64,000 nucleotides of DNA from Paraprevotella xylaniphila YIT 11841 (GTDB taxonomy: Bacteria; Bacteroidota; Bacteroidia; Bacteroidales; Bacteroidaceae). This document shows, one piece after another, positions 1-64,000 of the stretch. Each line of letters starts with the position of its first letter. Position 1 is the first letter of the stretch. A program made the position numbers and the translations under genes. The stretch lies in contig NZ_GL883824.1 in assembly GCF_000205165.1 (NCBI RefSeq), positions 1 through 64,000 on the forward strand. Reading direction: 5' to 3'. The notes under the pieces were generated by a model. It did no database searches. It worked only from the letters and a program-made list of their open reading frames with translations, and was not told the DNA's origin.

Positions 1-40
1 CTAACTTTTGGGGGGCAGTTCACATCTGGCGGGGATTGGC

Positions 41-1276
41 TTATTCTTCAGCCTCCGGTTCAAATATATTGTAAAGCGGCACGCGCCAGAAACCTGCATC
101 GCGGTACCATTTCAAAGAAGTGAAAAACCGCATCATCAACATATCATAACCCGGTTGCAAAAGCTGAGATACCTTCGGGGGCACATAGGTACTCAAACCG
201 CTAAACGCGCCATCCTTTATCGGGATTTCCGGCATCGCGGTATAATCGTTTACCGTACTGTAATCACCATGATCTTTATAAACCACCGCCTCGTCCAAAA
301 TATTCCTGATTTTCGGGACGTAAGGACTCGAAAGCCCTACACTGTCCACCCATTCTCCATAATCATATAATGGAAAGCCCGTCTCGAACATCTGTAAACC
401 GTCACGGTCCACCTTCATCAAATGATACTGCACTGCCTCATCCTGAAACAAAGAATCCATATACAAGGCCAAGGCATCCATCTGCGAAAGATCTGAAACA
501 CTGATGGATACGAAATCATCCCACTCCACATCGTTATTCTGGAAATGTTTCATATAAGCCTGGGCAGCACGTGCCAACCCGGCCGCATCCATCTTCAGCA
601 GATAGGGTAAAGCCTTGTCATAAGGGAATCCCTCTGCCGGAATGGAGTTGGGAGCCGCAAGGAAATAATGCGCCCGGTCTTTCAGCTCATACACCGTCTC
701 CATATTGGCCATCAAACAAGCGTCGAACATGACCATATCCATATACGGACACCCCTCAAGAGCCTCACGTATATCCGTAATATTCATGCTGTAGCCATTT
801 TCTTCATCTCCGAAAGCACGCTTTCTTACCGTATCCGGCGTATAAAGGCTGCCGTTGGCATGAGAAGAGAACGCAACGCCTTTTCGTTGGGCCGGATACA
901 ACGTAAAGACATCATTGATGACTTCCTTCATCACTTCCGGGTCCACCGAATACTGGTCGGGATAAGTCTTCACAGTCGTCTGCTGCACTTTTCCGCTATT
1001 GTCTTTCCCTATCAGGTATAATGTCGGCACCGAACTGATGTCGGCATACACCAACACATTGGCATTGATGTCGGATTTACCGTATCCGATTTTCATATCA
1101 CTGATGTTGGCATTCAAATACTGTTTCAAATCGTTCTGCCCTACCATATATAAAAGGTATGTGGCTTCTTTGGGTTGGTCCGCGTCAGGCCCTCCCTTGT
1201 CCGTATCGTCCTCGCAGGCTGCGCACACACACACCATCATTAACGCTCCAATATACCCTTTTATCCTAAGCTTCAT
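41..1276 (-). CDS. Clostripain-family (C11) cysteine peptidase, surface lipoprotein
   Basis: 411 residues. The N-terminus is a lipoprotein signal ending in VCAAC (lipid Cys21), followed at once by acidic EDD, a pattern tied to surface export in Bacteroidota. The body matches peptidase C11: His139 in SSHANGS and Cys187 in MFDACLMA form the expected His/Cys dyad of this caspase-like fold, which cleaves after Arg or Lys in characterised members. The role is inferred to be extracellular protein processing or nutrient proteolysis. The gene is separated from the upstream GH43 gene by 171 bp holding its own promoter (TAnnTTTG box 28 bp upstream of the ATG), so it is probably transcribed alone. Family assignment is firm; substrate is unknown. 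Confidence 0.88.
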   Translation of the reverse strand: MKLRIKGYIGALMMVCVCAACEDDTDKGGPDADQPKEATYLLYMVGQNDLKQYLNANISDMKIGYGKSDINANVLVYADISSVPTLYLIGKDNSGKVQQTTVKTYPDQYSVDPEVMKEVINDVFTLYPAQRKGVAFSSHANGSLYTPDTVRKRAFGDEENGYSMNITDIREALEGCPYMDMVMFDACLMANMETVYELKDRAHYFLAAPNSIPAEGFPYDKALPYLLKMDAAGLARAAQAYMKHFQNNDVEWDDFVSISVSDLSQMDALALYMDSLFQDEAVQYHLMKVDRDGLQMFETGFPLYDYGEWVDSVGLSSPYVPKIRNILDEAVVYKDHGDYSTVNDYTAMPEIPIKDGAFSGLSTYVPPKVSQLLQPGYDMLMMRFFTSLKWYRDAGFWRVPLYNIFEPEAEE

Positions 1277-1303
1277 AGCTATACGTTTTTTTCATCTATT
1301 TCG

Positions 1304-1334
1304 CAAAGGTACTAAAAATGGAATACAATCCAAA
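1304..1334 (-). promoter_or_regulatory. Promoter of the clostripain gene
   Basis: On the minus strand a TACCTTTG box (1304-1311) lies 19 bp from a TTTG box (1331-1334). This fits the Bacteroidota sigma-ABfr consensus of -33 TTTG and -7 TAnnTTTG. The predicted transcript starts just upstream of the ATG at 1276. Confidence 0.7.
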
Positions 1335-1390
1335 TCTTTTAAGCAAAAAAAGTGACACGGCAAACTGACGAAAAAACAAAAGGAAGACGG

Positions 1391-1438
1391 AAAATCAATC
1401 TCAGCCGAACGATTTCTCATTCTCCTGAGATTGACCCA
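1391..1438 (-). repeat. Intergenic element, copy A, with inverted repeat
   Basis: Positions 1395-1425 match 39433-39463 at 28 of 31 bases. This copy also has perfect 10-bp inverted arms, TCAATCTCAG at 1395-1404 and CTGAGATTGA at 1425-1434, around a 20-base loop. It lies 22 bp after the GH43 stop codon and upstream of the clostripain promoter. Function unknown: it could be a transcript-end structure or a dispersed repeat. Confidence 0.6.
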
Positions 1439-1447
1439 AGGCTTTTT

Positions 1448-2455
1448 TCACTCTGCAGAAACAAGCGGCCAGCCCTCTTCATCCCATGTCATTTCCCGAA
1501 AAAATAATTTACTGGCTCCATCATCCGAACGGCTGTAACCATGGGCCATGAAATAATCTTTTCCATCGAAATGATAAGCCGCACTATGCCCGATGGCCAC
1601 AAATTCATCACTGTAGTCTACGACCAGGCTTCCTCCGCCTCGCGTCAGTTCCCTTCCGTCTTTATCCACATAAGGGCCGGTCACCCGGGCGGAACGGCCC
1701 ACCACAACCTTGTAATCGCTCTTCAGCCCCCGGCAACAGAAATCATAGGACACAAACAAATAATAATAACCGCCATGCTTAAAGATGAACGGGGCCTCGA
1801 CGGAATTTACGGGATGCGAAGGTATGTCGGAAGCCCCCTCGAACTGGCGTGTGCATATTGTGTACAATTTTTCCGGTTTCAAAGTAGAAGTCAAATCCTC
1901 GGTCAACCGTACCAATTGGATACCTCCCCAAAAGGATCCGAATGCCATCCAAGGGTCTCCCTTTTCGTCTACGACGATGTTCGGGTCGATGGCATTAAAG
2001 TTGTCATGGGAATGCGACACGATAACCGCGCCGGTATCCGTCCACGGTTCGTCAGATGCCGGACTCAAAGTACTGCGATAGGCATGGCCAATGGCAGAAG
2101 TGTTCTTTCCGAAAGCGGAACAAGAATAAAAGAGATGATAATTCCCCTTATAATAAATGATATCCGGTGCCCACGTATGCCCTTTATACTCTGGGATACT
2201 GTCCATTGCCCACTGCGGGGGAGCCGGAAAAACACCGTGCCGGATTGTCCATTCGGATAAGTCTTTCGACGAGAAAGACGAAACGTTGTGTCCTGTAGAA
2301 TAAAGATAATATGTATCTCCTTCTTTCGCCATGACAGGGTCATGTACCAACGGTTCGCGCACTACGCGCCCTTTACGGGCACCCTCTCCTTGTTGGGCAT
2401 AACCGCCCATCAACGCAGAAAAGCCCAACATGCCTATAAACAATGTTCTTTTCAT
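1448..2455 (-). CDS. GH43-family glycosidase, probable endo-1,5-alpha-arabinanase
   Basis: 335 residues with a signal peptide ending near GGYA/QQ. The five-bladed propeller of glycoside hydrolase family 43 is indicated by the catalytic base Asp39 (HDPVM), the pKa-tuning Asp157 (IDPNIV) and the acid Glu220 (VEAPF), plus a late IGHSAA motif that carries the metal-associated His in arabinanases. Motif spacing and HTWAPD fit the endo-arabinanase subfamily (GH43_5 type). The role is inferred as periplasmic or secreted hydrolysis of arabinan. It follows the dihydrouridine synthase gene by 30 bp with no visible promoter of its own, so it may be the last gene of that run, an odd partnership. No SusC/SusD pair is adjacent. 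Confidence 0.85.
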   Translation of the reverse strand: MKRTLFIGMLGFSALMGGYAQQGEGARKGRVVREPLVHDPVMAKEGDTYYLYSTGHNVSSFSSKDLSEWTIRHGVFPAPPQWAMDSIPEYKGHTWAPDIIYYKGNYHLFYSCSAFGKNTSAIGHAYRSTLSPASDEPWTDTGAVIVSHSHDNFNAIDPNIVVDEKGDPWMAFGSFWGGIQLVRLTEDLTSTLKPEKLYTICTRQFEGASDIPSHPVNSVEAPFIFKHGGYYYLFVSYDFCCRGLKSDYKVVVGRSARVTGPYVDKDGRELTRGGGSLVVDYSDEFVAIGHSAAYHFDGKDYFMAHGYSRSDDGASKLFFREMTWDEEGWPLVSAE

Positions 2456-2485
2456 GAAATAAGATTAATGATTTCGATAACTATT

Positions 2486-3427
2486 TTAATATCCGCTCAA
2501 AAGTTGGAAGACGGCTTGTGTATAATCCGCTACTTTCTGTACCTTATGAATTTTCTTGCGGCATTTACGGTCACCTTCGGGATATATATATTCCCAAAAA
2601 GCTTTCATCTTCGTCAGCAGTTGCTTCTCGCCCCCTTCGAGTGTCTGGACATAATGGTCCAGCAAATCCGCATGCAACGCCCGCAAGGACGACATGCGCC
2701 GCTCCATGCTCCACGCCGCGCCCTCATGGTATTCGATAGCTACCCAAGGGGCTGCCAACAACCCACGTCCCATCATGACGCCTTCCAAAAAGGGCATTCC
2801 CCGCTGTAATTCACTAAGAAACTCTACCGTCGTGACATCGCCGTTATAAACTACCGGATGACGGCATTCACGGGCAAAACGAAGAAAAGCCTCACGGTCG
2901 CATACCCCCTTATATTGCTGCCGCCCTGTTCTTGCATGCACCACCACCCGGGACAAACGAGTCTCATTCAACACAGGAAGAAGCTCCATGCACTCTGCCG
3001 CATTCTCATATCCCAAACGCATTTTTACGGAAAAAGAGATGTCCGGATAGCGTTCCACGACCTGTAACAATCCTCTCACCCGTTCAGGTTCAGGCAGGAG
3101 ACCGCACCCCTTTCCCTTTTTCACCAACATGGGAAAAGCGCACCCCATATTTAAATCCACCTCCTGATACCCATAGGAGACTACCTGATCCAGAATCAGC
3201 TCTGCCTCTTCGGCCGAAGCCGCTATGATTTGAGGAACAAGATGCCCCACTTTGTTTGCATCCGGATGCAAATCACGTACATCCTTTCTTCTCAGGCCAC
3301 CGTGCTCCCAACGGATGAAAGGTGTGTAATACACATCCACTCCACCGAAGTGTTTCTCAAAAGCATTGCGGTAAGGAGCCTCCGTAAGCCCCTGCAAAGG
3401 AGCCATATATATCTTTAATCTTTCCAT
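2486..3427 (-). CDS. tRNA-dihydrouridine synthase
   Basis: 313 residues. FMN-dependent enzyme that reduces uridine to dihydrouridine in the tRNA D-loop. Diagnostic motifs: MAPLQGLTEAPYR at the start of the barrel (residues 8-20), catalytic Cys96 in NMGCAFPM, the FMN/RNA-binding SVKMRLG (about 133-139), His164 in VVHARTGRQQY and the YNGDV strand. Which uridines it targets cannot be read from sequence, so no DusA/B/C letter is given. It begins 2 bp after the stop of the TPR gene, so the two are co-transcribed. Confidence 0.88.
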   Translation of the reverse strand: MERLKIYMAPLQGLTEAPYRNAFEKHFGGVDVYYTPFIRWEHGGLRRKDVRDLHPDANKVGHLVPQIIAASAEEAELILDQVVSYGYQEVDLNMGCAFPMLVKKGKGCGLLPEPERVRGLLQVVERYPDISFSVKMRLGYENAAECMELLPVLNETRLSRVVVHARTGRQQYKGVCDREAFLRFARECRHPVVYNGDVTTVEFLSELQRGMPFLEGVMMGRGLLAAPWVAIEYHEGAAWSMERRMSSLRALHADLLDHYVQTLEGGEKQLLTKMKAFWEYIYPEGDRKCRKKIHKVQKVADYTQAVFQLLSGY

Positions 3428-3429
3428 AT

Positions 3430-4707
3430 CTATTTTTCCGGTTTCTTTATATCCCGTATAATACGTTCCATTTCATCGAATTCCGCTCCCTTGTTCTGAT
3501 TCAGGTAAACTTGATACAACAAAGGCGCCCAACGGGAAGCCTTGTCCGGAGACAACCGACGCACCTGTTCCAAAGGCTCCTCTGCCAATGCGTAATACGT
3601 CATCATTTCCTTTCTGTATTTCCGATATGCGACACTTTTCAACTCTGATTTTTTCATCGCATCGGAAGAAGCCTTGGCCATATTGCAATAAGCCAGCCCC
3701 TTAAAATAATTGGCCTCAATATTCATGCTGTCCAAAGTCAGAACCACATCACAATTAGCTATACAATTCTTATAGTCATCTTTACGCATGTACACCAATG
3801 CCTTTGCATACCAGAACAAAGCATTCTTCGGGTCGTATTGTATCATCCGGTCTGCAAACAACAACGCTTCGTCGTATTTCCCCTTACGGTTCAGAAACTC
3901 CTGCAAACTGGTGAAAAAATATGTATGGTCAGGGAAGTTCACAATCCCCCTTTTCAATTCCTTCACCCAAGCTGCAGTATCATTCAAAGCCAAGTGCGAC
4001 CTACAAAGATACTCCTGCACATACTGTTGGTTCTTGGAGTAACGCAAAGCCGTCGGAGCATAACGTATCACGCCGTCGTAGGCCCCGATATGGTATCCCG
4101 TGGCTATAATCCAATAGGCCACACGAGAATACATCGTATCCGTCTGATTCAAGAAGTCACTCTTCAATGCCGGATATTCGGCCGAAGACAAATATAAATC
4201 CAAGAACCGGAATGCTTCCGTATAATTCTTCTTTCTCGAATAGAAGCGTCCGCCATTCAATAAATTGGCACGATGTTCCAACAGCCTCTTACGAACAGAC
4301 GAACGGAACTTGAAACGCCCTTTGTACTCTGAAGACAACTCTACGGAATCACATTTCTCGAAATATTTATAGGCATTGTAGATACTATTATAATAAAGCA
4401 CCGTATCGTACGCACGTTTCAAATAGATTTTTTCATTTTCAATGTCATTCAACCTGCACTGCACCAATGCCGCCGTATAATAAAGTTCTGCACGCTTCAC
4501 CACTTTTTTCTCGCCGGACAGCGCATCCATCAGGCTCTTCTCTGCGGCATCCAACCGCTCCCTTACCTTCTTGGCCTCATCTCCGTTCTCCTCGTATCTG
4601 GCGTTCTTAATGGTTTTACGCGCTTCACGAACCACATTGGCACCGTCCGACGTCTGACAACAAACCCCGAACATACAAACCGTTGCCCAAAAACTCAATC
4701 TACTCAT
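3430..4707 (-). CDS. Exported TPR-repeat protein
   Basis: 425 residues with an N-terminal signal segment (cleavage near DGA/N) and helical TPR-like repeats, clearest around residues 260-330 (YDEALLFADRMIQYDPKNALFWYAKALVYM). No enzymatic motif. TPR arrays are protein-docking scaffolds; location is inferred periplasmic. It lies 84 bp downstream of another TPR gene and 2 bp upstream of the dihydrouridine synthase gene. A partial GGGTG/CACCC pairing in the upstream gap is too weak to call a terminator. The partner protein is unknown. Confidence 0.75.
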   Translation of the reverse strand: MSRLSFWATVCMFGVCCQTSDGANVVREARKTIKNARYEENGDEAKKVRERLDAAEKSLMDALSGEKKVVKRAELYYTAALVQCRLNDIENEKIYLKRAYDTVLYYNSIYNAYKYFEKCDSVELSSEYKGRFKFRSSVRKRLLEHRANLLNGGRFYSRKKNYTEAFRFLDLYLSSAEYPALKSDFLNQTDTMYSRVAYWIIATGYHIGAYDGVIRYAPTALRYSKNQQYVQEYLCRSHLALNDTAAWVKELKRGIVNFPDHTYFFTSLQEFLNRKGKYDEALLFADRMIQYDPKNALFWYAKALVYMRKDDYKNCIANCDVVLTLDSMNIEANYFKGLAYCNMAKASSDAMKKSELKSVAYRKYRKEMMTYYALAEEPLEQVRRLSPDKASRWAPLLYQVYLNQNKGAEFDEMERIIRDIKKPEK

Positions 4708-4791
4708 CCTATATAAAACAAAAGGGTGATGCCCACACTTTCATTGAACACCACCCCAATTCTTTCTTACTTTGTCATTATCTCCTACCGA

Positions 4792-5982
4792 TTACTTGAG
4801 ATAAGTATCCATCTCTGCTTCTTTAGCCTTCTCCCCGGTAATGTAATACACCGTCTTCAGACGCGAAGCCCACCTTTGCGGATTGTCAGGCTCAAGTTCC
4901 TTGACTTTCAGGAAGAACGGTTCTGCTTTCTTATACCAATCTTTCACTTGCGCGATTTTAGCATCGTATTCAGCTTTCTTCAGATTTTTAGTTTTACCGA
5001 TTGCTTCATTGATGCCATATCCTGTATTACAGCAACATACACCGGCATTGTAATAAGCATCCGTAAAAGTAGGATCTATCTCCGTACTCTTCTCAAAGAA
5101 CGGAAGGGCTTCCTCGAATTTCTCCTGACCAAACAATACTACACCTTTTGAATAATTGGCAATCTTGTTGTTTGGGTCGGCAGCCAAAAGACTGTTGGCA
5201 AACTCCAACGAAGCCGCATCATTCTTCTTTTCGGTGTAATAAGCCAACAAATTCTGGGCTATCACTTCATCTGCTGCTGCATACTTCTTCGAAGCGTCAA
5301 TCCATTGGGCCGTATCACCCTTTTCCAGAAGTGTCATCAAATGTAACTGCTTTACCGTCTTGGCTTCCTTGTCATACTTCAATGCCTCTTCCAAATGAGT
5401 AGCGACCTTATCGAAATCCTTACCCTGGTAAGCTGCCAGACAGGCATAATAAGCTACCTGATTTTTGTCAAACACACTATCGTTCAACACCTTCGGTTCA
5501 TCAGCCACCAGTTTATGATTCTGCGGATAAGTCAACCATGCATCGTATGCTTTATAAGCTCCCGCAAAATTCTGATTTTGGAAGTCAAACTGACCGACGT
5601 ACATCAAGAAAGTACGGAACTTCATCAAGTTGCCTTTGTTCTTTTCCGCATATTCCTTTTTCTCGTCATACTCGTTGCATTTTTCGTATGCGTCCAGACA
5701 AGCATACAGGTTTTTAGCAAACTTTGCCGTATCCAAAGGCTGGTGAGCAGCCGCTTTGTTCAGTTCATCTGCAAAAAGCCTTTGGTACAAATCTCCCTGA
5801 ACATCCCAAGCCAAAGCCATGTCTTTGGTTTCTCCGCTGTTCAAAGCTTCGGTCAACAACGTCTGGGCTTCCTCTATTTGATTGTTGTTAATCAATCCCT
5901 GAGCTTTTTTCACCAGTCTGTTCTGCGCGAAAGCACCGGTTGAAGCAACCAGCAATGCAATTGATAATACGTATTTATTCAT
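4792..5982 (-). CDS. Periplasmic TPR-repeat protein downstream of gyrA
   Basis: The start is placed at 5982 because the protein then begins MNKYVLSIALLVASTGAFAQ, a clean signal peptide cut at AFA/Q. The frame is open 10 codons further, up to the end of gyrA. This gives 396 residues. TPR units are visible, the best being KFEEALPFFEKSTEIDPTFTDAYYNAG near residue 300. No catalytic motif. It follows gyrA with a 26-bp gap and may share its transcript. The composition (Lys/Ala/Asn-rich, acidic) suits an abundant soluble periplasmic scaffold. Specific role unknown. Confidence 0.78.
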   Translation of the reverse strand: MNKYVLSIALLVASTGAFAQNRLVKKAQGLINNNQIEEAQTLLTEALNSGETKDMALAWDVQGDLYQRLFADELNKAAAHQPLDTAKFAKNLYACLDAYEKCNEYDEKKEYAEKNKGNLMKFRTFLMYVGQFDFQNQNFAGAYKAYDAWLTYPQNHKLVADEPKVLNDSVFDKNQVAYYACLAAYQGKDFDKVATHLEEALKYDKEAKTVKQLHLMTLLEKGDTAQWIDASKKYAAADEVIAQNLLAYYTEKKNDAASLEFANSLLAADPNNKIANYSKGVVLFGQEKFEEALPFFEKSTEIDPTFTDAYYNAGVCCCNTGYGINEAIGKTKNLKKAEYDAKIAQVKDWYKKAEPFFLKVKELEPDNPQRWASRLKTVYYITGEKAKEAEMDTYLK

Positions 5983-6008
5983 AACTTTATAAATTAAAAG
6001 TTTTAAAC

Positions 6009-8576
6009 TCATTCATTCGTTTCAGTCTCTTCGTCACGGGACTCTGAAACCGATGCATCAGAACTGCCTTCCAACTCATCCATTACCGGAGCCACACCGT
6101 CACTCAACATTTCCGTCTCTTCTTCTTCGTCCTCCGTCTGTACCTTGCATACGCTACTGATTTGGTCATTGCGCTTCTCAAGATTAATCAAACGGACACC
6201 TTGCGTGGCACGTCCCATAATACGGACATCAGCCACTTTCAAACGTATCGTTATACCGCTCTTGTTAATAATCATCAGGTCGTTCTCGTCCGTCACGACT
6301 TTGATAGCCACCAACTTACCGGTTTTCTCCGTGATGTTCAGTGTCTTCACACCCTTCGCCCCCCGGTTCGTCACACGATAATCCTCTATGTCCGAACGTT
6401 TGCCATAGCCTTGCTCGCTGACCACCATAATGGTTTCCGTCTGCGGGTCGTTCACACATACCATGCCTACCACTTCGTCGCTACCGTCCTCGTCGATAGT
6501 CATACCTCTCACACCAGTAGCCGTACGTCCCATGGCACGCACTTTGCTTTCGTGGAAACGAATGGCACGACCGTTCCGGTTGGCGATGATGATTTCATTC
6601 TCGCCATTGGTCAGGCGCACACCGATGACACGGTCGTCTTCACGAATCGTAATGGCATTGACACCATTCGCACGCGGACGGGAATACTCCTGCAAACAGG
6701 TTTTCTTGATGATACCGTTCTTCGTGCAGAACACCACATAATGCGAACGGCAAAATTCCGCATCGTTCAGGTTCTTGATACGCAAACAAACATTGATAGC
6801 GTCATCCGGGTCTATATTCAACATATTTTGGATGGCACGTCCCTTAGAGTTCTTGGCACCTTCCGGTATTTCATATACTTTCATCCAGAAACAGCGCCCT
6901 TTCTGCGTGAAGAAGAGCATCGTGTTGTGCATCGTGGCAGGATAGATGTATTCCACGAAGTCCGTATCACGCGTGCTCGTTCCCTTGCTGCCCACGCCGC
7001 CACGGGCCTGTGCCCGGAACTCAGCCAAAGGCGTACGCTTGATGTATCCCATGTGGCTGATGGTAATGACCATCTCGTCGTCAGCATAAAAATCTTCAGG
7101 ATTGAATTCTTCGCTCGAATATACGATTTCCGAACGCCGCTCGTCACCGAACTGTTCTTTGACCTCAATCAATTCATCCTTGATTACTTTCATGCAAAGG
7201 TCTTCATCACTCAGTATCTGTTTGAAATATTCGATTTGTTTCAACAGTTCATCGTATTCGTTGCGCAACTGTTCCTGCATCAAGTTGGTCAACTGACGCA
7301 GACGCATCTCCACGATGGCCTTGGCCTGCACCTCGTCCAACTCGAAACGGCTCATCAAACCTTCGATGGCGGCCTGCGGATTCTGGGCGCTGCGGATAAT
7401 ATGCACGACCTCGTCGATGTTGTCACTCGCAATAATCAAACCTTGCAAAATATGGGCACGTTCTTCCGCCTTGCGCAAATCATACTGCGTCCGACGGATG
7501 ACCACATCATGACGATGGTTCACAAAGTTAGAGATACAATCCTTCAGGGACAACAAACGCGGACGCCCTTTCACCAAAGCGATGCAATTCACGCTGAAGC
7601 TCGTCTGCAACGGGGTCATCTTGAACAATTTGTTCAACACGACATTTGCGTTGGCGTCGCGTTTCACGTCCACCACGATACGCATGCCTTCACGGTCGGA
7701 TTCGTCATTGGCATTGCTGATGCCTTCAATCTTCTTTTCGTTTACCAAATCGGCAATCTGTTTGATCAGCTCCGCTTTGTTTACCCCGTAAGGAATCTCC
7801 GTAATGACAATCTTGTCATGATTCTCTCCCGGCTCTATCTCAGCCCGTGCGCGCATGACCACACGTCCGCGTCCCGTCTCGTAGGCTTCGCGCACGCCCT
7901 GCATGCCGTAAATAAAGCCCCCGGTAGGGAAATCAGGAGCCTTGACATGCTCCATCAGCCCGTCGATGTCGATGTCGCGGTTGTCTATATAAGCCACACA
8001 GGCATCAATGACTTCTCCTAAATTATGCGTGGGGATGTTAGTGGCCATTCCCACTGCGATACCACTGGCACCGTTTACCAACAAGTTCGGTATTTTTGTC
8101 GGCATAACCGTGGGTTCCCTCAACGTGTCGTCGAAGTTGTTCATCATGTCCACGGTTTCCTTTTCCAAGTCATCCATCATCGCTTCGCCCATCAACTGCA
8201 GGCGAGCCTCTGTATAACGCATGGCAGCAGCACTATCCCCATCGACGGAACCGAAGTTTCCCTGACCGTCCACCAACGTATAACGCATGCTCCATTCTTG
8301 TGCCATACGCACTAATGCGCCATAAACGGAAGAATCTCCATGCGGATGATACTTACCCAACACTTCTCCTACAATACGGGCGCATTTCTTATATGGTTTG
8401 TCGTGCGTGTTACCCAATTCCCTCATTCCATAGAGAATGCGGCGATGCACAGGTTTAAATCCGTCGCGCACATCAGGCAAAGCACGGGATACGATTACGG
8501 ACATTGAATAGTCGATATACGATTTACGCATCTCGGTTTCAATGTTCACCTTTATTATTCTGTCTTGGTCTAACAT
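6009..8576 (-). CDS. gyrA: DNA gyrase subunit A
   Basis: 855 residues, full length. The breakage-reunion domain carries catalytic Tyr121 (MRYTEARL) and a quinolone-determining region [13 protein letters not shown] (77-89) with Ser82 intact. The C-terminal pinwheel follows from about residue 490, with a GyrA-box-like QARGGVG at 524-530 and repeated blades such as [11 protein letters not shown] and GVKTLNITE. The QARGGVG box rather than ParC-like features supports gyrase. The acidic tail (EEEETE to ETETNE) is usual in this subunit. With GyrB it introduces negative supercoils using ATP. It ends in TGA, which shows TGA is a working stop in this genome. Confidence 0.96.
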
Positions 8577-8715
8577 TATTTATATCTGTTACTATTATAA
8601 ATACCACTTGCCAAAAAGCATGTAAAATTACTACTTTTTGAGAGAATACGAAAGAAAACAGCCAAAAATTAATGGTTTACCCAGAAAAGACAAAGCCAGA
8701 AAAAGCAAAGAAAAA

Positions 8716-8752
8716 GTAAAAAGGCCGCAGGCATACTGAACACCCACGGCCT
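8716..8752 (-). terminator. Terminator after the exported 319-residue protein
   Basis: Minus-strand hairpin with arms AGGCCG and CGGCCT (8722-8727 and 8747-8752) and a partly paired interior, followed by a T-rich run (complement of 8711-8722). Confidence 0.65.
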
Positions 8753-8772
8753 CTCATCCCAGCCACGCCGGC

Positions 8773-9732
8773 CTATTTCTCAAACACCAAATCTTCAGAA
8801 ACGAAGCATTCTGCCATGCCTTCTTCCCGAACTATCCGTATTTCGCTGAAACTGATTGTCCCGTCCGACGGAGCATAAGTCATCACAGCCTGATAGGTAT
8901 TGCCGTCACGACCGCCGACAAACTCCACCGTAGCCTTGTTTCCTTCTCCCTTCCACGAGATGATGGAACATTCGTCGACTTGCAGCGACGCACCGCTACC
9001 GTAGCCCACATACACCGTGCCGTAGCATTTGATGCCGTTGCTCAAGGCATCCATCCCGTCTACCGACTTGCCGGGGAAGTCCAAGATAAGCTTGCCCTCC
9101 AGGTTCGTGCCGCCCAATGTCCAGACACCTTTAAAAGGCGTAGATATCGTCGCGGGCCTGGGCGGAAGAGGCACGTTGCGGAACTCCACGAAGCTGTCGT
9201 GGTAACCGTTGTCGAACGTGGTGAGCCTCAACTGGCACAGGCTCATCTTCGTGCCTTGTCCCGGCACGTCGAAAAGGGCGTAAACGCACTTCACCGGCAC
9301 GCCGGGTTCGAAATCGAAATCCCCGTTGCCCAACGAGGTCACGGCATTGCCCACGATGCTACGGCCGGCATATTCCGCCCCGTCCGCACCGAACGCTTTC
9401 ATCTTGTCGAACGAATAGACGCGCACGGTCTTATCACCTTTGTTCGTAATGACAAAATCCAACCCGCAGAAATCTTCCTGCCACGTCACGCCCTTGTAGT
9501 CTACTGCAAACCCTTTCAGGTTGTTGGACACGGTCGTCCCGCCGGGAGCCACCGTCCCCGCCGCGTCTCCTTCCGCCGTGCCTGCTTCTGCGCCTGTGCC
9601 CAAAACCTTGTCCACTTTCTTTTCTACCTGTTCCAAGGCCTTCCCCAACTTCTTAAAGAATTGCGCCTCGGCAGGCTCCGGAAAGCATGCGAGCACCACG
9701 GCCAAAGCCGATATGAAAACCTTACTTTTCAT
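8773..9732 (-). CDS. Exported protein of unknown function
   Basis: 319 residues from the ATG at 9732, chosen because the protein then starts with a signal peptide (MKSKVFISALAVVLACFPEP, probable cut at AEA/Q). The open frame extends 14 codons upstream but those overlap the previous gene. VVLAC could also act as a weak lipobox (Cys16). An amphipathic helix (FFKKLGKALEQVEKKVDK) follows the signal, then a beta-rich region from about residue 75 to the end with no recognised motif. It lies 22 bp after the small lipoprotein gene, so the two form an operon closed by a hairpin terminator. Function unknown. Confidence 0.7.
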   Translation of the reverse strand: MKSKVFISALAVVLACFPEPAEAQFFKKLGKALEQVEKKVDKVLGTGAEAGTAEGDAAGTVAPGGTTVSNNLKGFAVDYKGVTWQEDFCGLDFVITNKGDKTVRVYSFDKMKAFGADGAEYAGRSIVGNAVTSLGNGDFDFEPGVPVKCVYALFDVPGQGTKMSLCQLRLTTFDNGYHDSFVEFRNVPLPPRPATISTPFKGVWTLGGTNLEGKLILDFPGKSVDGMDALSNGIKCYGTVYVGYGSGASLQVDECSIISWKGEGNKATVEFVGGRDGNTYQAVMTYAPSDGTISFSEIRIVREEGMAECFVSEDLVFEK

Positions 9733-9754
9733 CGCTGTCCGATTCTGATTTTGA

Positions 9755-10231
9755 TTACCTGTCCGGCCCCACATGATCCACCAACCATCTGCCGTCCTGT
9801 TGTTCGAGCAATACTTTCATGTCATACTTCGAAGGATTGCTAGAATACTTCATAAGCTTGCCCGCGCTGCCCATGTCGCTCACTTGGGAACAAGTGTAAC
9901 TTGTAGACAGCAACCGTTCACGCATCTCCCTGATGCCCCTGTCGTCCTTCATTTGTGCCTCGATTGCCATGTCTTCATTCAGACGGCCTTTGCATCTTTC
10001 CGTCGCGTATGGCAGCAATTTCTCACGCTCGTTGGTCCTGAAACATTCCACGGCAAAGTCCGCCAATTTCTGCGGGTCGTCCGTCAAGTCCGTTTCTTGC
10101 TTTTCCACTACGTTTTCCACCAACACGGAATCCTTCGCCCCAGCATCATTTCCGGGGTTGTTTTTTGATGGCCCGCAAGCCAACACGGGCAGTCCCAAAA
10201 GGCAATACGCCCACACTCTTAAATCTCTCAT
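9755..10231 (-). CDS. Small lipoprotein, possible NTF2-like fold
   Basis: 158 residues with a lipoprotein signal (LPVLAC, Cys19) and no acidic run after the Cys, which suggests a periplasm-facing anchor. A helical segment (LADFAVECFRTNEREKLLPYA) followed by strands ending GRWLVDHVGP resembles the layout of NTF2-like/DUF4878-type lipoproteins. This assignment is by pattern only. The lipoprotein at 29841-30290 has the same layout and a similar end (RRWLVRMEGP), so the two may be distant paralogs. It is first in an operon with the exported protein downstream. Function unknown. Confidence 0.65.
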   Translation of the reverse strand: MRDLRVWAYCLLGLPVLACGPSKNNPGNDAGAKDSVLVENVVEKQETDLTDDPQKLADFAVECFRTNEREKLLPYATERCKGRLNEDMAIEAQMKDDRGIREMRERLLSTSYTCSQVSDMGSAGKLMKYSSNPSKYDMKVLLEQQDGRWLVDHVGPDR

Positions 10232-10321
10232 GTTTTTTTATTTTCAACGCCTATAAGCTTCCGAATTCAGCTTGTTTTTATCAAATTTCCTTATTTATAT
10301 GGGAAAGGCTTGAAGCTTGTT

Positions 10322-10405
10322 GCCATGCGCCCTGCCGGTCAGGACGCTGCAAAAGCCGTCCCTATGTCCGGCGTTTTCCCAGTTCTGCCGGACTTTGCAA
10401 ATATA
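10322..10405 (-). promoter_or_regulatory. Promoter box and long leader of the small lipoprotein operon
   Basis: A TATATTTG box on the minus strand (10398-10405) is the best -7 candidate; no good -33 box is seen. The implied leader is about 160 nt. Inverted repeats lie in and around it: GTCCGGC/GCCGGAC (10366-10372 with 10387-10393, the latter at the predicted start site) and GGACG/CGTCC (10332-10336 with 10347-10351). No known riboswitch was recognised. Confidence 0.4.
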
Positions 10406-10439
10406 GCTTTTTTCACTATCTATAACCTTTTGAAGCATT

Positions 10440-11148
10440 GTAATTTAGGTAAAAAAGTATTATCTTCATTTCTTTTAAACGCAAACCGGATTTCACCCGA
10501 AACGTAACATGAAGACGGGAACTGCCATTTTGCAATTTGTCAATCCACCCCTTGCAGGATGGCCGAATTTGGACGTACGGACAGGTGTGGGCCGGAAAAA
10601 ACGATTCTCGCGCATTCCACAGAAACTTTTTTGTCAGCCACAAAGCCTCTTCCGGTTACTTTTTGCACGACAAAAAAGCAGACCTTGCGCACAGGCACAC
10701 CACGCATGTAAGCCGCAAACAGCACTTTCCACACGCCGTGTCATCCGGATTTTGACCACGCACGACCACCAAATAGAAGAAAAAAAGGCGTTTTTCCCTC
10801 TTCCGCACACCACTTGCAGCCCGATTCCGCACCGCCTTGCGGACATTTACGAAAAGCTTTGCGGAGAAAAAAAATGTTTCTTGCAGAGAACGGAAAAAAG
10901 TTTGGCTTAGAGCGATTCTTAATTTTGCTTCAAAAAGGCAAAAAGCAAGGCCATAATGCTAATAAAAGTAAAAACACCAAAGAAAAAAATGGCTGCAACG
11001 GACTTTTCCGTTTCTCATTCGCATCCCCATACGGTCCGGAATGCTTACTTTTTGCCACATCAATCCCCATTTCACCTTTCAAACTTCCAAAATAGAAAAA
11101 AGCTACGGACAGGAAAACGGAAAAGCCCCGGTCAAAAACATCCTCCCG
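10440..11148. other. Long intergenic region without a convincing gene
   Basis: About 700 bp between divergent genes, rich in A and T runs. Open frames here (for example 10509-10910 on plus) lack a signal, a family motif or protein-like composition, and I do not call them genes. It holds copy C of the intergenic element (10886-10917). The rest may be regulatory or decayed sequence. Confidence 0.5.
10886..10917 (+). repeat. Intergenic element, copy C (diverged)
   Basis: 32 bases aligning without gaps to the reverse complement of copy B with 24 identities, sharing the 12-mer GTTTGGCTTAGA exactly. It points towards the fsr gene, the same orientation relative to the downstream gene as copies A and B. 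It is the most diverged of the three. Confidence 0.45.
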
Positions 11149-11179
11149 TTGGCCGTTTGAAAAGAAAAGCATAACTTTG
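11149..11179 (+). promoter_or_regulatory. Promoter of fsr-ogt
   Basis: TTGG (11149-11152), 19-bp spacer, TAACTTTG (11172-11179): a good Bacteroidota promoter, 22 bp before the ATG at 11202. Confidence 0.7.
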
Positions 11180-11201
11180 CGGCATTCAAACCGTCATATA
11201 A

Positions 11202-12422
11202 ATGAAACAATTTCTGGACAAAGTAAAAGGCCACCCCGACATCAAAGAAGGTACGGCCTACATGATACTGTTCTCCATCGGCTTTTGCCATTTGCTGAAC
11301 GACATGATACAGTCGGTCATCCCGGCCATGTACCCGCTGCTGAAGGACAACTTCGGCTTCACGTTCGCCCAAATCGGGATTATCACGCTCGTCTTCCAAC
11401 TGACCTCCTCCGTGCTGCAACCCTTTGTGGGTCGTTATGCCGACAGCCACCCGCAACCCTACTCCTTATCCGCCGGAATGTGCTTCACGCTAGCAGGATT
11501 GCTCTTGTTGGCCGTGGCTTCCGGTTTCGCGGCCATCCTGTTGGCCGTGGCCGTCATCGGATGCGGCTCCTCGGTGTTCCACCCCGAAGCCTCGCACGTG
11601 GCACAGACGGCTTCAGGAGGCAGGAAAAGCCTGGCGCAATCCATATTCCAAGTGGGCGGGAACGGCGGAAGCGCCATCGGGCCGCTGCTTGCCGCACTCA
11701 TCCTCATCCCCTACGGCCAGCACGCCGTGGGATGGTTCGCCGCAGCCGCACTGCTCGCCGCCACGCTGCTCGTAAGGATAGGATACTGGTACAGCCTGAA
11801 GCTAAGCCGGATGCGCTCGTCCGCCCGCACAAGCCTTACCACATCCTGCAACCTGCCGGGAACCACCGTGCGCAAGGCATTGTCCATCCTGGTCGTCATG
11901 ATTTTCTCGAAATACTTCTTCATCTCGTGCATGACCAGTTACTTCACGTTCTTCCTCATCGAGAAATTCGGCATCACGGTACAGGAATCGCAGTTCTGCC
12001 TGTTCGCCTTCCTTGCCGCGTTGGCCGTCGGCACGCTGTTGGGCGGCTTCCTCGGCGACCGCTACGGGCGGAAGTATGTCATACTTTTCTCCATCCTCGG
12101 CGCGGCTCCTTTCACGCTCGCACTGCCATACCTCAACCTGTACTGGACCATCGCCATGGCCATCATCGTAGGTCTGGTCATCGCTTCGGCCTTCTCTGCC
12201 ATACTGGTGTACGCCACCGACCTGAAACCGGACAAAGTCGGCATGATTTCAGGCCTCTTCTTCGGGCTGATGTTCGGTCTGGGCGGCATCGGTTCCGCAT
12301 TCTTCGGTTGGCTAGCCGACCGTACGAGCATCGAATTCATCTTCAGGACCAGTACGCTCCTGCCCCTATTGGGCATCATCGCCACGTTCCTGCCCAACAT
12401 ACGACCCGCAAACCACAAATAA
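11202..12422 (+). CDS. fsr: MFS efflux pump, fosmidomycin-resistance (Fsr) type
   Basis: 406 residues with about 12 hydrophobic segments. The first half follows the E. coli Fsr pattern closely: HLLNDMIQSVIPAMYPLL, FTFAQIGIITLVFQL, GSSVFHPEASHVA and SGGRKSLAQSIFQVGGNGGS. The GDRYGRK loop between halves is typical of the major facilitator superfamily. An inner-membrane proton-driven exporter; the natural substrate is unknown. Fosmidomycin blocks Dxr of the MEP isoprenoid pathway, which Bacteroidales use. It is followed after 7 bp by the alkyltransferase gene, so the two share a transcript from a clear promoter. Confidence 0.87.
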   Translation: MKQFLDKVKGHPDIKEGTAYMILFSIGFCHLLNDMIQSVIPAMYPLLKDNFGFTFAQIGIITLVFQLTSSVLQPFVGRYADSHPQPYSLSAGMCFTLAGLLLLAVASGFAAILLAVAVIGCGSSVFHPEASHVAQTASGGRKSLAQSIFQVGGNGGSAIGPLLAALILIPYGQHAVGWFAAAALLAATLLVRIGYWYSLKLSRMRSSARTSLTTSCNLPGTTVRKALSILVVMIFSKYFFISCMTSYFTFFLIEKFGITVQESQFCLFAFLAALAVGTLLGGFLGDRYGRKYVILFSILGAAPFTLALPYLNLYWTIAMAIIVGLVIASAFSAILVYATDLKPDKVGMISGLFFGLMFGLGGIGSAFFGWLADRTSIEFIFRTSTLLPLLGIIATFLPNIRPANHK

Positions 12423-12429
12423 AAAATAC

Positions 12430-12975
12430 ATGAATACAAGCCATTCGATTCTGGTACAACGCTATCACTCCCCGTGTGGAGAGCTGATGCTCGGCTCATG
12501 GAGAAACCACCTGTGCCTCTGCAACTGGGTGGAAGAGAAACATCCGGGACGGGTAGACCGGAGACTGCAAACATTACTGGAAGCCCGATATGAAGAACGG
12601 ACATCCGACATCATCCAGGAAGCCTCCCGGCAGTTGGATGAATATTTCGGACGGAAACGCACGGCGTTCGACCTTCCGCTGTTATTCACAGGCACGGACT
12701 TTCAAAAAAAAGTGTGGCAGAAGTTATTGGAAATCCCCTACGGGGAAACCCTGTCTTACGGCGACATGGCAACGCAGCTCGGGATGCCCAAGTCCGTACG
12801 CGCCGTAGCCAACGCCAACGGGGCGAACGCCATCTCCATCATCGTCCCTTGCCATCGGGTGGTCGGCAGAGGCCACACGCTTACAGGATATGGCGGCGGG
12901 CTCGCAGCCAAAAGTTTCCTGTTAGAGCTTGAAAAATCATCCCTGTCCACCTCTTTCCTTTCACTCGCACAATAA
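12430..12975 (+). CDS. ogt: Methylated-DNA--protein-cysteine methyltransferase
   Basis: 181 residues. Suicide DNA-repair protein that moves the alkyl group from O6-alkylguanine onto its own cysteine. The acceptor Cys141 sits in the invariant IVPCHRVVG, preceded by the helix-turn-helix region FQKKVWQKLLEIPYGETLSYGD and the arginine finger segment SVRAVANANGANA. The N-terminal part (SPCGELMLGSW) is the usual small alpha/beta domain, so this is the standalone Ogt/MGMT form without an Ada regulatory domain. Co-transcribed with the upstream efflux gene (7-bp gap). Confidence 0.92.
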   Translation: MNTSHSILVQRYHSPCGELMLGSWRNHLCLCNWVEEKHPGRVDRRLQTLLEARYEERTSDIIQEASRQLDEYFGRKRTAFDLPLLFTGTDFQKKVWQKLLEIPYGETLSYGDMATQLGMPKSVRAVANANGANAISIIVPCHRVVGRGHTLTGYGGGLAAKSFLLELEKSSLSTSFLSLAQ

Positions 12976-13051
12976 ATACTAAAGCCACTCCCCCTCTCCG
13001 CTTTTTAGAAAAACTTAATGTGTTCTGAGCATTTTTGGCATGCGTTTTGTA

Positions 13052-13080
13052 TTGTAGTTCCAATAATATAGTTAATTTTG
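13052..13080 (+). promoter_or_regulatory. Promoter of clpC
   Basis: TTG at 13052-13054 and TAATTTTG at 13073-13080, 18-bp spacer, 36 bp before the ATG at 13117. It supports that ATG over the in-frame codon at 13078, which lies inside the promoter. Confidence 0.6.
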
Positions 13081-13116
13081 CCATCAGAGTCATTAATCAG
13101 AAGGAATTTGCATAGC

Positions 13117-15669
<2,553 letters not shown>

Positions 15670-15685
15670 CAATAAATATATGTTA

Positions 15686-15721
15686 AAGTGCCGGACGATG
15701 TTTTCGTCTGGCACTTTTTTT
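15686..15721 (+). terminator. Rho-independent terminator of clpC
   Basis: 13-bp stem (15686-15698 with 15704-15716, one G-T pair), 5-base loop TGTTT, then a run of T. Confidence 0.9.
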
Positions 15722-15790
15722 GTTTCTTCATCAGTGGCTTTCAAAAAGCCGAACAGAAGATAATTTCATACAATAAAAGCAATAAATATC

Positions 15791-17845
15791 ATGCAAAAAG
15801 GAAACATTGGGGTAACGACCGAGAACATATTCCCCGTCATCAAAAAGTTCTTGTACAGCGATCATGAAATCTTTATCCGTGAAATCGTGTCGAACGCCGT
15901 AGACGCCACGCAGAAGTTGAAAACATTGGCCAACAAAGGAGACTTCAAGGGCGAAACGGGCGAACTGAAAGTCAGTGTCAAAGTGGACAAGGACAATGGC
16001 ACCATCACGGTGAGCGACAGGGGATTGGGTATGACAGAAGAAGAAATAGACAAATACATCAACCAAATCGCGTTCTCCGGTGCCAACGACTTCTTGGATA
16101 AATACAAAGAGGATGCCAACGCCATCATCGGCCACTTCGGTCTGGGCTTCTACTCTTCTTTCATGGTGAGCAAGAAAGTGGAAATCGTGACCAAGAGTTA
16201 TCAAGAAGGGGCAAAGGCCGTGAAATGGAGCTGTGACGGAAGCCCTTCCTATGAAATAGAAGAAACAGAAAAAGCCGACCGCGGAACGGACATCATCATG
16301 TACATCGACGACGACTGCAAAGAGTTCTTGGAAAAGAACAAGATTGAGGAGCTGCTTCGCAAGTACTGCCGTTTCTTGCCCGTACCTGTAGCCTTCGGCA
16401 AAAAAACGGAATGGAAAGACGGCAAACAGGTGGACACGGAAGAAGACAACGTCATCAACAACACTACCCCGATATGGACCAAGAAACCGTCGGATTTGAA
16501 AGACGAGGACTACAAGGAGTTCTATCGCGAATTGTACCCGATGAGCGACGAGCCTCTGTTCTGGATTCATCTGAACGTGGACTATCCGTTCAACCTGACG
16601 GGCGTGCTCTATTTCCCCAAAATCAAGAACAACATCGAACTGCAACGTAACAAGATCCAGTTGTACTGCAACCAGGTGTACGTAACGGACAGCGTGGAAG
16701 GCATCGTGCCTGACTTCCTCACTTTGCTCCACGGAGTCATCGACTCACCGGACATCCCGTTGAACGTCAGCCGCAGCTACCTGCAAAGCGACAGCAACGT
16801 GAAGAAGATTTCTAGCTACATCACAAAGAAAGTGAGCGACCGCCTGCAAAGCCTCTTCAAGAACGACCGCAAGGAATTCGAGCAGAAATGGGATGACATC
16901 AAGATTTTCATCAACTACGGTATGCTGACGCAGGACGATTTCTATGACAAGGCCAAGAACTTCGCCCTCTTTAAGGATTGTGATGGCAAATACTTCACGT
17001 TCGAAGAATACCAGCAACTGATTAAAGACAACCAGACGGACAAGGAAGGTAACCTGATTTACCTGTATGCCCAAAACAAGGAAGCACAGTACAGCTACAT
17101 CGAAGCAGCCAAGAACAAAGGCTACAGCGTATTGCTGCTCGACGGACAACTGGACACTCCCATCGTCTCCATGTTGGAACGCAAGTTTGAAAAGAGCCGT
17201 TTCACCCGCGTGGATGCCGACATCATCGACCGCCTTATCGTGAAAGAGGATGCCAACAAGACAGAACTGGACTCCGAAAAGGGTGCCAACCTTTCGGCCA
17301 TCTTCAATTTCCAGATGCCGAAGTTGGACAAAACGGAATTCCACGTAGAGGCACAAGGCATGGGAGAAAACGGTATGCCTGTCATGATTACGCAAAGTGA
17401 ATACATGCGTCGTATGAAAGACATGGCGCATATCCAGCCGGGCATGTCGTTCTATGGTGAAATGCCAGATATGTACACACTGGTACTGAATACGGACCAC
17501 CGCCTGATTAAGGAAGTATTGGCCGACAGCGAAACCTCTACAGCTGAGCAACTAAAGCCGATTGAAGCAGAACTGAAAGGGCTGCATGCCCGCGAGGCCG
17601 TACTCCATCAGCAGCAGGAAGGCAAAAAGCCCGAAGAGATCGACCAGGCACAAAAGGATGAATTGGACAAATGCCATCAGGACATCAGTGCGGAAGAACA
17701 AAAGAAAAACGACGTACTGGCCGGTTATGGCAAGAACAACAAGAAGGTACATCAGCTTATCGACTTGGCATTGCTGCAAAACGGTATGCTGACAGGCGAA
17801 GCCTTAAGCAACTTCGTAAAACGCAGCATCGACTTGATTCAATAA
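15791..17845 (+). CDS. htpG: Molecular chaperone HtpG (Hsp90)
   Basis: 684 residues. The GHKL ATPase domain shows EIFIREIVSNAVDA (the N-box, with Asn36 or near it), DRGLGM and GHFGLGFYSSFMVS; the middle domain has the NVSRSYLQ loop with the catalytic Arg. The C-terminal dimerisation domain completes a full-length bacterial Hsp90, somewhat longer than the E. coli protein because of inserts in the C-terminal half. A cytosolic ATP-driven folding chaperone. It lies just after clpC but is separated by a terminator, so this is a proteostasis neighbourhood, not an operon. No clear promoter box was found in the 120-bp gap. Confidence 0.95.
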   Translation: MQKGNIGVTTENIFPVIKKFLYSDHEIFIREIVSNAVDATQKLKTLANKGDFKGETGELKVSVKVDKDNGTITVSDRGLGMTEEEIDKYINQIAFSGANDFLDKYKEDANAIIGHFGLGFYSSFMVSKKVEIVTKSYQEGAKAVKWSCDGSPSYEIEETEKADRGTDIIMYIDDDCKEFLEKNKIEELLRKYCRFLPVPVAFGKKTEWKDGKQVDTEEDNVINNTTPIWTKKPSDLKDEDYKEFYRELYPMSDEPLFWIHLNVDYPFNLTGVLYFPKIKNNIELQRNKIQLYCNQVYVTDSVEGIVPDFLTLLHGVIDSPDIPLNVSRSYLQSDSNVKKISSYITKKVSDRLQSLFKNDRKEFEQKWDDIKIFINYGMLTQDDFYDKAKNFALFKDCDGKYFTFEEYQQLIKDNQTDKEGNLIYLYAQNKEAQYSYIEAAKNKGYSVLLLDGQLDTPIVSMLERKFEKSRFTRVDADIIDRLIVKEDANKTELDSEKGANLSAIFNFQMPKLDKTEFHVEAQGMGENGMPVMITQSEYMRRMKDMAHIQPGMSFYGEMPDMYTLVLNTDHRLIKEVLADSETSTAEQLKPIEAELKGLHAREAVLHQQQEGKKPEEIDQAQKDELDKCHQDISAEEQKKNDVLAGYGKNNKKVHQLIDLALLQNGMLTGEALSNFVKRSIDLIQ

Positions 17846-17880
17846 CTAACATGCTTGCCACTGCAAGAATAAGCAAGATA

Positions 17881-17912
17881 AAATCGCTATCCCCGAAAAG
17901 GATAGCGATTTT
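17881..17912 (+). terminator. Rho-independent terminator of htpG
   Basis: Perfect 12-bp stem (17881-17892 with 17900-17911) around a 7-base loop CCGAAAA. The T run is short. Confidence 0.85.
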
Positions 17913-17935
17913 CATATAAAAAATATCCTTCAACA

Positions 17936-17967
17936 TTTGGACATTTAAATAAAAAGCCATACCTTTG
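17936..17967 (+). promoter_or_regulatory. Promoter of tRNA-Arg
   Basis: TTTG (17936-17939), 20-bp spacer, TACCTTTG (17960-17967), about 22 bp before the tRNA. One of the best matches to the Bacteroidota consensus in this window. Confidence 0.8.
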
Positions 17968-17989
17968 CACACGAAATCAAAACAAGAAC

Positions 17990-18063
17990 GGCTCCGTAGC
18001 TCAACTGAATAGAGCATCTGACTACGGATCAGAAGGTTACAGGTTTGAATCCTGTCGGAGTCA
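17990..18063 (+). tRNA. tRNA-Arg (anticodon ACG)
   Basis: Cloverleaf: acceptor GGCTCCG/CGGAGTC, D stem GCTC/GAGC, anticodon stem TCTGA/TCAGA with loop CTACGGA (anticodon ACG, read as ICG), T stem ACAGG/CCTGT with loop TTTGAAT. CCA is not encoded. Confidence 0.95.
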
Positions 18064-18065
18064 CA

Positions 18066-18104
18066 AAACGGTTTGCAAACTCAATGAATTTGCAAACCGT
18101 TTTT
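18066..18104 (+). terminator. Terminator of tRNA-Arg
   Basis: 14-bp stem (18066-18079 containing ACGGTTTGCAAA, pairing with 18089-18102), 9-base loop, T run. Placed directly after the tRNA. Being AT-rich at the base it could also terminate the histidine kinase transcript arriving from the right. Confidence 0.85.
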
Positions 18105-18132
18105 CTTATCCTCCACTCAATACAATTTCTCC

Positions 18133-19911
18133 TTAGAGTTTCTTTTTCTTCAACGTGAAAAGGAATTCCAAACCATGCCCGCCGCCCGAAGGCTTTGCAT
18201 TGATATTCCCCCCATGGAAAAGCACGGCATTCTTTACGATGGCCAACCCAAGGCCCGTACCTCCTAATTTCCGGCTACGCCCCTTGTCTACACGGTAGAA
18301 ACGTTCGAAGATGCGTCCCAAATGTTCGGAGGGCACTCCTACTCCATTATCGCTCACACTGAAATAATAACCATCCTCGTCTTCCGAATAACACACGATG
18401 TTCACATGCGTACCGTTTCCGGCGTATGCAATGGCATTATCCATCAAATTACGGAAAATAGAGTACAACAAAGAAGAATTCCCTTGAAGCACCAACTTGT
18501 CCGGAACATTTATCCCCACAGTCATTTGCTTCTCCTCCAGTTTCAAGGCCAGTTCCGCCACGATATTATGAATCATGGAAGCCAAATCCACATCCGTCAC
18601 CTCTATCATCTGACCGGCCTCCGTCATACGGGTCAGAGTAGATATGTCCTGCAACAGGTTCGTCAGCCGGTTGCTTTGCGCAAAGCTACGCTCCAAAAAC
18701 TTCTTAAGCATATCCGGCGAAAGTCCCGGATTATTCAGAATCGTTTCCAGATAACCTTGGATACTGCTCACGGGAGTCTTCAACTCATGGGCAATATTTT
18801 GTGTAATCTGCTGCTTCATGCGGGCTTGTTCCTCCTGTTTCGTAATGTCAGAAATGGAAATCTCAAAGCTGTTATCCACAAAAAGAGCCACAGACAAGTT
18901 GAACACATAACCGTTTTTATCCACGACCAACAACTTCTGCCTAAGATCTCCCTGCGTAAAACTTTTGCGGGACATCGTTATAAAATCAAACAATGGCTGC
19001 AATTCCTTCACTTGAAAGACATCCTCCACTCTTCCGATGTTCTTGTCGGATATCAGATTCACATATTGCATGAAAAGCCCGTTAGCTAGAACCACATCCT
19101 TGCCCGGATTGAAAACGGCCAGTCCTTCATTGGAAATCTGCAAATGTGTGATAAGCTTCTCACGCTCGCGGAAAAGATCGTCCTTCGCCTTGCGTAACCG
19201 TGTATAAATATCGACGATATGCCGTGAAATCTGCCCCAAATCGGTATTTCCCAATCCCTTCAAGTCATTCGTATCCACAGCCTCGTCCTGATCGGCACGA
19301 CGTGCAAAAAGGCGAAGCTGAGTAATCATAGCCCCTAAACGAGCCGTCAAGTTATAAAAGACGAGGAACAAAATGGCAGATAACAAAAATGAAAACCATA
19401 AATACCCCTTGTCGGCATTCAACATGGCAATCAAATCCGTATCGTAAGGCAATGCGCTACGCACGAACAACTCTTTCTCCGGAAAATAATTCGCCGAATA
19501 AAAGAATTCCTCTCCAAGGGTCTCTGAGGTTCTTTTGATGGAATATCCGCTCCCTGCGGCCAATGCCTCACGTATTTCCTCACGGTCCAAGTGATTATCC
19601 TTCACATGTTCGGAGGAAATATCATTATCGAAAATCACTTTTCCATGGCGGTCTACGAGCGTGACACGCAGTTTCTGAAGATGGTGCCGTGTACGATAGC
19701 GCGCCACATAATCTTTCACTGAAAAGGCCGTATCAGCCATGTGATCATACAAATCCACGTTGAACATGGTCAGCGTAGAATTCAACAACTCCACTTTATG
19801 CGTCTTCTCGCGGTGATACTGATAATACAAGAAACTTGCTACGAAAACACAATAAATAGCGATAACGGAAAAAAACAGATATTGGCTGAATGACAATGAC
19901 TTTCTTTTCAT
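18133..19911 (-). CDS. Sensor histidine kinase, PhoR-like
   Basis: 592 residues. Membrane segments at about 10-30 and 168-188 flank a periplasmic sensor domain; then a linker, a PAS-like region (about 255-355), HisKA with phospho-acceptor His375 (NIAHELKTP), and HATPase_c with NLMDNA, DNGVGVP (521-527) and GGTGLGLAIV (550-559). All ATPase motifs are intact, so it should be active. It starts within 2 bp of the response regulator stop codon, hence an operon. The layout and the neighbouring phosphate carrier suggest a PhoR role, but the sensor domain gives no direct ligand evidence. Confidence 0.85.
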   Translation of the reverse strand: MKRKSLSFSQYLFFSVIAIYCVFVASFLYYQYHREKTHKVELLNSTLTMFNVDLYDHMADTAFSVKDYVARYRTRHHLQKLRVTLVDRHGKVIFDNDISSEHVKDNHLDREEIREALAAGSGYSIKRTSETLGEEFFYSANYFPEKELFVRSALPYDTDLIAMLNADKGYLWFSFLLSAILFLVFYNLTARLGAMITQLRLFARRADQDEAVDTNDLKGLGNTDLGQISRHIVDIYTRLRKAKDDLFREREKLITHLQISNEGLAVFNPGKDVVLANGLFMQYVNLISDKNIGRVEDVFQVKELQPLFDFITMSRKSFTQGDLRQKLLVVDKNGYVFNLSVALFVDNSFEISISDITKQEEQARMKQQITQNIAHELKTPVSSIQGYLETILNNPGLSPDMLKKFLERSFAQSNRLTNLLQDISTLTRMTEAGQMIEVTDVDLASMIHNIVAELALKLEEKQMTVGINVPDKLVLQGNSSLLYSIFRNLMDNAIAYAGNGTHVNIVCYSEDEDGYYFSVSDNGVGVPSEHLGRIFERFYRVDKGRSRKLGGTGLGLAIVKNAVLFHGGNINAKPSGGGHGLEFLFTLKKKKL

Positions 19912-19912
19912 C

Positions 19913-20611
19913 TCAATCTTTCACAGAGGTATCGAAACAATATCCGTAACCCAAACGGGTGACGACAAACTTTCCGTATCCGTCGAGTTTTTTACGCAAA
20001 CGGGTTATGTTCACATCTACCGTCCGGTCCAGCACCTCGGCATCGTTGTTCCATATCCTACGCAGTATCTCAGCCCGCGAAAACACACGGCCCTCATTTT
20101 CCAACAACAAGCGCAAAATCTCAAATTCGGTCTTAGTCAACTGCAACGCCTCGCCGCACAGCACGGCCTCTTTTTTGTTAAGATCCAATTTCAACTCCTT
20201 AAAACCGATATAAGCAGCCGGTACCGCCTGTTGCGGCGCCGTACGACGAAGCACAGCCTTGATTCTCATCTGCACTTCGCGCAGGGAAAAGGGCTTGGAA
20301 ATATAGTCGTCCGCCCCCAAAGTGAATCCGGTGACAGCGTCGTTCTCCGTATCACGTGCCGTAAGAAAGATAATAGGTATATCACGAGTCTCACGCACTT
20401 GCTTGAGCATCTTGGCCATCTTAAAACCAGAGATTTCTCCCATCATGACGTCCAACAGCAAAAGGTGGAACTTGGCCAAATCCATCTTTAGTGCTTCTTC
20501 GGCCGAATTGGCCGTTTCTACTTCGTACCCCTCATTCTCCAGATTGAACTTTAGGATGTCGCACAAATCTTCTTCATCGTCCACCACGAGAATCCTGTAA
20601 TTTGTATTCAT
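19913..20611 (-). CDS. OmpR/PhoB-family response regulator
   Basis: 232 residues. The receiver domain has acidic pair Asp11/Asp12, phospho-acceptor Asp54 (LLLLDVMMG), the Thr of FLTARD and Lys106 (ISKPFS). The C-terminal winged helix carries LTKTEFEILRLLLENEGRVFSR and DVNITRLRKKLD, the OmpR/PhoB type. It binds direct DNA repeats when phosphorylated by its partner kinase, encoded immediately downstream. A TAATTTTG box at 20647-20654 suggests its own promoter, separate from the phosphate carrier gene 76 bp upstream. A PhoB role is inferred from context only. Confidence 0.87.
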   Translation of the reverse strand: MNTNYRILVVDDEEDLCDILKFNLENEGYEVETANSAEEALKMDLAKFHLLLLDVMMGEISGFKMAKMLKQVRETRDIPIIFLTARDTENDAVTGFTLGADDYISKPFSLREVQMRIKAVLRRTAPQQAVPAAYIGFKELKLDLNKKEAVLCGEALQLTKTEFEILRLLLENEGRVFSRAEILRRIWNNDAEVLDRTVDVNITRLRKKLDGYGKFVVTRLGYGYCFDTSVKD

Positions 20612-20646
20612 CAGACTTACCGCTTTAGATTATTATTTTCCGATTG

Positions 20647-20654
20647 CAAAATTA
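20647..20654 (-). promoter_or_regulatory. -7 box of the two-component operon
   Basis: TAATTTTG on the minus strand, 36 bp upstream of the regulator ATG. No clear -33 box. Confidence 0.45.
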
Positions 20655-20687
20655 CAAGTTAGTTGTTGCACGAATATGAAACCCGTG

Positions 20688-22949
20688 TTACAATACCGTT
20701 ACAACACCTTTTTCTTGTTGGAACCTGCGGCATGCACGAACCCAATGACGCATGTGGCCGATTATTTCCTGTGTCTCTTGCAAAGTACTCATATAAAGAT
20801 ATTCAATCTTCAGATTGTCCATATCTCCCTTGCGTATACGGTCTTGCTGAATCTTGCGGAGTTGGGACAACTGGGCTTTCATCTCATCTCCAAACTGCCG
20901 AACCTGCAACGCATTATCATAATTATTCGTCTCTATCATGCCGGCAATGACATTCATCAATTTTTCCACCCCTTCCCGAATCGGCATGAATTCTTTCACG
21001 TATTCCTCAGGCATGGGATTGAAATTGTTGTCCACGTGTTCTAATGAAGGTTCACACATACGCTTCAGGCAGTATAAACTCTGTTCGCAACTGTTACATG
21101 CCAAATGGAACCATGTATCTTTTTCAACAGCTTGCAGCGGGTCTATTTTACGTAATCCCACCAATTCTTTCCGACGGATTACCTTCCAATTCTTCCGTTC
21201 ATCTTCCAAATGGTTCAAAGTCCGCCGCAACACTTTCACATCTTCGGCAATCAAACCGGAAGTCGTCTGCATGTAAGCTCCCGATATATATTTTACCATC
21301 TTCGATTGATAAGCACTGATATGCCGGTTCAACAGCACCCAAGCCTCATCCTTATCATTGGTTTGCGCCAACTCCGTGAAAATCTCATCCCGCTGTACTG
21401 CCGCCATTTTCTTCTTATAGCTGCGGTTATTCTGAACAAGCATGAACACGACCACGACAATGAGCAATACCATGGCCACCACTCCACCGAAATGCACAAG
21501 CAACGTCACGATGAAACACAAGAAGAAAGCCGCACCGGCCGTCATAAACCATCCGCCAATCACAGATATCACACCGGTCACGCGGAACACGGCGCTCTCG
21601 CGTCCCCATGCACGGTCGGCCAACGACGAACCCATACCCACCATAAACGCCACGTAGGTGGTAGACAACGGTAGTTTCAGAGACGTACCCACTACGATCA
21701 ACAAGCCGGCCAACACCAAGTTCACGGAAGCGCGTACCAAATCAAACGCCGCACCATTCGGAATAATAGCCTCATCCTGATTGAAACGTGAATTGATCCA
21801 TTTCCTCATCCATGCAGGAATATGGTCCACTACATACTCGTTGCTGTTAATCACGCTCCTCACCAACCGACGGGCAAAACGGGAAGAGCCGAACATTTCG
21901 TCGCCTGCTGTCTGACGGGACAAGTCGACGGAAGTCTTTACGACATTCTGTGCTTTCTTCGACGTCATCAAAGCTATCGTCATAATAACTCCTGCCCCGA
22001 TAAGGAAAAAGACAGACGTACCGGCCGGTTCGTTCAGCACGCCCATCATATGGGTGGCAGGATTTGCCCCTGGAGTTGCCAAGAAATCCTGATAAGAAGA
22101 AAAACCGGCTAAAGTCACACCGATGAAATTCACCAAATCGTTCCCGGCAAAAGCCATAGCCAAAGAGAACGTACCAAAGAGCACTATAATCTTGAAAACA
22201 TTGACCTTACACCAATGCAGGACTTGCATCAGCACCGTAAATCCGATAATGAAAGAAATCAATATCGTATGTGTGTTCTCAGCAATCCAAACTTTAATAT
22301 CGGAAGTCATGAACGAAGCACTGCCGAAACCTTTTACCAACAAGAAATAAGCAATGGAAGTAATAGAAAGTCCTCCAAACAAACCTATGGTATATTTAAG
22401 ATGCTTGGTATAGTGAAAAGTAAAAATGAGACGGGAAATCCATTGCACCAACATTCCGAAAACAAAAGCAATGGCGACAGAAAGAAAAATGGCTAAAATA
22501 ACCGTAAAAGCTTTTTCTGTATTTATCAAACCGGCGTAGGTAAGCGAAGAATCATGGAGCATCTTGACTAACGCCAATGCCGTACTGCCTCCTAATAACT
22601 CGAAAACCATCGACACCGTGGTGGAAGTGGGCATTCCCAATGTATTGAATATGTCGAGCAAAATCACATCTGAAGCAACCACTGCCAAAAAGACGCACAT
22701 CAACTCTTCGAAAGTGAAGAACTCTGGATGAAAAATGCCGTGCCTTGCAATGTCCATCATACCGTCGCTCGTCGTGGCTCCCACAAAAATACCTACTGCG
22801 GCAATTATCAATATGGTCTTGAAACGCGCTACTTTTGAACCGATGGCCGAACCCAAGAAATTCACGGCATCATTACTGACCCCCACGAACAAATCAAAAG
22901 TGGAAAGGGCAAACAGGAATATGACTATCCCCAAATAAACAAATTCCAT
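20688..22949 (-). CDS. PiT-family inorganic phosphate transporter with fused PhoU-like domain
   Basis: 753 residues. Residues 1 to about 525 hold 10-12 membrane segments with the two PiT signature repeats GVSNDAVNFLGSAIG and AFAGNDLVNFIGV, each followed by the typical LG-P(T/S)STT helix (TLGMPTSTTVSM; KLPLSTTYVAF). The last 220 residues are soluble, helical and charged and resemble the PhoU-like (DUF47) regulators that are usually a separate gene beside PiT carriers. It imports phosphate with a cation across the inner membrane. The fused tail probably gates the carrier. Neighbouring PhoBR-like genes suggest a phosphate-responsive cluster. Confidence 0.87.
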   Translation of the reverse strand: MEFVYLGIVIFLFALSTFDLFVGVSNDAVNFLGSAIGSKVARFKTILIIAAVGIFVGATTSDGMMDIARHGIFHPEFFTFEELMCVFLAVVASDVILLDIFNTLGMPTSTTVSMVFELLGGSTALALVKMLHDSSLTYAGLINTEKAFTVILAIFLSVAIAFVFGMLVQWISRLIFTFHYTKHLKYTIGLFGGLSITSIAYFLLVKGFGSASFMTSDIKVWIAENTHTILISFIIGFTVLMQVLHWCKVNVFKIIVLFGTFSLAMAFAGNDLVNFIGVTLAGFSSYQDFLATPGANPATHMMGVLNEPAGTSVFFLIGAGVIMTIALMTSKKAQNVVKTSVDLSRQTAGDEMFGSSRFARRLVRSVINSNEYVVDHIPAWMRKWINSRFNQDEAIIPNGAAFDLVRASVNLVLAGLLIVVGTSLKLPLSTTYVAFMVGMGSSLADRAWGRESAVFRVTGVISVIGGWFMTAGAAFFLCFIVTLLVHFGGVVAMVLLIVVVVFMLVQNNRSYKKKMAAVQRDEIFTELAQTNDKDEAWVLLNRHISAYQSKMVKYISGAYMQTTSGLIAEDVKVLRRTLNHLEDERKNWKVIRRKELVGLRKIDPLQAVEKDTWFHLACNSCEQSLYCLKRMCEPSLEHVDNNFNPMPEEYVKEFMPIREGVEKLMNVIAGMIETNNYDNALQVRQFGDEMKAQLSQLRKIQQDRIRKGDMDNLKIEYLYMSTLQETQEIIGHMRHWVRACRRFQQEKGVVTVL

Positions 22950-22976
22950 ACGATTACTTCATATTTGATTTTGGGA

Positions 22977-22984
22977 CAAAGATA
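22977..22984 (-). promoter_or_regulatory. -7 box of the phosphate transporter gene
   Basis: TATCTTTG on the minus strand, 28 bp upstream of the ATG at 22949. No convincing -33 box at the right distance, and no obvious pho-box repeat. Confidence 0.45.
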
Positions 22985-23069
22985 AGCATTTTCCCCTTTG
23001 CGACCATTATATTCCTATAACATTTTTCACAAAAATGCAACACAAACGAACCACTCCCATAATGTACGT

Positions 23070-24314
23070 TTATTCAAAACGAATAGACCGAGCCGGATGA
23101 ATACGGGAAACCAAGAAGCTCGGAACGATAAGCGAAAACACGCATATCACCAAAGTTGCCACGTTGATAGCCAACACATAACAGAAATTGAACAAAACCG
23201 GTACCGAATCCACGTAGTATATCGACGCATCCAAACGGAATATTCCTGCATAATGCTGAAGAAGCACTATGCCTATACCTATTATATTTCCCAAAAGCAA
23301 TCCTTTCCCCATGACGAACACGGCAAAATACAAGAAAATATGGCGGATGCCACGGTTGGTCGCTCCTAATGCTTTCATGATCCCGATAAAATTCGTGCGT
23401 TCCAATATAATAATAAGCAAACCGGAAATCATCGTAAACCCTGCTACTGATACCATCAAAGCCAAAATGACCCACACATTGACATCCAAAAGACTGAGCC
23501 ATGCAAATATCTGAGGATAAAGTTCCTGTATCGTCATGGCCACATACGAACCACCATAAGCGTCCGTTTCCCGATTCATACGCTTAACCAACACACTAGC
23601 AACTTCGTCCACACGGTCCAAGTCCTTCACGGCGATTTCCATTCCACTATATTGGTCCGGAGCCCACGCATTCAAACGGTTGCAAGTATAAATGTCCGTA
23701 AAAACCAAAGCCTTGTCGAACTCCGTCAAATGCGTACAATAAATACCCGACACCGTAAAACGACGGGTACGCACGGAGTTCTCGAAGAAATAGGCAAACA
23801 CTTTAGAGCCAACTTCCAAATGCAATTCATCGGCTATCTGCCGGGATATGACAATCCGGTTGGAAGCCACCGTATCAGAAAAAGACGGTAGTTCCCCCTC
23901 TTCCATGTGGGCTTTCAGGAAAGATGTATCGAATTCCACCCCCACACCGTGCAAAAGGATACCTTTAAAATCGGCATCCGTCTTGAGTATTCCCTCCTTA
24001 TTGCAAAAACGCTGCACATGCGCCACCCCTTCCACGTCCCCGACCTCCTTCATCAAAGCAGAAGGTATCGCAATAGGCTGAGGGGAATTCGTCGTGACCG
24101 ACGCATAGTTTTGAATCTGTATATGAGAACCGAATCCAACGACTTTCGAACTGATTTCCTGTTTGAAGCCCAACACCACGCACACCGAAATAACCATCAC
24201 GGCCAAACCGACAGCCACTCCGGACGTAGCTATCAATATGGCCGGACGCGATACTTTTTTCACATCACCGTGCTCACGGAACAGCTTTCGGGCTATAAAC
24301 AAATTGAAATTCAT
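23070..24314 (-). CDS. FtsX/LolCE-family ABC transporter permease
   Basis: 414 residues. One membrane segment at about 25-50, a large periplasmic MacB-type domain (about 55-265), then three segments near 278-300, 325-350 and 370-395. This four-helix FtsX layout is shared by LolC/E (lipoprotein release) and MacB. The C-terminal motif LVSRIHPARSIRFE is typical. No ATPase gene is adjacent, so its LolD-like partner must be elsewhere. It starts 13 bp after the aminotransferase stop and is in its operon. A lipoprotein-sorting role is plausible given the many lipoproteins in this window, but not shown. Confidence 0.82.
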   Translation of the reverse strand: MNFNLFIARKLFREHGDVKKVSRPAILIATSGVAVGLAVMVISVCVVLGFKQEISSKVVGFGSHIQIQNYASVTTNSPQPIAIPSALMKEVGDVEGVAHVQRFCNKEGILKTDADFKGILLHGVGVEFDTSFLKAHMEEGELPSFSDTVASNRIVISRQIADELHLEVGSKVFAYFFENSVRTRRFTVSGIYCTHLTEFDKALVFTDIYTCNRLNAWAPDQYSGMEIAVKDLDRVDEVASVLVKRMNRETDAYGGSYVAMTIQELYPQIFAWLSLLDVNVWVILALMVSVAGFTMISGLLIIILERTNFIGIMKALGATNRGIRHIFLYFAVFVMGKGLLLGNIIGIGIVLLQHYAGIFRLDASIYYVDSVPVLFNFCYVLAINVATLVICVFSLIVPSFLVSRIHPARSIRFE

Positions 24315-24327
24315 CCCTCTTGCCGTC

Positions 24328-25530
24328 TTATTCCGCTACACGGCCGGGATATGCCTCCAATGCCTTGCGCAATACAAAAAGGGCACGCGTCAAATCTTCT
24401 TTCTTCAACACGTAAGCTATGCGCACCTCGTTCTTACCCGAACCGGGCGTAGTATAGAATCCTGCCGCCGGAGCCATCATCACAGTCTCCCCCTCATAAT
24501 CAAAGTCTTTCAAACACCATGCACAAAACTCCTCGGCATCGTCTACGGGAAGCTTGGCCACCGTATAGAAAGCCCCCATGGGGATGGGAGAATACACTCC
24601 AGGGATACGGTTCAACCCGTCAATCAAGCACTTACGCCGCTCCACATATTCGTCATACACTTCCCGTCCGTATTCTTCAGGCTCGTCGAGCGAAGCCTCC
24701 GCCGCAATCTGTCCGATTAAGGGAGGGCTTAAACGGGCCTGGCAAAATTTCATCACGGCCTTACGAACCTCCACATTCTTCGTTATCAACGCACCGATAC
24801 GTATGCCGCACTCGCTATACCGCTTGGATACGGAATCTATCAGCACCACATTGTTTTCTATCCCCTCCAAGTGGCAAGCCGAGATATAGGGAGAACCGGT
24901 ATAGATAAACTCACGGTACACTTCATCCGAAAAAAGATACAAATCGTACTTCTTCACCAAGTCGCGAATCTGGTTCATCTCACGGCGCGTATAGAGGTAT
25001 CCCGTGGGGTTGTTCGGATTGCAAATCAGAATGGCCCGCGTACGTTCGTTAATCAGCTCCTCGAACTTCTCGACCTTCGGCAACGAAAAGCCTTCTTCTA
25101 TCGTAGTGGATATCGTACGGATGACCGCCCCCGCCGAAATGGCAAATGCCATGTAATTAGCGTATGCCGGTTCGGGAACGATGATTTCGTCGCCCGGATT
25201 CAGGCAAGAGAGGAATGCGAACAATACAGCCTCCGAACCTCCCGACGTGATGATGATGTCGTCCGCCGTAAGATTGATATTGTATTTGGCATAATATCCG
25301 ACCAACTTTTCCCGGTAACTCAAATATCCCTGGCTCGGGCTATATTCCAAAACCGTCCGGTCTATGTGTCGGATAGCATCTATGGCCGCTCGCGGAGTCG
25401 GCAAATCAGGCTGGCCGATATTCAAATGGTACACATGTATCCCTCTACTTTTAGCCTCAAAGGCCAACGGAGCCAATTTGCGAATCGGTGACTCCGGCAT
25501 TTCCTGACCGCGAACGGATATTTTAGGCAT
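24328..25530 (-). CDS. Class I/II pyridoxal-phosphate aminotransferase, aspartate type
   Basis: 400 residues, fold type I. PLP-binding Lys236 in SVSKRYSECGIRIG, substrate-carboxylate Arg near 373 (NEVRIAY), and conserved NPNNPTG (171-177) and DEVY (202-205) with YSPSQGY at 63-69. The sequence follows aspartate aminotransferases of the Igamma kind, which transfer the amino group from aspartate to 2-oxoglutarate; neighbouring specificities (alanine, prephenate) are possible. First gene of an operon with the FtsX-like permease. Confidence 0.83.
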   Translation of the reverse strand: MPKISVRGQEMPESPIRKLAPLAFEAKSRGIHVYHLNIGQPDLPTPRAAIDAIRHIDRTVLEYSPSQGYLSYREKLVGYYAKYNINLTADDIIITSGGSEAVLFAFLSCLNPGDEIIVPEPAYANYMAFAISAGAVIRTISTTIEEGFSLPKVEKFEELINERTRAILICNPNNPTGYLYTRREMNQIRDLVKKYDLYLFSDEVYREFIYTGSPYISACHLEGIENNVVLIDSVSKRYSECGIRIGALITKNVEVRKAVMKFCQARLSPPLIGQIAAEASLDEPEEYGREVYDEYVERRKCLIDGLNRIPGVYSPIPMGAFYTVAKLPVDDAEEFCAWCLKDFDYEGETVMMAPAAGFYTTPGSGKNEVRIAYVLKKEDLTRALFVLRKALEAYPGRVAE

Positions 25531-25568
25531 GTCTTTTCTTTTTTGTTTTTATTGGTTCGAAATTCATG

Positions 25569-25600
25569 CAAAGATAGCATTTCAACATAAAACAAGCAAC
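25569..25600 (-). promoter_or_regulatory. Promoter of the aminotransferase operon
   Basis: TATCTTTG (minus, 25569-25576) with a TTG at 25597-25599, 20-bp spacer, 38 bp before the ATG. Confidence 0.55.
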
Positions 25601-25639
25601 AAATCAGCCTACAAAATCCATAAACCGCTCACCTGTCAA

Positions 25640-25666
25640 CAAAAAAGGCAACCCTAAGGCTGCCTT
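25640..25666 (-). terminator. Terminator of the tRNA-Lys pair
   Basis: Minus-strand stem AAGGCAGCC with GGTTGCCTT (25658-25666 and 25645-25653, one G-T pair), 4-base loop, then a run of six T. Confidence 0.85.
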
Positions 25667-25669
25667 CTG

Positions 25670-25742
25670 TACGCCCTCAGGGATTCGAACCCTGGACCCA
25701 TTGATTAAGAGTCAATTGCTCTACCAACTGAGCTAAGGACGC
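25670..25742 (-). tRNA. tRNA-Lys (anticodon CTT), second copy of the pair
   Basis: Acceptor GCGTCCT/AGGGCGT (G-U closing pairs), anticodon stem ATTGA/TCAAT with loop CTCTTAA (anticodon CTT), T arm with GGTTCGAATCC. CCA is not encoded. Identical to the copy 15 bp upstream. Confidence 0.94.
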
Positions 25743-25757
25743 AAACAATTTTTGAAG

Positions 25758-25830
25758 TACGCCCTCAGGGATTCGAACCCTGGACCCATTGATTAAGAGT
25801 CAATTGCTCTACCAACTGAGCTAAGGACGC
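25758..25830 (-). tRNA. tRNA-Lys (anticodon CTT), first copy of the pair
   Basis: Same 73-nt sequence as the neighbouring copy. The pair shares one promoter and one terminator, so it is a tandem gene duplication in a single transcript. Confidence 0.94.
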
Positions 25831-25852
25831 ATCATCTTTGATTTTGCGAGTG

Positions 25853-25884
25853 CAAAGGTAGGGCTTTTTATTTAACCCTCCAAA
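25853..25884 (-). promoter_or_regulatory. Promoter of the tRNA-Lys pair
   Basis: Minus-strand TTTG (25881-25884), 20-bp spacer, TACCTTTG (25853-25860). The -7 box is identical to that of tRNA-Arg. Confidence 0.8.
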
Positions 25885-25902
25885 CTTTCGCCCCTCTTTT
25901 TC

Positions 25903-26712
25903 TTATTTTTTTTCCAATTCGTAAATTTCGGAAGGTATACGGCGCTTCAACACTTCCAGTTCAAAGTCCCTTCCTGAGACAATCCCTGCGGAACGGAGAC
26001 AAGTATCAACCGTTTTTCGCGCCAGTTCCGGATGATTGTTCTCCTCGCTGATATGGCACAACCATACATGCCGAAGCCTGTCCGTAACATGCTCCGCCAA
26101 CAGCTGCGCCGCAACCTTATTACTCAAATGTCCGTAATCACCGCTAATCCGTCCTTTCAGATAAGCCGGATACGGCCCCATCATCAACATGTCTTCGTCA
26201 TGATTGGCCTCCAATACCAGATAATTCGCTTGGGCGATATAGCCACCGAATTGTTCGGTCACATGTCCGGCATCGGTAATGAGGCAAAAATTGACATCTC
26301 CGTATTGCACGCTGTAGCCCACATTGTCCGCACTGTCATGAGGCACATCGAAAGGCGTGATTACAAAATGGTCTAGCTCCAAGGTCTGTCCTTTCTGCAA
26401 GAAACGTATGTTTTCTTCCTTCAACTTAGGATGTACGCAATAATTACGCTTGATTCCGCCGTGCACAAGTTCGGTGGCATAGACCGGAATCCCGTATTCA
26501 TTCGCCAAGCTCCCGACAGCTTTGACGTGGTCTGCATGGTCGTGCGTAATCAATACGGCCTTTATTTGTTTCAAAGAAAGCCCGCAAGTATTAAAATGTT
26601 TTTTCAGTGTTCGTATCCCAATTCCGGCATCAATCAATATCCCATAATTTTCTGAGAAGAGGAAGTAGCTGTTTCCGCTACTGCCGCTCCCCAGACAAAT
26701 AAACTTCAGCAT
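25903..26712 (-). CDS. Metallo-beta-lactamase-fold hydrolase, WalJ/YycJ-like
   Basis: 269 residues from the ATG at 26712 (MLKFICLGSGSSGNSYFLF). That start is chosen because a TATATTTG promoter box lies at 26732-26739, downstream of the earlier in-frame ATG at 26748. The metal motif THDHADH (His57, Asp58, His59, Asp61, His62) opens the fold; later ligands include ITDAGH and CHISEENNHP. No signal peptide: cytosolic. WalJ relatives are 5'-3' exonucleases or affect cell-wall and replication control in Firmicutes; the exact substrate here is unknown. Confidence 0.83.
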   Translation of the reverse strand: MLKFICLGSGSSGNSYFLFSENYGILIDAGIGIRTLKKHFNTCGLSLKQIKAVLITHDHADHVKAVGSLANEYGIPVYATELVHGGIKRNYCVHPKLKEENIRFLQKGQTLELDHFVITPFDVPHDSADNVGYSVQYGDVNFCLITDAGHVTEQFGGYIAQANYLVLEANHDEDMLMMGPYPAYLKGRISGDYGHLSNKVAAQLLAEHVTDRLRHVWLCHISEENNHPELARKTVDTCLRSAGIVSGRDFELEVLKRRIPSEIYELEKK

Positions 26713-26731
26713 ATCCGTATTTTTGTTTATG

Positions 26732-26739
26732 CAAATATA
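26732..26739 (-). promoter_or_regulatory. -7 box of the metallo-hydrolase gene
   Basis: TATATTTG on the minus strand, 20 bp upstream of the ATG at 26712. It decides the start codon. Confidence 0.55.
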
Positions 26740-26786
26740 CGAAAACATGAAAGAACGGACAAATATTTCTTTCCCGCCCTCCTGCC

Positions 26787-29684
26787 TTACCAGCTCAATT
26801 TAATAAATTTACTCTCCCACGGCCTGAACTCCGCTTTCCCCTTCTCGTCGATTGGTTTTCCTGTCACGTCACAAACCGTGGCTTTCCGTATCTTCACACA
26901 ATCGGAAGTAACAGCAAAGACTGCCGGCCGACCATCCGTTTCACGTAAATGCAGCATCACGGCATGTTCCCCCTCCACCGGTGACATGTTGACCAACAAG
27001 AGGTTATCCGGGCGAAGCGTGAGAAAAGTTCCGCAAGAGGGCGCAGCCTTACCTTCACGGCCGCCGGCCTGAAGTACCCGGGTCAGGAAAGGAATCCGGT
27101 TTTCCCAAGCAAAACGCGTGGCAAATCCGGCTGTCGTGTCCGCCGACGAAGTGATGAAATAACTCCACTGCAAACCTCCGGTCTGGTCTGCGTTAAAATT
27201 GGTAGTCCAATAGTTATTCATCGGCCAGGAATACATATTAGTAGTCTGGGGTACGGCACCAGACTGATAACGTCCGGTATTGATGGCACCGAATTGCATC
27301 AGGGGTATTTCAGGGCTTCCCATTACGACCTGGACTTCCGAACTGCGTACCGCTGCAAAATTCTGCACGGTGTACCAATCGTTAGACGAGCCGGGAATCT
27401 GGTCTATCCCGGCTTCGATATTTCCGCCGGGCACGTCCAGAAAGATTCTGCCGCCCTCTATCTGGTACGGAAAAGACACATATACGGCTTCCGGCTCTGC
27501 CTCTGCTTTTTTACGCAAACTGTAAACCACTTCTATCTTTTTCTCTACCTTATATATATGGTACTCCACCGTCAGATTATCATGCCCTATCCCGGCTGCC
27601 GTCTCTCCTTTGAAACGGTAAGTATCCCATATAGCCCCTTCCTCGTACGCCTCGAAGCGCATTTTCTCCGGATGCCTGCGTGTAAAGCGTGGGTACGTAT
27701 ATCGCTCCAAAGCGCCCCGGTCGTCTATCGTCTCATAAATGAATTCTCCCAACTCCCATTCTGCATCCTCCGTCAACAACTGCCGTTGCAGGTCTTTGTC
27801 GTAAAGTCGGGAAATGGTGCCCCGTTGCAGATTGAAATCAAGACCATACCACTCATTCTCTACATGCGTACCGGACAAACTCCCTGCGGATGCTTCGGAC
27901 GGCAATGGCTCGTCTTTCACGTCTATGCGACACCGGATGAAGCCCAAAGCCGGTACATCCCGGACATAAATATACCAATACGTTCCGTCCGAACGGCTCT
28001 CACCGGCCTGAGCAGGAACGCTACGTCCCGACGCATCCGTAATCTCAAAAGCTTTGTCGCGCGGCAAAAGCTGATGGTCTACATACACCTTGGCTATTCC
28101 GCTATAGCTCCAGTTCAATGTATTGAAAACCAATACGGAAGGCTCATCCGTTTTCGGAATAAAAGACTGCAAAAGCCCCATTACCGCCTCGCCCAACAAT
28201 CCGGCATGCCGGTAAGCCTCCCACGCATACGACTGTTTCAGCGAGCGTTGCTCCCACGTCTCCCGGCCATACGGGTCACGCACACTCTCGCAATACCCGA
28301 ACGTATGCTCATCATAGAAAAGCAGGGCTTCGTTCATGCCACTCACCTTCCCCATCACCCCGTGGGGCAACTCGGCTCCGGCCAGTTTTGCCAAAGCCAA
28401 ACCGCCTTGCCCGGCAATCGCATGGGAATGGGTAGTACGGGAAACAGCCGCTTCGCGTGCTCCGGAAGCAAACCCATCCGTCCACCAGTCCGGCCACGCT
28501 CCCCGAATGACGGGTATCTGCCCGGCATAATCACGCTCCACGGTCTTGATAAAGTCCGTAGCGACTGCCGAACGTAATTTAGGCCATTCGTACTTTTCAT
28601 TCCAACGTTTCACCATCTCGCAACTCCGGGTGGAAGGAGGAGCATTATCGGTCAGATACCCGGAATGCTGAATGGCACAAATGTCATACAGGTATCCCTT
28701 AGCTTCCAGTTGCCCCAGATAATCCCACACGCATTGCTCGAACTTTGTGAAATCATCAGGGTTGTGCACACCCCAATAGTTCCCCTGATGGTAATGTTCC
28801 GCACGGTAAGCCAGGATTTTTTTCCCCGATGGCGACTCCCACCAAAATACCGTGGGCTTATCGAAGCATATCAATGCCCGATGCCCATGCGTCCCCATAT
28901 TCAGGTACTTCACTCCTGCGTCGGCAAAATATTCACTGAAACACCAGGCTATTCCGTTTACATCATCTTGCATGGCCAAGTCCGTCCGTAACCCTTCCTC
29001 CCGGAACAACTTCAACGGAGCCAAGGATGCAGCCAAGGTCTGTTCGTCCGGCAACTCATCAAAATTCAGGTACATGGCACCCAACTCAATTCGCCCTTCT
29101 TTCACCCTGCGTTTCAAACGTTCGACCTGGGAAGCCGGACGATTTTTCAAATACTCTTTCACGGGCCAAGACACCTCGAAAGTCCATCGGAACCGCTCGG
29201 CATCCGGATAATGATCCGTGGCATCACAATAATCCAAAGCATAATCTATGTAACGCAAATGTTCTGCCAAAATCTCCATCTGCGAACGAGTATAGCCGAT
29301 GTCCGTATGTGTATGCTGCACCAGATTCATCTGCCAATGCCGGGCTACCGGTACTTTTATTTCATCCGAAGCCAAAGACACCTGCCCGGTGCGTAAAGAC
29401 AACGGCAATGTACGGTCCACGCCAGCGTCAGGAATATCAAATACAAAATGATTTTCCCCCTTTTCCAAACGGACATGCTGCACCAACCTGCCCAACGCCA
29501 ATTCCGCCTCTGTGACCTGTCCGTCATAGCCTACCGTCACAGCCACCCGGCGGACCGGACCTGAAGAAGATTTATACACAGCCGGATACAGCTTCGCCTG
29601 AAGCACCGGAGACGCTGCGGAACAAACCGAATGAAAAGCCGCCCCTCAAAAGAGCATCCCCAAAAACAAATTCTGTAATCTCAT
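26787..29684 (-). pseudogene. GH38 alpha-mannosidase interrupted by TGA in its signal peptide
   Basis: The natural start is the ATG at 29684: MRLQNLFLGMLF, then TGA at 29648-29646, then GAAFHSVCSAASPVLQAK in the same frame, which together read as one signal peptide broken at codon 13. The rest (about 939 residues from the GTG at 29606) is complete: zinc site HTHTDIGYT (His126, Asp128 in full-length numbering), nucleophile region QDDVNGIAW (Asp240/241), then the beta-rich C-terminal half. Family: glycoside hydrolase 38, cutting alpha-mannose from N-glycans or related sugars. Restart at the GTG would give an enzyme without a signal peptide. Either a recent nonsense mutation or a base error; everything downstream is undamaged. 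Confidence 0.75.
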
Positions 29685-29739
29685 AGTGATTTATTGTGAT
29701 TAAATAGTTAGGATTCGTCAAAAATGTTTCTCCTTTTCA

Positions 29740-29769
29740 TTGGCCATCGCCGGAAAAGACATATATTTG
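29740..29769 (+). promoter_or_regulatory. Promoter of the 149-residue lipoprotein gene
   Basis: TTG (29740-29742), 19-bp spacer, TATATTTG (29762-29769); leader about 65 nt to the ATG at 29841. Confidence 0.65.
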
Positions 29770-29840
29770 CGTTGTAAAATTACGAAATCAGACGGTGAGG
29801 CCAAACGGTACTTCACTGAAAGACGTAAAAGCATTAAAAA

Positions 29841-30290
29841 ATGACGAAAAGGAAAAGGTGGCCTCTGGTTTTATGCCTGCTTACAGGATTAGGAGCAGCC
29901 GGATGCACCAACAAAGAAGAGGAACAAGTAAACAGCAGGGCTAAGGAATTTGCGGAAAATTATTTCAACCTGCGTTTCGACAAAGCATACGGGAATTGTA
30001 CCGAGGATTCCCGTAAATGGATGGCTTTCCGCGCGTCGAACATCACCGAACACGACCTCGAAGCCGTACGGTCTGCCCCGGAAGAAGCATACGTAAGTTC
30101 AACAGAATGCCAACAAATCAACGACAGCACGGCACTCGTACGTTGCATCGTTTGCCAAGCACTTGCCGCCGATTCGTTGGAACAGCAAAAAGGCCGTATT
30201 GTTCCGGAAGCCGCATATCTCATCCCTTTACGGAAAGAAGGCCGCCGATGGCTTGTCAGAATGGAAGGCCCACTGCAAAATGCAAAGTGA
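29841..30290 (+). CDS. Small lipoprotein, possible NTF2-like fold
   Basis: 149 residues with a lipoprotein signal (GLGAAGC, Cys22). After a charged linker (TNKEEEQ) come helices (AKEFAENYFNLRFDKAYGNC) and strands ending RRWLVRMEGP, the layout seen in the lipoprotein at 9755-10231. DUF4878/NTF2-like membership is a pattern-based guess. It has its own promoter and runs into the 3' end of the convergent TamL gene, overlapping it by 35 bp. Function unknown. Confidence 0.68.
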   Translation: MTKRKRWPLVLCLLTGLGAAGCTNKEEEQVNSRAKEFAENYFNLRFDKAYGNCTEDSRKWMAFRASNITEHDLEAVRSAPEEAYVSSTECQQINDSTALVRCIVCQALAADSLEQQKGRIVPEAAYLIPLRKEGRRWLVRMEGPLQNAK

Positions 30291-32571
30291 AATCCCGCTT
30301 AAAGTCCGGATGAATAATCGGGTAATGATGACGGACATCATCATACGCCGGATGAATGGCTTTCATACCTCCGTCCAGACGTAAGATGAAATAATCGAAA
30401 TTCAAACGGAATCCCAATCCGTAAGACACGGCTATCTCCCGCCAGAAACTCCGCATGCGGAACTGTCCGCCGGGCTGCTCGGCATAGTCGCGGATAGTCC
30501 AGATATTGCCGGCGTCTACAAAAAATGACCCATGCAATTTCCAGAACAGATAGGTACGGTATTCCGCATTGAGGTCCAATTTGATGTCACCGGTCTGATT
30601 GATAAAGTCTATACGTCCGTCTCCCCCGGTAAAACGTCCGGGTCCCAATTCCCTGACCGACCACCCTCGCACACTGTTGGCTCCTCCGCTGAAATACCTT
30701 TTCTCGTAAGGCAGGATGGTAGAGTTTCCGTATGGATAGGCTACCCCTACGCCAAAATGCAAAGCCAACGAGTTACGGTCGTCGAAACGGAAGCTCTTGC
30801 TGATGTCGAAATCTCCTTTCAAATACTGTGCATACGCTATATTGAACAATGTATATTGCCCTTGGTCGTTCCGGTTGGCTCCAAAGAGATTAGAGAAACC
30901 ATACAGTACATTGCCGGCCGACTCCACATTAAAACGGATGCCCAAGGCATTGCTACCGTAATCCACAATACTCGTTGCATTGCGTTGCGAATTATAGGTA
31001 AAACTATAGCCTAACCTCATGATAAAAAGATTTTCGTAATTGTAACGCAGGATAGCATTCCGGTCGGTTTCGTCTTCCAGGTAATCCTTACGGAATGTTT
31101 CGGAAATCCAAGGCATGAACACGTAGTTCAAGTCTATCAGGTCGATACGGTGGCGGAGCAAACCATTCGGGCTTTGCCAACGGTAACGCAGAGCTGAAGT
31201 CAAAACACGCCGATGAAACTCAGGACGGTTTTGGGAATCATATAATAATGAGATCTCCGAAGTGGCACGCATCAACCCACGGTCGCGGCCATTGAAGCGA
31301 AACAACCTGAAATTAGGGAATGTCAGGCCGGCTTCCACACTGATTTCCATATAATTCTGGTCACTGTACCCTTCCAGACCGGTAATGGCTTCAAATGCCC
31401 CACGAAGTTTCAGGGACAGCAATTCAGAGCCTCGAAACAGATTCCGGTTCTGGTAAGTCAGAAGCAAGGCCGCCCCCAAATCACCTGCCGAATTGGTACC
31501 TTCCAATTCCGCTCCCAACGAACGCGGTTTATTCTCGTGCACGGTCACGAATCCGTCCAGCATATTCGGCAAGGAATCGTTCTCCACCATCTTGATATTG
31601 GAAAACATCACGGCTCCCAACTGGCCGAAGTTACTATAAGTCCGTTGTACGTCGCGCTCCCGGTACAGATGCCCCGGCTCGATTGCATTGTTATTGGTAA
31701 AGACAGAAGGGCGAAAAGCCAGTTTATGCTTGTAATAGATAGGAAAACCCCGATAGACCATACTGTCCAATCGGGAAGTATCACGGCTCGTGTCAGAAGC
31801 CGCCGCATCGCCGGAAAAGGAAACAGAGTGAATTTTATAACGTCGGTGAAGTTCCGGATTGCTTTCCGCTGATGCCCGGTACAAAGGTATCACCACATCC
31901 AAATCCACCTTTTGGTTCCCCACGCACGTATCCGCTTCAAACCGGACATATTCCTTGTTGAATTTATAATATCCGCTGTTTTGCAAACGACTGCTGATGC
32001 GGCTGCGCTCTCCGTCCAACACATTCAAATCGAAAGGCATTCCGGGTTGCAAGGATGACAATGAAGCTTGTTCGCGGACAATACGTTCCACCACAGAATC
32101 CTCTATAAGGTAACGGATGTTTCTCACCCTATAACGCTCTCCCGGCACAATCTCGTATGCCAACCTTACCTTCTTCCCTTTCACCGCACGCTTCTGATTC
32201 ACCCGGGCATGAAGATACCCCAAATTGTTCACAGCCGCCAACATGTTTTCTCCCGAACGGTTAGCCTGTACCGTATCGAAAATTACCGGCGCCTCTCCTA
32301 CCCGTTGCAAGAAACGGTTGATTCGCTTAGTCGTGTCCCGCCCGGACAGGGCATACGGCCCCATAGGGACTTTCAGCAGGCTGAACCACTTGGAATTAGG
32401 ATGCTGACGAATGTATCCTTTCAACGACGTGGCATCGAGCGATTTATCCGTCGACTTCACAGAAACGCTTTCCAACATATATTCGCCTTCGGGTATGAAT
32501 TTCGTAGCTGAGCAAGCGCCCAGCAACGCCATGATGATTCCCCCGGCCATACTGTATAAAAGTTTCCGCAT
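30256..32571 (-). CDS. tamL: TamL: lipidated TamA/BamA-family outer-membrane assembly protein
   Basis: 771 residues from the ATG at 32571. The frame is open to an ATG at 32580, but a TATTTTTG box at 32589-32596 would leave almost no leader there. It starts with a lipoprotein signal (MALLGAC; Cys20), then POTRA-like domains (about 25-330, e.g. YRVRNIRYLIEDS, RISSRLQNSGYYKF) and a C-terminal 16-strand barrel with the D15 signature (FSGGANSVRGWSVRELGPG). A lipid-anchored TamA relative is the Bacteroidota form called TamL, thought to help place outer-membrane and surface proteins. No tamB gene lies beside it. Confidence 0.85.
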   Translation of the reverse strand: MRKLLYSMAGGIIMALLGACSATKFIPEGEYMLESVSVKSTDKSLDATSLKGYIRQHPNSKWFSLLKVPMGPYALSGRDTTKRINRFLQRVGEAPVIFDTVQANRSGENMLAAVNNLGYLHARVNQKRAVKGKKVRLAYEIVPGERYRVRNIRYLIEDSVVERIVREQASLSSLQPGMPFDLNVLDGERSRISSRLQNSGYYKFNKEYVRFEADTCVGNQKVDLDVVIPLYRASAESNPELHRRYKIHSVSFSGDAAASDTSRDTSRLDSMVYRGFPIYYKHKLAFRPSVFTNNNAIEPGHLYRERDVQRTYSNFGQLGAVMFSNIKMVENDSLPNMLDGFVTVHENKPRSLGAELEGTNSAGDLGAALLLTYQNRNLFRGSELLSLKLRGAFEAITGLEGYSDQNYMEISVEAGLTFPNFRLFRFNGRDRGLMRATSEISLLYDSQNRPEFHRRVLTSALRYRWQSPNGLLRHRIDLIDLNYVFMPWISETFRKDYLEDETDRNAILRYNYENLFIMRLGYSFTYNSQRNATSIVDYGSNALGIRFNVESAGNVLYGFSNLFGANRNDQGQYTLFNIAYAQYLKGDFDISKSFRFDDRNSLALHFGVGVAYPYGNSTILPYEKRYFSGGANSVRGWSVRELGPGRFTGGDGRIDFINQTGDIKLDLNAEYRTYLFWKLHGSFFVDAGNIWTIRDYAEQPGGQFRMRSFWREIAVSYGLGFRLNFDYFILRLDGGMKAIHPAYDDVRHHYPIIHPDFKRDFTLHFAVGLPF

Positions 32572-32588
32572 AAGTGCCATTTCAAATA

Positions 32589-32596
32589 CAAAAATA
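32589..32596 (-). promoter_or_regulatory. -7 box of tamL
   Basis: TATTTTTG on the minus strand, 18 bp upstream of the preferred ATG. No good -33 box. Confidence 0.45.
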
Positions 32597-32672
32597 CATC
32601 ATTTTTCCCAATAAAACGGTTTAGGCGGACACAAAAACAAAAGCCGGTACACGCTATTCGAAAATAACTTCT

Positions 32673-32680
32673 TAGATTTG
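32673..32680 (+). promoter_or_regulatory. -7 box of the RNA methyltransferase gene
   Basis: TAGATTTG, 20 bp before the ATG at 32700. No TTTG at the expected distance. Confidence 0.45.
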
Positions 32681-32699
32681 CAGTATAATTGGAATCGAA

Positions 32700-33491
32700 A
32701 TGATCAGCAAAAACAAAATCAAGCTCATCCGCTCTCTCGAGCAGAAAAAATTCCGCAAGGAACAGCAACTCTTCGTGGCCGAAGGACATAAACTGGTAGA
32801 CGACTTGCTACCGGCTTTCGACTGCACCTTTCTCGCAGCCCTGAAGGAATGGCTGGACACACGGCGGGAAGTTGTGGAAACACTCGCCCGTAAAGGATGT
32901 GAAATCCAAGAAGTATCGGCCGAGGAGCTTCAAAAAACCAGCCTGCAAAAGAATCCGCAGGACGTGTTGGCCGTATTCCACCAACGTCAGGCCGAAGGGG
33001 CACCGGAACACATACTGAAAGATCAACTCTGCCTTGGGCTCGACGGCGTGCAGGACCCGGGCAATCTGGGCACGATTATCCGTATAGCCGACTGGTTCGG
33101 TATCGAACATATATTCTGCTCTCCCGACACGGCCGACCTTTATAATCCCAAAACCGTACAGGCCACCATGGGAGCCATGGCACGTGTCTGCGTACACTAC
33201 CTTTCACTGACGGATTTGCTGCGGGCAGCCGAGACCGACACACCGGTCTACGGAACGTTTCTGGACGGGAATGACATGTATGGTACGGAACTAAGTTCCA
33301 ACGGACTGATTGTCATGGGGAACGAAGGCAATGGCATCAGCCGGGACATCGCGTCGCTCATCAACCGGAAACTGTACATCCCCAACTATCCTCTCGAACG
33401 AAACACATCGGAAAGCCTGAACGTAGCCGTAGCCACAGCCATCGTTTGCGCCGAGTTCAGAAGACGGGATACCATCGGAAGACAGGAGTAA
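32700..33491 (+). CDS. SpoU/TrmH-family RNA 2'-O-methyltransferase
   Basis: 263 residues. The N-terminal RNA-binding substrate domain (EQKKFRKEQQLFVAEGHKLVDD) is followed by a SPOUT knot with the three SpoU motifs: LDGVQDPGNLGTIIRIADWFG (about 114-134), IVMGNEGNGIS and IPNYPLERNTSESLNVAVATAI. It transfers methyl from AdoMet to a ribose 2'-OH in rRNA or tRNA; the target site cannot be read from sequence. It is divergent from tamL and its last 35 bp overlap the convergent 130-codon gene. Confidence 0.9.
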   Translation: MISKNKIKLIRSLEQKKFRKEQQLFVAEGHKLVDDLLPAFDCTFLAALKEWLDTRREVVETLARKGCEIQEVSAEELQKTSLQKNPQDVLAVFHQRQAEGAPEHILKDQLCLGLDGVQDPGNLGTIIRIADWFGIEHIFCSPDTADLYNPKTVQATMGAMARVCVHYLSLTDLLRAAETDTPVYGTFLDGNDMYGTELSSNGLIVMGNEGNGISRDIASLINRKLYIPNYPLERNTSESLNVAVATAIVCAEFRRRDTIGRQE

Positions 33492-33849
33492 GAATATCCG
33501 CATCGGCAGGCAATCCATCGGCACTCCAAAGCCGCAAAGCATGCGGACTTACATCTGGATTTGTTTCCCGCAACAACGCGTCAATACTGTCCCCGGGTTG
33601 CGGAACGGCCCCGGGAGGCAATAACAAACCGACGCCTCCATTCCATATCACAGCCGGCATTTCTTCCGTCAGGATATAATGGAATTGATAAAAGCCTTTC
33701 TCATCGACCGTTATCACCGGCATGGTCTCAAAACACCCCGATGGCCAATACACTCTATGGAAAGCAATATGTTTCAAGGCCGCTTGTTTCCTTATTGTTT
33801 CAATGTCCTCTTCGTCCCGCTCCCGTAGCCCCCGGTTTACGAACCACAC
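33457..33849 (-). CDS. Conserved-looking small protein of unknown function
   Basis: Up to 130 residues, with no ATG near its 5' end. GTG at 33849 would overlap the DUF4296 gene by 50 bp. TTG at 33777 gives a 106-residue protein beginning (M)KHIAFHRVYWPSGCFETMPV, 22 bp after the DUF4296 stop, and looks the better start. No signal peptide: cytosolic. It is Trp/Pro-rich with one Cys, with no motif I recognise. It ends the ileS-dksA-lspA-DUF4296 run and overlaps the convergent methyltransferase by 35 bp. Codon usage and composition resemble a real protein, but this is less certain than its neighbours. Confidence 0.58.
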   Translation of the reverse strand: MWFVNRGLRERDEEDIETIRKQAALKHIAFHRVYWPSGCFETMPVITVDEKGFYQFHYILTEEMPAVIWNGGVGLLLPPGAVPQPGDSIDALLRETNPDVSPHALRLWSADGLPADADILTPVFRWYPVF

Positions 33850-34795
33850 GATAGGGCTTTTCCTTCACCACGTGGATGGAACGTTCCACCGGACGGCTTT
33901 CCCTCAATTCGGCGGGAGAAAGACGGCGGGAAACCGTATCAGCCGGTATCACCCGCAACACCGAATCTTTCAACGATGCGTCCATACTATCCGGCTTCGC
34001 CACAGCTGCCGCAGTATCCACAACCACCGGCTGCAGATGGAAACGAACCAACATGATGTCGCGAAGCAACAACAGGCGGGATTCCTTGTCTTCGTCCGAA
34101 GGTTTATAATACACGAACCCGCCCACTTCCCGAATCGCATGAGCCGTGTCTCCTTCCAAACGAAGCTGCATCAGGTTATTGGAATAAATTCTTTGCGTAA
34201 CGCCTGCCGTGGAATCATTGTCGTATTTCACATAAAAACCGGCGTATGCCTCATTTTGCCGTCCGTGGGATATATAACGGGCATCGAAGCGCCAAAGCAG
34301 GGCATCCCCTTTACGGAAAGTCGTATCGGCTGTCATGGTAAACAGCAAACGGTCTTCCATAAAACTCGGTTTCAGGATTCTGAACGCACGCTCCTGCCAA
34401 ATATTGGCCGTGTCCCCCCGTGCATCCAAATGGGCAAAGATGTCGTTCTTCCCGGTAGAAGCTCCCAACGCCGAAACATGCGTGCTGTAACGCTCCTGCA
34501 ACTTTTTATAAATGTCATTCAAGTAAGTGGCATGCGACGCATACCACACCATCGTGGAGTCGAATTCGGCCTCGCTCACCCCATGCTTCTCAAACACGGC
34601 CTGCACGTAACTGTAACGTTTAAAGTTCATGCTGTCCCCTCCCGTCTCCGCCATAGCCTGTGCGACATGGTAATCATAAAGCAAATCTTCCAGTTCCTCA
34701 GGCTGAATCAGACCGGACGGTACGCCGGGCTTACATGCCGGAAACAAAAGAACGGCTGCCACAGCGCCAAAAACTTTACGCAACGACTTTGACAT
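33800..34795 (-). CDS. DUF4296 lipoprotein
   Basis: 331 residues. Lipoprotein signal LLFPAC (Cys21) without acidic residues after the Cys. The N-terminal 90 residues (LIQPEELEDLLYDYHVAQAMAE ... GVSEAEFDSTMVWYA ... YLNDIYKKLQERY) match the DUF4296 domain, a helical Bacteroidota family of unknown role. The middle part is beta-rich, and the last 70 residues are Arg/Pro/Ser-rich and probably disordered. Translationally linked to lspA upstream (14-bp gap), as in other Bacteroidales. Confidence 0.83.
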   Translation of the reverse strand: MSKSLRKVFGAVAAVLLFPACKPGVPSGLIQPEELEDLLYDYHVAQAMAETGGDSMNFKRYSYVQAVFEKHGVSEAEFDSTMVWYASHATYLNDIYKKLQERYSTHVSALGASTGKNDIFAHLDARGDTANIWQERAFRILKPSFMEDRLLFTMTADTTFRKGDALLWRFDARYISHGRQNEAYAGFYVKYDNDSTAGVTQRIYSNNLMQLRLEGDTAHAIREVGGFVYYKPSDEDKESRLLLLRDIMLVRFHLQPVVVDTAAAVAKPDSMDASLKDSVLRVIPADTVSRRLSPAELRESRPVERSIHVVKEKPYRVVRKPGATGAGRRGH

Positions 34796-34809
34796 GAAAC
34801 AGTTAAGGA

Positions 34810-35436
34810 TTATTGGGAAATACGTTTATGATAGAAAATCAACAAGGCAATGATACCGCAACTGATGGCTGCATCCGCAAAATTGAATATGGGACTGAAA
34901 AAGATGAAATGCTCCCCTCCCACCCATGGCATCCAATCCGGCCAATAAGTGTCGATGATGGGAAAATAAAACATGTCCACCACGCGCCCGTGGAACACAC
35001 TTTCGTACCCCGTCCCGAAAGGTACGAAATGAGCAGTGAACGGTGCGGGAGGATTGTTGAAGATTAATCCGTAGAACACGCAATCTATGATGTTCCCGGC
35101 AGCACCGGCCAAGACCAATGACAAACAGACTACAAAACCCGTCGGCACGCCTTTGCGTATCGCCCTGTAAAGGAGATACGCAATGACGGCCACGGCGATA
35201 ATACGAAAAGACGTCAAGAAAAGCTTGTCGAAAAACTCCCACCCGAATGCCATGCCGGGGTTTTCAGTGAAGAGAATGTAGAACCAATCGGTCACATGAA
35301 TCTTCTCATGCATATACATCTGAGTCTTGACCGCAATCTTAATCCATTGGTCTATGACCAACACCAATAAGATAATCAGCCCGGCCAAACGTCCTTGGGT
35401 GAGCCATCCCCGACCGCTACTTCCTTCTGTCCTCAT
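34810..35436 (-). CDS. lspA: Lipoprotein signal peptidase II
   Basis: 208 residues with four membrane segments. The two catalytic aspartates are Asp118 (GAAGNIIDCV) and Asp188 (FNFADAAIS), with FTENPGMAFG and VVDMFYF also conserved. It cleaves signal peptides before the lipidated Cys and so matures the many lipoproteins of this window. It is longer than the E. coli enzyme because of an insert (about 125-180) before the second Asp, usual in Bacteroidota. Its ATG overlaps the stop of the DksA-like gene (TAATG), giving coupled translation. Confidence 0.94.
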   Translation of the reverse strand: MRTEGSSGRGWLTQGRLAGLIILLVLVIDQWIKIAVKTQMYMHEKIHVTDWFYILFTENPGMAFGWEFFDKLFLTSFRIIAVAVIAYLLYRAIRKGVPTGFVVCLSLVLAGAAGNIIDCVFYGLIFNNPPAPFTAHFVPFGTGYESVFHGRVVDMFYFPIIDTYWPDWMPWVGGEHFIFFSPIFNFADAAISCGIIALLIFYHKRISQ

Positions 35437-35813
35437 TACTTTTTCATGTTTTTAGCCTCTATGCTCAATGTCGCATGGGGAACCAAACGTAAACGTTCCT
35501 TGGGAATCAATTTACCGGTCTCACGGCAAATCCCATAGGTCTTGTTTTCGATACGTACCAAGGCGGCCTCAAGCCCCTTGATGAACTTCTGTTGGCGCGA
35601 GGCCAACAGCGAAAGCTCCTCTTTGGTCTGCGTATTGGCTCCCTCTTCCAAAGCCTTATAGGTAGGCGACGTATCGTCCACCCCGTTGTTGTCCGTGTTC
35701 ATCAATGTGCCCATAATGGATTCATATTCCTCACGTGCCACTGCCAGTTTCTTCAGTATCAACTCCTTGAACTCGGCTAATTCCTCATCACTATAACGTG
35801 TTTTCTCTGTCAT
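35436..35813 (-). CDS. DksA/TraR-family protein lacking zinc ligands
   Basis: 125 residues from the ATG at 35813 (MTEKTRYSDEEL). A helical hairpin (about 5-95) with acidic tip residues (NNGVDDTSP) is followed by the C-terminal DksA finger region YGICRETGKLIPKERLRLVPHA. There only one Cys remains of the C4 zinc site, as often seen in Bacteroidota. DksA proteins enter the RNA polymerase secondary channel and act with ppGpp. Whether this member does so is inferred. It sits between ileS and lspA, 33 bp after ileS and overlapping lspA by one base. Confidence 0.85.
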   Translation of the reverse strand: MTEKTRYSDEELAEFKELILKKLAVAREEYESIMGTLMNTDNNGVDDTSPTYKALEEGANTQTKEELSLLASRQQKFIKGLEAALVRIENKTYGICRETGKLIPKERLRLVPHATLSIEAKNMKK

Positions 35814-35846
35814 AATACTTCTTATTTTAGGGTTAATAATGCTCAC

Positions 35847-38800
35847 TTACTCTTTCTCTATCTTTATCTCCACGGTGTAATCGTCTAAGTCTATGGCCAC
35901 GCCATCATCCACCTTGTCCGCCACCGTAAGCGAATTGGCCAGGACCTGGCCACAGATGTAGTCTCTGTATTCCGCCACGGCCTTGTCCGTTTGTTCCGCA
36001 TGGGAGAGCGTCACGGCAATACGGTCGGTAATCTCGAAATCCTTTTCCTTACGTAAGTTCTGTATACGCTTCACTAATTCACGGGCCGTTCCCTCCACAC
36101 GAAGCGCATCCGTCACGGTAATATCAAGTGCCACCGTCAGGCTGCCTTCATTGGCCACCGTCCAACCGGGAATGTCCTCACTGAAAATCTCCACATCGGC
36201 AACTTCGATGGTTACCGCCTCGCCGCCCTCCAAAACCACGTCGAGCGTGCCTTCTCGCTCCAATCCGGCTATCTGTTCTTGCGTCAGGTTTTCCACCGCA
36301 GCGGCCACGTTCTTCATCAACTTGCCGAACTTCTTACCCATCGTACGGAAGTTGCACTTCACTTTCTTCACCAACATGCCATCGCCCTCCACAAACTGCA
36401 ATTCCTTGACGTTCACTTCGTCCAGAATCAACTGCTTCACGGCTTCTATGCTTTCACGACGTTCCGCGTCGCCCGACGGTATGGAAATGCACTGCAAGGG
36501 TTGGCGCACGATAATCCGCTCTTTCTTGCGCAAGGACAAGACCATGGACGTAATCTGTTGCGCCAATTCCATACGGTACTCCAATGCCTTGTCCACCTTT
36601 GCGTCGTCGCAAACCGGGAATGCAGCCAAATGCACGCTCTTCGCTTCTGCACGGCCCGTTGCAGCCGTCAAGTCATGATACAAACGGTCGGCATAATACG
36701 GAGCGATGGGCGCCATCAGTTTGGCCACCGTCTCCAAGCACGTGTACAACGTCTGGTAAGCCGAAAGCTTGTCCGTGCCCATCGCACTGCCCCAGAAACG
36801 TTTGCGGCTCAGGCGGACGAACCAGTTGCTCACGTTGTCTATCACGAAATCCTGAATCAGGCGTCCGGCCTTCGTCGGTTCATAATCCTCATAGCAGGCA
36901 TCCACGTTCTTCACCAACGTATTCAACTCGGACAAAATCCAACGGTCTATTTCCGGACGCTCGCCCATGGGCACATCGGCTTCGGCGTAATGCCAACCGT
37001 CCACGTTGGCATACATCGTCAGGAAAGAATAAGTCTGGAACAATTTGCCGAAGAACGTGCGACTGACTTCCTGTACGCCGGCCTCGTCGAACTTCAGGTT
37101 GTCCCACGGCGAAGAATTGGTTATCATATACCAACGTACGGCATCCGAACCGTACTGCTCTATCGCGCCGAAAGGATCCACTGCATTGCCCAAACGCTTG
37201 GACATCTTGTTCCCGTTCTTGTCAAGCACGAGGCCGTTGGATATGACAGCCTTATAAGCCACACTGTCGAATACCATCGTGGAGATGGCATGCAACGTGA
37301 AGAACCATCCACGGGTCTGGTCCACACCTTCCGCAATGAAATCGGCCGGATAAACCGTACGGCCATCCAACTCCGCCTTATGTTCGAACGGATAATGAAT
37401 CTGGGCGTAAGGCATGGCACCGGAATCGAACCACACGTCGATGAGGTCTGCTTCACGCTTCATCGGCTTGCCCGCGGGGCTTACCAAAACGACCTCGTCC
37501 ACAAACGGGCGGTGCAAATCTATTTTGTCATAATTGTCCTGACTGTAATCGCCGGGGACGAAGCCACGGTCTTTCAGCGGATTGGAAGCCATCAGTCCGG
37601 ACGCTACCGCTTTCTCGATTTCGGCATACAACTCCTCTACCGAACCAATACAGGTTTCCTCGCCGTCGTCCGACCGCCAGATCGGCAACGGCGTACCCCA
37701 ATAGCGGCTGCGGCTCAAGTTCCAGTCATTCAGGTTCTCCAACCATTTACCAAAACGCCCGGTTCCTGTGGATGCCGGTTTCCAGTTGATGGTACGGTTC
37801 AGTTCTATCATCCGCTCCTTGGCAGCCGTACTACGGATGAACCAACTGTCGAGCGGATAATAAAGGATCGGCTTGTCTGTCCGCCAACAATGCGGATAGT
37901 TATGCACGTGTTTCTCGATTTTGAACGCTATGCCGCGCTGCTTCAGTTCCATGCAGAGTGCCACGTCGAGGGTCTCGTCTTTGTCGGTCTTCTTCGGGTC
38001 GTAGGCGTTTTTCACGAACTGGCCTTCCCACTTCTTGTATTCATCCACGTTTACCTTATGTTGCACGAAATCTTCATCCAACTCGTCCAACAGGTAAAAC
38101 TTACCGGTCAAATCCACCATCGGACGGAATTCGCCCTTGCGGTTGACCAACTGCATGGGAGGAATGCCGGCAGCCTTGGCCACCAGCGCGTCGTCCGCAC
38201 CGAAAGTCGGGGCGATATGCACGATACCCGTACCGTCTTCCGTAGTCACGTAATCTCCTGGGATGACACGGAAAGCCCCTTCTCCGGGATTTACCCAAGG
38301 GAACAACTGTTCGTAGGCCATGCCGACCAAATCCGCCCCGAGGTACTCACCCACAATCTGGTAAGGTATCACTTTGTCCCCCGGCTTGTAACCGTCCAAC
38401 GGCATATTCTCGCCTTCCGGGTTAAGATAAGCTCCCAAACGCGCCTTAGCCAGTACCACTGTTACGGGTTCGCCACTGTACATGTTATAAGTACGCACGC
38501 ATACATACTCTATTTTCGGTCCTACGCACAATGCCGTGTTGGACGAAAGCGTCCAAGGCGTAGTAGTCCATGCCAAGAAATAAGGCGTGCCCCACCCCGT
38601 CATTTCAGGGCGCGGATCGAGCATCCGGAACTGTGCCGTCACCGTCGTGTCTTTCACGTCGCGGTAACAACCGGGTTGGTTCAACTCGTGCGAACTCAGC
38701 CCCGTACCGGCGGCGGGCGAATAAGGCTGTATCGTATATCCCTTATACAACAAGCCTTTCCGGTAGAGCTGCTGCAACAGCCACCAGAGCGTTTCGATAT

Positions 38801-39269
38801 ATTTGTTGTCGTAAGTGATATACGGATGCTCCATGTCCACCCAATAGCCCATCTTATGGCTCAGGTCGGTCCATTCCTCCGTATATTTCATCACGTTCGT
38901 GCGGCACTTGCGGTTATATTCCTCGATGGAAATCGTCTTGCCTATGTCTTCCTTCGTGATGCCCAATTCTTTTTCCACGCCCAATTCCACGGGAAGCCCG
39001 TGGGTATCCCATCCGGCCTTGCGCTTCACCAAGAAACCTTTCATGGTCTTGAAACGACAGAACGTATCCTTGATAGAACGTGCCAGGACATGGTGGATAC
39101 CCGGATGCCCGTTGGCTGAAGGAGGACCTTCGAAGAAGATAAACGAAGGACAGCCTTCACGTTCTGTCATACTCTTATGGAAGACATCTGCGTCATCCCA
39201 CATCTTCAACACCTCTTTGTTCACCTCAGAGAGGTTTAGCTGTGTACGTTCTGCGAATTGGTTTGCCAT
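35847..39269 (-). CDS. ileS: Isoleucyl-tRNA synthetase, eukaryote-like type 2, GXHH motif
   Basis: 1140 residues. It charges tRNA-Ile. Class I signature region GPPSANGHPGIHH (48-60): aligned to HIGH, the four residues are Gly57-Ile-His-His60, i.e. GXHH. KMSKR is at 688-692. The CP1 editing domain (WTTTPWT; later GTGIVHIAPTFGADD) and a long C-terminal anticodon/tail region fit type 2 IleRS, as does WDTHGLP. Type 2 enzymes resist mupirocin, and GXHH versions have been reported as hyper-resistant. First gene of ileS-dksA-lspA-DUF4296, with a TATTTTTG box 39 bp upstream. Confidence 0.95.
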   Translation of the reverse strand: MANQFAERTQLNLSEVNKEVLKMWDDADVFHKSMTEREGCPSFIFFEGPPSANGHPGIHHVLARSIKDTFCRFKTMKGFLVKRKAGWDTHGLPVELGVEKELGITKEDIGKTISIEEYNRKCRTNVMKYTEEWTDLSHKMGYWVDMEHPYITYDNKYIETLWWLLQQLYRKGLLYKGYTIQPYSPAAGTGLSSHELNQPGCYRDVKDTTVTAQFRMLDPRPEMTGWGTPYFLAWTTTPWTLSSNTALCVGPKIEYVCVRTYNMYSGEPVTVVLAKARLGAYLNPEGENMPLDGYKPGDKVIPYQIVGEYLGADLVGMAYEQLFPWVNPGEGAFRVIPGDYVTTEDGTGIVHIAPTFGADDALVAKAAGIPPMQLVNRKGEFRPMVDLTGKFYLLDELDEDFVQHKVNVDEYKKWEGQFVKNAYDPKKTDKDETLDVALCMELKQRGIAFKIEKHVHNYPHCWRTDKPILYYPLDSWFIRSTAAKERMIELNRTINWKPASTGTGRFGKWLENLNDWNLSRSRYWGTPLPIWRSDDGEETCIGSVEELYAEIEKAVASGLMASNPLKDRGFVPGDYSQDNYDKIDLHRPFVDEVVLVSPAGKPMKREADLIDVWFDSGAMPYAQIHYPFEHKAELDGRTVYPADFIAEGVDQTRGWFFTLHAISTMVFDSVAYKAVISNGLVLDKNGNKMSKRLGNAVDPFGAIEQYGSDAVRWYMITNSSPWDNLKFDEAGVQEVSRTFFGKLFQTYSFLTMYANVDGWHYAEADVPMGERPEIDRWILSELNTLVKNVDACYEDYEPTKAGRLIQDFVIDNVSNWFVRLSRKRFWGSAMGTDKLSAYQTLYTCLETVAKLMAPIAPYYADRLYHDLTAATGRAEAKSVHLAAFPVCDDAKVDKALEYRMELAQQITSMVLSLRKKERIIVRQPLQCISIPSGDAERRESIEAVKQLILDEVNVKELQFVEGDGMLVKKVKCNFRTMGKKFGKLMKNVAAAVENLTQEQIAGLEREGTLDVVLEGGEAVTIEVADVEIFSEDIPGWTVANEGSLTVALDITVTDALRVEGTARELVKRIQNLRKEKDFEITDRIAVTLSHAEQTDKAVAEYRDYICGQVLANSLTVADKVDDGVAIDLDDYTVEIKIEKE

Positions 39270-39307
39270 ATATCGTAGTTTACTTTCGCGTTACTTTAAA
39301 ATTTTGG

Positions 39308-39315
39308 CAAAAATA
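39308..39315 (-). promoter_or_regulatory. -7 box of the ileS operon
   Basis: TATTTTTG on the minus strand, 39 bp before the ATG. No -33 TTTG at the usual spacing. Confidence 0.45.
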
Positions 39316-39410
39316 CGATTTCTTTTTCAGAATAGGAAAAATTTCAATAAAAAACAGAAACGGAAATCATAGTCCTTATCTTTGGGAATCATCTGCCTTA
39401 GAACGGGAAA

Positions 39411-39463
39411 TCAATCTAAGCCAAACGAAAATTCAATCTAAGCCGAATGATTTTTCATTCTCC
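39411..39463 (-). repeat. Intergenic element, copy B, with a 22-bp tandem unit
   Basis: TCAATCTAAGCC occurs at 39411 and again at 39433, a 22-bp period. The second unit extends to 39463 and matches copy A (1395-1425) at 28 of 31 bases. Located upstream of the ileS promoter. The 311-bp gap between ileS and the SusD gene otherwise holds only that promoter box and the operon terminator. Confidence 0.6.
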
Positions 39464-39514
39464 GCACAAAAAACAAGCATTTATATACATTTGTAATTCA
39501 GCAGGTTATAATAT

Positions 39515-39554
39515 AAAAAAAAAGAGGGCAGGGAATCCCAAACATTCCCTGCCC
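39515..39554 (-). terminator. Terminator of the FAS1/SusCD operon
   Basis: Minus-strand perfect 11-bp stem GGGCAGGGAAT/ATTCCCTGCCC (39544-39554 with 39526-39536), 7-base loop, then a run of T (complement of 39515-39523). It lies 27 bp after the last stop codon. Confidence 0.9.
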
Positions 39555-39580
39555 CGACATTAAGTCACGAACAAAAACAA

Positions 39581-41506
39581 TTACATTCCTATCTGTCCTT
39601 TCCAATTCAGGAACCAGTTGCTCTCTACCATCAACTTGTTGTAAAGCGAACCGTCACGATTCTCTTTGCCTTCGCGCTTGCTGACCGGGTCGGCCACCCA
39701 CGCATTATTACGGTAACGTTTGGCAAAACGGATCAAATCATAAAAACGCTTGCCCTCGAAACAGGATTCCAACGCATTTTCATTGATGATCATGCTGTCC
39801 ACGCGGGCTTGCTCCTCAGCCAGGTTCAGGTAAGCCCAGTCCTTGCGGCTCTGCCCCACGTAACCGTTGACACGGTTACCGTCCTTGTCCAAAGAATCCA
39901 CCATCGGATAAGCATAATCCGGATCCAACTCGGCATAACCGCAACCACGTGAATGTACGCCCACCGTATTGAAAGCTTCGGTAACACTACCGCCTTCCTC
40001 ACCGAGACGTCCGTTACGCGTCTTGAACACATTGAAATAATTGTTGGCCGAATTCAACTCGTTGAGGAATGCCAAATCGGCATCGTTGCAATATACGGAC
40101 ACACTGTCATCTACCACGTCCTTACTGATTCCCGTGGCCAAAATGGCGTATGCCATGCGCGGGAACCCGCCATTGTTAAGGGCTTCGGCCAAACGTAACC
40201 AAACATCGCATTCACGGTAAATTCCGATGTGGCGTTGGTTTACCTTGTAGATATTCTGCCTCGTAAACTTATTGGCAGTTCCTCCCGTCGTAATGTTAAA
40301 GGTTCTCGTCCTCCATTGGGCACCCAAGCGCAAATCTCCCTCCAACACCGGTGACTCCTCAATCTCATCCGGAATCACATCTATCGGACGGTTTTCCTTG
40401 TCCAAGAAAGAATAAGACTGCGACCGGCTGATTTCCTGCATGTGCAAGGACGGCGTGATGCAGAAGTTCGTAGAAGTAATGAGGGCACCGTCTTCTGTGG
40501 TCGATGAATTGTACAAAGTCTGCACTTCGCTATAATATCCCTGACTGGCAGCCGAGTCCATCGGGATAAAGGTGAAGGTTTCCGTTCCATATATGGAAGG
40601 ACTCTGTCCCGGAAGTGAATAAGAAAGCCCATAAGAAGTCCCCGTGCTTGAGTAAAACTCTGACCACCAAGCCAACTTTCTATTGGGATAGTAAACAGAC
40701 TTCGAGAACCCGTCCCCAACGTTACGTTTGTCCATAATCCAACGGAAATAGCATTTGGCAGCCTCGCGGTAATATGCACGTCCGGCATCCGTCCCCTGGC
40801 AAGAAGCTTTCCAGAGATACAAATCGCCCAACACCATGTCTACCGGGAAATAGCAGTTGGCCATTAAAAGATTACCCACCTTATGCAAAACGGGCCATTC
40901 CGTGTTGCTGTATGGTTTCAGGTCGTTGATGAAATAATCGCAAATGGCTTCAATATCCTTACGGTCTTTCACGTCAAGGCTGACATCATTGGCATCCTGC
41001 TCCGTCAGCAACGGATTCGTGTAGAAAGGCACCTTGCCATAGTTCAACGCCAGTTGCAGGTAGGCCCATGCGCGGATAGACCTTACCTGTGCCATTTCCT
41101 TGGCAAAAATCTGGTTGCCGCGATTGTCGTATGCGTTAGTATCAGCGTATGCAAGATAATAATTACAGTTGTTAATCACTGCATAATAATCACGCGGGCT
41201 ATTATATTTGTTCTCGTCCGTCACTTCGAAGTTGGCCAACGCACGCAAATCGGCACTGGCCTGAGTGGTCAAAGTCACCAAGTCGCCCCGCACCTCGCCC
41301 AACAGGTTGGTTCGGTCACCGATGGCCTGCAGCTTATAGATAATACCTATCAGGGAAGTGGCAGTATCGGCCGGTGTCTTTAAATGGCTGCCGTTTTCGT
41401 ATATCACATAATCCGAAGTCGGCTCCAGCATGTCTTCGCAGGATCCTAAGAATCCTGCTCCGACAGCCGCCAACGCAATCTGAAAAATATAAGATTTGAG
41501 TTTCAT
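39581..41506 (-). CDS. SusD/RagB-family surface lipoprotein (second pair)
   Basis: 641 residues. Lipoprotein signal ending LGSC (Cys23) followed by acidic EDMLE, consistent with surface display. The SusD N-terminal helical/TPR part is recognisable (AYLQLALNYGKVPFYTNPL, about 155-175), as is the C-terminal hallmark ALESCFEGKRFYDLIRFAKRY (about 590-610). SusD proteins cap the partner SusC channel and bind its cargo. It starts 11 bp after its SusC gene and is last in the operon. The ligand is unknown; it is somewhat longer than typical SusD proteins. Confidence 0.88.
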   Translation of the reverse strand: MKLKSYIFQIALAAVGAGFLGSCEDMLEPTSDYVIYENGSHLKTPADTATSLIGIIYKLQAIGDRTNLLGEVRGDLVTLTTQASADLRALANFEVTDENKYNSPRDYYAVINNCNYYLAYADTNAYDNRGNQIFAKEMAQVRSIRAWAYLQLALNYGKVPFYTNPLLTEQDANDVSLDVKDRKDIEAICDYFINDLKPYSNTEWPVLHKVGNLLMANCYFPVDMVLGDLYLWKASCQGTDAGRAYYREAAKCYFRWIMDKRNVGDGFSKSVYYPNRKLAWWSEFYSSTGTSYGLSYSLPGQSPSIYGTETFTFIPMDSAASQGYYSEVQTLYNSSTTEDGALITSTNFCITPSLHMQEISRSQSYSFLDKENRPIDVIPDEIEESPVLEGDLRLGAQWRTRTFNITTGGTANKFTRQNIYKVNQRHIGIYRECDVWLRLAEALNNGGFPRMAYAILATGISKDVVDDSVSVYCNDADLAFLNELNSANNYFNVFKTRNGRLGEEGGSVTEAFNTVGVHSRGCGYAELDPDYAYPMVDSLDKDGNRVNGYVGQSRKDWAYLNLAEEQARVDSMIINENALESCFEGKRFYDLIRFAKRYRNNAWVADPVSKREGKENRDGSLYNKLMVESNWFLNWKGQIGM

Positions 41507-41517
41507 AAGAGACTGAA

Positions 41518-44500
41518 TTAAAGGTTGATTTTAATACCGAGCATAAAGTTACGGCTGTTAGCCAACAGGCCGCGGTCTATGCCTTGTTCCAAAACACTGT
41601 TGCTCATGGAGAAGTCCGGATCGGCTCCTAAGTACTTAGACACGGTAAAGACGTTGTTTGCCTGTCCCCAGAACGTCAGGCCGTGGATGAAAGTATTGTT
41701 AATCGGAAGCTCGTAGCTCAACGTGATAGATTTCAAACGCAAGTAACTGGCATCCTCAATCCAACGGTCGCTGAAACGGGCATTGCCCATCGGGTCTTCC
41801 CACGTCACCGTCGGCATGTCGGTCACCTGTCCTTCATAGCTCCAACGGTTCGCCATCGCTACCGACTGGTTCATGAAGCGGTTTCCGCCTTCCAACTGCG
41901 AACGCAAGTAGTTATAGGCATCGTTGCCCAAGCTGTAATTGAAGTTCACATCCAAACGGATACGCTTGTAACTCAAAGAGGTGAAGATGTTACCGTAAAT
42001 ATCCGGGTTCGGATCTCCGATGACCTGCATATCTGCCTTGTTGATTTCCTTGTCACCGTTATCGGCAAACTTCACGTCGCCGGCCCCGAAGTAATTCTTG
42101 TCGATACCGTTCTCGCCCAAGATATACAATCCGTCGGCCTTGGCCTCTTCCGAAGTGGCATATACGTGCGTACCGGATGCGGTGGCCTCGGTCTTGTAAC
42201 CATAGAACAAATTCACCGGTTGGCCAATCTGCGAACGGATGGTAGCACCGTAGACTTCGGCATCCACATAATCCTGTCCGTCGGGCAAAGCCGTCAGCTT
42301 GTTCTTGTAATGGCCGACACTGGCGCCCAGTTCCCAGTTCCAGTCGCGGGTGGCAATGATATGGCCGTTCACCGTAATATTATAACCCTTGTTCTCCAAA
42401 GAACCACCGTTCACCCAGTTGTTCTCCAAACCGGTAATGAAGTTCAGCTCATGGTAAGTCAACAGGTTGTCTGTCCAACTCTTGAACACGTTTACTTTCA
42501 AGTTCAAACGGTTCTTCAGGAAATTCAACTCCGTACCGAAACTGAAGCGACGAGTGGTTTCCCACTGTACTTCCGTATTGCCCAAATTGCCCAAAACCAA
42601 ACCATTGGCCTTATTCTGGAACAAGATACTCTTGAAATAAGTACGGGTGGCATCAAAGTCGATACCGTCGTTACCGCTCACATCGTACCCCATCGTGAAT
42701 TTGGCATAGTCTATTCCCGGCACATCGAACCAACTTTCATTGGACAACACCCAACCGGCCTGGATTCCGGGGAAAACGCCCCAACGCACACCGGCCAGTT
42801 TGAACCCTTCCTTCGCTTCCTTACCGAATCGTGAAGAACTTTCGATGGCCAAGTTACCTTCCACGAAATAACGCTTCCTGTAATCATAACGGGCCTGTCC
42901 GTACCAACTCATCGAAGTCCACTCGTTGGTGCTACCGGTAGTCGTCTTGTTTTTAGTATCGTTGATAAACGGTGTCTTATCACTACCGGTATCATACCCC
43001 AACTGCGAATCCACCTTATAACGGTCGTTCATATAACGGAATCCTCCCAAAAGATCGATGCTGTGTGCCCCGTACTGGTTGCCCCACTCTATTTTCGTAT
43101 CGCTCGTGATAGAGTTCTGCGAAGAGTAAAGCGAACGGATTTCATTCTCTACCGTAAGGCCGATAGAAGACACATAGTAGTCAGGCACACCGTTGATGGG
43201 CACGTAATACTTGTCGTTCGTATTCGTCAACGTATAGCTGAACAAAGAACTGATAGACAAATGCTTGTTAAACTGCCATTTCGGCGTAATGGCGAGGTTC
43301 AAATAAGAGTTCTCAAAGTAATTCTTGTTCTGGGCCGTACCGTATTCATTGATAGAAGCAGGGTTGGCCAAACGGTAGTTCACATTACCAATCGAAGCCA
43401 AAGCCTGGTTCAGATAGTCCTCGTCGTTATTGTCAAATGCCACGTCGGAAATCTTACCGTTGGAATAAGCATACGGGCTCAGCATCGGGCTTTTCACCAA
43501 ACCGAGATAATTGACGGAAGTCACCGTTCCTTCATCATACCCTTCCGGCGCACCCTGGTCTTTCAAGTTACGCGTCACGTTGCTATAAGAAGCATCGAAG
43601 CGGATGAACAGGTGCTTGAACATGTTGATGTCCGTATTGAAACGGATATTCAAACGGTTCACGTCATTGTCTTCCAACACGCTCTGCGCACCATTGTACC
43701 CCATCGCAAGAAAATAGCTGGCTACTTCATCACCACCTTGCACCGTAATGCCATAATTCTGCGAAAAAGCCTCACGGTAGATGACATCGTCCCAATCCGT
43801 ATTGTTATTATACTTGTTATAGTAGTAATTATTCGGATCGGAAGTCAGGAACTGGAATTCCGACAAGTTCGTACCCGTTGTCTTCAACAAGTCCGAAGCG
43901 TATGTCTTGAACTGCGAACCGCTCATCACTGGAAGCGATTTAGGCAATAAGGTTATACCTGCCGACACGGTGGCATCGATTTTCGTTGCCAGACTCGTGT
44001 TGCGCTTCGTCTCGATGAGAATCACGCCATTGGCACCTTTGGCTCCATAAATGGACGTACCGTTGGCCATCACCTTCACGCTCTTGATTTCATTGACGTT
44101 GAAGGAGGTCAGGATATCATTGTAGAAACCGTCATGGATCATCGTGCGGTCATATTGTTGGTCCACGATAACCCCGTCAATCACGACCAACGGCTGGCCG
44201 TTGCTGTGCAAGGAGTTGATACCGTTCATCATCATGAAATTTCCGATACCGGGCGTACCTCCACGGGAAATCGTACGGACATTGGCTCCCAACCGGTCAC
44301 CGATTTCGGACGTGATATTCAATGACGGACTATAATCGAACTTGTCTGCCACCACCGTGTTCAGGATATTGTCATCCGCACCGTATGCCGAACGCATGAC
44401 ACTCGAATACATCGTCACGTCACGCAACTTACCGGATTGGTTAATACCCACACGAACCGTATTATAATCCGGCGACGTGATTTTCAAGGCCGTGGCGTAC

Positions 44501-44769
44501 TCCGGCACGTCGAGCTTATACGTACCGTCCTCTTCGGTCAACGTACTGTAACCGTCGTAACCGCTCACGCTGACCAACGCCCCACCCAAGGGCGCGCCGG
44601 ATGTCACCGCGAACACTCGTCCGCTGACCGGACGTGTCTTTACATTTTTCTTGATCGGACTGGCAGGTCTGGCCGCAGTCACGGTGTCGGTAGCAGCCTC
44701 TTCCTGGGCATAGCCCCCCAAAGTGCCTGCCATCAACAATGCTAAACAATAGAATCTATATCTTTTCAT
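41518..44769 (-). CDS. SusC/RagA-family TonB-dependent outer-membrane channel (second pair)
   Basis: 1083 residues. Signal peptide ending GGYA/QE, a carboxypeptidase-regulatory-like domain (about 47-120: SGRVFAVTSGAPLGGALVSV), a plug (about 135-260: PLVVIDGVIVDQQ, YGAKGANGVILIETKR) and a 22-strand barrel to the terminal LGIKINL. No STN domain, so no signalling to an anti-sigma factor is expected. The plug is divergent, with KVMANGTSIYG in place of the usual VLKDA.ATAIYG. With the SusD downstream it should import a ligand bound at the surface. It starts 27 bp after a FAS1 gene. Confidence 0.9.
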   Translation of the reverse strand: MKRYRFYCLALLMAGTLGGYAQEEAATDTVTAARPASPIKKNVKTRPVSGRVFAVTSGAPLGGALVSVSGYDGYSTLTEEDGTYKLDVPEYATALKITSPDYNTVRVGINQSGKLRDVTMYSSVMRSAYGADDNILNTVVADKFDYSPSLNITSEIGDRLGANVRTISRGGTPGIGNFMMMNGINSLHSNGQPLVVIDGVIVDQQYDRTMIHDGFYNDILTSFNVNEIKSVKVMANGTSIYGAKGANGVILIETKRNTSLATKIDATVSAGITLLPKSLPVMSGSQFKTYASDLLKTTGTNLSEFQFLTSDPNNYYYNKYNNNTDWDDVIYREAFSQNYGITVQGGDEVASYFLAMGYNGAQSVLEDNDVNRLNIRFNTDINMFKHLFIRFDASYSNVTRNLKDQGAPEGYDEGTVTSVNYLGLVKSPMLSPYAYSNGKISDVAFDNNDEDYLNQALASIGNVNYRLANPASINEYGTAQNKNYFENSYLNLAITPKWQFNKHLSISSLFSYTLTNTNDKYYVPINGVPDYYVSSIGLTVENEIRSLYSSQNSITSDTKIEWGNQYGAHSIDLLGGFRYMNDRYKVDSQLGYDTGSDKTPFINDTKNKTTTGSTNEWTSMSWYGQARYDYRKRYFVEGNLAIESSSRFGKEAKEGFKLAGVRWGVFPGIQAGWVLSNESWFDVPGIDYAKFTMGYDVSGNDGIDFDATRTYFKSILFQNKANGLVLGNLGNTEVQWETTRRFSFGTELNFLKNRLNLKVNVFKSWTDNLLTYHELNFITGLENNWVNGGSLENKGYNITVNGHIIATRDWNWELGASVGHYKNKLTALPDGQDYVDAEVYGATIRSQIGQPVNLFYGYKTEATASGTHVYATSEEAKADGLYILGENGIDKNYFGAGDVKFADNGDKEINKADMQVIGDPNPDIYGNIFTSLSYKRIRLDVNFNYSLGNDAYNYLRSQLEGGNRFMNQSVAMANRWSYEGQVTDMPTVTWEDPMGNARFSDRWIEDASYLRLKSITLSYELPINNTFIHGLTFWGQANNVFTVSKYLGADPDFSMSNSVLEQGIDRGLLANSRNFMLGIKINL

Positions 44770-44796
44770 TACTCATGCTCTAATATTGTTCTACAA

Positions 44797-46497
44797 TCAA
44801 TTTTCATCGCTTCCGGAACCGGATGTAGGACGTGGCTCGAAAATCACACAGTCTATCGCCAAATCCTTACTGTAACCGTCCGGTACCGTACGTCCCTTGA
44901 TAGATTGTATGGTCAGCAACACCCTGGGATCTTCCTCTCCAAAGTTAGAAACCGGGAATTCAAAGCCTTCCGTTACCGTTATGGTGTCCATCCTTGTGGC
45001 ATCGACATCCACGTCCGTGCACAAAGTCCGCGCATTGCTTCCTTCAATCATGTCACCGGTCCTCGACGAATAATATCTGATTTTAGCCGTAAACTGACGC
45101 TTCAACTGTGCGTCTTCCTTGGCCAAAGAGTCTCCGGCCAAAGGAGAGGCAAACACGACCTTGATGTCATACGGGCAATTGGAAAGCGTGCTAGGAATCT
45201 TAAAGGTAATTTCCGGTTGGTTGGTACGTCCCGAACGGGAATCCTTTACCACTAAGTAACCACCCGTTGACACCCTGAAATTCTCATTGGTTGCCTCTAC
45301 CGCATTTACCTGGATTGCAGTAGAGTCGCCCGAAAGCGTCACTGTCGAATAATTATTAGCATATTCCGCTTCAACCTGAATCGGACGCATATAAATCAGC
45401 TTGGTTGGAGGTATGCGCCAATCCGTAGCCTTATACAACCGGCCGTTGCTACAATCCTGAGGAGTCAGGCCATGCAGCAAACCACCTGCCTGCATCGGCC
45501 ACTCGAACTTGGAGAAATCCGGATAATACGACATATAGGTCGTGGCAACGATGGAATCCGGATTTGCTTCGTTGAAAGGCAATTCCTGCTCCCGTACATT
45601 GAAGAACGAGCTGTAAATCAACATATATTGGGAATAGAGGTTCTGCAAAGAATCGCCGTCTTCACCTAAACTCTTGTGAAATTCGAAATAGGAACGATAC
45701 TGATCGATATGCTCTCTCCAAACCTTATTGGTAGGAGCTACGAACCAATATAAACTATCCTCCGAATCAATTTGTCCAAAATTATCAAATATCCTGTTAT
45801 AATTGTACATCACGGAATCCAGATATACAGTCTCACCGTCCACGATACCGCCCGGCACACTGGCCTCTTCGTCAAGTTCTATACGGTTCCATGAAAGGAA
45901 GAAATTGGACACGCTGTCCAAACCTTGGTCTCCCTCCCTATCCATACGAATACGCTCCCAAATGTTGGGAAAGAAAGTCGCGGCTCCGTCCACCTTATAA
46001 AGCATACCATTGGAAGAGGGCACACCATTGCCCACCATATTCACTTCGCCATTGAGCATGGAACTGGTCAAGTTCAGACGTTTGCCATTCAACATCTTGA
46101 CAGTCTCGTCCTCCGTCAACGATGAAACTTGTTGATTGTACATGGCGATATGATTCCTGATAAACTGGTTCAAGGTAGCATTATCGTCATCAATGATTCC
46201 CAGGCTTTTCTCTCTCTTATAGGTTTCAATCCACTCCTGAGCTTCCTCCTCCGTGATTTCGGGAGCCCAAACGGTAAACACCTGATTGGAGTTCAACATG
46301 TCCTTATAGCCACAAGAATCAAGCACCCGTACGAAAGGACGAATGCTCTCGTCGAGTAGCATGTTTTCCCACAGGGTCGCACCGGGCACCGAACCATTCA
46401 CACTGTAATGGTCGTCCCATGTATCCGTACAGGACACACCGGTGGTTGCGGCGATTAACGCCACAACTCCTGTCTGCATATAATATTTCAATTTCAT
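44797..46497 (-). CDS. FAS1-domain lipoprotein with C-terminal beta domain
   Basis: 566 residues. Lipoprotein signal ending GVSC (Cys23), followed by TDTWDD. Two degenerate fasciclin-like modules are seen from their strand/box pattern: NQVFTVWAPEITEEEAQEW (about 70-90) with NHIAMYNQ, and DSLYWFVAPTNKVWREHI (about 245-262). The last 190 residues are beta-rich (IQVEAEYANNYSTVTLSG to IDCVIFEP), like a carbohydrate-binding or DUF5108-like sandwich. FAS1 domains mediate adhesion in many organisms. Placed between the broken FAS1 gene and the second SusC gene. Confidence 0.75.
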   Translation of the reverse strand: MKLKYYMQTGVVALIAATTGVSCTDTWDDHYSVNGSVPGATLWENMLLDESIRPFVRVLDSCGYKDMLNSNQVFTVWAPEITEEEAQEWIETYKREKSLGIIDDDNATLNQFIRNHIAMYNQQVSSLTEDETVKMLNGKRLNLTSSMLNGEVNMVGNGVPSSNGMLYKVDGAATFFPNIWERIRMDREGDQGLDSVSNFFLSWNRIELDEEASVPGGIVDGETVYLDSVMYNYNRIFDNFGQIDSEDSLYWFVAPTNKVWREHIDQYRSYFEFHKSLGEDGDSLQNLYSQYMLIYSSFFNVREQELPFNEANPDSIVATTYMSYYPDFSKFEWPMQAGGLLHGLTPQDCSNGRLYKATDWRIPPTKLIYMRPIQVEAEYANNYSTVTLSGDSTAIQVNAVEATNENFRVSTGGYLVVKDSRSGRTNQPEITFKIPSTLSNCPYDIKVVFASPLAGDSLAKEDAQLKRQFTAKIRYYSSRTGDMIEGSNARTLCTDVDVDATRMDTITVTEGFEFPVSNFGEEDPRVLLTIQSIKGRTVPDGYSKDLAIDCVIFEPRPTSGSGSDEN

Positions 46498-46523
46498 TTT
46501 TCTTTAGTGTTTTAATGTGAATA

Positions 46524-48731
46524 TTAGTAAAGATCCTCACCGATACCTCCGGCACCGCAAATGCTTATGGGCACCAATTCCATGTAATCAAGAATGAAAC
46601 ATCCTCTGTTCCCTTGCGTGAATACGGAACGAATACGGATCTTATGGTCTGTATGGGGTTTTATCTCTACATCGCAAATCTTACGACGGAAAGTATAGGC
46701 ATTATTGTACATCATTGTACAACTATTCGGGCTGTATCTCGGAGCATCCGTTCCGTCATTCCCCGTAAAGCAACTCTTCGGCCCGCTATAATAACCGTTA
46801 TTCTTCATCGTACGTTCGTTCTCTTCCAATTGCTCAGTAGTGTAAACACCAGAAGTACTTTCTTCCGAATTCCGGAAACCGGTAGTCCCATTATACAACC
46901 CACCGACTCATGCATCGTCTGCACGATAGCGCATATCGATAGGAATCCCCTGCGGAATGCCGTCCACATAAATTTGGGCAATACCACGATCCAACATACC
47001 CGGATATCCCAAACGAAGTTCATACGTGCCGGGAGGGACATTAGGCAACGGGAAAGTCACGTCGTAACTCGTTCCCAAGATGTTAATCTCATCCCCGCCC
47101 CAGTTCCACCAAGGCGTTTTAGGACGCTGCACGAAGAAAATGGTATTCTCGCTAAATGTACAATTTTTCATATAGCCGGGTGGTATATAATAATTGAACC
47201 CACCGTTTTCGCCACCGTTCTCGTCATTGTCGTGGCCACCGTAAGCCTGTGTCGGATTTCCACACAAACGAATGTCATTATTGGTCAATTCCGGCCATAT
47301 TGTATAAAAATCCATACGCATCCTCGTATTCATCACGTTATTGCGCATCGTTTGGTCATAAGCCACAATATCGTCCAAATAGAAGTAAGACACGTTCAAC
47401 GAGAAGTTCTCTGCGCCTGGCTGAGTCAAATAAGCACCCCGCACCCTGTCATAAGAATTATACCTCGTAGCCGTACTATGGTTGATATAGTAACTGCCCG
47501 GATGCTCTACCTGCTTGTCGACAGTGGCATATACCCTCTCCAACTTTATCATGGAATAATCCAACAAGGTGGAAATCCACTCCGTAGGGTTGGCGTATGC
47601 CGTATTGGTACCCCAACAGTTTATCAACTTGGCCGTACTGGCAAACAAACGGTCCAAAATGTGATACGACAAGAACATGTTCAACGGATTGTAACGACTG
47701 GTCAAGGACTCCTTGTTCCAATACCGTTCCTTATACGTACGCCTTTCCGAATCGTCAGGATCCACATCATTCAAACCGAATATGTTGGCAGCCGCATTAT
47801 CTTTATATTTCTCCACGGCCAAATCGTACAACGCATCGACCTTCTGGTCCAAAGTCATATTGGCGTTGAAGCGATTGCTATATTTTTCATACAGCACCTC
47901 ATCGGGAACAATAAGCAACGTGAAACCTTGGTAACGGTGATCCGGACGCTTGGCATGGTAGGCATAGCCTTTATCGTTTTCGTTGAAAATACCTCCGGAA
48001 TAAATTTCCTTCTTGAATTCAGGGTAATTCTCTTTCCAGATTTCATAACTGTCATCACGATAGTGAACCAACGAGTCCAACAATCCCGTACGCTTGAGCG
48101 CTTCGTAATAAATCGTGAATTCGTCATGATTTTCATCCAACAGACTGGATCCCAAACTGGTATTCGGTATCAATACGCGATCCACCGGATGAACCACTCC
48201 GTTGTCTACAGAATCATTCTTCAACTCATTGATAATGGCCGAACGACGGTTGATGACACTTAACGTCATCCCATTCGCGTCCACTGTATCCCCGTCCGTC
48301 ACGATAATCAAAGGCAAGTCAAGTTCATTATTGATTTGCTCCGTTTCGGCAAAGTTATAAGTGTACTTGATGCTATTATCCACCAAACAGGCTTTCACCA
48401 ACGTATCGCACAATTCGACAGGCATGTCCTCGACAGAAGCGTAGCCGCGTTCCTTCAAAAAGGCTTCCACTCCGGAATTGATAGCCGGATAAAACGTTCG
48501 GGAACCACGGCTCGACAGGAAATCCATCTCGCCGGCACGCTCGACAATACGCTTGAACAGGCTGAAATCTTCACGATTCTTCAAATAATCACTCATCATC
48601 TCCCCCGTAAAAGTATAGTAGCTGTCGGCTGCCAAGTCATCATTGCAACTGGTGAATAGAATCATCTGCACCGTCAAGAATAAAACGGTGCAAATGGATG
48701 TCAATATTTTCAATAATTGCTTCATAATCAT
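46524..48731 (-). pseudogene. FAS1-domain lipoprotein interrupted by an in-frame TGA
   Basis: Coding starts at 48731 or 48725 (MKQLLKILTS), with a lipoprotein signal ending FTSC then NDD. Two FAS1-like modules (GSRTFYPAINSGVEAFL; YQGFTLLIVPDEVLYEKY) and a C-terminal beta domain follow. The frame stops at TGA (46910-46908) after YRADDA, but the same frame continues as VGGLYNGTTGF and on for 127 codons to ICGAGGIGEDLY, including FILDYMELVP, the usual last strand of such domains. The full frame would be 735 codons. A single CGA-to-TGA change would explain it. The stub of 607 residues may still be made. Its start overlaps the SusD stop (TAATG). Confidence 0.75.
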
Positions 48732-50449
48732 TATTTACCTGTTGATTCAAAAGAGTCACCGGCCTCCGGATAAGCAGGATTTTGCTTCAAATTATGGTTA
48801 ACCTGCAATTCGTCGTAATTGTAAGGCCAATACATAGCCATTATGTTCTTCAGCTTACCGGTGGCAGTCGCCGCATTCTCCGTAAACTTGCTTTGCACAG
48901 CTTCCACCAAATATTCCGTATTGCCGTCACGACGACTGTGGCGCACCAAATCAAACCAACGTTTGCCCTCGAACAAGAACTCACGTCTACGCTCGTCGAA
49001 CACCAAATCCATCAATTGCGATTTCGTAGAATAATTGCTGTAAACCAAAGAGGAAGAAGTATTCGGTGCCGAACGGTCGGCAACCGCCTTGATCAAATCG
49101 AAAGCAGCCTGTCCCAAGCTGTCATTTCGCTCAGATTCTTCTTCTCCCATCATGCAAATCAAAGCTTCCGCCTTAATCAGCATCATGTCGCTCACCCGGT
49201 AGAACACCCAGTTGGCATCATTTTTCGTCATACGTTCCACATAAGCCAAAGAACTACCGGAAGAAAGACCCGGATTAATGCTCGTATAAGCATATTTGGC
49301 AATGGTCACGATTTCCGGATTCGACTCGTTGTCCACATGGATGGACTCCTTGATACGCGTGTCTTTGTTCGACAAGAATATCTGCGGAGAAGATAACTCT
49401 TTCCAAAGGTCTTCTGCCGGTGCGAACTGCCCATAGTTCGGGTCTTTATCATTAGATTTGAAAAAGCGGTTGAAAAACTCGGCCGGTACATCATTCGCCT
49501 TTGAACCATCCGTCGTACTTTCGGAAAAATCCAACTCAAAAATACTCTCCGGACCACCACCTTCACCGAAGTTATATTCATAAGCCACACCTGCCAACAA
49601 GATGGTATTGTCATTATCCGGAATCAAAGGATAATCACCCACCATATAATAGGAAGAATAATTATTCTTGAAATATTCCGTCTTGTAATCGATTACCATT
49701 TGGGCATATTTCTCCGCATTGGAGTAATCCCCTATCCACAGGTACATATCGGCCAACATGGCGAAAATGGCATTCTGAGTGATACGTCCGTAACTGACAT
49801 CCTTACCGGACTGTTTCGGCCATGCCTTCAACGCATCCGGCCACACAGCCACCAAATCATTAATCAGGTTCCGGACGATGACATCCCCATCCGTAGCCGG
49901 CAGGTTCAGCTCCTGTTCGTCATTGGTAATGGCCTCCGTATAATACGGCACATCCTTAAACGTACGTACCAAATAGAAATAACAAAGCGCACGCAAAGCT
50001 GTTACCTCGGCAATCGTTGCCTGAACGTCGCTCGGCAAATAATTCGGATCTTTTTCTGCCACCTCCGGTGCTTTTTGGATAACCAGATTACAGCGGTCTA
50101 TGACAGAATAGAAACTCGACCAATCGGTATAGGCATTATTCGACAGGATATTTTCCGACAAAATATACCCTTCCGCCGAGGTTGCGCTGAATTTAGGATG
50201 AAACCCCTTGCGCGTGTTGTCCGAACGGCTCTCGCCCCAGATGAACAGGCGGCGGACAAAATCGTCATCCTGCATACGGGTGTAGCAACCTGTCACAATC
50301 TGGTCCACGTCGTTCTTTTCATTCCAGTAATTATCTTCATACACCATGGTCAACGGATAAATATCCAAAAAGTCTCCACAAGATGTCATAGACATTCCGA
50401 CCATGGCCAGAAAAGCTGATTTAAACCATATTTTCTTCATCTTATTCAT
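48731..50449 (-). CDS. SusD/RagB-family surface lipoprotein (first pair)
   Basis: 572 residues. Lipoprotein signal ending MTSC (Cys24), then GDFLDIYP, the classic SusD beginning. The helical core (ALRALCYFYLVRTFKDVPYYTE, about 155-175) and the C-terminal LVFDERRREFLFEGKRWFDLVRHSR (about 490-515) are textbook. It binds the cargo of the SusC encoded 11 bp upstream. An alternative start three codons in (MKKIWFK) is equally possible. The stop codon overlaps the start of the broken FAS1 gene. Confidence 0.92.
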   Translation of the reverse strand: MNKMKKIWFKSAFLAMVGMSMTSCGDFLDIYPLTMVYEDNYWNEKNDVDQIVTGCYTRMQDDDFVRRLFIWGESRSDNTRKGFHPKFSATSAEGYILSENILSNNAYTDWSSFYSVIDRCNLVIQKAPEVAEKDPNYLPSDVQATIAEVTALRALCYFYLVRTFKDVPYYTEAITNDEQELNLPATDGDVIVRNLINDLVAVWPDALKAWPKQSGKDVSYGRITQNAIFAMLADMYLWIGDYSNAEKYAQMVIDYKTEYFKNNYSSYYMVGDYPLIPDNDNTILLAGVAYEYNFGEGGGPESIFELDFSESTTDGSKANDVPAEFFNRFFKSNDKDPNYGQFAPAEDLWKELSSPQIFLSNKDTRIKESIHVDNESNPEIVTIAKYAYTSINPGLSSGSSLAYVERMTKNDANWVFYRVSDMMLIKAEALICMMGEEESERNDSLGQAAFDLIKAVADRSAPNTSSSLVYSNYSTKSQLMDLVFDERRREFLFEGKRWFDLVRHSRRDGNTEYLVEAVQSKFTENAATATGKLKNIMAMYWPYNYDELQVNHNLKQNPAYPEAGDSFESTGK

Positions 50450-50460
50450 AGCATTATCAA

Positions 50461-53400
50461 TTAGAAATCTACTGTGACACCAAAAGTATATGACTTGGCA
50501 CGCGGAGTCTGCGCGTTGTCTTGCGTCACGCTATATCCTCCGTAACCCAACTCCGGATCTACGCCGGAATACTTCGTCAAGCAGAAAAGGTTATTACCAC
50601 TCAAATAGAAACGCAAACCGCTCAAACCGATTTTCTTTACCATCTTCTGCGGCATATTATAAGAAATCTGCAAATAGTTCAGACGCAGGAACGTTCCGTC
50701 TTCCACAAAGCGGTCGCTGATCATCGTATTATAGTTCGCGAAGTTACCGCTTGCGCTCAAAGCACGCGGGATAGAAGTTCTGTCGCCCTCCTTGCGCCAA
50801 CGGTAGTTCACAGCCTGGCTCTGGTTGTTATTGGAACTCATGCTCTCCATGTCCAAGCGGGCAAGGTTCACAATGTCGTAATCCACACGGTAGTTGAACT
50901 GTGCATTCAAAGCCCAGTCGCCATAATTGAACTTAAACCCGAAACCACCGGTCAACTTCGGCAATGAGTTACCCAAGTAAACCAAGTCGAGTTGGTTGAT
51001 GTTACCGTCGTGGTTCACATCTTCATAAATGGCATCTCCACCCTTAAATTCATATCCGGTACCGCCTGAAACATAATTGAACATCATCTGCAACGGGTCA
51101 CCCTTCATGTCACGCACGATTTCTCCGTTCGCATTGTAAACCAAAGGAGCCGTCCATCCCCCATTGTTATTGAAATTGGCGATGAAAGCCTTGGCATCCG
51201 CATCACCGTCGGCCGCCAAGCGTTCCTTCTGCAGATAAGTATCATAATTATACATATAGACACCTTTGCAACGGTAACCGTAAATGGCACCAAAAGGATT
51301 GTCCACCTGTACACGTTGAAGGAGTTTCCGGTTTTCGGCCACCCAGTCACTGTTCAAAGTTTCCAATACACGGGGATCCATGCGGGTTATCTCATTCTTG
51401 TTGTTGGCAAACGTGAAATTCAAGTCCATCCAGAACTTACCCTTCTGAATCAGTTTGTTGGTGTTCAAGTTGATTTCCCAACCTTTATTGTTCATGTCAC
51501 CTACGTTCTGGTAAGGATAATTCGTGAAACCAGAGATACTGGATATCCTCACGTTCTCCATCAACATGTCCTTGGTGGTCTGAGTATACAGGTTAATGTC
51601 AGCCTTGATACGGTCATCCCAAAAACCCAAGTCGAAACCTACGTTCCACGTGTACTTCATTTCCCACTGCAAGGTGTTCAACTTCAAGTTATTCGGAGCC
51701 ATACCGGTAGCACCGAAATAGTTACTGGCGGCACTATATTGGTTGACATACAGATAGTCTTTTTTAGGTTGATTACCAGTCATACCCCATCCCGGACGGA
51801 TAGAAAGCATAGACAACCACTTGCGCGTACCCTCCATCCAAGGCTCATCTATTATGTTCCAACGGCCTGAGAATGCAGGGAAGACACCCCAACGCTTACC
51901 CGGGCCGAACTTGGTTGTACCGTCTACACGGGCTGATACGTCAAAAATGTATCTTTCTTTATAAGCATAGTGGGCAGAGAACGTATAATAAAGACTTCTC
52001 CAACGGTTAAAATTACTGGACATCCCCGGGGTAATACCACCGGCACTCGGAGCCTCTATCCCGTTTGGCAAACCGGCCACCTCCGTCTTTTGGTCACTCG
52101 ACGTACCTGAAACCAACTGGAAACGTCCCATCGTCATAAATGAATGGTCTTCATTCAGGAAATGAGGCACGAAAGTCAACGTATGCGTAGTGGTAAAGGC
52201 CAGACTCTTGGAGCTATAGCTTGTAGCCTTGCTCACTCCGTCGGCATTCCAGTTGTCCGTAGACAATTCACGCGGATAATAGGTGTCTTCGTATGCATTG
52301 AACACATTCATGATTACCTTTCCGTTATAAGTCAAACGGTGCTTGGTTTCATCTATACCCAAGAAGTCATATTGCAACTCCAATTTCGGGTCGATGGCGT
52401 ATGTCGTATAAGAATTCTTGGCATACTTGGCACTCGCAATCGGGTTCACCAACCCACGTTGGTCTTCCAATGCGTCTTTGGCCTTCAACATCTCGTAATA
52501 ACGTCCCAAAGAGTTACCTTGCTCATCTTCCTCGAATATAGCCAAGTTCGGCATCTTCTTATAAGCAATGTTCAACAAGTCATTAGAGTTTTTCTGGTTG
52601 TCCGTATAAGTCAAAGCAAAGTCACTGATAATCTTGATACGGTCACTCACGTAATAATCCAACATCATACGGGTCGTAAAACGATCCAACTTCTGCTCGA
52701 TGATAGAACCCGTTTCATGGTCGTAACCACCGGATATACGGAAAGTCGCCTTCTCACCACCACCGGTTATGGAAACGAAATGATTCTGACGCAAACCGAC
52801 TTGCTTCACTTCTTTCACCCAATCCGTGTTGTTGTTGAACATCTGCCATTCAGAGAACACACGCTTATCCGTGATATAATTAAGCTCAGGGATATTAGCT
52901 GCCTCATCGCTCAAACGAGGATTGAAATATGCTTCTTTCAATAACATGGTATACTGGTCACCCGTCAACAAATCCACCCCATCCGGCTGATATGTACCCG
53001 TCAAACGAAGAGAATAAGTCAATTTCGGCTTTCCGCGTTTACCACGTTTCGTCTTAATTTCAATCACACCGTTTGCACCTTGAGAACCCCAGATAGCCGT
53101 AGCAGCAGCATCCTTTAAGACGCTGATACTCTCGATGTCTTCAGGATTGATGTTCAATAATTGCGCGAACTGCTCATCATTGGCGTTTTGTACATCAAAG
53201 TTACTCTGATCCACGTTCCAAACGTCGCCGTTCACCACAATCAAAGGCTCGTTACTCGTCAACGTACTGATGGTAGACGCACCACGCAAACGCATCGTCG
53301 TACCGGCACCCAAGTTACCGGAGTTCATCACGATATCCAAACCTGCGATACGACCTTGCAAAGCTTCATCTACGGAAGTCAGACCCAAACCCTCGAATTC

Positions 53401-53823
53401 CTTGGCATTGATAGTCTGCGAAGCGAAAGACACCTCACGCTCGGGAATGGCCAAACCGGAAGACTCCACACGTTTCTTCGCTTTTATTTCCACTGTTTTC
53501 AATACCATGGCATCCTCCAACGTCACATGGTAAACCCTCTTATTAATAGGAAGCACCTGTGTCTTCAAACCCACATAACTAATTTTCAATTTATTATTAG
53601 GGTTCTTGATTTTCAGGGTAAAGTTACCGTTAAAGTCTGTCACTGTGGCAGATATGTTACGGTTAGAAGCGTCCATTTCCACAATAGCAGCCCCCACGAC
53701 TGGCCCGAAGGAGTCGGAAATCGTCCCACTCACACTCGTTATTCCCTGAGCATTCACTACCGTGGCAATCGTCAGGCAGCAAATTAAGAAATAATATTTT
53801 AATTGTTTCATTGTCTTTATCAT
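50461..53823 (-). CDS. SusC/RagA-family TonB-dependent outer-membrane channel (first pair)
   Basis: 1120 residues. Signal peptide ending VVNA/QG, a CarboxypepD_reg-like domain (about 28-105: VSGTISDSFGPVVGAAIV), a plug with EPLIVVNGDVW and SISVLKDAAATAIWGSQGANGVIEIKTKRG (about 195-265), and a barrel ending in YTFGVTVDF. No STN domain. The ATG lies 5 bp after the stop of the large FAS1 gene, in a sequence (ATTAACCTTAATG) that recurs at other starts of this operon; an ATG four codons later gives the better signal peptide. TonB-energised importer of unknown ligand. Confidence 0.93.
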   Translation of the reverse strand: MIKTMKQLKYYFLICCLTIATVVNAQGITSVSGTISDSFGPVVGAAIVEMDASNRNISATVTDFNGNFTLKIKNPNNKLKISYVGLKTQVLPINKRVYHVTLEDAMVLKTVEIKAKKRVESSGLAIPEREVSFASQTINAKEFEGLGLTSVDEALQGRIAGLDIVMNSGNLGAGTTMRLRGASTISTLTSNEPLIVVNGDVWNVDQSNFDVQNANDEQFAQLLNINPEDIESISVLKDAAATAIWGSQGANGVIEIKTKRGKRGKPKLTYSLRLTGTYQPDGVDLLTGDQYTMLLKEAYFNPRLSDEAANIPELNYITDKRVFSEWQMFNNNTDWVKEVKQVGLRQNHFVSITGGGEKATFRISGGYDHETGSIIEQKLDRFTTRMMLDYYVSDRIKIISDFALTYTDNQKNSNDLLNIAYKKMPNLAIFEEDEQGNSLGRYYEMLKAKDALEDQRGLVNPIASAKYAKNSYTTYAIDPKLELQYDFLGIDETKHRLTYNGKVIMNVFNAYEDTYYPRELSTDNWNADGVSKATSYSSKSLAFTTTHTLTFVPHFLNEDHSFMTMGRFQLVSGTSSDQKTEVAGLPNGIEAPSAGGITPGMSSNFNRWRSLYYTFSAHYAYKERYIFDVSARVDGTTKFGPGKRWGVFPAFSGRWNIIDEPWMEGTRKWLSMLSIRPGWGMTGNQPKKDYLYVNQYSAASNYFGATGMAPNNLKLNTLQWEMKYTWNVGFDLGFWDDRIKADINLYTQTTKDMLMENVRISSISGFTNYPYQNVGDMNNKGWEINLNTNKLIQKGKFWMDLNFTFANNKNEITRMDPRVLETLNSDWVAENRKLLQRVQVDNPFGAIYGYRCKGVYMYNYDTYLQKERLAADGDADAKAFIANFNNNGGWTAPLVYNANGEIVRDMKGDPLQMMFNYVSGGTGYEFKGGDAIYEDVNHDGNINQLDLVYLGNSLPKLTGGFGFKFNYGDWALNAQFNYRVDYDIVNLARLDMESMSSNNNQSQAVNYRWRKEGDRTSIPRALSASGNFANYNTMISDRFVEDGTFLRLNYLQISYNMPQKMVKKIGLSGLRFYLSGNNLFCLTKYSGVDPELGYGGYSVTQDNAQTPRAKSYTFGVTVDF

Positions 53824-53828
53824 TAAGG

Positions 53829-56672
53829 TTAATTACCTGAAATCATATTGTAAGCATTAGACAATTCTTCTGTATAAAGCAACGGTTTGTCTATCAAATG
53901 TACAACAGCCGTAGAAGAGTTGAAGATACGGGTTGCCGATTCAATATCCGTACATGCAATAGGACCACTCGAAGAACCGTCACTTGAACTTACTCCGGAA
54001 CGGAAGCGGTACTCACGTGCAAAATAATTGCCTTCCAAAACCTTCCGGGGAGCTTCCCCTTCAATTTCCATCTTATTGGCATCATTGCAAGTGATGACTA
54101 TACTTCCCGAACCGGCTTGGCCGCTATTCGACACAGTAAGCGTGGCAAAACGGCTTCCTCCCATATAAGAAGTCTCGTAAGTACCCGATGAGGCCGGAGC
54201 TGTCAGATAAATCGAGCTATTCTGAATATGATAACGTATAAAGTTGTTAATCAATGTATTCATGCTATCAATCTGAACCTCCAATCGCTCAGCCTCCTGC
54301 GGATTACTGTTCTCGATTTCATCCAACTTGTCTTCCAACTCAATCACGTCTCTCCAATCCGGAAGCAAGTTATGCTCATACATTTTCTCTATCTCTGCTG
54401 TAGGCGGAGCATACACTGTATAATTATAGTTCTCCATGACCGAGAGGGTCAAACCATTGGAAATGGTCTTGGCTACACCTGTAGAAGAAGACCCGCTCGT
54501 AGTAATGTTATAGAACCGAGATACTAACGTGCTATTTTCCACCATATTAGCAAATTCGCTATAACGTTCATCCTTTGTAGCCAACTCCTTTAATAAAACA
54601 GGAACGGATTTTGAAGCAGACATCATAGGCTCCATGTCAACGATAAAGGTTTCTCCATTACCATCGGGATTTGATCCCATATTATAATAACCTTCCACCT
54701 CACGGACTTTCAGTTCATAAGGGCTATTACTACTATTCTGGTCGGCTAGTTCCTTACGATAAGGAGTGGTAATACGGATGTTTGCCCCCGTACCTTCAAG
54801 TATGACCGGACAACCTCCCTTTGTAACCCATACGCTCTTACCCGTTGAAGTTGTGGCAGACTTATCCTGTACGATGATGGAATTCTCCAAGATATCTTTC
54901 AGACGATTCGTTACGTAATCAGATTCGGAACTACCGTTTTTCCAAGGGTTAGTGATTTCTGCACCTCGTGTCAACGTACCGTCTGCATTCTTCGTTGCAT
55001 TATAACGTTTACATTTGATACGGCTACCAATCAATGAAGGACTGTAATCATAATAAAACTCCGTAATGGTAGGTTGGTTCTTGTGATAATCTACCGGATC
55101 CACATAGTTTTTCAACGCTTCATCGGTGGGAAGAATGAACAAGAACATGCTTTCCATCGAATTCAGGTAAGCCTGATAGTCCAATTCATTGATGATAAAA
55201 CGCATGATATCCGTTCTGGTATTACGGTCGTTATCATTCAAAGATGCGGGGAAAGCCACAGACTGGTATTCCGGAATATTATACACCTCATTAGACTTGT
55301 AGACCACACCGTTGTTGGCCATAAGGCAGGAACCGATACCCGTCTGTCCGCCCGGTTCACCCACAGAAAGTCCCATTTCCAATTGGGCCGTATTCATCAC
55401 CGAACTGAACTTGCTAGGCACTGTAGCCACCAGAGAATACTTCATGAAGTTGTCCAACATATTCACGATGATGTGGTTCGGGATGCTGTCTACATATTTA
55501 TAACGGTCAATCAAAGCGGCACCACCACCGGACTGGAAGTAACGCTCGAAAGCGGCATCCGTAGGAGCGACAATGACTGCCATGTCTTCGCTCATAGAAG
55601 CATTGGAAGAACCGTTCTTATACTGGTTCCATCCCGGATCGTAAGACAAGACATTGGCTGCATCATAATCCACATTCTTATAAGTCAGCAAAGCATTGTT
55701 TCCGCCCGCTACTCCCAAATCAAAACCGTTATTCAAATAACGCCACACAAATGCCGAATCCACACCGACTGTATTTGACAATCCTTCATTATATACCGGT
55801 ACGGCAAAACGATTCAACATCTTACTGAATGTCGAAAGTTCTCCGTCGTTATGAATAGCTTCGGCCATATTGGTCAAAGGATTCATTACGTTTTCCAGCA
55901 CCTGAATGTAACCGTTCTGGCACGTAATATCCCTCTCCACCAGACGCTGCCCGTTGATATACGACTCTGAAGTGTTGTCGCAAGCCCCATTGGTCAAGAA
56001 CTTCAAGTCATCGTTCGTAATCGACTTATTCGACATATAAGCCGAAAGGAAATGCACCATCGGGGATGTCGTATTATCCCTGAACACGGTCATACTTTCT
56101 GCGCCCGCATCCGAATACTTGGAACGGTAATACTGCCAATATTCGTTGTCCGGCATATCCGAAGCGCGCAACTGCGGAATCGTATCATACAGGTTCAACG
56201 AAGAAAAACGGCGCATCACAGTCCCGGGTGCAGGGTCGTTGCCAGGCGTGCTCGACATCAATTCTATCAGATAAGCACTGTTTATCATCGAAGAATTAAA
56301 CAATAACTTTTTCTGTGAAGGTGTCAAATCACTATAAGACTTGGCCCCCCACACATTGTTCTGAAAGAATCGGGTAAAAGCATCGTCATTTGCAACGAAT
56401 AACGTCTTACTACCGGTCAAACGTAAAGTTCTGGCATACTCTGTCTCGCCGTTTGCATCCACGGTCGAAACATCCTTGTCATTGATAAGTTCCAACATCG
56501 TTTTATAATTCCCACGCTTCTCCAACTCTTCGTAGATGCTGCTACCCAACCACGAAGGCATTCCGGTCAAAAGCTCGTCCTCACAAGAGACTAACAAACC
56601 ACCGGCGAAGAACAGCGCACATGCAGAATAGGTAAAACGACCCATTTTACTTTTAATGTTACTGCCTTTCAT
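53829..56672 (-). CDS. Large multi-FAS1 (fasciclin) surface lipoprotein
   Basis: 947 residues. Lipoprotein signal ending LVSC (Cys30), then EDELL, consistent with surface export. Four fasciclin-like modules can be picked out by their core strand: KTLFVANDDAFTRFF (about 90), MAVIVAPTDAAFERYF (about 370), MFLFILPTDEALKNY (about 510) and YTVYAPPTAEIEKMYE (about 755). A coiled segment (ELEDKLDEIENSNPQEAERLEVQID) lies in the last. It resembles an extended adhesive stalk. First large gene of the operon, directly before the SusC gene (5-bp gap), so it probably works with that transporter at the surface. Ligand unknown. Confidence 0.83.
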   Translation of the reverse strand: MKGSNIKSKMGRFTYSACALFFAGGLLVSCEDELLTGMPSWLGSSIYEELEKRGNYKTMLELINDKDVSTVDANGETEYARTLRLTGSKTLFVANDDAFTRFFQNNVWGAKSYSDLTPSQKKLLFNSSMINSAYLIELMSSTPGNDPAPGTVMRRFSSLNLYDTIPQLRASDMPDNEYWQYYRSKYSDAGAESMTVFRDNTTSPMVHFLSAYMSNKSITNDDLKFLTNGACDNTSESYINGQRLVERDITCQNGYIQVLENVMNPLTNMAEAIHNDGELSTFSKMLNRFAVPVYNEGLSNTVGVDSAFVWRYLNNGFDLGVAGGNNALLTYKNVDYDAANVLSYDPGWNQYKNGSSNASMSEDMAVIVAPTDAAFERYFQSGGGAALIDRYKYVDSIPNHIIVNMLDNFMKYSLVATVPSKFSSVMNTAQLEMGLSVGEPGGQTGIGSCLMANNGVVYKSNEVYNIPEYQSVAFPASLNDNDRNTRTDIMRFIINELDYQAYLNSMESMFLFILPTDEALKNYVDPVDYHKNQPTITEFYYDYSPSLIGSRIKCKRYNATKNADGTLTRGAEITNPWKNGSSESDYVTNRLKDILENSIIVQDKSATTSTGKSVWVTKGGCPVILEGTGANIRITTPYRKELADQNSSNSPYELKVREVEGYYNMGSNPDGNGETFIVDMEPMMSASKSVPVLLKELATKDERYSEFANMVENSTLVSRFYNITTSGSSSTGVAKTISNGLTLSVMENYNYTVYAPPTAEIEKMYEHNLLPDWRDVIELEDKLDEIENSNPQEAERLEVQIDSMNTLINNFIRYHIQNSSIYLTAPASSGTYETSYMGGSRFATLTVSNSGQAGSGSIVITCNDANKMEIEGEAPRKVLEGNYFAREYRFRSGVSSSDGSSSGPIACTDIESATRIFNSSTAVVHLIDKPLLYTEELSNAYNMISGN

Positions 56673-56674
56673 AT

Positions 56675-56892
56675 TTCCATTAGGTTAATATTTTAATAGA
56701 TTATTATTCACTCAATATATAAACATCGTTATGACGCCATACACCGAACCTGTCACCGGCTCTTGGCCGGGAATTGACAAGCAGTGTGCCCACACAACAT
56801 TTTTGGCACTTTTTCACTGGGAGCCCTAACTCCTCTAAAGTGCTGAATCCGTGTCCTCTAATATAGCCTACTTTACATTCCATTAGGTTAAT
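56675..56892 (-). repeat. 15-bp direct repeats flanking the small Cys-rich gene
   Basis: TTCCATTAGGTTAAT (plus strand) occurs at 56675-56689 and 56878-56892, 203 bp apart. Each overlaps a start region: the ATG of the 59-residue gene, and a vestigial ATG GAA ATA TGA just before the FAS1 start. This suggests duplication or insertion of a 203-bp unit. Confidence 0.6.
56704..56883 (-). CDS. Small Cys-rich protein at the head of the FAS1/SusCD operon
   Basis: 59 residues, starting MECKVGYIRGHGFSTLEELG, then LPVKKCQKCCVGTLLV and ending VWRHNDVYILSE. It has four Cys (3, 26, 29, 30), with a C-x-x-C-C cluster. There is no signal peptide or membrane segment, so it is inferred cytosolic. The frame runs from an ATG 50 nt after a TATCTTTG promoter box to a TAA 31 bp before the FAS1 start, so it is the first gene of the transcript. 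I know no family for it. Possible roles: a small zinc or redox regulator, or a leader peptide. Composition is protein-like but its shortness keeps this uncertain. Confidence 0.55.
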   Translation of the reverse strand: MECKVGYIRGHGFSTLEELGLPVKKCQKCCVGTLLVNSRPRAGDRFGVWRHNDVYILSE

Positions 56893-56940
56893 TATTCAAT
56901 ATTTTTTAATCAGGTGTACAAAACGCCCTCATTTGGGTAT

Positions 56941-56948
56941 CAAAGATA
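56941..56948 (-). promoter_or_regulatory. -7 box of the FAS1/SusCD operon
   Basis: TATCTTTG on the minus strand, 57 bp before the ATG of the small gene. No TTTG at the -33 position, so an activator may be needed. The 340-bp gap before the FAS1 gene holds this box, the small gene and the 15-bp repeats. Confidence 0.5.
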
Positions 56949-57012
56949 TGACATTTTTGTAAAAACACATAATAAAATCTAAACAAATATCGAAAACATG
57001 TTTAAAAACATA

Positions 57013-58167
57013 TTATTTCCGTTTATTTCTCATATACCACAGCCTGGTCCAAAACAAATGAAACATTCCCATTCCCACGAATATAGCCCCCATTATATAA
57101 GTATATATCGTTTCCCCAACTTCCGTTCTCAACCCGAAAGAAACAGAATACCCGGCCCAAAGTCCGGCATCCCATCCCAAAAGGTAAGAAGTCTGTGCCG
57201 TTCCTCTCTCACAATGCTCGCAAATACGAATATAAGAAAGCAAGTACCGGCTAGTCACAAAACCGAGGCCACTTCCCAAGCATAAAGCAATGCTCCATTC
57301 CATTCCTTCCATATCGCCACCCAATCCCCATAACAACGCACTTGCCGAGAGAACAACGAATCCTACTGCCAATTCCGTTTGCAACTTTCCCCTAAAAAAG
57401 AAGTGATGCCCCCATAAAGCCAACCAAAAACCGACAGCCAAAAACAAGTAAAATCCGGCATCCCGGTATTGCCCCAACATCAATCCGGCGGAAAAGGCCA
57501 CTCCTGCCAGAGGAATAAAGAGCCGGAATCCCCGAGGCAACCAAAAACGGTCGAATGTACACCATGACGGCTCCAAAGGAGCCCGGAAAGGAACACACAT
57601 CGTCACAATCAATACCCCGGCACAAAGCAGTAAAGCCACGGATACTCCGGCAAAAAGGCGTACACCGTAATGCACTGGCAAGACTATACCCGACAAGGGA
57701 CCGAAGACCAAAGCTAAACGGGTGAACCAATAGTAAACATGTGCGGCCTCCGTCCGCTTTTTCGTATCGGACAAATCCAACAACAAAGTACTCCCCAATG
57801 CTATTTGGAACACACAATACGAAGCTCCCTGCATCATCCTCGCCACCCCTCTCACCCACTGTGGACCATCGAAAAGAAACGCCATCGTAGCGCATACAAT
57901 GCCGACTAACGCCCACAAGGCCACATTTTTCCGCCGATAAGCATCCAACCAGTAATTACAGAAAGGTGCAGGTAAACATATGCCCACCCAAAAGAGCAAC
58001 ACGGAAGCGCATATACCTCCCATTTCTCCCCCCAATATCCGTCCCATACACACGGGAACGACAGGCAAAAACATATATAAAGAGGTACATACACAAAAGT
58101 TGGCTAAGATGATTTTCAGGAAATCAGCATGCCATAAAGCCTTATGCCCGACAGAGATTTGTGCCAC
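57013..58167 (-). CDS. MFS transporter of unknown substrate
   Basis: 384 residues with about 11-12 hydrophobic segments across the whole length and an MFS-like loop between segments 2 and 3 (LDAYRRKNVALWALVG). It is on the short side for MFS, with a Cys-rich first half. It starts 3 bp after the panB stop, so it shares the panB transcript. A pantothenate-pathway link is possible by location only; many small Bacteroidota MFS carriers of this type have no known substrate. Confidence 0.78.
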   Translation of the reverse strand: MAQISVGHKALWHADFLKIILANFCVCTSLYMFLPVVPVCMGRILGGEMGGICASVLLFWVGICLPAPFCNYWLDAYRRKNVALWALVGIVCATMAFLFDGPQWVRGVARMMQGASYCVFQIALGSTLLLDLSDTKKRTEAAHVYYWFTRLALVFGPLSGIVLPVHYGVRLFAGVSVALLLCAGVLIVTMCVPFRAPLEPSWCTFDRFWLPRGFRLFIPLAGVAFSAGLMLGQYRDAGFYLFLAVGFWLALWGHHFFFRGKLQTELAVGFVVLSASALLWGLGGDMEGMEWSIALCLGSGLGFVTSRYLLSYIRICEHCERGTAQTSYLLGWDAGLWAGYSVSFGLRTEVGETIYTYIMGAIFVGMGMFHLFWTRLWYMRNKRK

Positions 58168-58170
58168 GCC

Positions 58171-58992
58171 TTAATACTGCTCGTTTTCATCCGGAAACGT
58201 CCGGGCTTTTACGTCGCTCACATATTGCCCGATGGCATCCGTCATTACCGTATGCAAATCGGCATAACGTCGGAGGAATTTCGGAGAAAAACCCTTATTC
58301 ATACCCAACATGTCGTTGACCACCAATACCTGCCCGTCTACTTGCGGTCCCGCCCCGATACCGATGATGGGGATATGTAATTCAGAAGCCACACGACTAG
58401 CCAACAATGCCGGTATCTTTTCCAATACGATGGCAAAACAGCCGGCTTCTTCCAGTAAATGCGCATCGGCCACCAGTTTCTCCGCCTCGGCCTCATCTTT
58501 AGCACGCACGGCGTATGTGCCGAACTTATTGATACTCTGCGGTGTCAGCCCTAAATGTCCCATAACGGGAATACCGGCTGCCAATATAGCCTTCACCGTA
58601 TCGATAATATCCGCCCCGCCTTCCAGTTTCAGAGCGTCGCAACCACTTTCCTTCATGATACGGATGGCATTGGTCACTCCTTCCGTGGGATTAACCTGAT
58701 AAGAACCAAAAGGCATGTCGCAAACGACCAAGGCTCGTTCCACACCGTGCATCACCGAAGTCGCATGGTATATCATTTGATTCAACGTAATCGGAAGCGT
58801 GGTCGTATTGCCCGCCATCACGTTCGACGCGGAATCGCCAACCAAAATCACATCCACTCCGGCACCGTCTACGATACGGGCCATCGTATAGTCGTATGAA
58901 GTCAGCATGGCTATTTTCTTTCCCTGCTGTTTCATTTCAATCAGACGATGCGTCGTCACTTTGCGCGTATCCTCCACTAAATATCCTGCCAT
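58171..58992 (-). CDS. panB: 3-methyl-2-oxobutanoate hydroxymethyltransferase
   Basis: 273 residues from the ATG at 58992 ([17 protein letters not shown]); an earlier in-frame ATG lies inside the HAD gene. First committed step to pantothenate: adds hydroxymethyl from methylene-tetrahydrofolate to ketoisovalerate. Conserved: [25 protein letters not shown] (metal Asp), [30 protein letters not shown] (general base Glu) and [16 protein letters not shown] (beta/alpha)8 barrel, decameric in relatives. A TAATTTTG box at 59022-59029 precedes it. Other pan genes are not in the window. Confidence 0.96.
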
Positions 58993-59021
58993 AATCCTGT
59001 TTTTTTTAATAAAATCGGTCG

Positions 59022-59029
59022 CAAAATTA
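59022..59029 (-). promoter_or_regulatory. -7 box of panB
   Basis: TAATTTTG on the minus strand, 30 bp before the chosen ATG, overlapping the last codon of the HAD gene. Supports the start at 58992. Confidence 0.5.
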
Positions 59030-59704
59030 ATCATTATTATCCGTCCAGGCGAGCATTTCAAACAATTTTTCCACATAGAAATCCCGGAAATCCGGAATCA
59101 CACTGTCGCACAAAGCCTGAATCTGGTCCGGTGCATTCGTCGTGGAAAGCCCAACCACCTTCATTCCTGCCGCCCGCCCGGCCTTCAGTCCGTTGAAAGA
59201 ATCTTCAAACACGACGCAACGCGTTACCGGAAGACCGAAGACTTCGGCTCCCAACAGATAACAGTCCGGTTCCGGTTTGGAACGGGAGAAAAATTCCGCC
59301 GTCAGGATACGGTCGAAATATGACTTGAATTCCGGATGCGCCCGGTACACGTTTTGCATCTTATCTTCGCTCGAACTGGTTACGACAGCCGTACGGATAC
59401 CGGCCCGTCGCAGGTCACGAAGGAAATCTTCCGCTCCGGGCACGTAGTCGTAAGCCATGCCCCGTTCAAAATCCTCCAACTCGTCGGCTATCTTGCGCTG
59501 CACGTCACCGCACCCGGCAAACCACCGGTCGAAAATCTGCACAAGCGTCTGTCCCTTTATCACGTTCTCAAAATGCTCCACTTCGGGATGGTACATCTTT
59601 CCTTTCATGCCCCAAAAGATTGAATACTGAGACTCGGTATCGAAGACCACTCCGTCCAAATCAAACAAAGCCGCCACCTCTTGGCCTTTACTTAATTCCA
59701 TCAT
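59027..59704 (-). CDS. HAD-superfamily hydrolase, beta-phosphoglucomutase-like
   Basis: 225 residues. HAD motif [13 protein letters not shown] (nucleophile Asp15, acid/base Asp17), motif II VVTSSS (Thr or first Ser), motif III Lys in [16 protein letters not shown], motif [21 protein letters not shown] four-helix cap sits after motif I. Members are phosphatases or phosphomutases on small sugar phosphates; the exact substrate is not readable. A second ATG one codon in is possible. Its promoter region is divergent with the acyl-CoA ligase gene. Confidence 0.87.
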
Positions 59705-59734
59705 TTTCTTTCGCCGTCTTTATCATTCAGGAAG

Positions 59735-59742
59735 CAAAATTA
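59735..59742 (-). promoter_or_regulatory. -7 box of the HAD hydrolase gene
   Basis: TAATTTTG on the minus strand, 30 bp before the ATG, back to back with the divergent ligase promoter. Confidence 0.45.
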
Positions 59743-59752
59743 CGGATTTTAG

Positions 59753-59782
59753 TTGGAATATGCCTTGTTTTTTGTACTTTTG
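59753..59782 (+). promoter_or_regulatory. Promoter of the acyl-CoA ligase gene
   Basis: TTG (59753-59755), 19-bp spacer, TACTTTTG (59775-59782), 31 bp before the ATG at 59814. It excludes the earlier in-frame ATG at 59760. Confidence 0.65.
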
Positions 59783-59813
59783 TCTTCAATACCAAGATAT
59801 ATGTCCAAGCGAT

Positions 59814-61475
59814 ATGGAAGACAAATTGATAGAACTTATCGAAAACAGCATGAAAAAGAATTGGGACCGGAAAGCGTTCACGGATTTCAATGGAGAGAGC
59901 TTGCAATACAAGGACGTGGCTCGTAAAATAGCCAAGATGCACCTGCTCTTCGAAGCGGCCGATATCCGTCCTGGCGACAAAATCGCTTTGTGCGGACGTA
60001 ACAGCGGAAACTGGTGCGTGGCGTTCCTGGCCACCATTACCTACGGTGCCGTCATCGTGCCCATCCTGCACGAGTTCAAACCAGATAATGTACACCACAT
60101 CGTCAACCACAGCGAAGCACGTTTGTTGTTCGTGGGCGATCAGGTGTGGGAGAACTTGAACGAAAACCGCATGCCAGCCTTGCAAGGCATCATTTGTGTG
60201 AAGGACTTCACACTCGTGAACAGCCGCTCTGAAAAACTTTCTTTCGCCCGCGAACATCTCAACGCCCTATTCGGACAGCGTTTTCCCATGATGTTCCTTC
60301 GCGAACACATACATTTCGTGCCCGAAAGCTCACCCGAACAGCTCGCCGTCATCAATTATACTTCGGGCACCACAGGATTTTCCAAAGGAGTCATGCTTCC
60401 CTACCGTAGCTTAATGTCCAACGTGTTGTTCTGCAACCGTACCATCGGCATCGCACCGGGAGACAATATCGTATCCATGCTTCCCATGGGACATGTGTTC
60501 GGTTTGGTCTACGACTTCCTCTATGGCGTATGTTTCGGTGCCCACCTGTATTTCCTCACACGCATGCCGTCGCCCAAGGTCATCATGACCACCGTAGCGG
60601 CCATCCATCCCCGTATCCTTTCTTGCGTGCCATTAGTTATCGAAAAGATTTTCAAAAAGGAGGTCCTCCCGAAAATCGACAGCAAATTGGGCAAACTGCT
60701 CCTGCACATCCCCATCATCAACGAGAAAATCAAGGAAAGGGCACGCACGGAAAGCCTGCGCCTTTTCGGGGGGAACATCAAGGAAGTCATCATCGGCGGC
60801 GCACCGTTCAACGCCGAGGTGGAGGCGTTCGTACGCTCTATCAATTTCCCCTATTCCATCGCCTACGGCATGACGGAATGCGGCCCCATTATCTGCCACA
60901 GCCCGTGGTACGAAACAGCTTATATGTCGTGCGGAAGGGCGGCCGACGGTATGGAACTGAAAGTGCTGAGTTCCGACCCCGAACGGATTCCCGGTGAATT
61001 GGTATGCCGAGGACGCAACACCATGTTAGGTTACTATAAAAACCAAGAAGCCACGGAACAAATATTCGATGCCGACGGTTGGCTGCACACGGGCGACATG
61101 GCCGTCATCAACCCGGAAGGCGATGTGTACATCAAAGGACGCTGCAAGAACATGCTGCTCAGCGCAAGCGGACAAAACATTTATCCGGAAGAAATAGAAT
61201 CGCGGTTGAACAATCTTCCTTACGTCAACGAATCATTGGTTATCATGTGCAATGAAAAATTAGTGGCTCTCGTTTACCCCGATTTGGGCGAAAGCTTGAA
61301 AGACGGGTTGGACGACCATGCCTTGTGGCGGCAAATTGACATCTCACGACAGGAACTGAACAAGGAGCTGCCTCCCTATTCGCAAATCACCAAAGTGGTG
61401 TTACAAAACGAAGAATTTGAAAAGACCGCCAAAAAGAGCATCAAACGTTATCTTTACCAAAACATGAATCCCTGA
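59814..61475 (+). CDS. AMP-dependent acyl-CoA synthetase (long-chain fatty acid type)
   Basis: 553 residues from the ATG at 59814 (MEDKLIELIENSMKKN). The ANL-family signature is present: P-loop NYTSGTTGFSKG (181-192), YGMTECGP, GWLHTGDMA with the AMP-binding Asp, the hinge KGRCKNMLLSASGQNIYPEEIE and the C-terminal catalytic Lys in EKTAKKSIKR. It activates a carboxylic acid to acyl-AMP then acyl-CoA in the cytosol or at the inner membrane. A long-chain substrate is inferred from resemblance to Bacteroidota FadD-like proteins. It ends in TGA 5 bp before the helicase ATG, so the two are coupled. Confidence 0.9.
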   Translation: MEDKLIELIENSMKKNWDRKAFTDFNGESLQYKDVARKIAKMHLLFEAADIRPGDKIALCGRNSGNWCVAFLATITYGAVIVPILHEFKPDNVHHIVNHSEARLLFVGDQVWENLNENRMPALQGIICVKDFTLVNSRSEKLSFAREHLNALFGQRFPMMFLREHIHFVPESSPEQLAVINYTSGTTGFSKGVMLPYRSLMSNVLFCNRTIGIAPGDNIVSMLPMGHVFGLVYDFLYGVCFGAHLYFLTRMPSPKVIMTTVAAIHPRILSCVPLVIEKIFKKEVLPKIDSKLGKLLLHIPIINEKIKERARTESLRLFGGNIKEVIIGGAPFNAEVEAFVRSINFPYSIAYGMTECGPIICHSPWYETAYMSCGRAADGMELKVLSSDPERIPGELVCRGRNTMLGYYKNQEATEQIFDADGWLHTGDMAVINPEGDVYIKGRCKNMLLSASGQNIYPEEIESRLNNLPYVNESLVIMCNEKLVALVYPDLGESLKDGLDDHALWRQIDISRQELNKELPPYSQITKVVLQNEEFEKTAKKSIKRYLYQNMNP

Positions 61476-61480
61476 ACGAC

Positions 61481-64000
61481 ATGAAATCCAGCCTGACTGT
61501 TTACAAGGCATCGGCAGGCTCGGGCAAGACGTTCACCCTGGCCATACAGTACATCAAGACGCTGATTGAACAGGAAAGCCGCCATGCCTATAGCCACATC
61601 TTAGCCGTCACTTTCACCAATAAGGCTACGACCGAAATGAAAGACCGTATCCTCCAACAACTTTATGGCATTTGGAAAGGACTTCCATCCTCCACCAATT
61701 ATCTGGAATCTCTCCAAAAAGAACTCCGGGCGGACAGTATCGAGTTGCCTGAGGAAGAAATCCGCAGCCGTGCCGGCGCGGCCCTCTGCCATATCCTGCA
61801 CGATTATAACCGTTTCCGTGTGGAAACCATCGACTCTTTCTTCCAGTCGGTCCTGAAAAACCTGGCACACGAATTGAGCCTCACGGCCAACCTCAAAGTG
61901 GACCTCAACGACAAGGAAGTGCTCCATGCGGCCGTAGACCGCATCATGGAACGCCTTCACCTTACCCCCACCGTCCTGAACTGGATTCTGGAATATGTGA
62001 ACGACCGTATCTCGAACAACGAGCGGTGGGACATCGCCCGAGAGGTGAAAAGCTTCGCCGCATGGATTTTCAAAGAAGCTTATTTGGCCCGGGAACACGA
62101 AATGCGCGAAGTGCTGCGCGAGAACAAACGCATCGGCGAACTCCGCACCGCGCTCAACTACGAGTTGCACGCCTCTTTGGACATCGTGCAGAGCGCGGCA
62201 GCCAACTTCCGTGCCGAAATGGAGGCGTGGGGACTCGGCTTCGGCCAATTCAGCCGGGGCAGCACGATAGACACCTACCTCAGGCGCATCGAAGACGGCA
62301 ACATGAGGGCCGAGTTCGGCAGCACGCTCCAAGGCTACACTGAGGATGCGGAAAAAATGCTCCGCAAGGCCGACCGCTCCGTAGCGGACTTGGTTGAAGC
62401 CGCCGCCCACTTCAGCAAACAGTTGGCAGAACTGCGCGGCTTCCAGACCGAACAACTCGTACGCCACACCAGCGCGTCGCTAGCACTGAAACACCTCAAC
62501 CCTTTGCGGCTGTTGGGCGTCATCGACGAGGAGGTCACGGCCTTAAACCACGAGAACAACCGTTTCCTGCTGGCCAAGACCCCTATCCTGCTCCACGAAC
62601 TGATAGAAGAAAACGATGCCCCGTTCATTTTCGAAAAAATGGGCGCGTTTTTCCATCATGTGATGATAGACGAGTTCCAAGACACTTCTACCATGCAGTG
62701 GAAGAACTTTAAAATCCTGCTGTTGGAGAGCATGGCCTCTGGTTTCGGCAACCTGATCGTGGGCGACGTGAAACAAAGTATTTACCGTTGGCGGAACGGC
62801 GACTGGACCATCCTGAAAAATATAGAGAAAGAAATGGCCGTGCACCGCCCCGACATAAGGAACCTTGCCATCAACTACCGGAGCGAACGCCGCATCATCG
62901 CCTTCAACAACACCCTGTTCACGGCTGCTGCCGAAGGACTGGACCGGCTCACGCCGGATGCTCCCATCAAGATGGCGGAAGCTTACGGCGACGTGGCCCA
63001 ACAATGCCGCCCGGACAAAGGAAACGACGGATACGTGCAAATCCGCTTCTTCAATGAAAAAGACAAAGAAGACGACTGGGAAACCCGGATGTTGGATGAA
63101 CTTTGCGAACAGGTCCGTACCCTGCACGAAGCCGGACTGCCCTACGGGGAGATGGCCATCCTGCTGCGTTACCGTCGGCATGCCGACCCCATCATCCGTC
63201 ATTTTGCCGAACGCTTCGGCGACCGGGTCAAACTGGTATCGGACGAGGCTTTCCTCTTGTCCAGTTCATTGAGCGTGAACCTGCTCATCGCTGCCATGCG
63301 TTACATGGCAGACACGGAAGACCGCGTGTCATTGGCCTTTTTGGCCCTGCACAACGGAAAGCCGACAGAAGCCGAGACCAACCTGTTGGCTTCCCGCTCC
63401 CTCGAAACGTTCCTGCCCGAAACGTATTTGAGCCGCATGGAGGAACTGAAAACCCTGCCGCTCTATGAACTTCAGGAAGAGCTTTACAAAATATTCAGCT
63501 TGGGACGTATTCCTGATGAAGACGCCTATCTGTTCGCTTATTTCGACCAGGTGACCGCCTACCTGCAAGACAACCCTTCCGACCTCCGTTCTTTCCTGAC
63601 CTATTGGGACGAGACGCTCTCCGGCGCATCTATCCCGTCCGGAGAAGTGGACGGCATCCGGATTTTCACCGTACACCAGTCCAAGGGATTGCAGTTCCAC
63701 ACGGTATTCGTCCCTTATTGCGACTGGAACATCGAACAAGACACACGGGGCTTCAACCGCCGCAACGACCTGCTGTGGTGCGAAACGCACGAACCGCCCT
63801 ACGACAGCCTGCCAGTCATCCCCATCACCATCGAAGCCGCCATGCGCGACTCCGTTTTCAGCAAAGAATATGAAGAGGAGCACCTACAACGCCGGGTAGA
63901 CGCGCTTAACACGCTCTACGTGACCTTCACCCGTGCGGAGAAGAACCTGTTGGCCTGGTGCCGTACGCGCTACACCATGGATGAACGCAGCACGACGGGC
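61481..64000 (+). CDS. UvrD/AddA-type exonuclease V helicase (5' part, runs off the window)
   Basis: Starts MKSSLTVYKASAGSGKTFTL and stays open for 840 codons to the window edge. SF1 helicase motifs: Walker A ASAGSGKT (10-17), AVTFTNKAT, VETIDSFF, DEFQDTS (397-403), GDVKQSIYRWR, INYRS, VHQSKGLQF (731-739) and YVTFTRAEKN (813-822). The order and the long inserts match AddA/RecB-like subunits of double-strand-break repair nucleases; a C-terminal nuclease domain would lie outside the window. No AddB partner is visible here; in relatives it often sits next door. Truncation is only by the window edge. Confidence 0.9.
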   Translation, partial: MKSSLTVYKASAGSGKTFTLAIQYIKTLIEQESRHAYSHILAVTFTNKATTEMKDRILQQLYGIWKGLPSSTNYLESLQKELRADSIELPEEEIRSRAGAALCHILHDYNRFRVETIDSFFQSVLKNLAHELSLTANLKVDLNDKEVLHAAVDRIMERLHLTPTVLNWILEYVNDRISNNERWDIAREVKSFAAWIFKEAYLAREHEMREVLRENKRIGELRTALNYELHASLDIVQSAAANFRAEMEAWGLGFGQFSRGSTIDTYLRRIEDGNMRAEFGSTLQGYTEDAEKMLRKADRSVADLVEAAAHFSKQLAELRGFQTEQLVRHTSASLALKHLNPLRLLGVIDEEVTALNHENNRFLLAKTPILLHELIEENDAPFIFEKMGAFFHHVMIDEFQDTSTMQWKNFKILLLESMASGFGNLIVGDVKQSIYRWRNGDWTILKNIEKEMAVHRPDIRNLAINYRSERRIIAFNNTLFTAAAEGLDRLTPDAPIKMAEAYGDVAQQCRPDKGNDGYVQIRFFNEKDKEDDWETRMLDELCEQVRTLHEAGLPYGEMAILLRYRRHADPIIRHFAERFGDRVKLVSDEAFLLSSSLSVNLLIAAMRYMADTEDRVSLAFLALHNGKPTEAETNLLASRSLETFLPETYLSRMEELKTLPLYELQEELYKIFSLGRIPDEDAYLFAYFDQVTAYLQDNPSDLRSFLTYWDETLSGASIPSGEVDGIRIFTVHQSKGLQFHTVFVPYCDWNIEQDTRGFNRRNDLLWCETHEPPYDSLPVIPITIEAAMRDSVFSKEYEEEHLQRRVDALNTLYVTFTRAEKNLLAWCRTRYTMDERSTTG

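Follow-up and report, generated by a model that had tools for sequence, protein, structure and literature searches.

What is the role of a bacterial operon in which fasciclin (FAS1) lipoproteins, a fold commonly associated with adhesion, are encoded together with two SusC/SusD importers and with neither an enzyme nor a regulator? Such a locus lies in the window (the whole stretch of 64,000 nucleotides analysed here, contig C20), which comes from the genome of Paraprevotella xylaniphila YIT 11841 (G000, 3.79 Mb, 100% complete). In importers of this family SusD acts as a lid and import through SusC is TonB-driven. The same locus is present in a named relative, P. clara YIT 11840, whose FASa protein is 95% identical and which serves as the reference for most comparisons below.

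Gene content and order

The seven genes run on the minus strand in the order FASa-SusC1-SusD1-FASb-FASc-SusC2-SusD2 (the heptad, Table 1), and their coordinates, with intergenic gaps of 5–27 bp and one 1-bp overlap, confirm the content, order and tight spacing described in a first-pass annotation of the DNA. This spacing suggests an operon-like block that is probably read as a single transcript. Both importers score above the TIGR04056 cut-off of 368 bits and both lids above the PF07980 cut-off of 23.1 bits, giving the block two of the SusC/SusD pairs by which a polysaccharide utilization locus (PUL) is recognised. The Pfam scan found no STN domain in SusC1 or SusC2, again as first described, and detected neither a carbohydrate-active enzyme nor a local sensor or regulator (HTCS, ECF sigma/anti-sigma, SusR) in the operon, a previously noted absence that extends to the scanned flanks (ileS, lspA, a DUF4296 protein, an MFS protein, panB, a HAD hydrolase and an AMP-binding enzyme).

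Table 1. Features of the FAS1–SusCD block and its borders (positions in the window)
Feature	Position	Strand	Description
MFS transporter	57013..58167	-	upstream neighbour; with panB marks the conserved site
-7 promoter box	56941..56948	-	TATCTTTG, Bacteroidales-type; predicted from sequence
Leader motif copy 1	56878..56910	-	TTAACCTAATGGAA; repeat D1, start of leader ORF; kept in orthologs even without ATG
Leader ORF	56704..56883	-	59 aa ('small Cys-rich gene'); no Pfam match
Leader motif copy 2	56675..56707	-	repeat D1, directly 5′ of FASa; conserved
FASa	53829..56672	-	947-aa lipoprotein, four FAS1-like segments (one weak)
SusC1	50461..53823	-	TonB-dependent importer without STN; TIGR04056 702 bits
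SusD1	48731..50449	-	lipoprotein lid; PF07980 90.2 bits
FASb	46524..48731	-	FAS1 lipoprotein, one in-frame TGA at 46910-46908
FASc	44797..46497	-	FAS1 lipoprotein, 566 aa
SusC2	41518..44769	-	TonB-dependent importer without STN; TIGR04056 520 bits
SusD2	39581..41506	-	lipoprotein lid; PF07980 28.8 bits
Terminator-like element	39514..39554	-	hairpin then T-run, intrinsic-terminator-like; read from sequence
ileS	35847..39269	-	downstream neighbour

Control region and leader ORF

One promoter box and one terminator had been proposed for the block, and both can be read from the sequence, the former as an element that we take, by its consensus, to be a Bacteroidales-type –7 box and the latter as a hairpin followed by a T-run. 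Of 10 aligned rows from relatives, in which L048 and G006 are one genome, 8 keep the TAnnTTTG box; like the leader motif TTAACCTAATG that stands twice before FASa at a spacing of 203 bp, it is not conserved in G016 and G011, the two rows that diverge most. What had been listed as a small Cys-rich gene is a leader peptide at best, and a poorly conserved one: the ORFs that begin in the same motif encode 59 aa in P. clara, 51 aa in G001 and 46 aa in G006/L048, contain 3, 2 and 2 Cys, respectively, and have only a short stretch in common, and no comparable ORF is found at this site in six relatives (L047, G002, G005, G017, G016 and G011), so we rejected it as a conserved component. Because motif and promoter box are conserved and the ORF sequences only poorly, this region may hold a regulatory leader peptide or a control element, and it is unlikely to encode a Cys-rich protein component. 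Promoter inversion was also considered and discarded, no inverted repeat of at least 14 bp being found within window positions 56600–57100. The heptamer AACCTAA occurs twice upstream of window FASa and upstream of one solo FASb (see below) among 13 upstream regions.

The FAS1 lipoproteins and the stop codon in FASb

PF02469 (cut-off 22 bits) recognises FASa (39.9 bits) and FASc (29 bits); window FASb stays below the cut-off at 16.4 bits and P. clara FASb is unmatched at E 0.01, a level at which 29 of the 30 aligned FASb members do match. Profile comparison upheld the description of FASa as a lipoprotein of four FAS1 domains, with four FAS1-like segments of which the fourth is weak (34%). Periostin and TGFBIp, both FAS1 proteins, are matched by the profiles of the FASb and FASc families, and these PDB matches show the FAS1 fold only; FASb additionally gives a weak match to a chain named MiXBM (E 0.005 and 0.09), and Pfam finds no known carbohydrate-binding family in FASb or FASc. 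AlphaFold models from five-row alignments reached a mean pLDDT of 45 for FASc and 39 for P. clara FASb. By eye, all five window lipoproteins have a Cys-X-Asp after the signal peptide, and a lipobox was read in the three FAS1 proteins. An acidic residue following the lipoprotein Cys serves as a surface-export signal, and the FAS1 lipoproteins may be displayed at the cell surface.

FASb had been called broken, and the sequence does contain a single in-frame TGA, which ends the protein at 607 aa with the frame open for 127 further codons. The P. clara ortholog is intact, as are paralogs. Since dN/dS against P. clara is 0.068 after the stop (0.050 before it), the TGA appears to be either recent or a sequencing error. 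The corresponding values for FASa, SusC1, SusD1 and FASc are 0.078, 0.035, 0.094 and 0.094, and the window copy is thus under purifying selection in the five genes for which the ratio was computed (dN/dS 0.03–0.09; SusC2 and SusD2 excluded).

Conservation of the heptad

Counting the source genome, FASa relatives were found in 37 of 101 near genomes, in 22 of 393 genomes from the order and in 8 of 395 from the phylum (with up to two candidates scored per genome in the order and phylum searches), and the phylum-wide matches all fall in one class. We labelled 52 loci, each chosen by its FASa match and together a part of all matches (7 from the source genome, 29 from near genomes and 16 from the order), of which 35 hold the complete heptad in window order, one with SusD1 called in two pieces and another with an extra SusC and SusD in front. 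The other 17 comprise five that fit but are cut at the end of the stretch, six without FASb, three with FASb moved upstream and three that differ (G027, G167 and G426). The phylum search added eight loci of the class that are more distant, all from other genomes, and each of the 8 has the full order. The first-pass annotation had asked for a search of this kind and named non-conservation in relatives as grounds for giving up its reading; the FAS1–SusCD association is conserved, and the reading survives on this point. A fixed order in 35 of 52 and 8 of 8 loci likewise speaks against chance clustering of the seven genes. When loci are compared pairwise, the identities of the seven proteins rise and fall together (r 0.81–0.96), with values that are inflated by shared genome ancestry, though seven paralogs of G000 are among the rows. 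At the level of sequence we could show that the seven genes are co-inherited; their co-variation would be compatible with a stable complex but is no proof of one.

Sibling heptads and their enzymes

Searches with FASa and SusC1 recovered six further heptads in the same genome (C87, C32, C13, C65, C33a and C33b), all of which hold the seven gene types, C65 with FASb doubled and moved upstream. These siblings are spread over five regions rich in enzymes, with regulators of the hybrid two-component or ECF type and gene sets for xylan, arabinoxylan and other plant glycans, and all six have the carbohydrate-active enzymes expected of a PUL. By Pfam, C87 adjoins a GH43 with CBM6, a further GH43, a GH5-GH43 protein and a hybrid two-component regulator; C32 adjoins GH10, GH43, GH67, GH115, an esterase and a hybrid regulator; and C13 adjoins two GH97, GH28-like and alginate-lyase-family proteins, a hybrid regulator and an ECF sigma factor. 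The neighbours of C65 are GH127, GH97, GH30 and heparinase-like and alginate-lyase-family proteins, with an ECF sigma factor and a propeller/AraC-type regulator, and C33a and C33b lie in one common region with GH3, GH95, GH2 and a hybrid regulator. Judged by gene content, C87 is apparently of the arabinoxylan type and C32 of the xylan type.

Outside Paraprevotella about 40 loci were read, and 11 of the 15 that were tested with Pfam, picked partly for informative-looking neighbours, adjoin a glycoside hydrolase, lyase or esterase family (G046, G049, G170, G348, G389, G281, G202b, G454, G480, G597 and G698b). Among them are an arabinofuranosidase beside G049, GH115 and a rhamnogalacturonate lyase beside G454, GH88 beside G698b, only a GDSL protein beside G597 and, in G170 of the C32 group, GH115 and GH10 at ∼5 and ∼8 kb beyond the block. 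G167 and G224 have a two-component regulator only, and neither enzyme nor regulator was found among the scanned neighbours of G698a (no family) and G468 (a ROK kinase). The view that this kind of locus departs from polysaccharide loci is therefore not sustained, as the six siblings lie in enzyme-rich loci with regulators and 11 of 15 loci outside the genus adjoin an enzyme family. A second ground on which the first-pass annotation would have given up its reading, an enzyme or peptidase elsewhere that is always co-regulated with the locus, is touched only indirectly by this. By eye, G468 and G788 show further SusCD and hydrolase-like genes farther out. In G649 leucine-synthesis-like and other unrelated genes, also read by eye, flank the block on both sides, so that an enzyme-less heptad may occur in another family too.

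The window copy within Paraprevotella

Upstream, the ortholog is preceded by the MFS gene, panB or both in P. clara (G013/L046), G001, G002, G017, G010 (L047), G005, G006 (L048), G016 and G011. Downstream, ileS follows in G013, G001, G002, G005, G006 and G010, other genes (housekeeping by eye) in G016 and G011, the contig end in G017 and ABC-transporter-like genes in G008. In G006 a 1265-aa secreted repeat protein with no Pfam match stands between SusD2 and ileS. No hydrolase-like gene was recognised beside the orthologs, with Pfam applied to the window flanks and the G006 protein. The ortholog is not genus-wide, the best FASa matches of G003, G004, G009 and G014 reaching 34–35% only. The window copy is an ortholog kept without enzymes at one site in most Paraprevotella seen.

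A quick-method SusC1 tree (51 rows, of which two come from one genome and are at zero distance) places the 12 Paraprevotella rows of the window group and G046 as sister to C87, G049 and G350 (16 rows, 99 by this method), and the window group, the C32 group and C13 meet in an open fork within a 27-row set with a support of 81. The SusC2 tree, made with a careful method from 45 rows, unites the window group with C87 and G350 at 100/100 and joins them to the C32 group at 97/92. Among 11 Paraprevotella genomes searched, nine carry GH10, and in six of these a FASa match lies 3–5 kb from it (G000, G013, G002, G005, G006 and G010; not G008, G011 and G017). A xylan- or arabinoxylan-like substrate is our tentative suggestion for the window importer, to which we give somewhat less than an even chance; it is not secure because G001 and G016 keep the ortholog and no GH10 or GH115 match was found in either.

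A probable glycan importer without its own enzymes

We consider it probable that the window operon is the outer-membrane half of a conserved type of glycan-uptake system, in which two SusCD pairs are combined with three FAS1 lipoproteins in place of surface glycan-binding proteins (SGBPs); the window copy has no enzymes of its own. The FAS1 lipoproteins would capture oligo- or polysaccharides of the plant cell wall at the cell surface and hand the glycan to the SusD lids, and TonB would then power uptake via SusC1 and SusC2 ('pedal-bin' importers). As this copy stands at a conserved site beside MFS/panB with no enzymes of its own, it most likely takes up oligosaccharides that enzymes encoded elsewhere release, be it in the organism's own xylan and arabinoxylan loci or in neighbours, and the operon would be regulated in trans or held at a basal level. 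That the FAS1 proteins bind glycan, that the pairs import it, what class of substrate it is and how the operon is regulated are what we infer here, and it is the genomic context of the conserved FAS1–SusCD link that argues for glycan capture and import rather than host adhesion. The first-pass annotation had the FAS1 proteins hold a ligand for the two importers; with the association conserved this remains the natural reading, but nothing that we found points to the host glycoprotein or other cell that it had offered as the ligand.

Solo FASb genes

The same genome carries six intact FASb paralogs of the window type outside heptads, with 65–72% identity to P. clara FASb (39% for the FASb of C87). 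G013 has three full and two cut copies of FASb and G008 has five, and G001, G002, G005, G006, G010 and G017 show only one copy each above 50%. Three tandem solo genes of G000 adjoin GH31, and another is flanked by a C10 peptidase on one side and a hybrid regulator with GH2 on the other. A promoter-like box was sought at four of the six solos (five without the requirement for a box 70 bp upstream), and a TAnnTTTG box lies within 75 bp upstream of three (C7b, C7c and C49). The solos do not behave as silent cassettes for window FASb, since block identities are 0.53–0.88, short end blocks aside, and no mosaic is seen. Their presence at other sites, two of them beside enzymes, is the basis for a speculation that we regard as doubtful: three FAS1 lipoproteins and two different SusCD pairs could, throughout the class, join in a single mixed complex of two importers that serves branched plant glycans and uses FAS1 modules for capture and docking, and the enzyme-less Paraprevotella copy could be a shared hub importer on which solo FASb paralogs dock after capturing other glycans.

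Alternative explanations

The FAS1 lipoproteins could instead be adhesins for host matrix, mucin or cells, with the SusCD pairs feeding on the material held. FAS1 domains mediate adhesion in animals, periostin and TGFBIp are among the matches of the FASb and FASc profiles, no enzyme is present at the window locus, and excerpts of a review on the domain list some bacterial FAS1 proteins with host interaction (PMC6032426). The same excerpts, however, warn that an adhesion role may mislead for bacteria, the structural matches reach no further than the fold, and the sibling heptads adjoin plant-glycan enzymes, which makes the adhesion reading unlikely.

An importer of peptides or glycopeptides similar to RagAB of P. 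gingivalis, likewise a SusCD-type importer, would have no need of glycoside hydrolases, and we rate this alternative as equally improbable. RagAB carries peptide cargo and works without enzymes, and it is not known to have FAS1 partners. The lack of an enzyme in the window locus, the persistence of orthologs in G001 and G016 without GH10 and GH115, and the C10 peptidase near one solo FASb would all fit, as would SusC2, for which levan SusC (5e-34) and RagA (1e-33) tie for second place. Yet the block is not closest to RagA/RagB: among solved structures both SusC1 and SusC2 match the SusC of the dextran utilisome (8aa4) best and clearly better than RagA, and for SusC1 RagA is clearly more distant than the levan SusC as well. 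The siblings, moreover, come with glycan enzymes, and no peptidase was seen beside the orthologs, of which some flanks were Pfam-scanned. It is very improbable that the locus is instead a decaying relic, a heptad whose enzymes are gone and whose genes are now being lost. The missing enzymes and the TGA in FASb would be expected of one, but selection is purifying in the five genes, even past the TGA, other Paraprevotella have enzyme-less orthologs with an intact FASb, and the stop itself is apparently recent or a sequencing error.

Relation to known systems

Xylan loci of the Xus type have tandem SusC/SusD pairs, and the window block resembles them in its two pairs in a row, as does its C32 sibling in carrying GH10, GH67 and GH115; the heptad would differ from these loci by its FAS1 lipoproteins, which stand in front of, between and among the pairs. 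The levan and dextran SusCD utilisomes of B. thetaiotaomicron likewise encode a SusC/SusD importer with extra surface lipoproteins, in their case a single SusCD pair with a binding protein of the Ig type and a glycosidase at the surface (PMC7618045), whereas the window block has two different SusCD pairs, three FAS1 lipoproteins and no glycosidase. In Gramella, a SusD-bearing locus of the cellulose/hemicellulose-like kind includes, as in the window, a FAS1 domain gene, known here from its label in the legend of Fig. 6 (PMC4891872). That label excepted, no description of a FAS1–SusCD heptad was found among the listed matches from the open-licence literature, and in the matching part of PMC10199937 fasciclin occurs in the reference list only. 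We also dropped the idea that the locus belongs to the trypsin-binding system described for P. clara, since the proteins shown to matter there, 00502 and 00509, are by their description (PMC9477747) not those of the window operon; the 03048–03053 cluster of the same source could not be mapped to the window locus from that text.

Implications

Most likely, then, the window heptad is not an adhesion system but a plant-sugar importer of a little-noticed type, in a copy that lacks enzymes. Three FAS1 lipoproteins and two importers in a fixed order, across many families of one class, suggest that this type has so far gone largely unnamed. Adhesion is the usual interpretation of FAS1 domains, and the partners of SusCD are taken to be Ig-type binding proteins; our findings suggest that 'fasciclin domain' annotations beside SusCD genes should instead be understood as pointing to nutrient capture. 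With its enzyme-less copy, Paraprevotella provides a clean case in which to study import separately from local degradation, and to ask whether gut bacteria keep importers for sugars that are freed by other loci or other species.

Leader motif and flanking repeat of the operon

The leader motif TTAACCTAATGGAA, which occurs in two copies before FASa, is kept by most orthologs, also in cases without the first ATG, and is possibly a control or translation-start element. Just downstream of the operon terminator lies a 22-bp repeat in two tandem copies that are 82% alike.

Proteins beside the heptads and solo FASb genes

Several heptads (the seven-gene FAS1-SusC-SusD block) are adjoined by large secreted repeat proteins of about 1200–1290 aa, which have segments in common. 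At the cut-off used four of the five gave no Pfam match, DUF5013 being found in one of the five, and by eye the C-terminal tail of some resembles the signal for type IX secretion. The sibling heptads C33a and C33b are surrounded by tandem copies of one local family of related proteins, with FG-GAP repeats in both members scanned. Elsewhere in the window's own genome the window-type FASb lipoprotein gene has six solo copies, all intact, some of which are adjoined by GH31 or by GH2 and a hybrid regulator; solo FASb is likewise multiplied in P. clara (G013) and the relative G008.

Coordinates of the features (L, other genome stretches, own numbering)
Feature	Position
Leader motif	window 56675-56707; 56878-56910
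22-bp repeat	window 39402-39445
Large secreted repeat proteins	L041:2355-5987; L042:1898-5479; L031:1510-5187; L054:8212-12078; L067:15169-18966
Local family near C33 heptads	L056:7471-12312; L057:3191-5122; L035:3-1541
Solo FASb, window's genome	L036:4351-11321; L037:3051-5231; L038:6093-8282; L039:6342-8519
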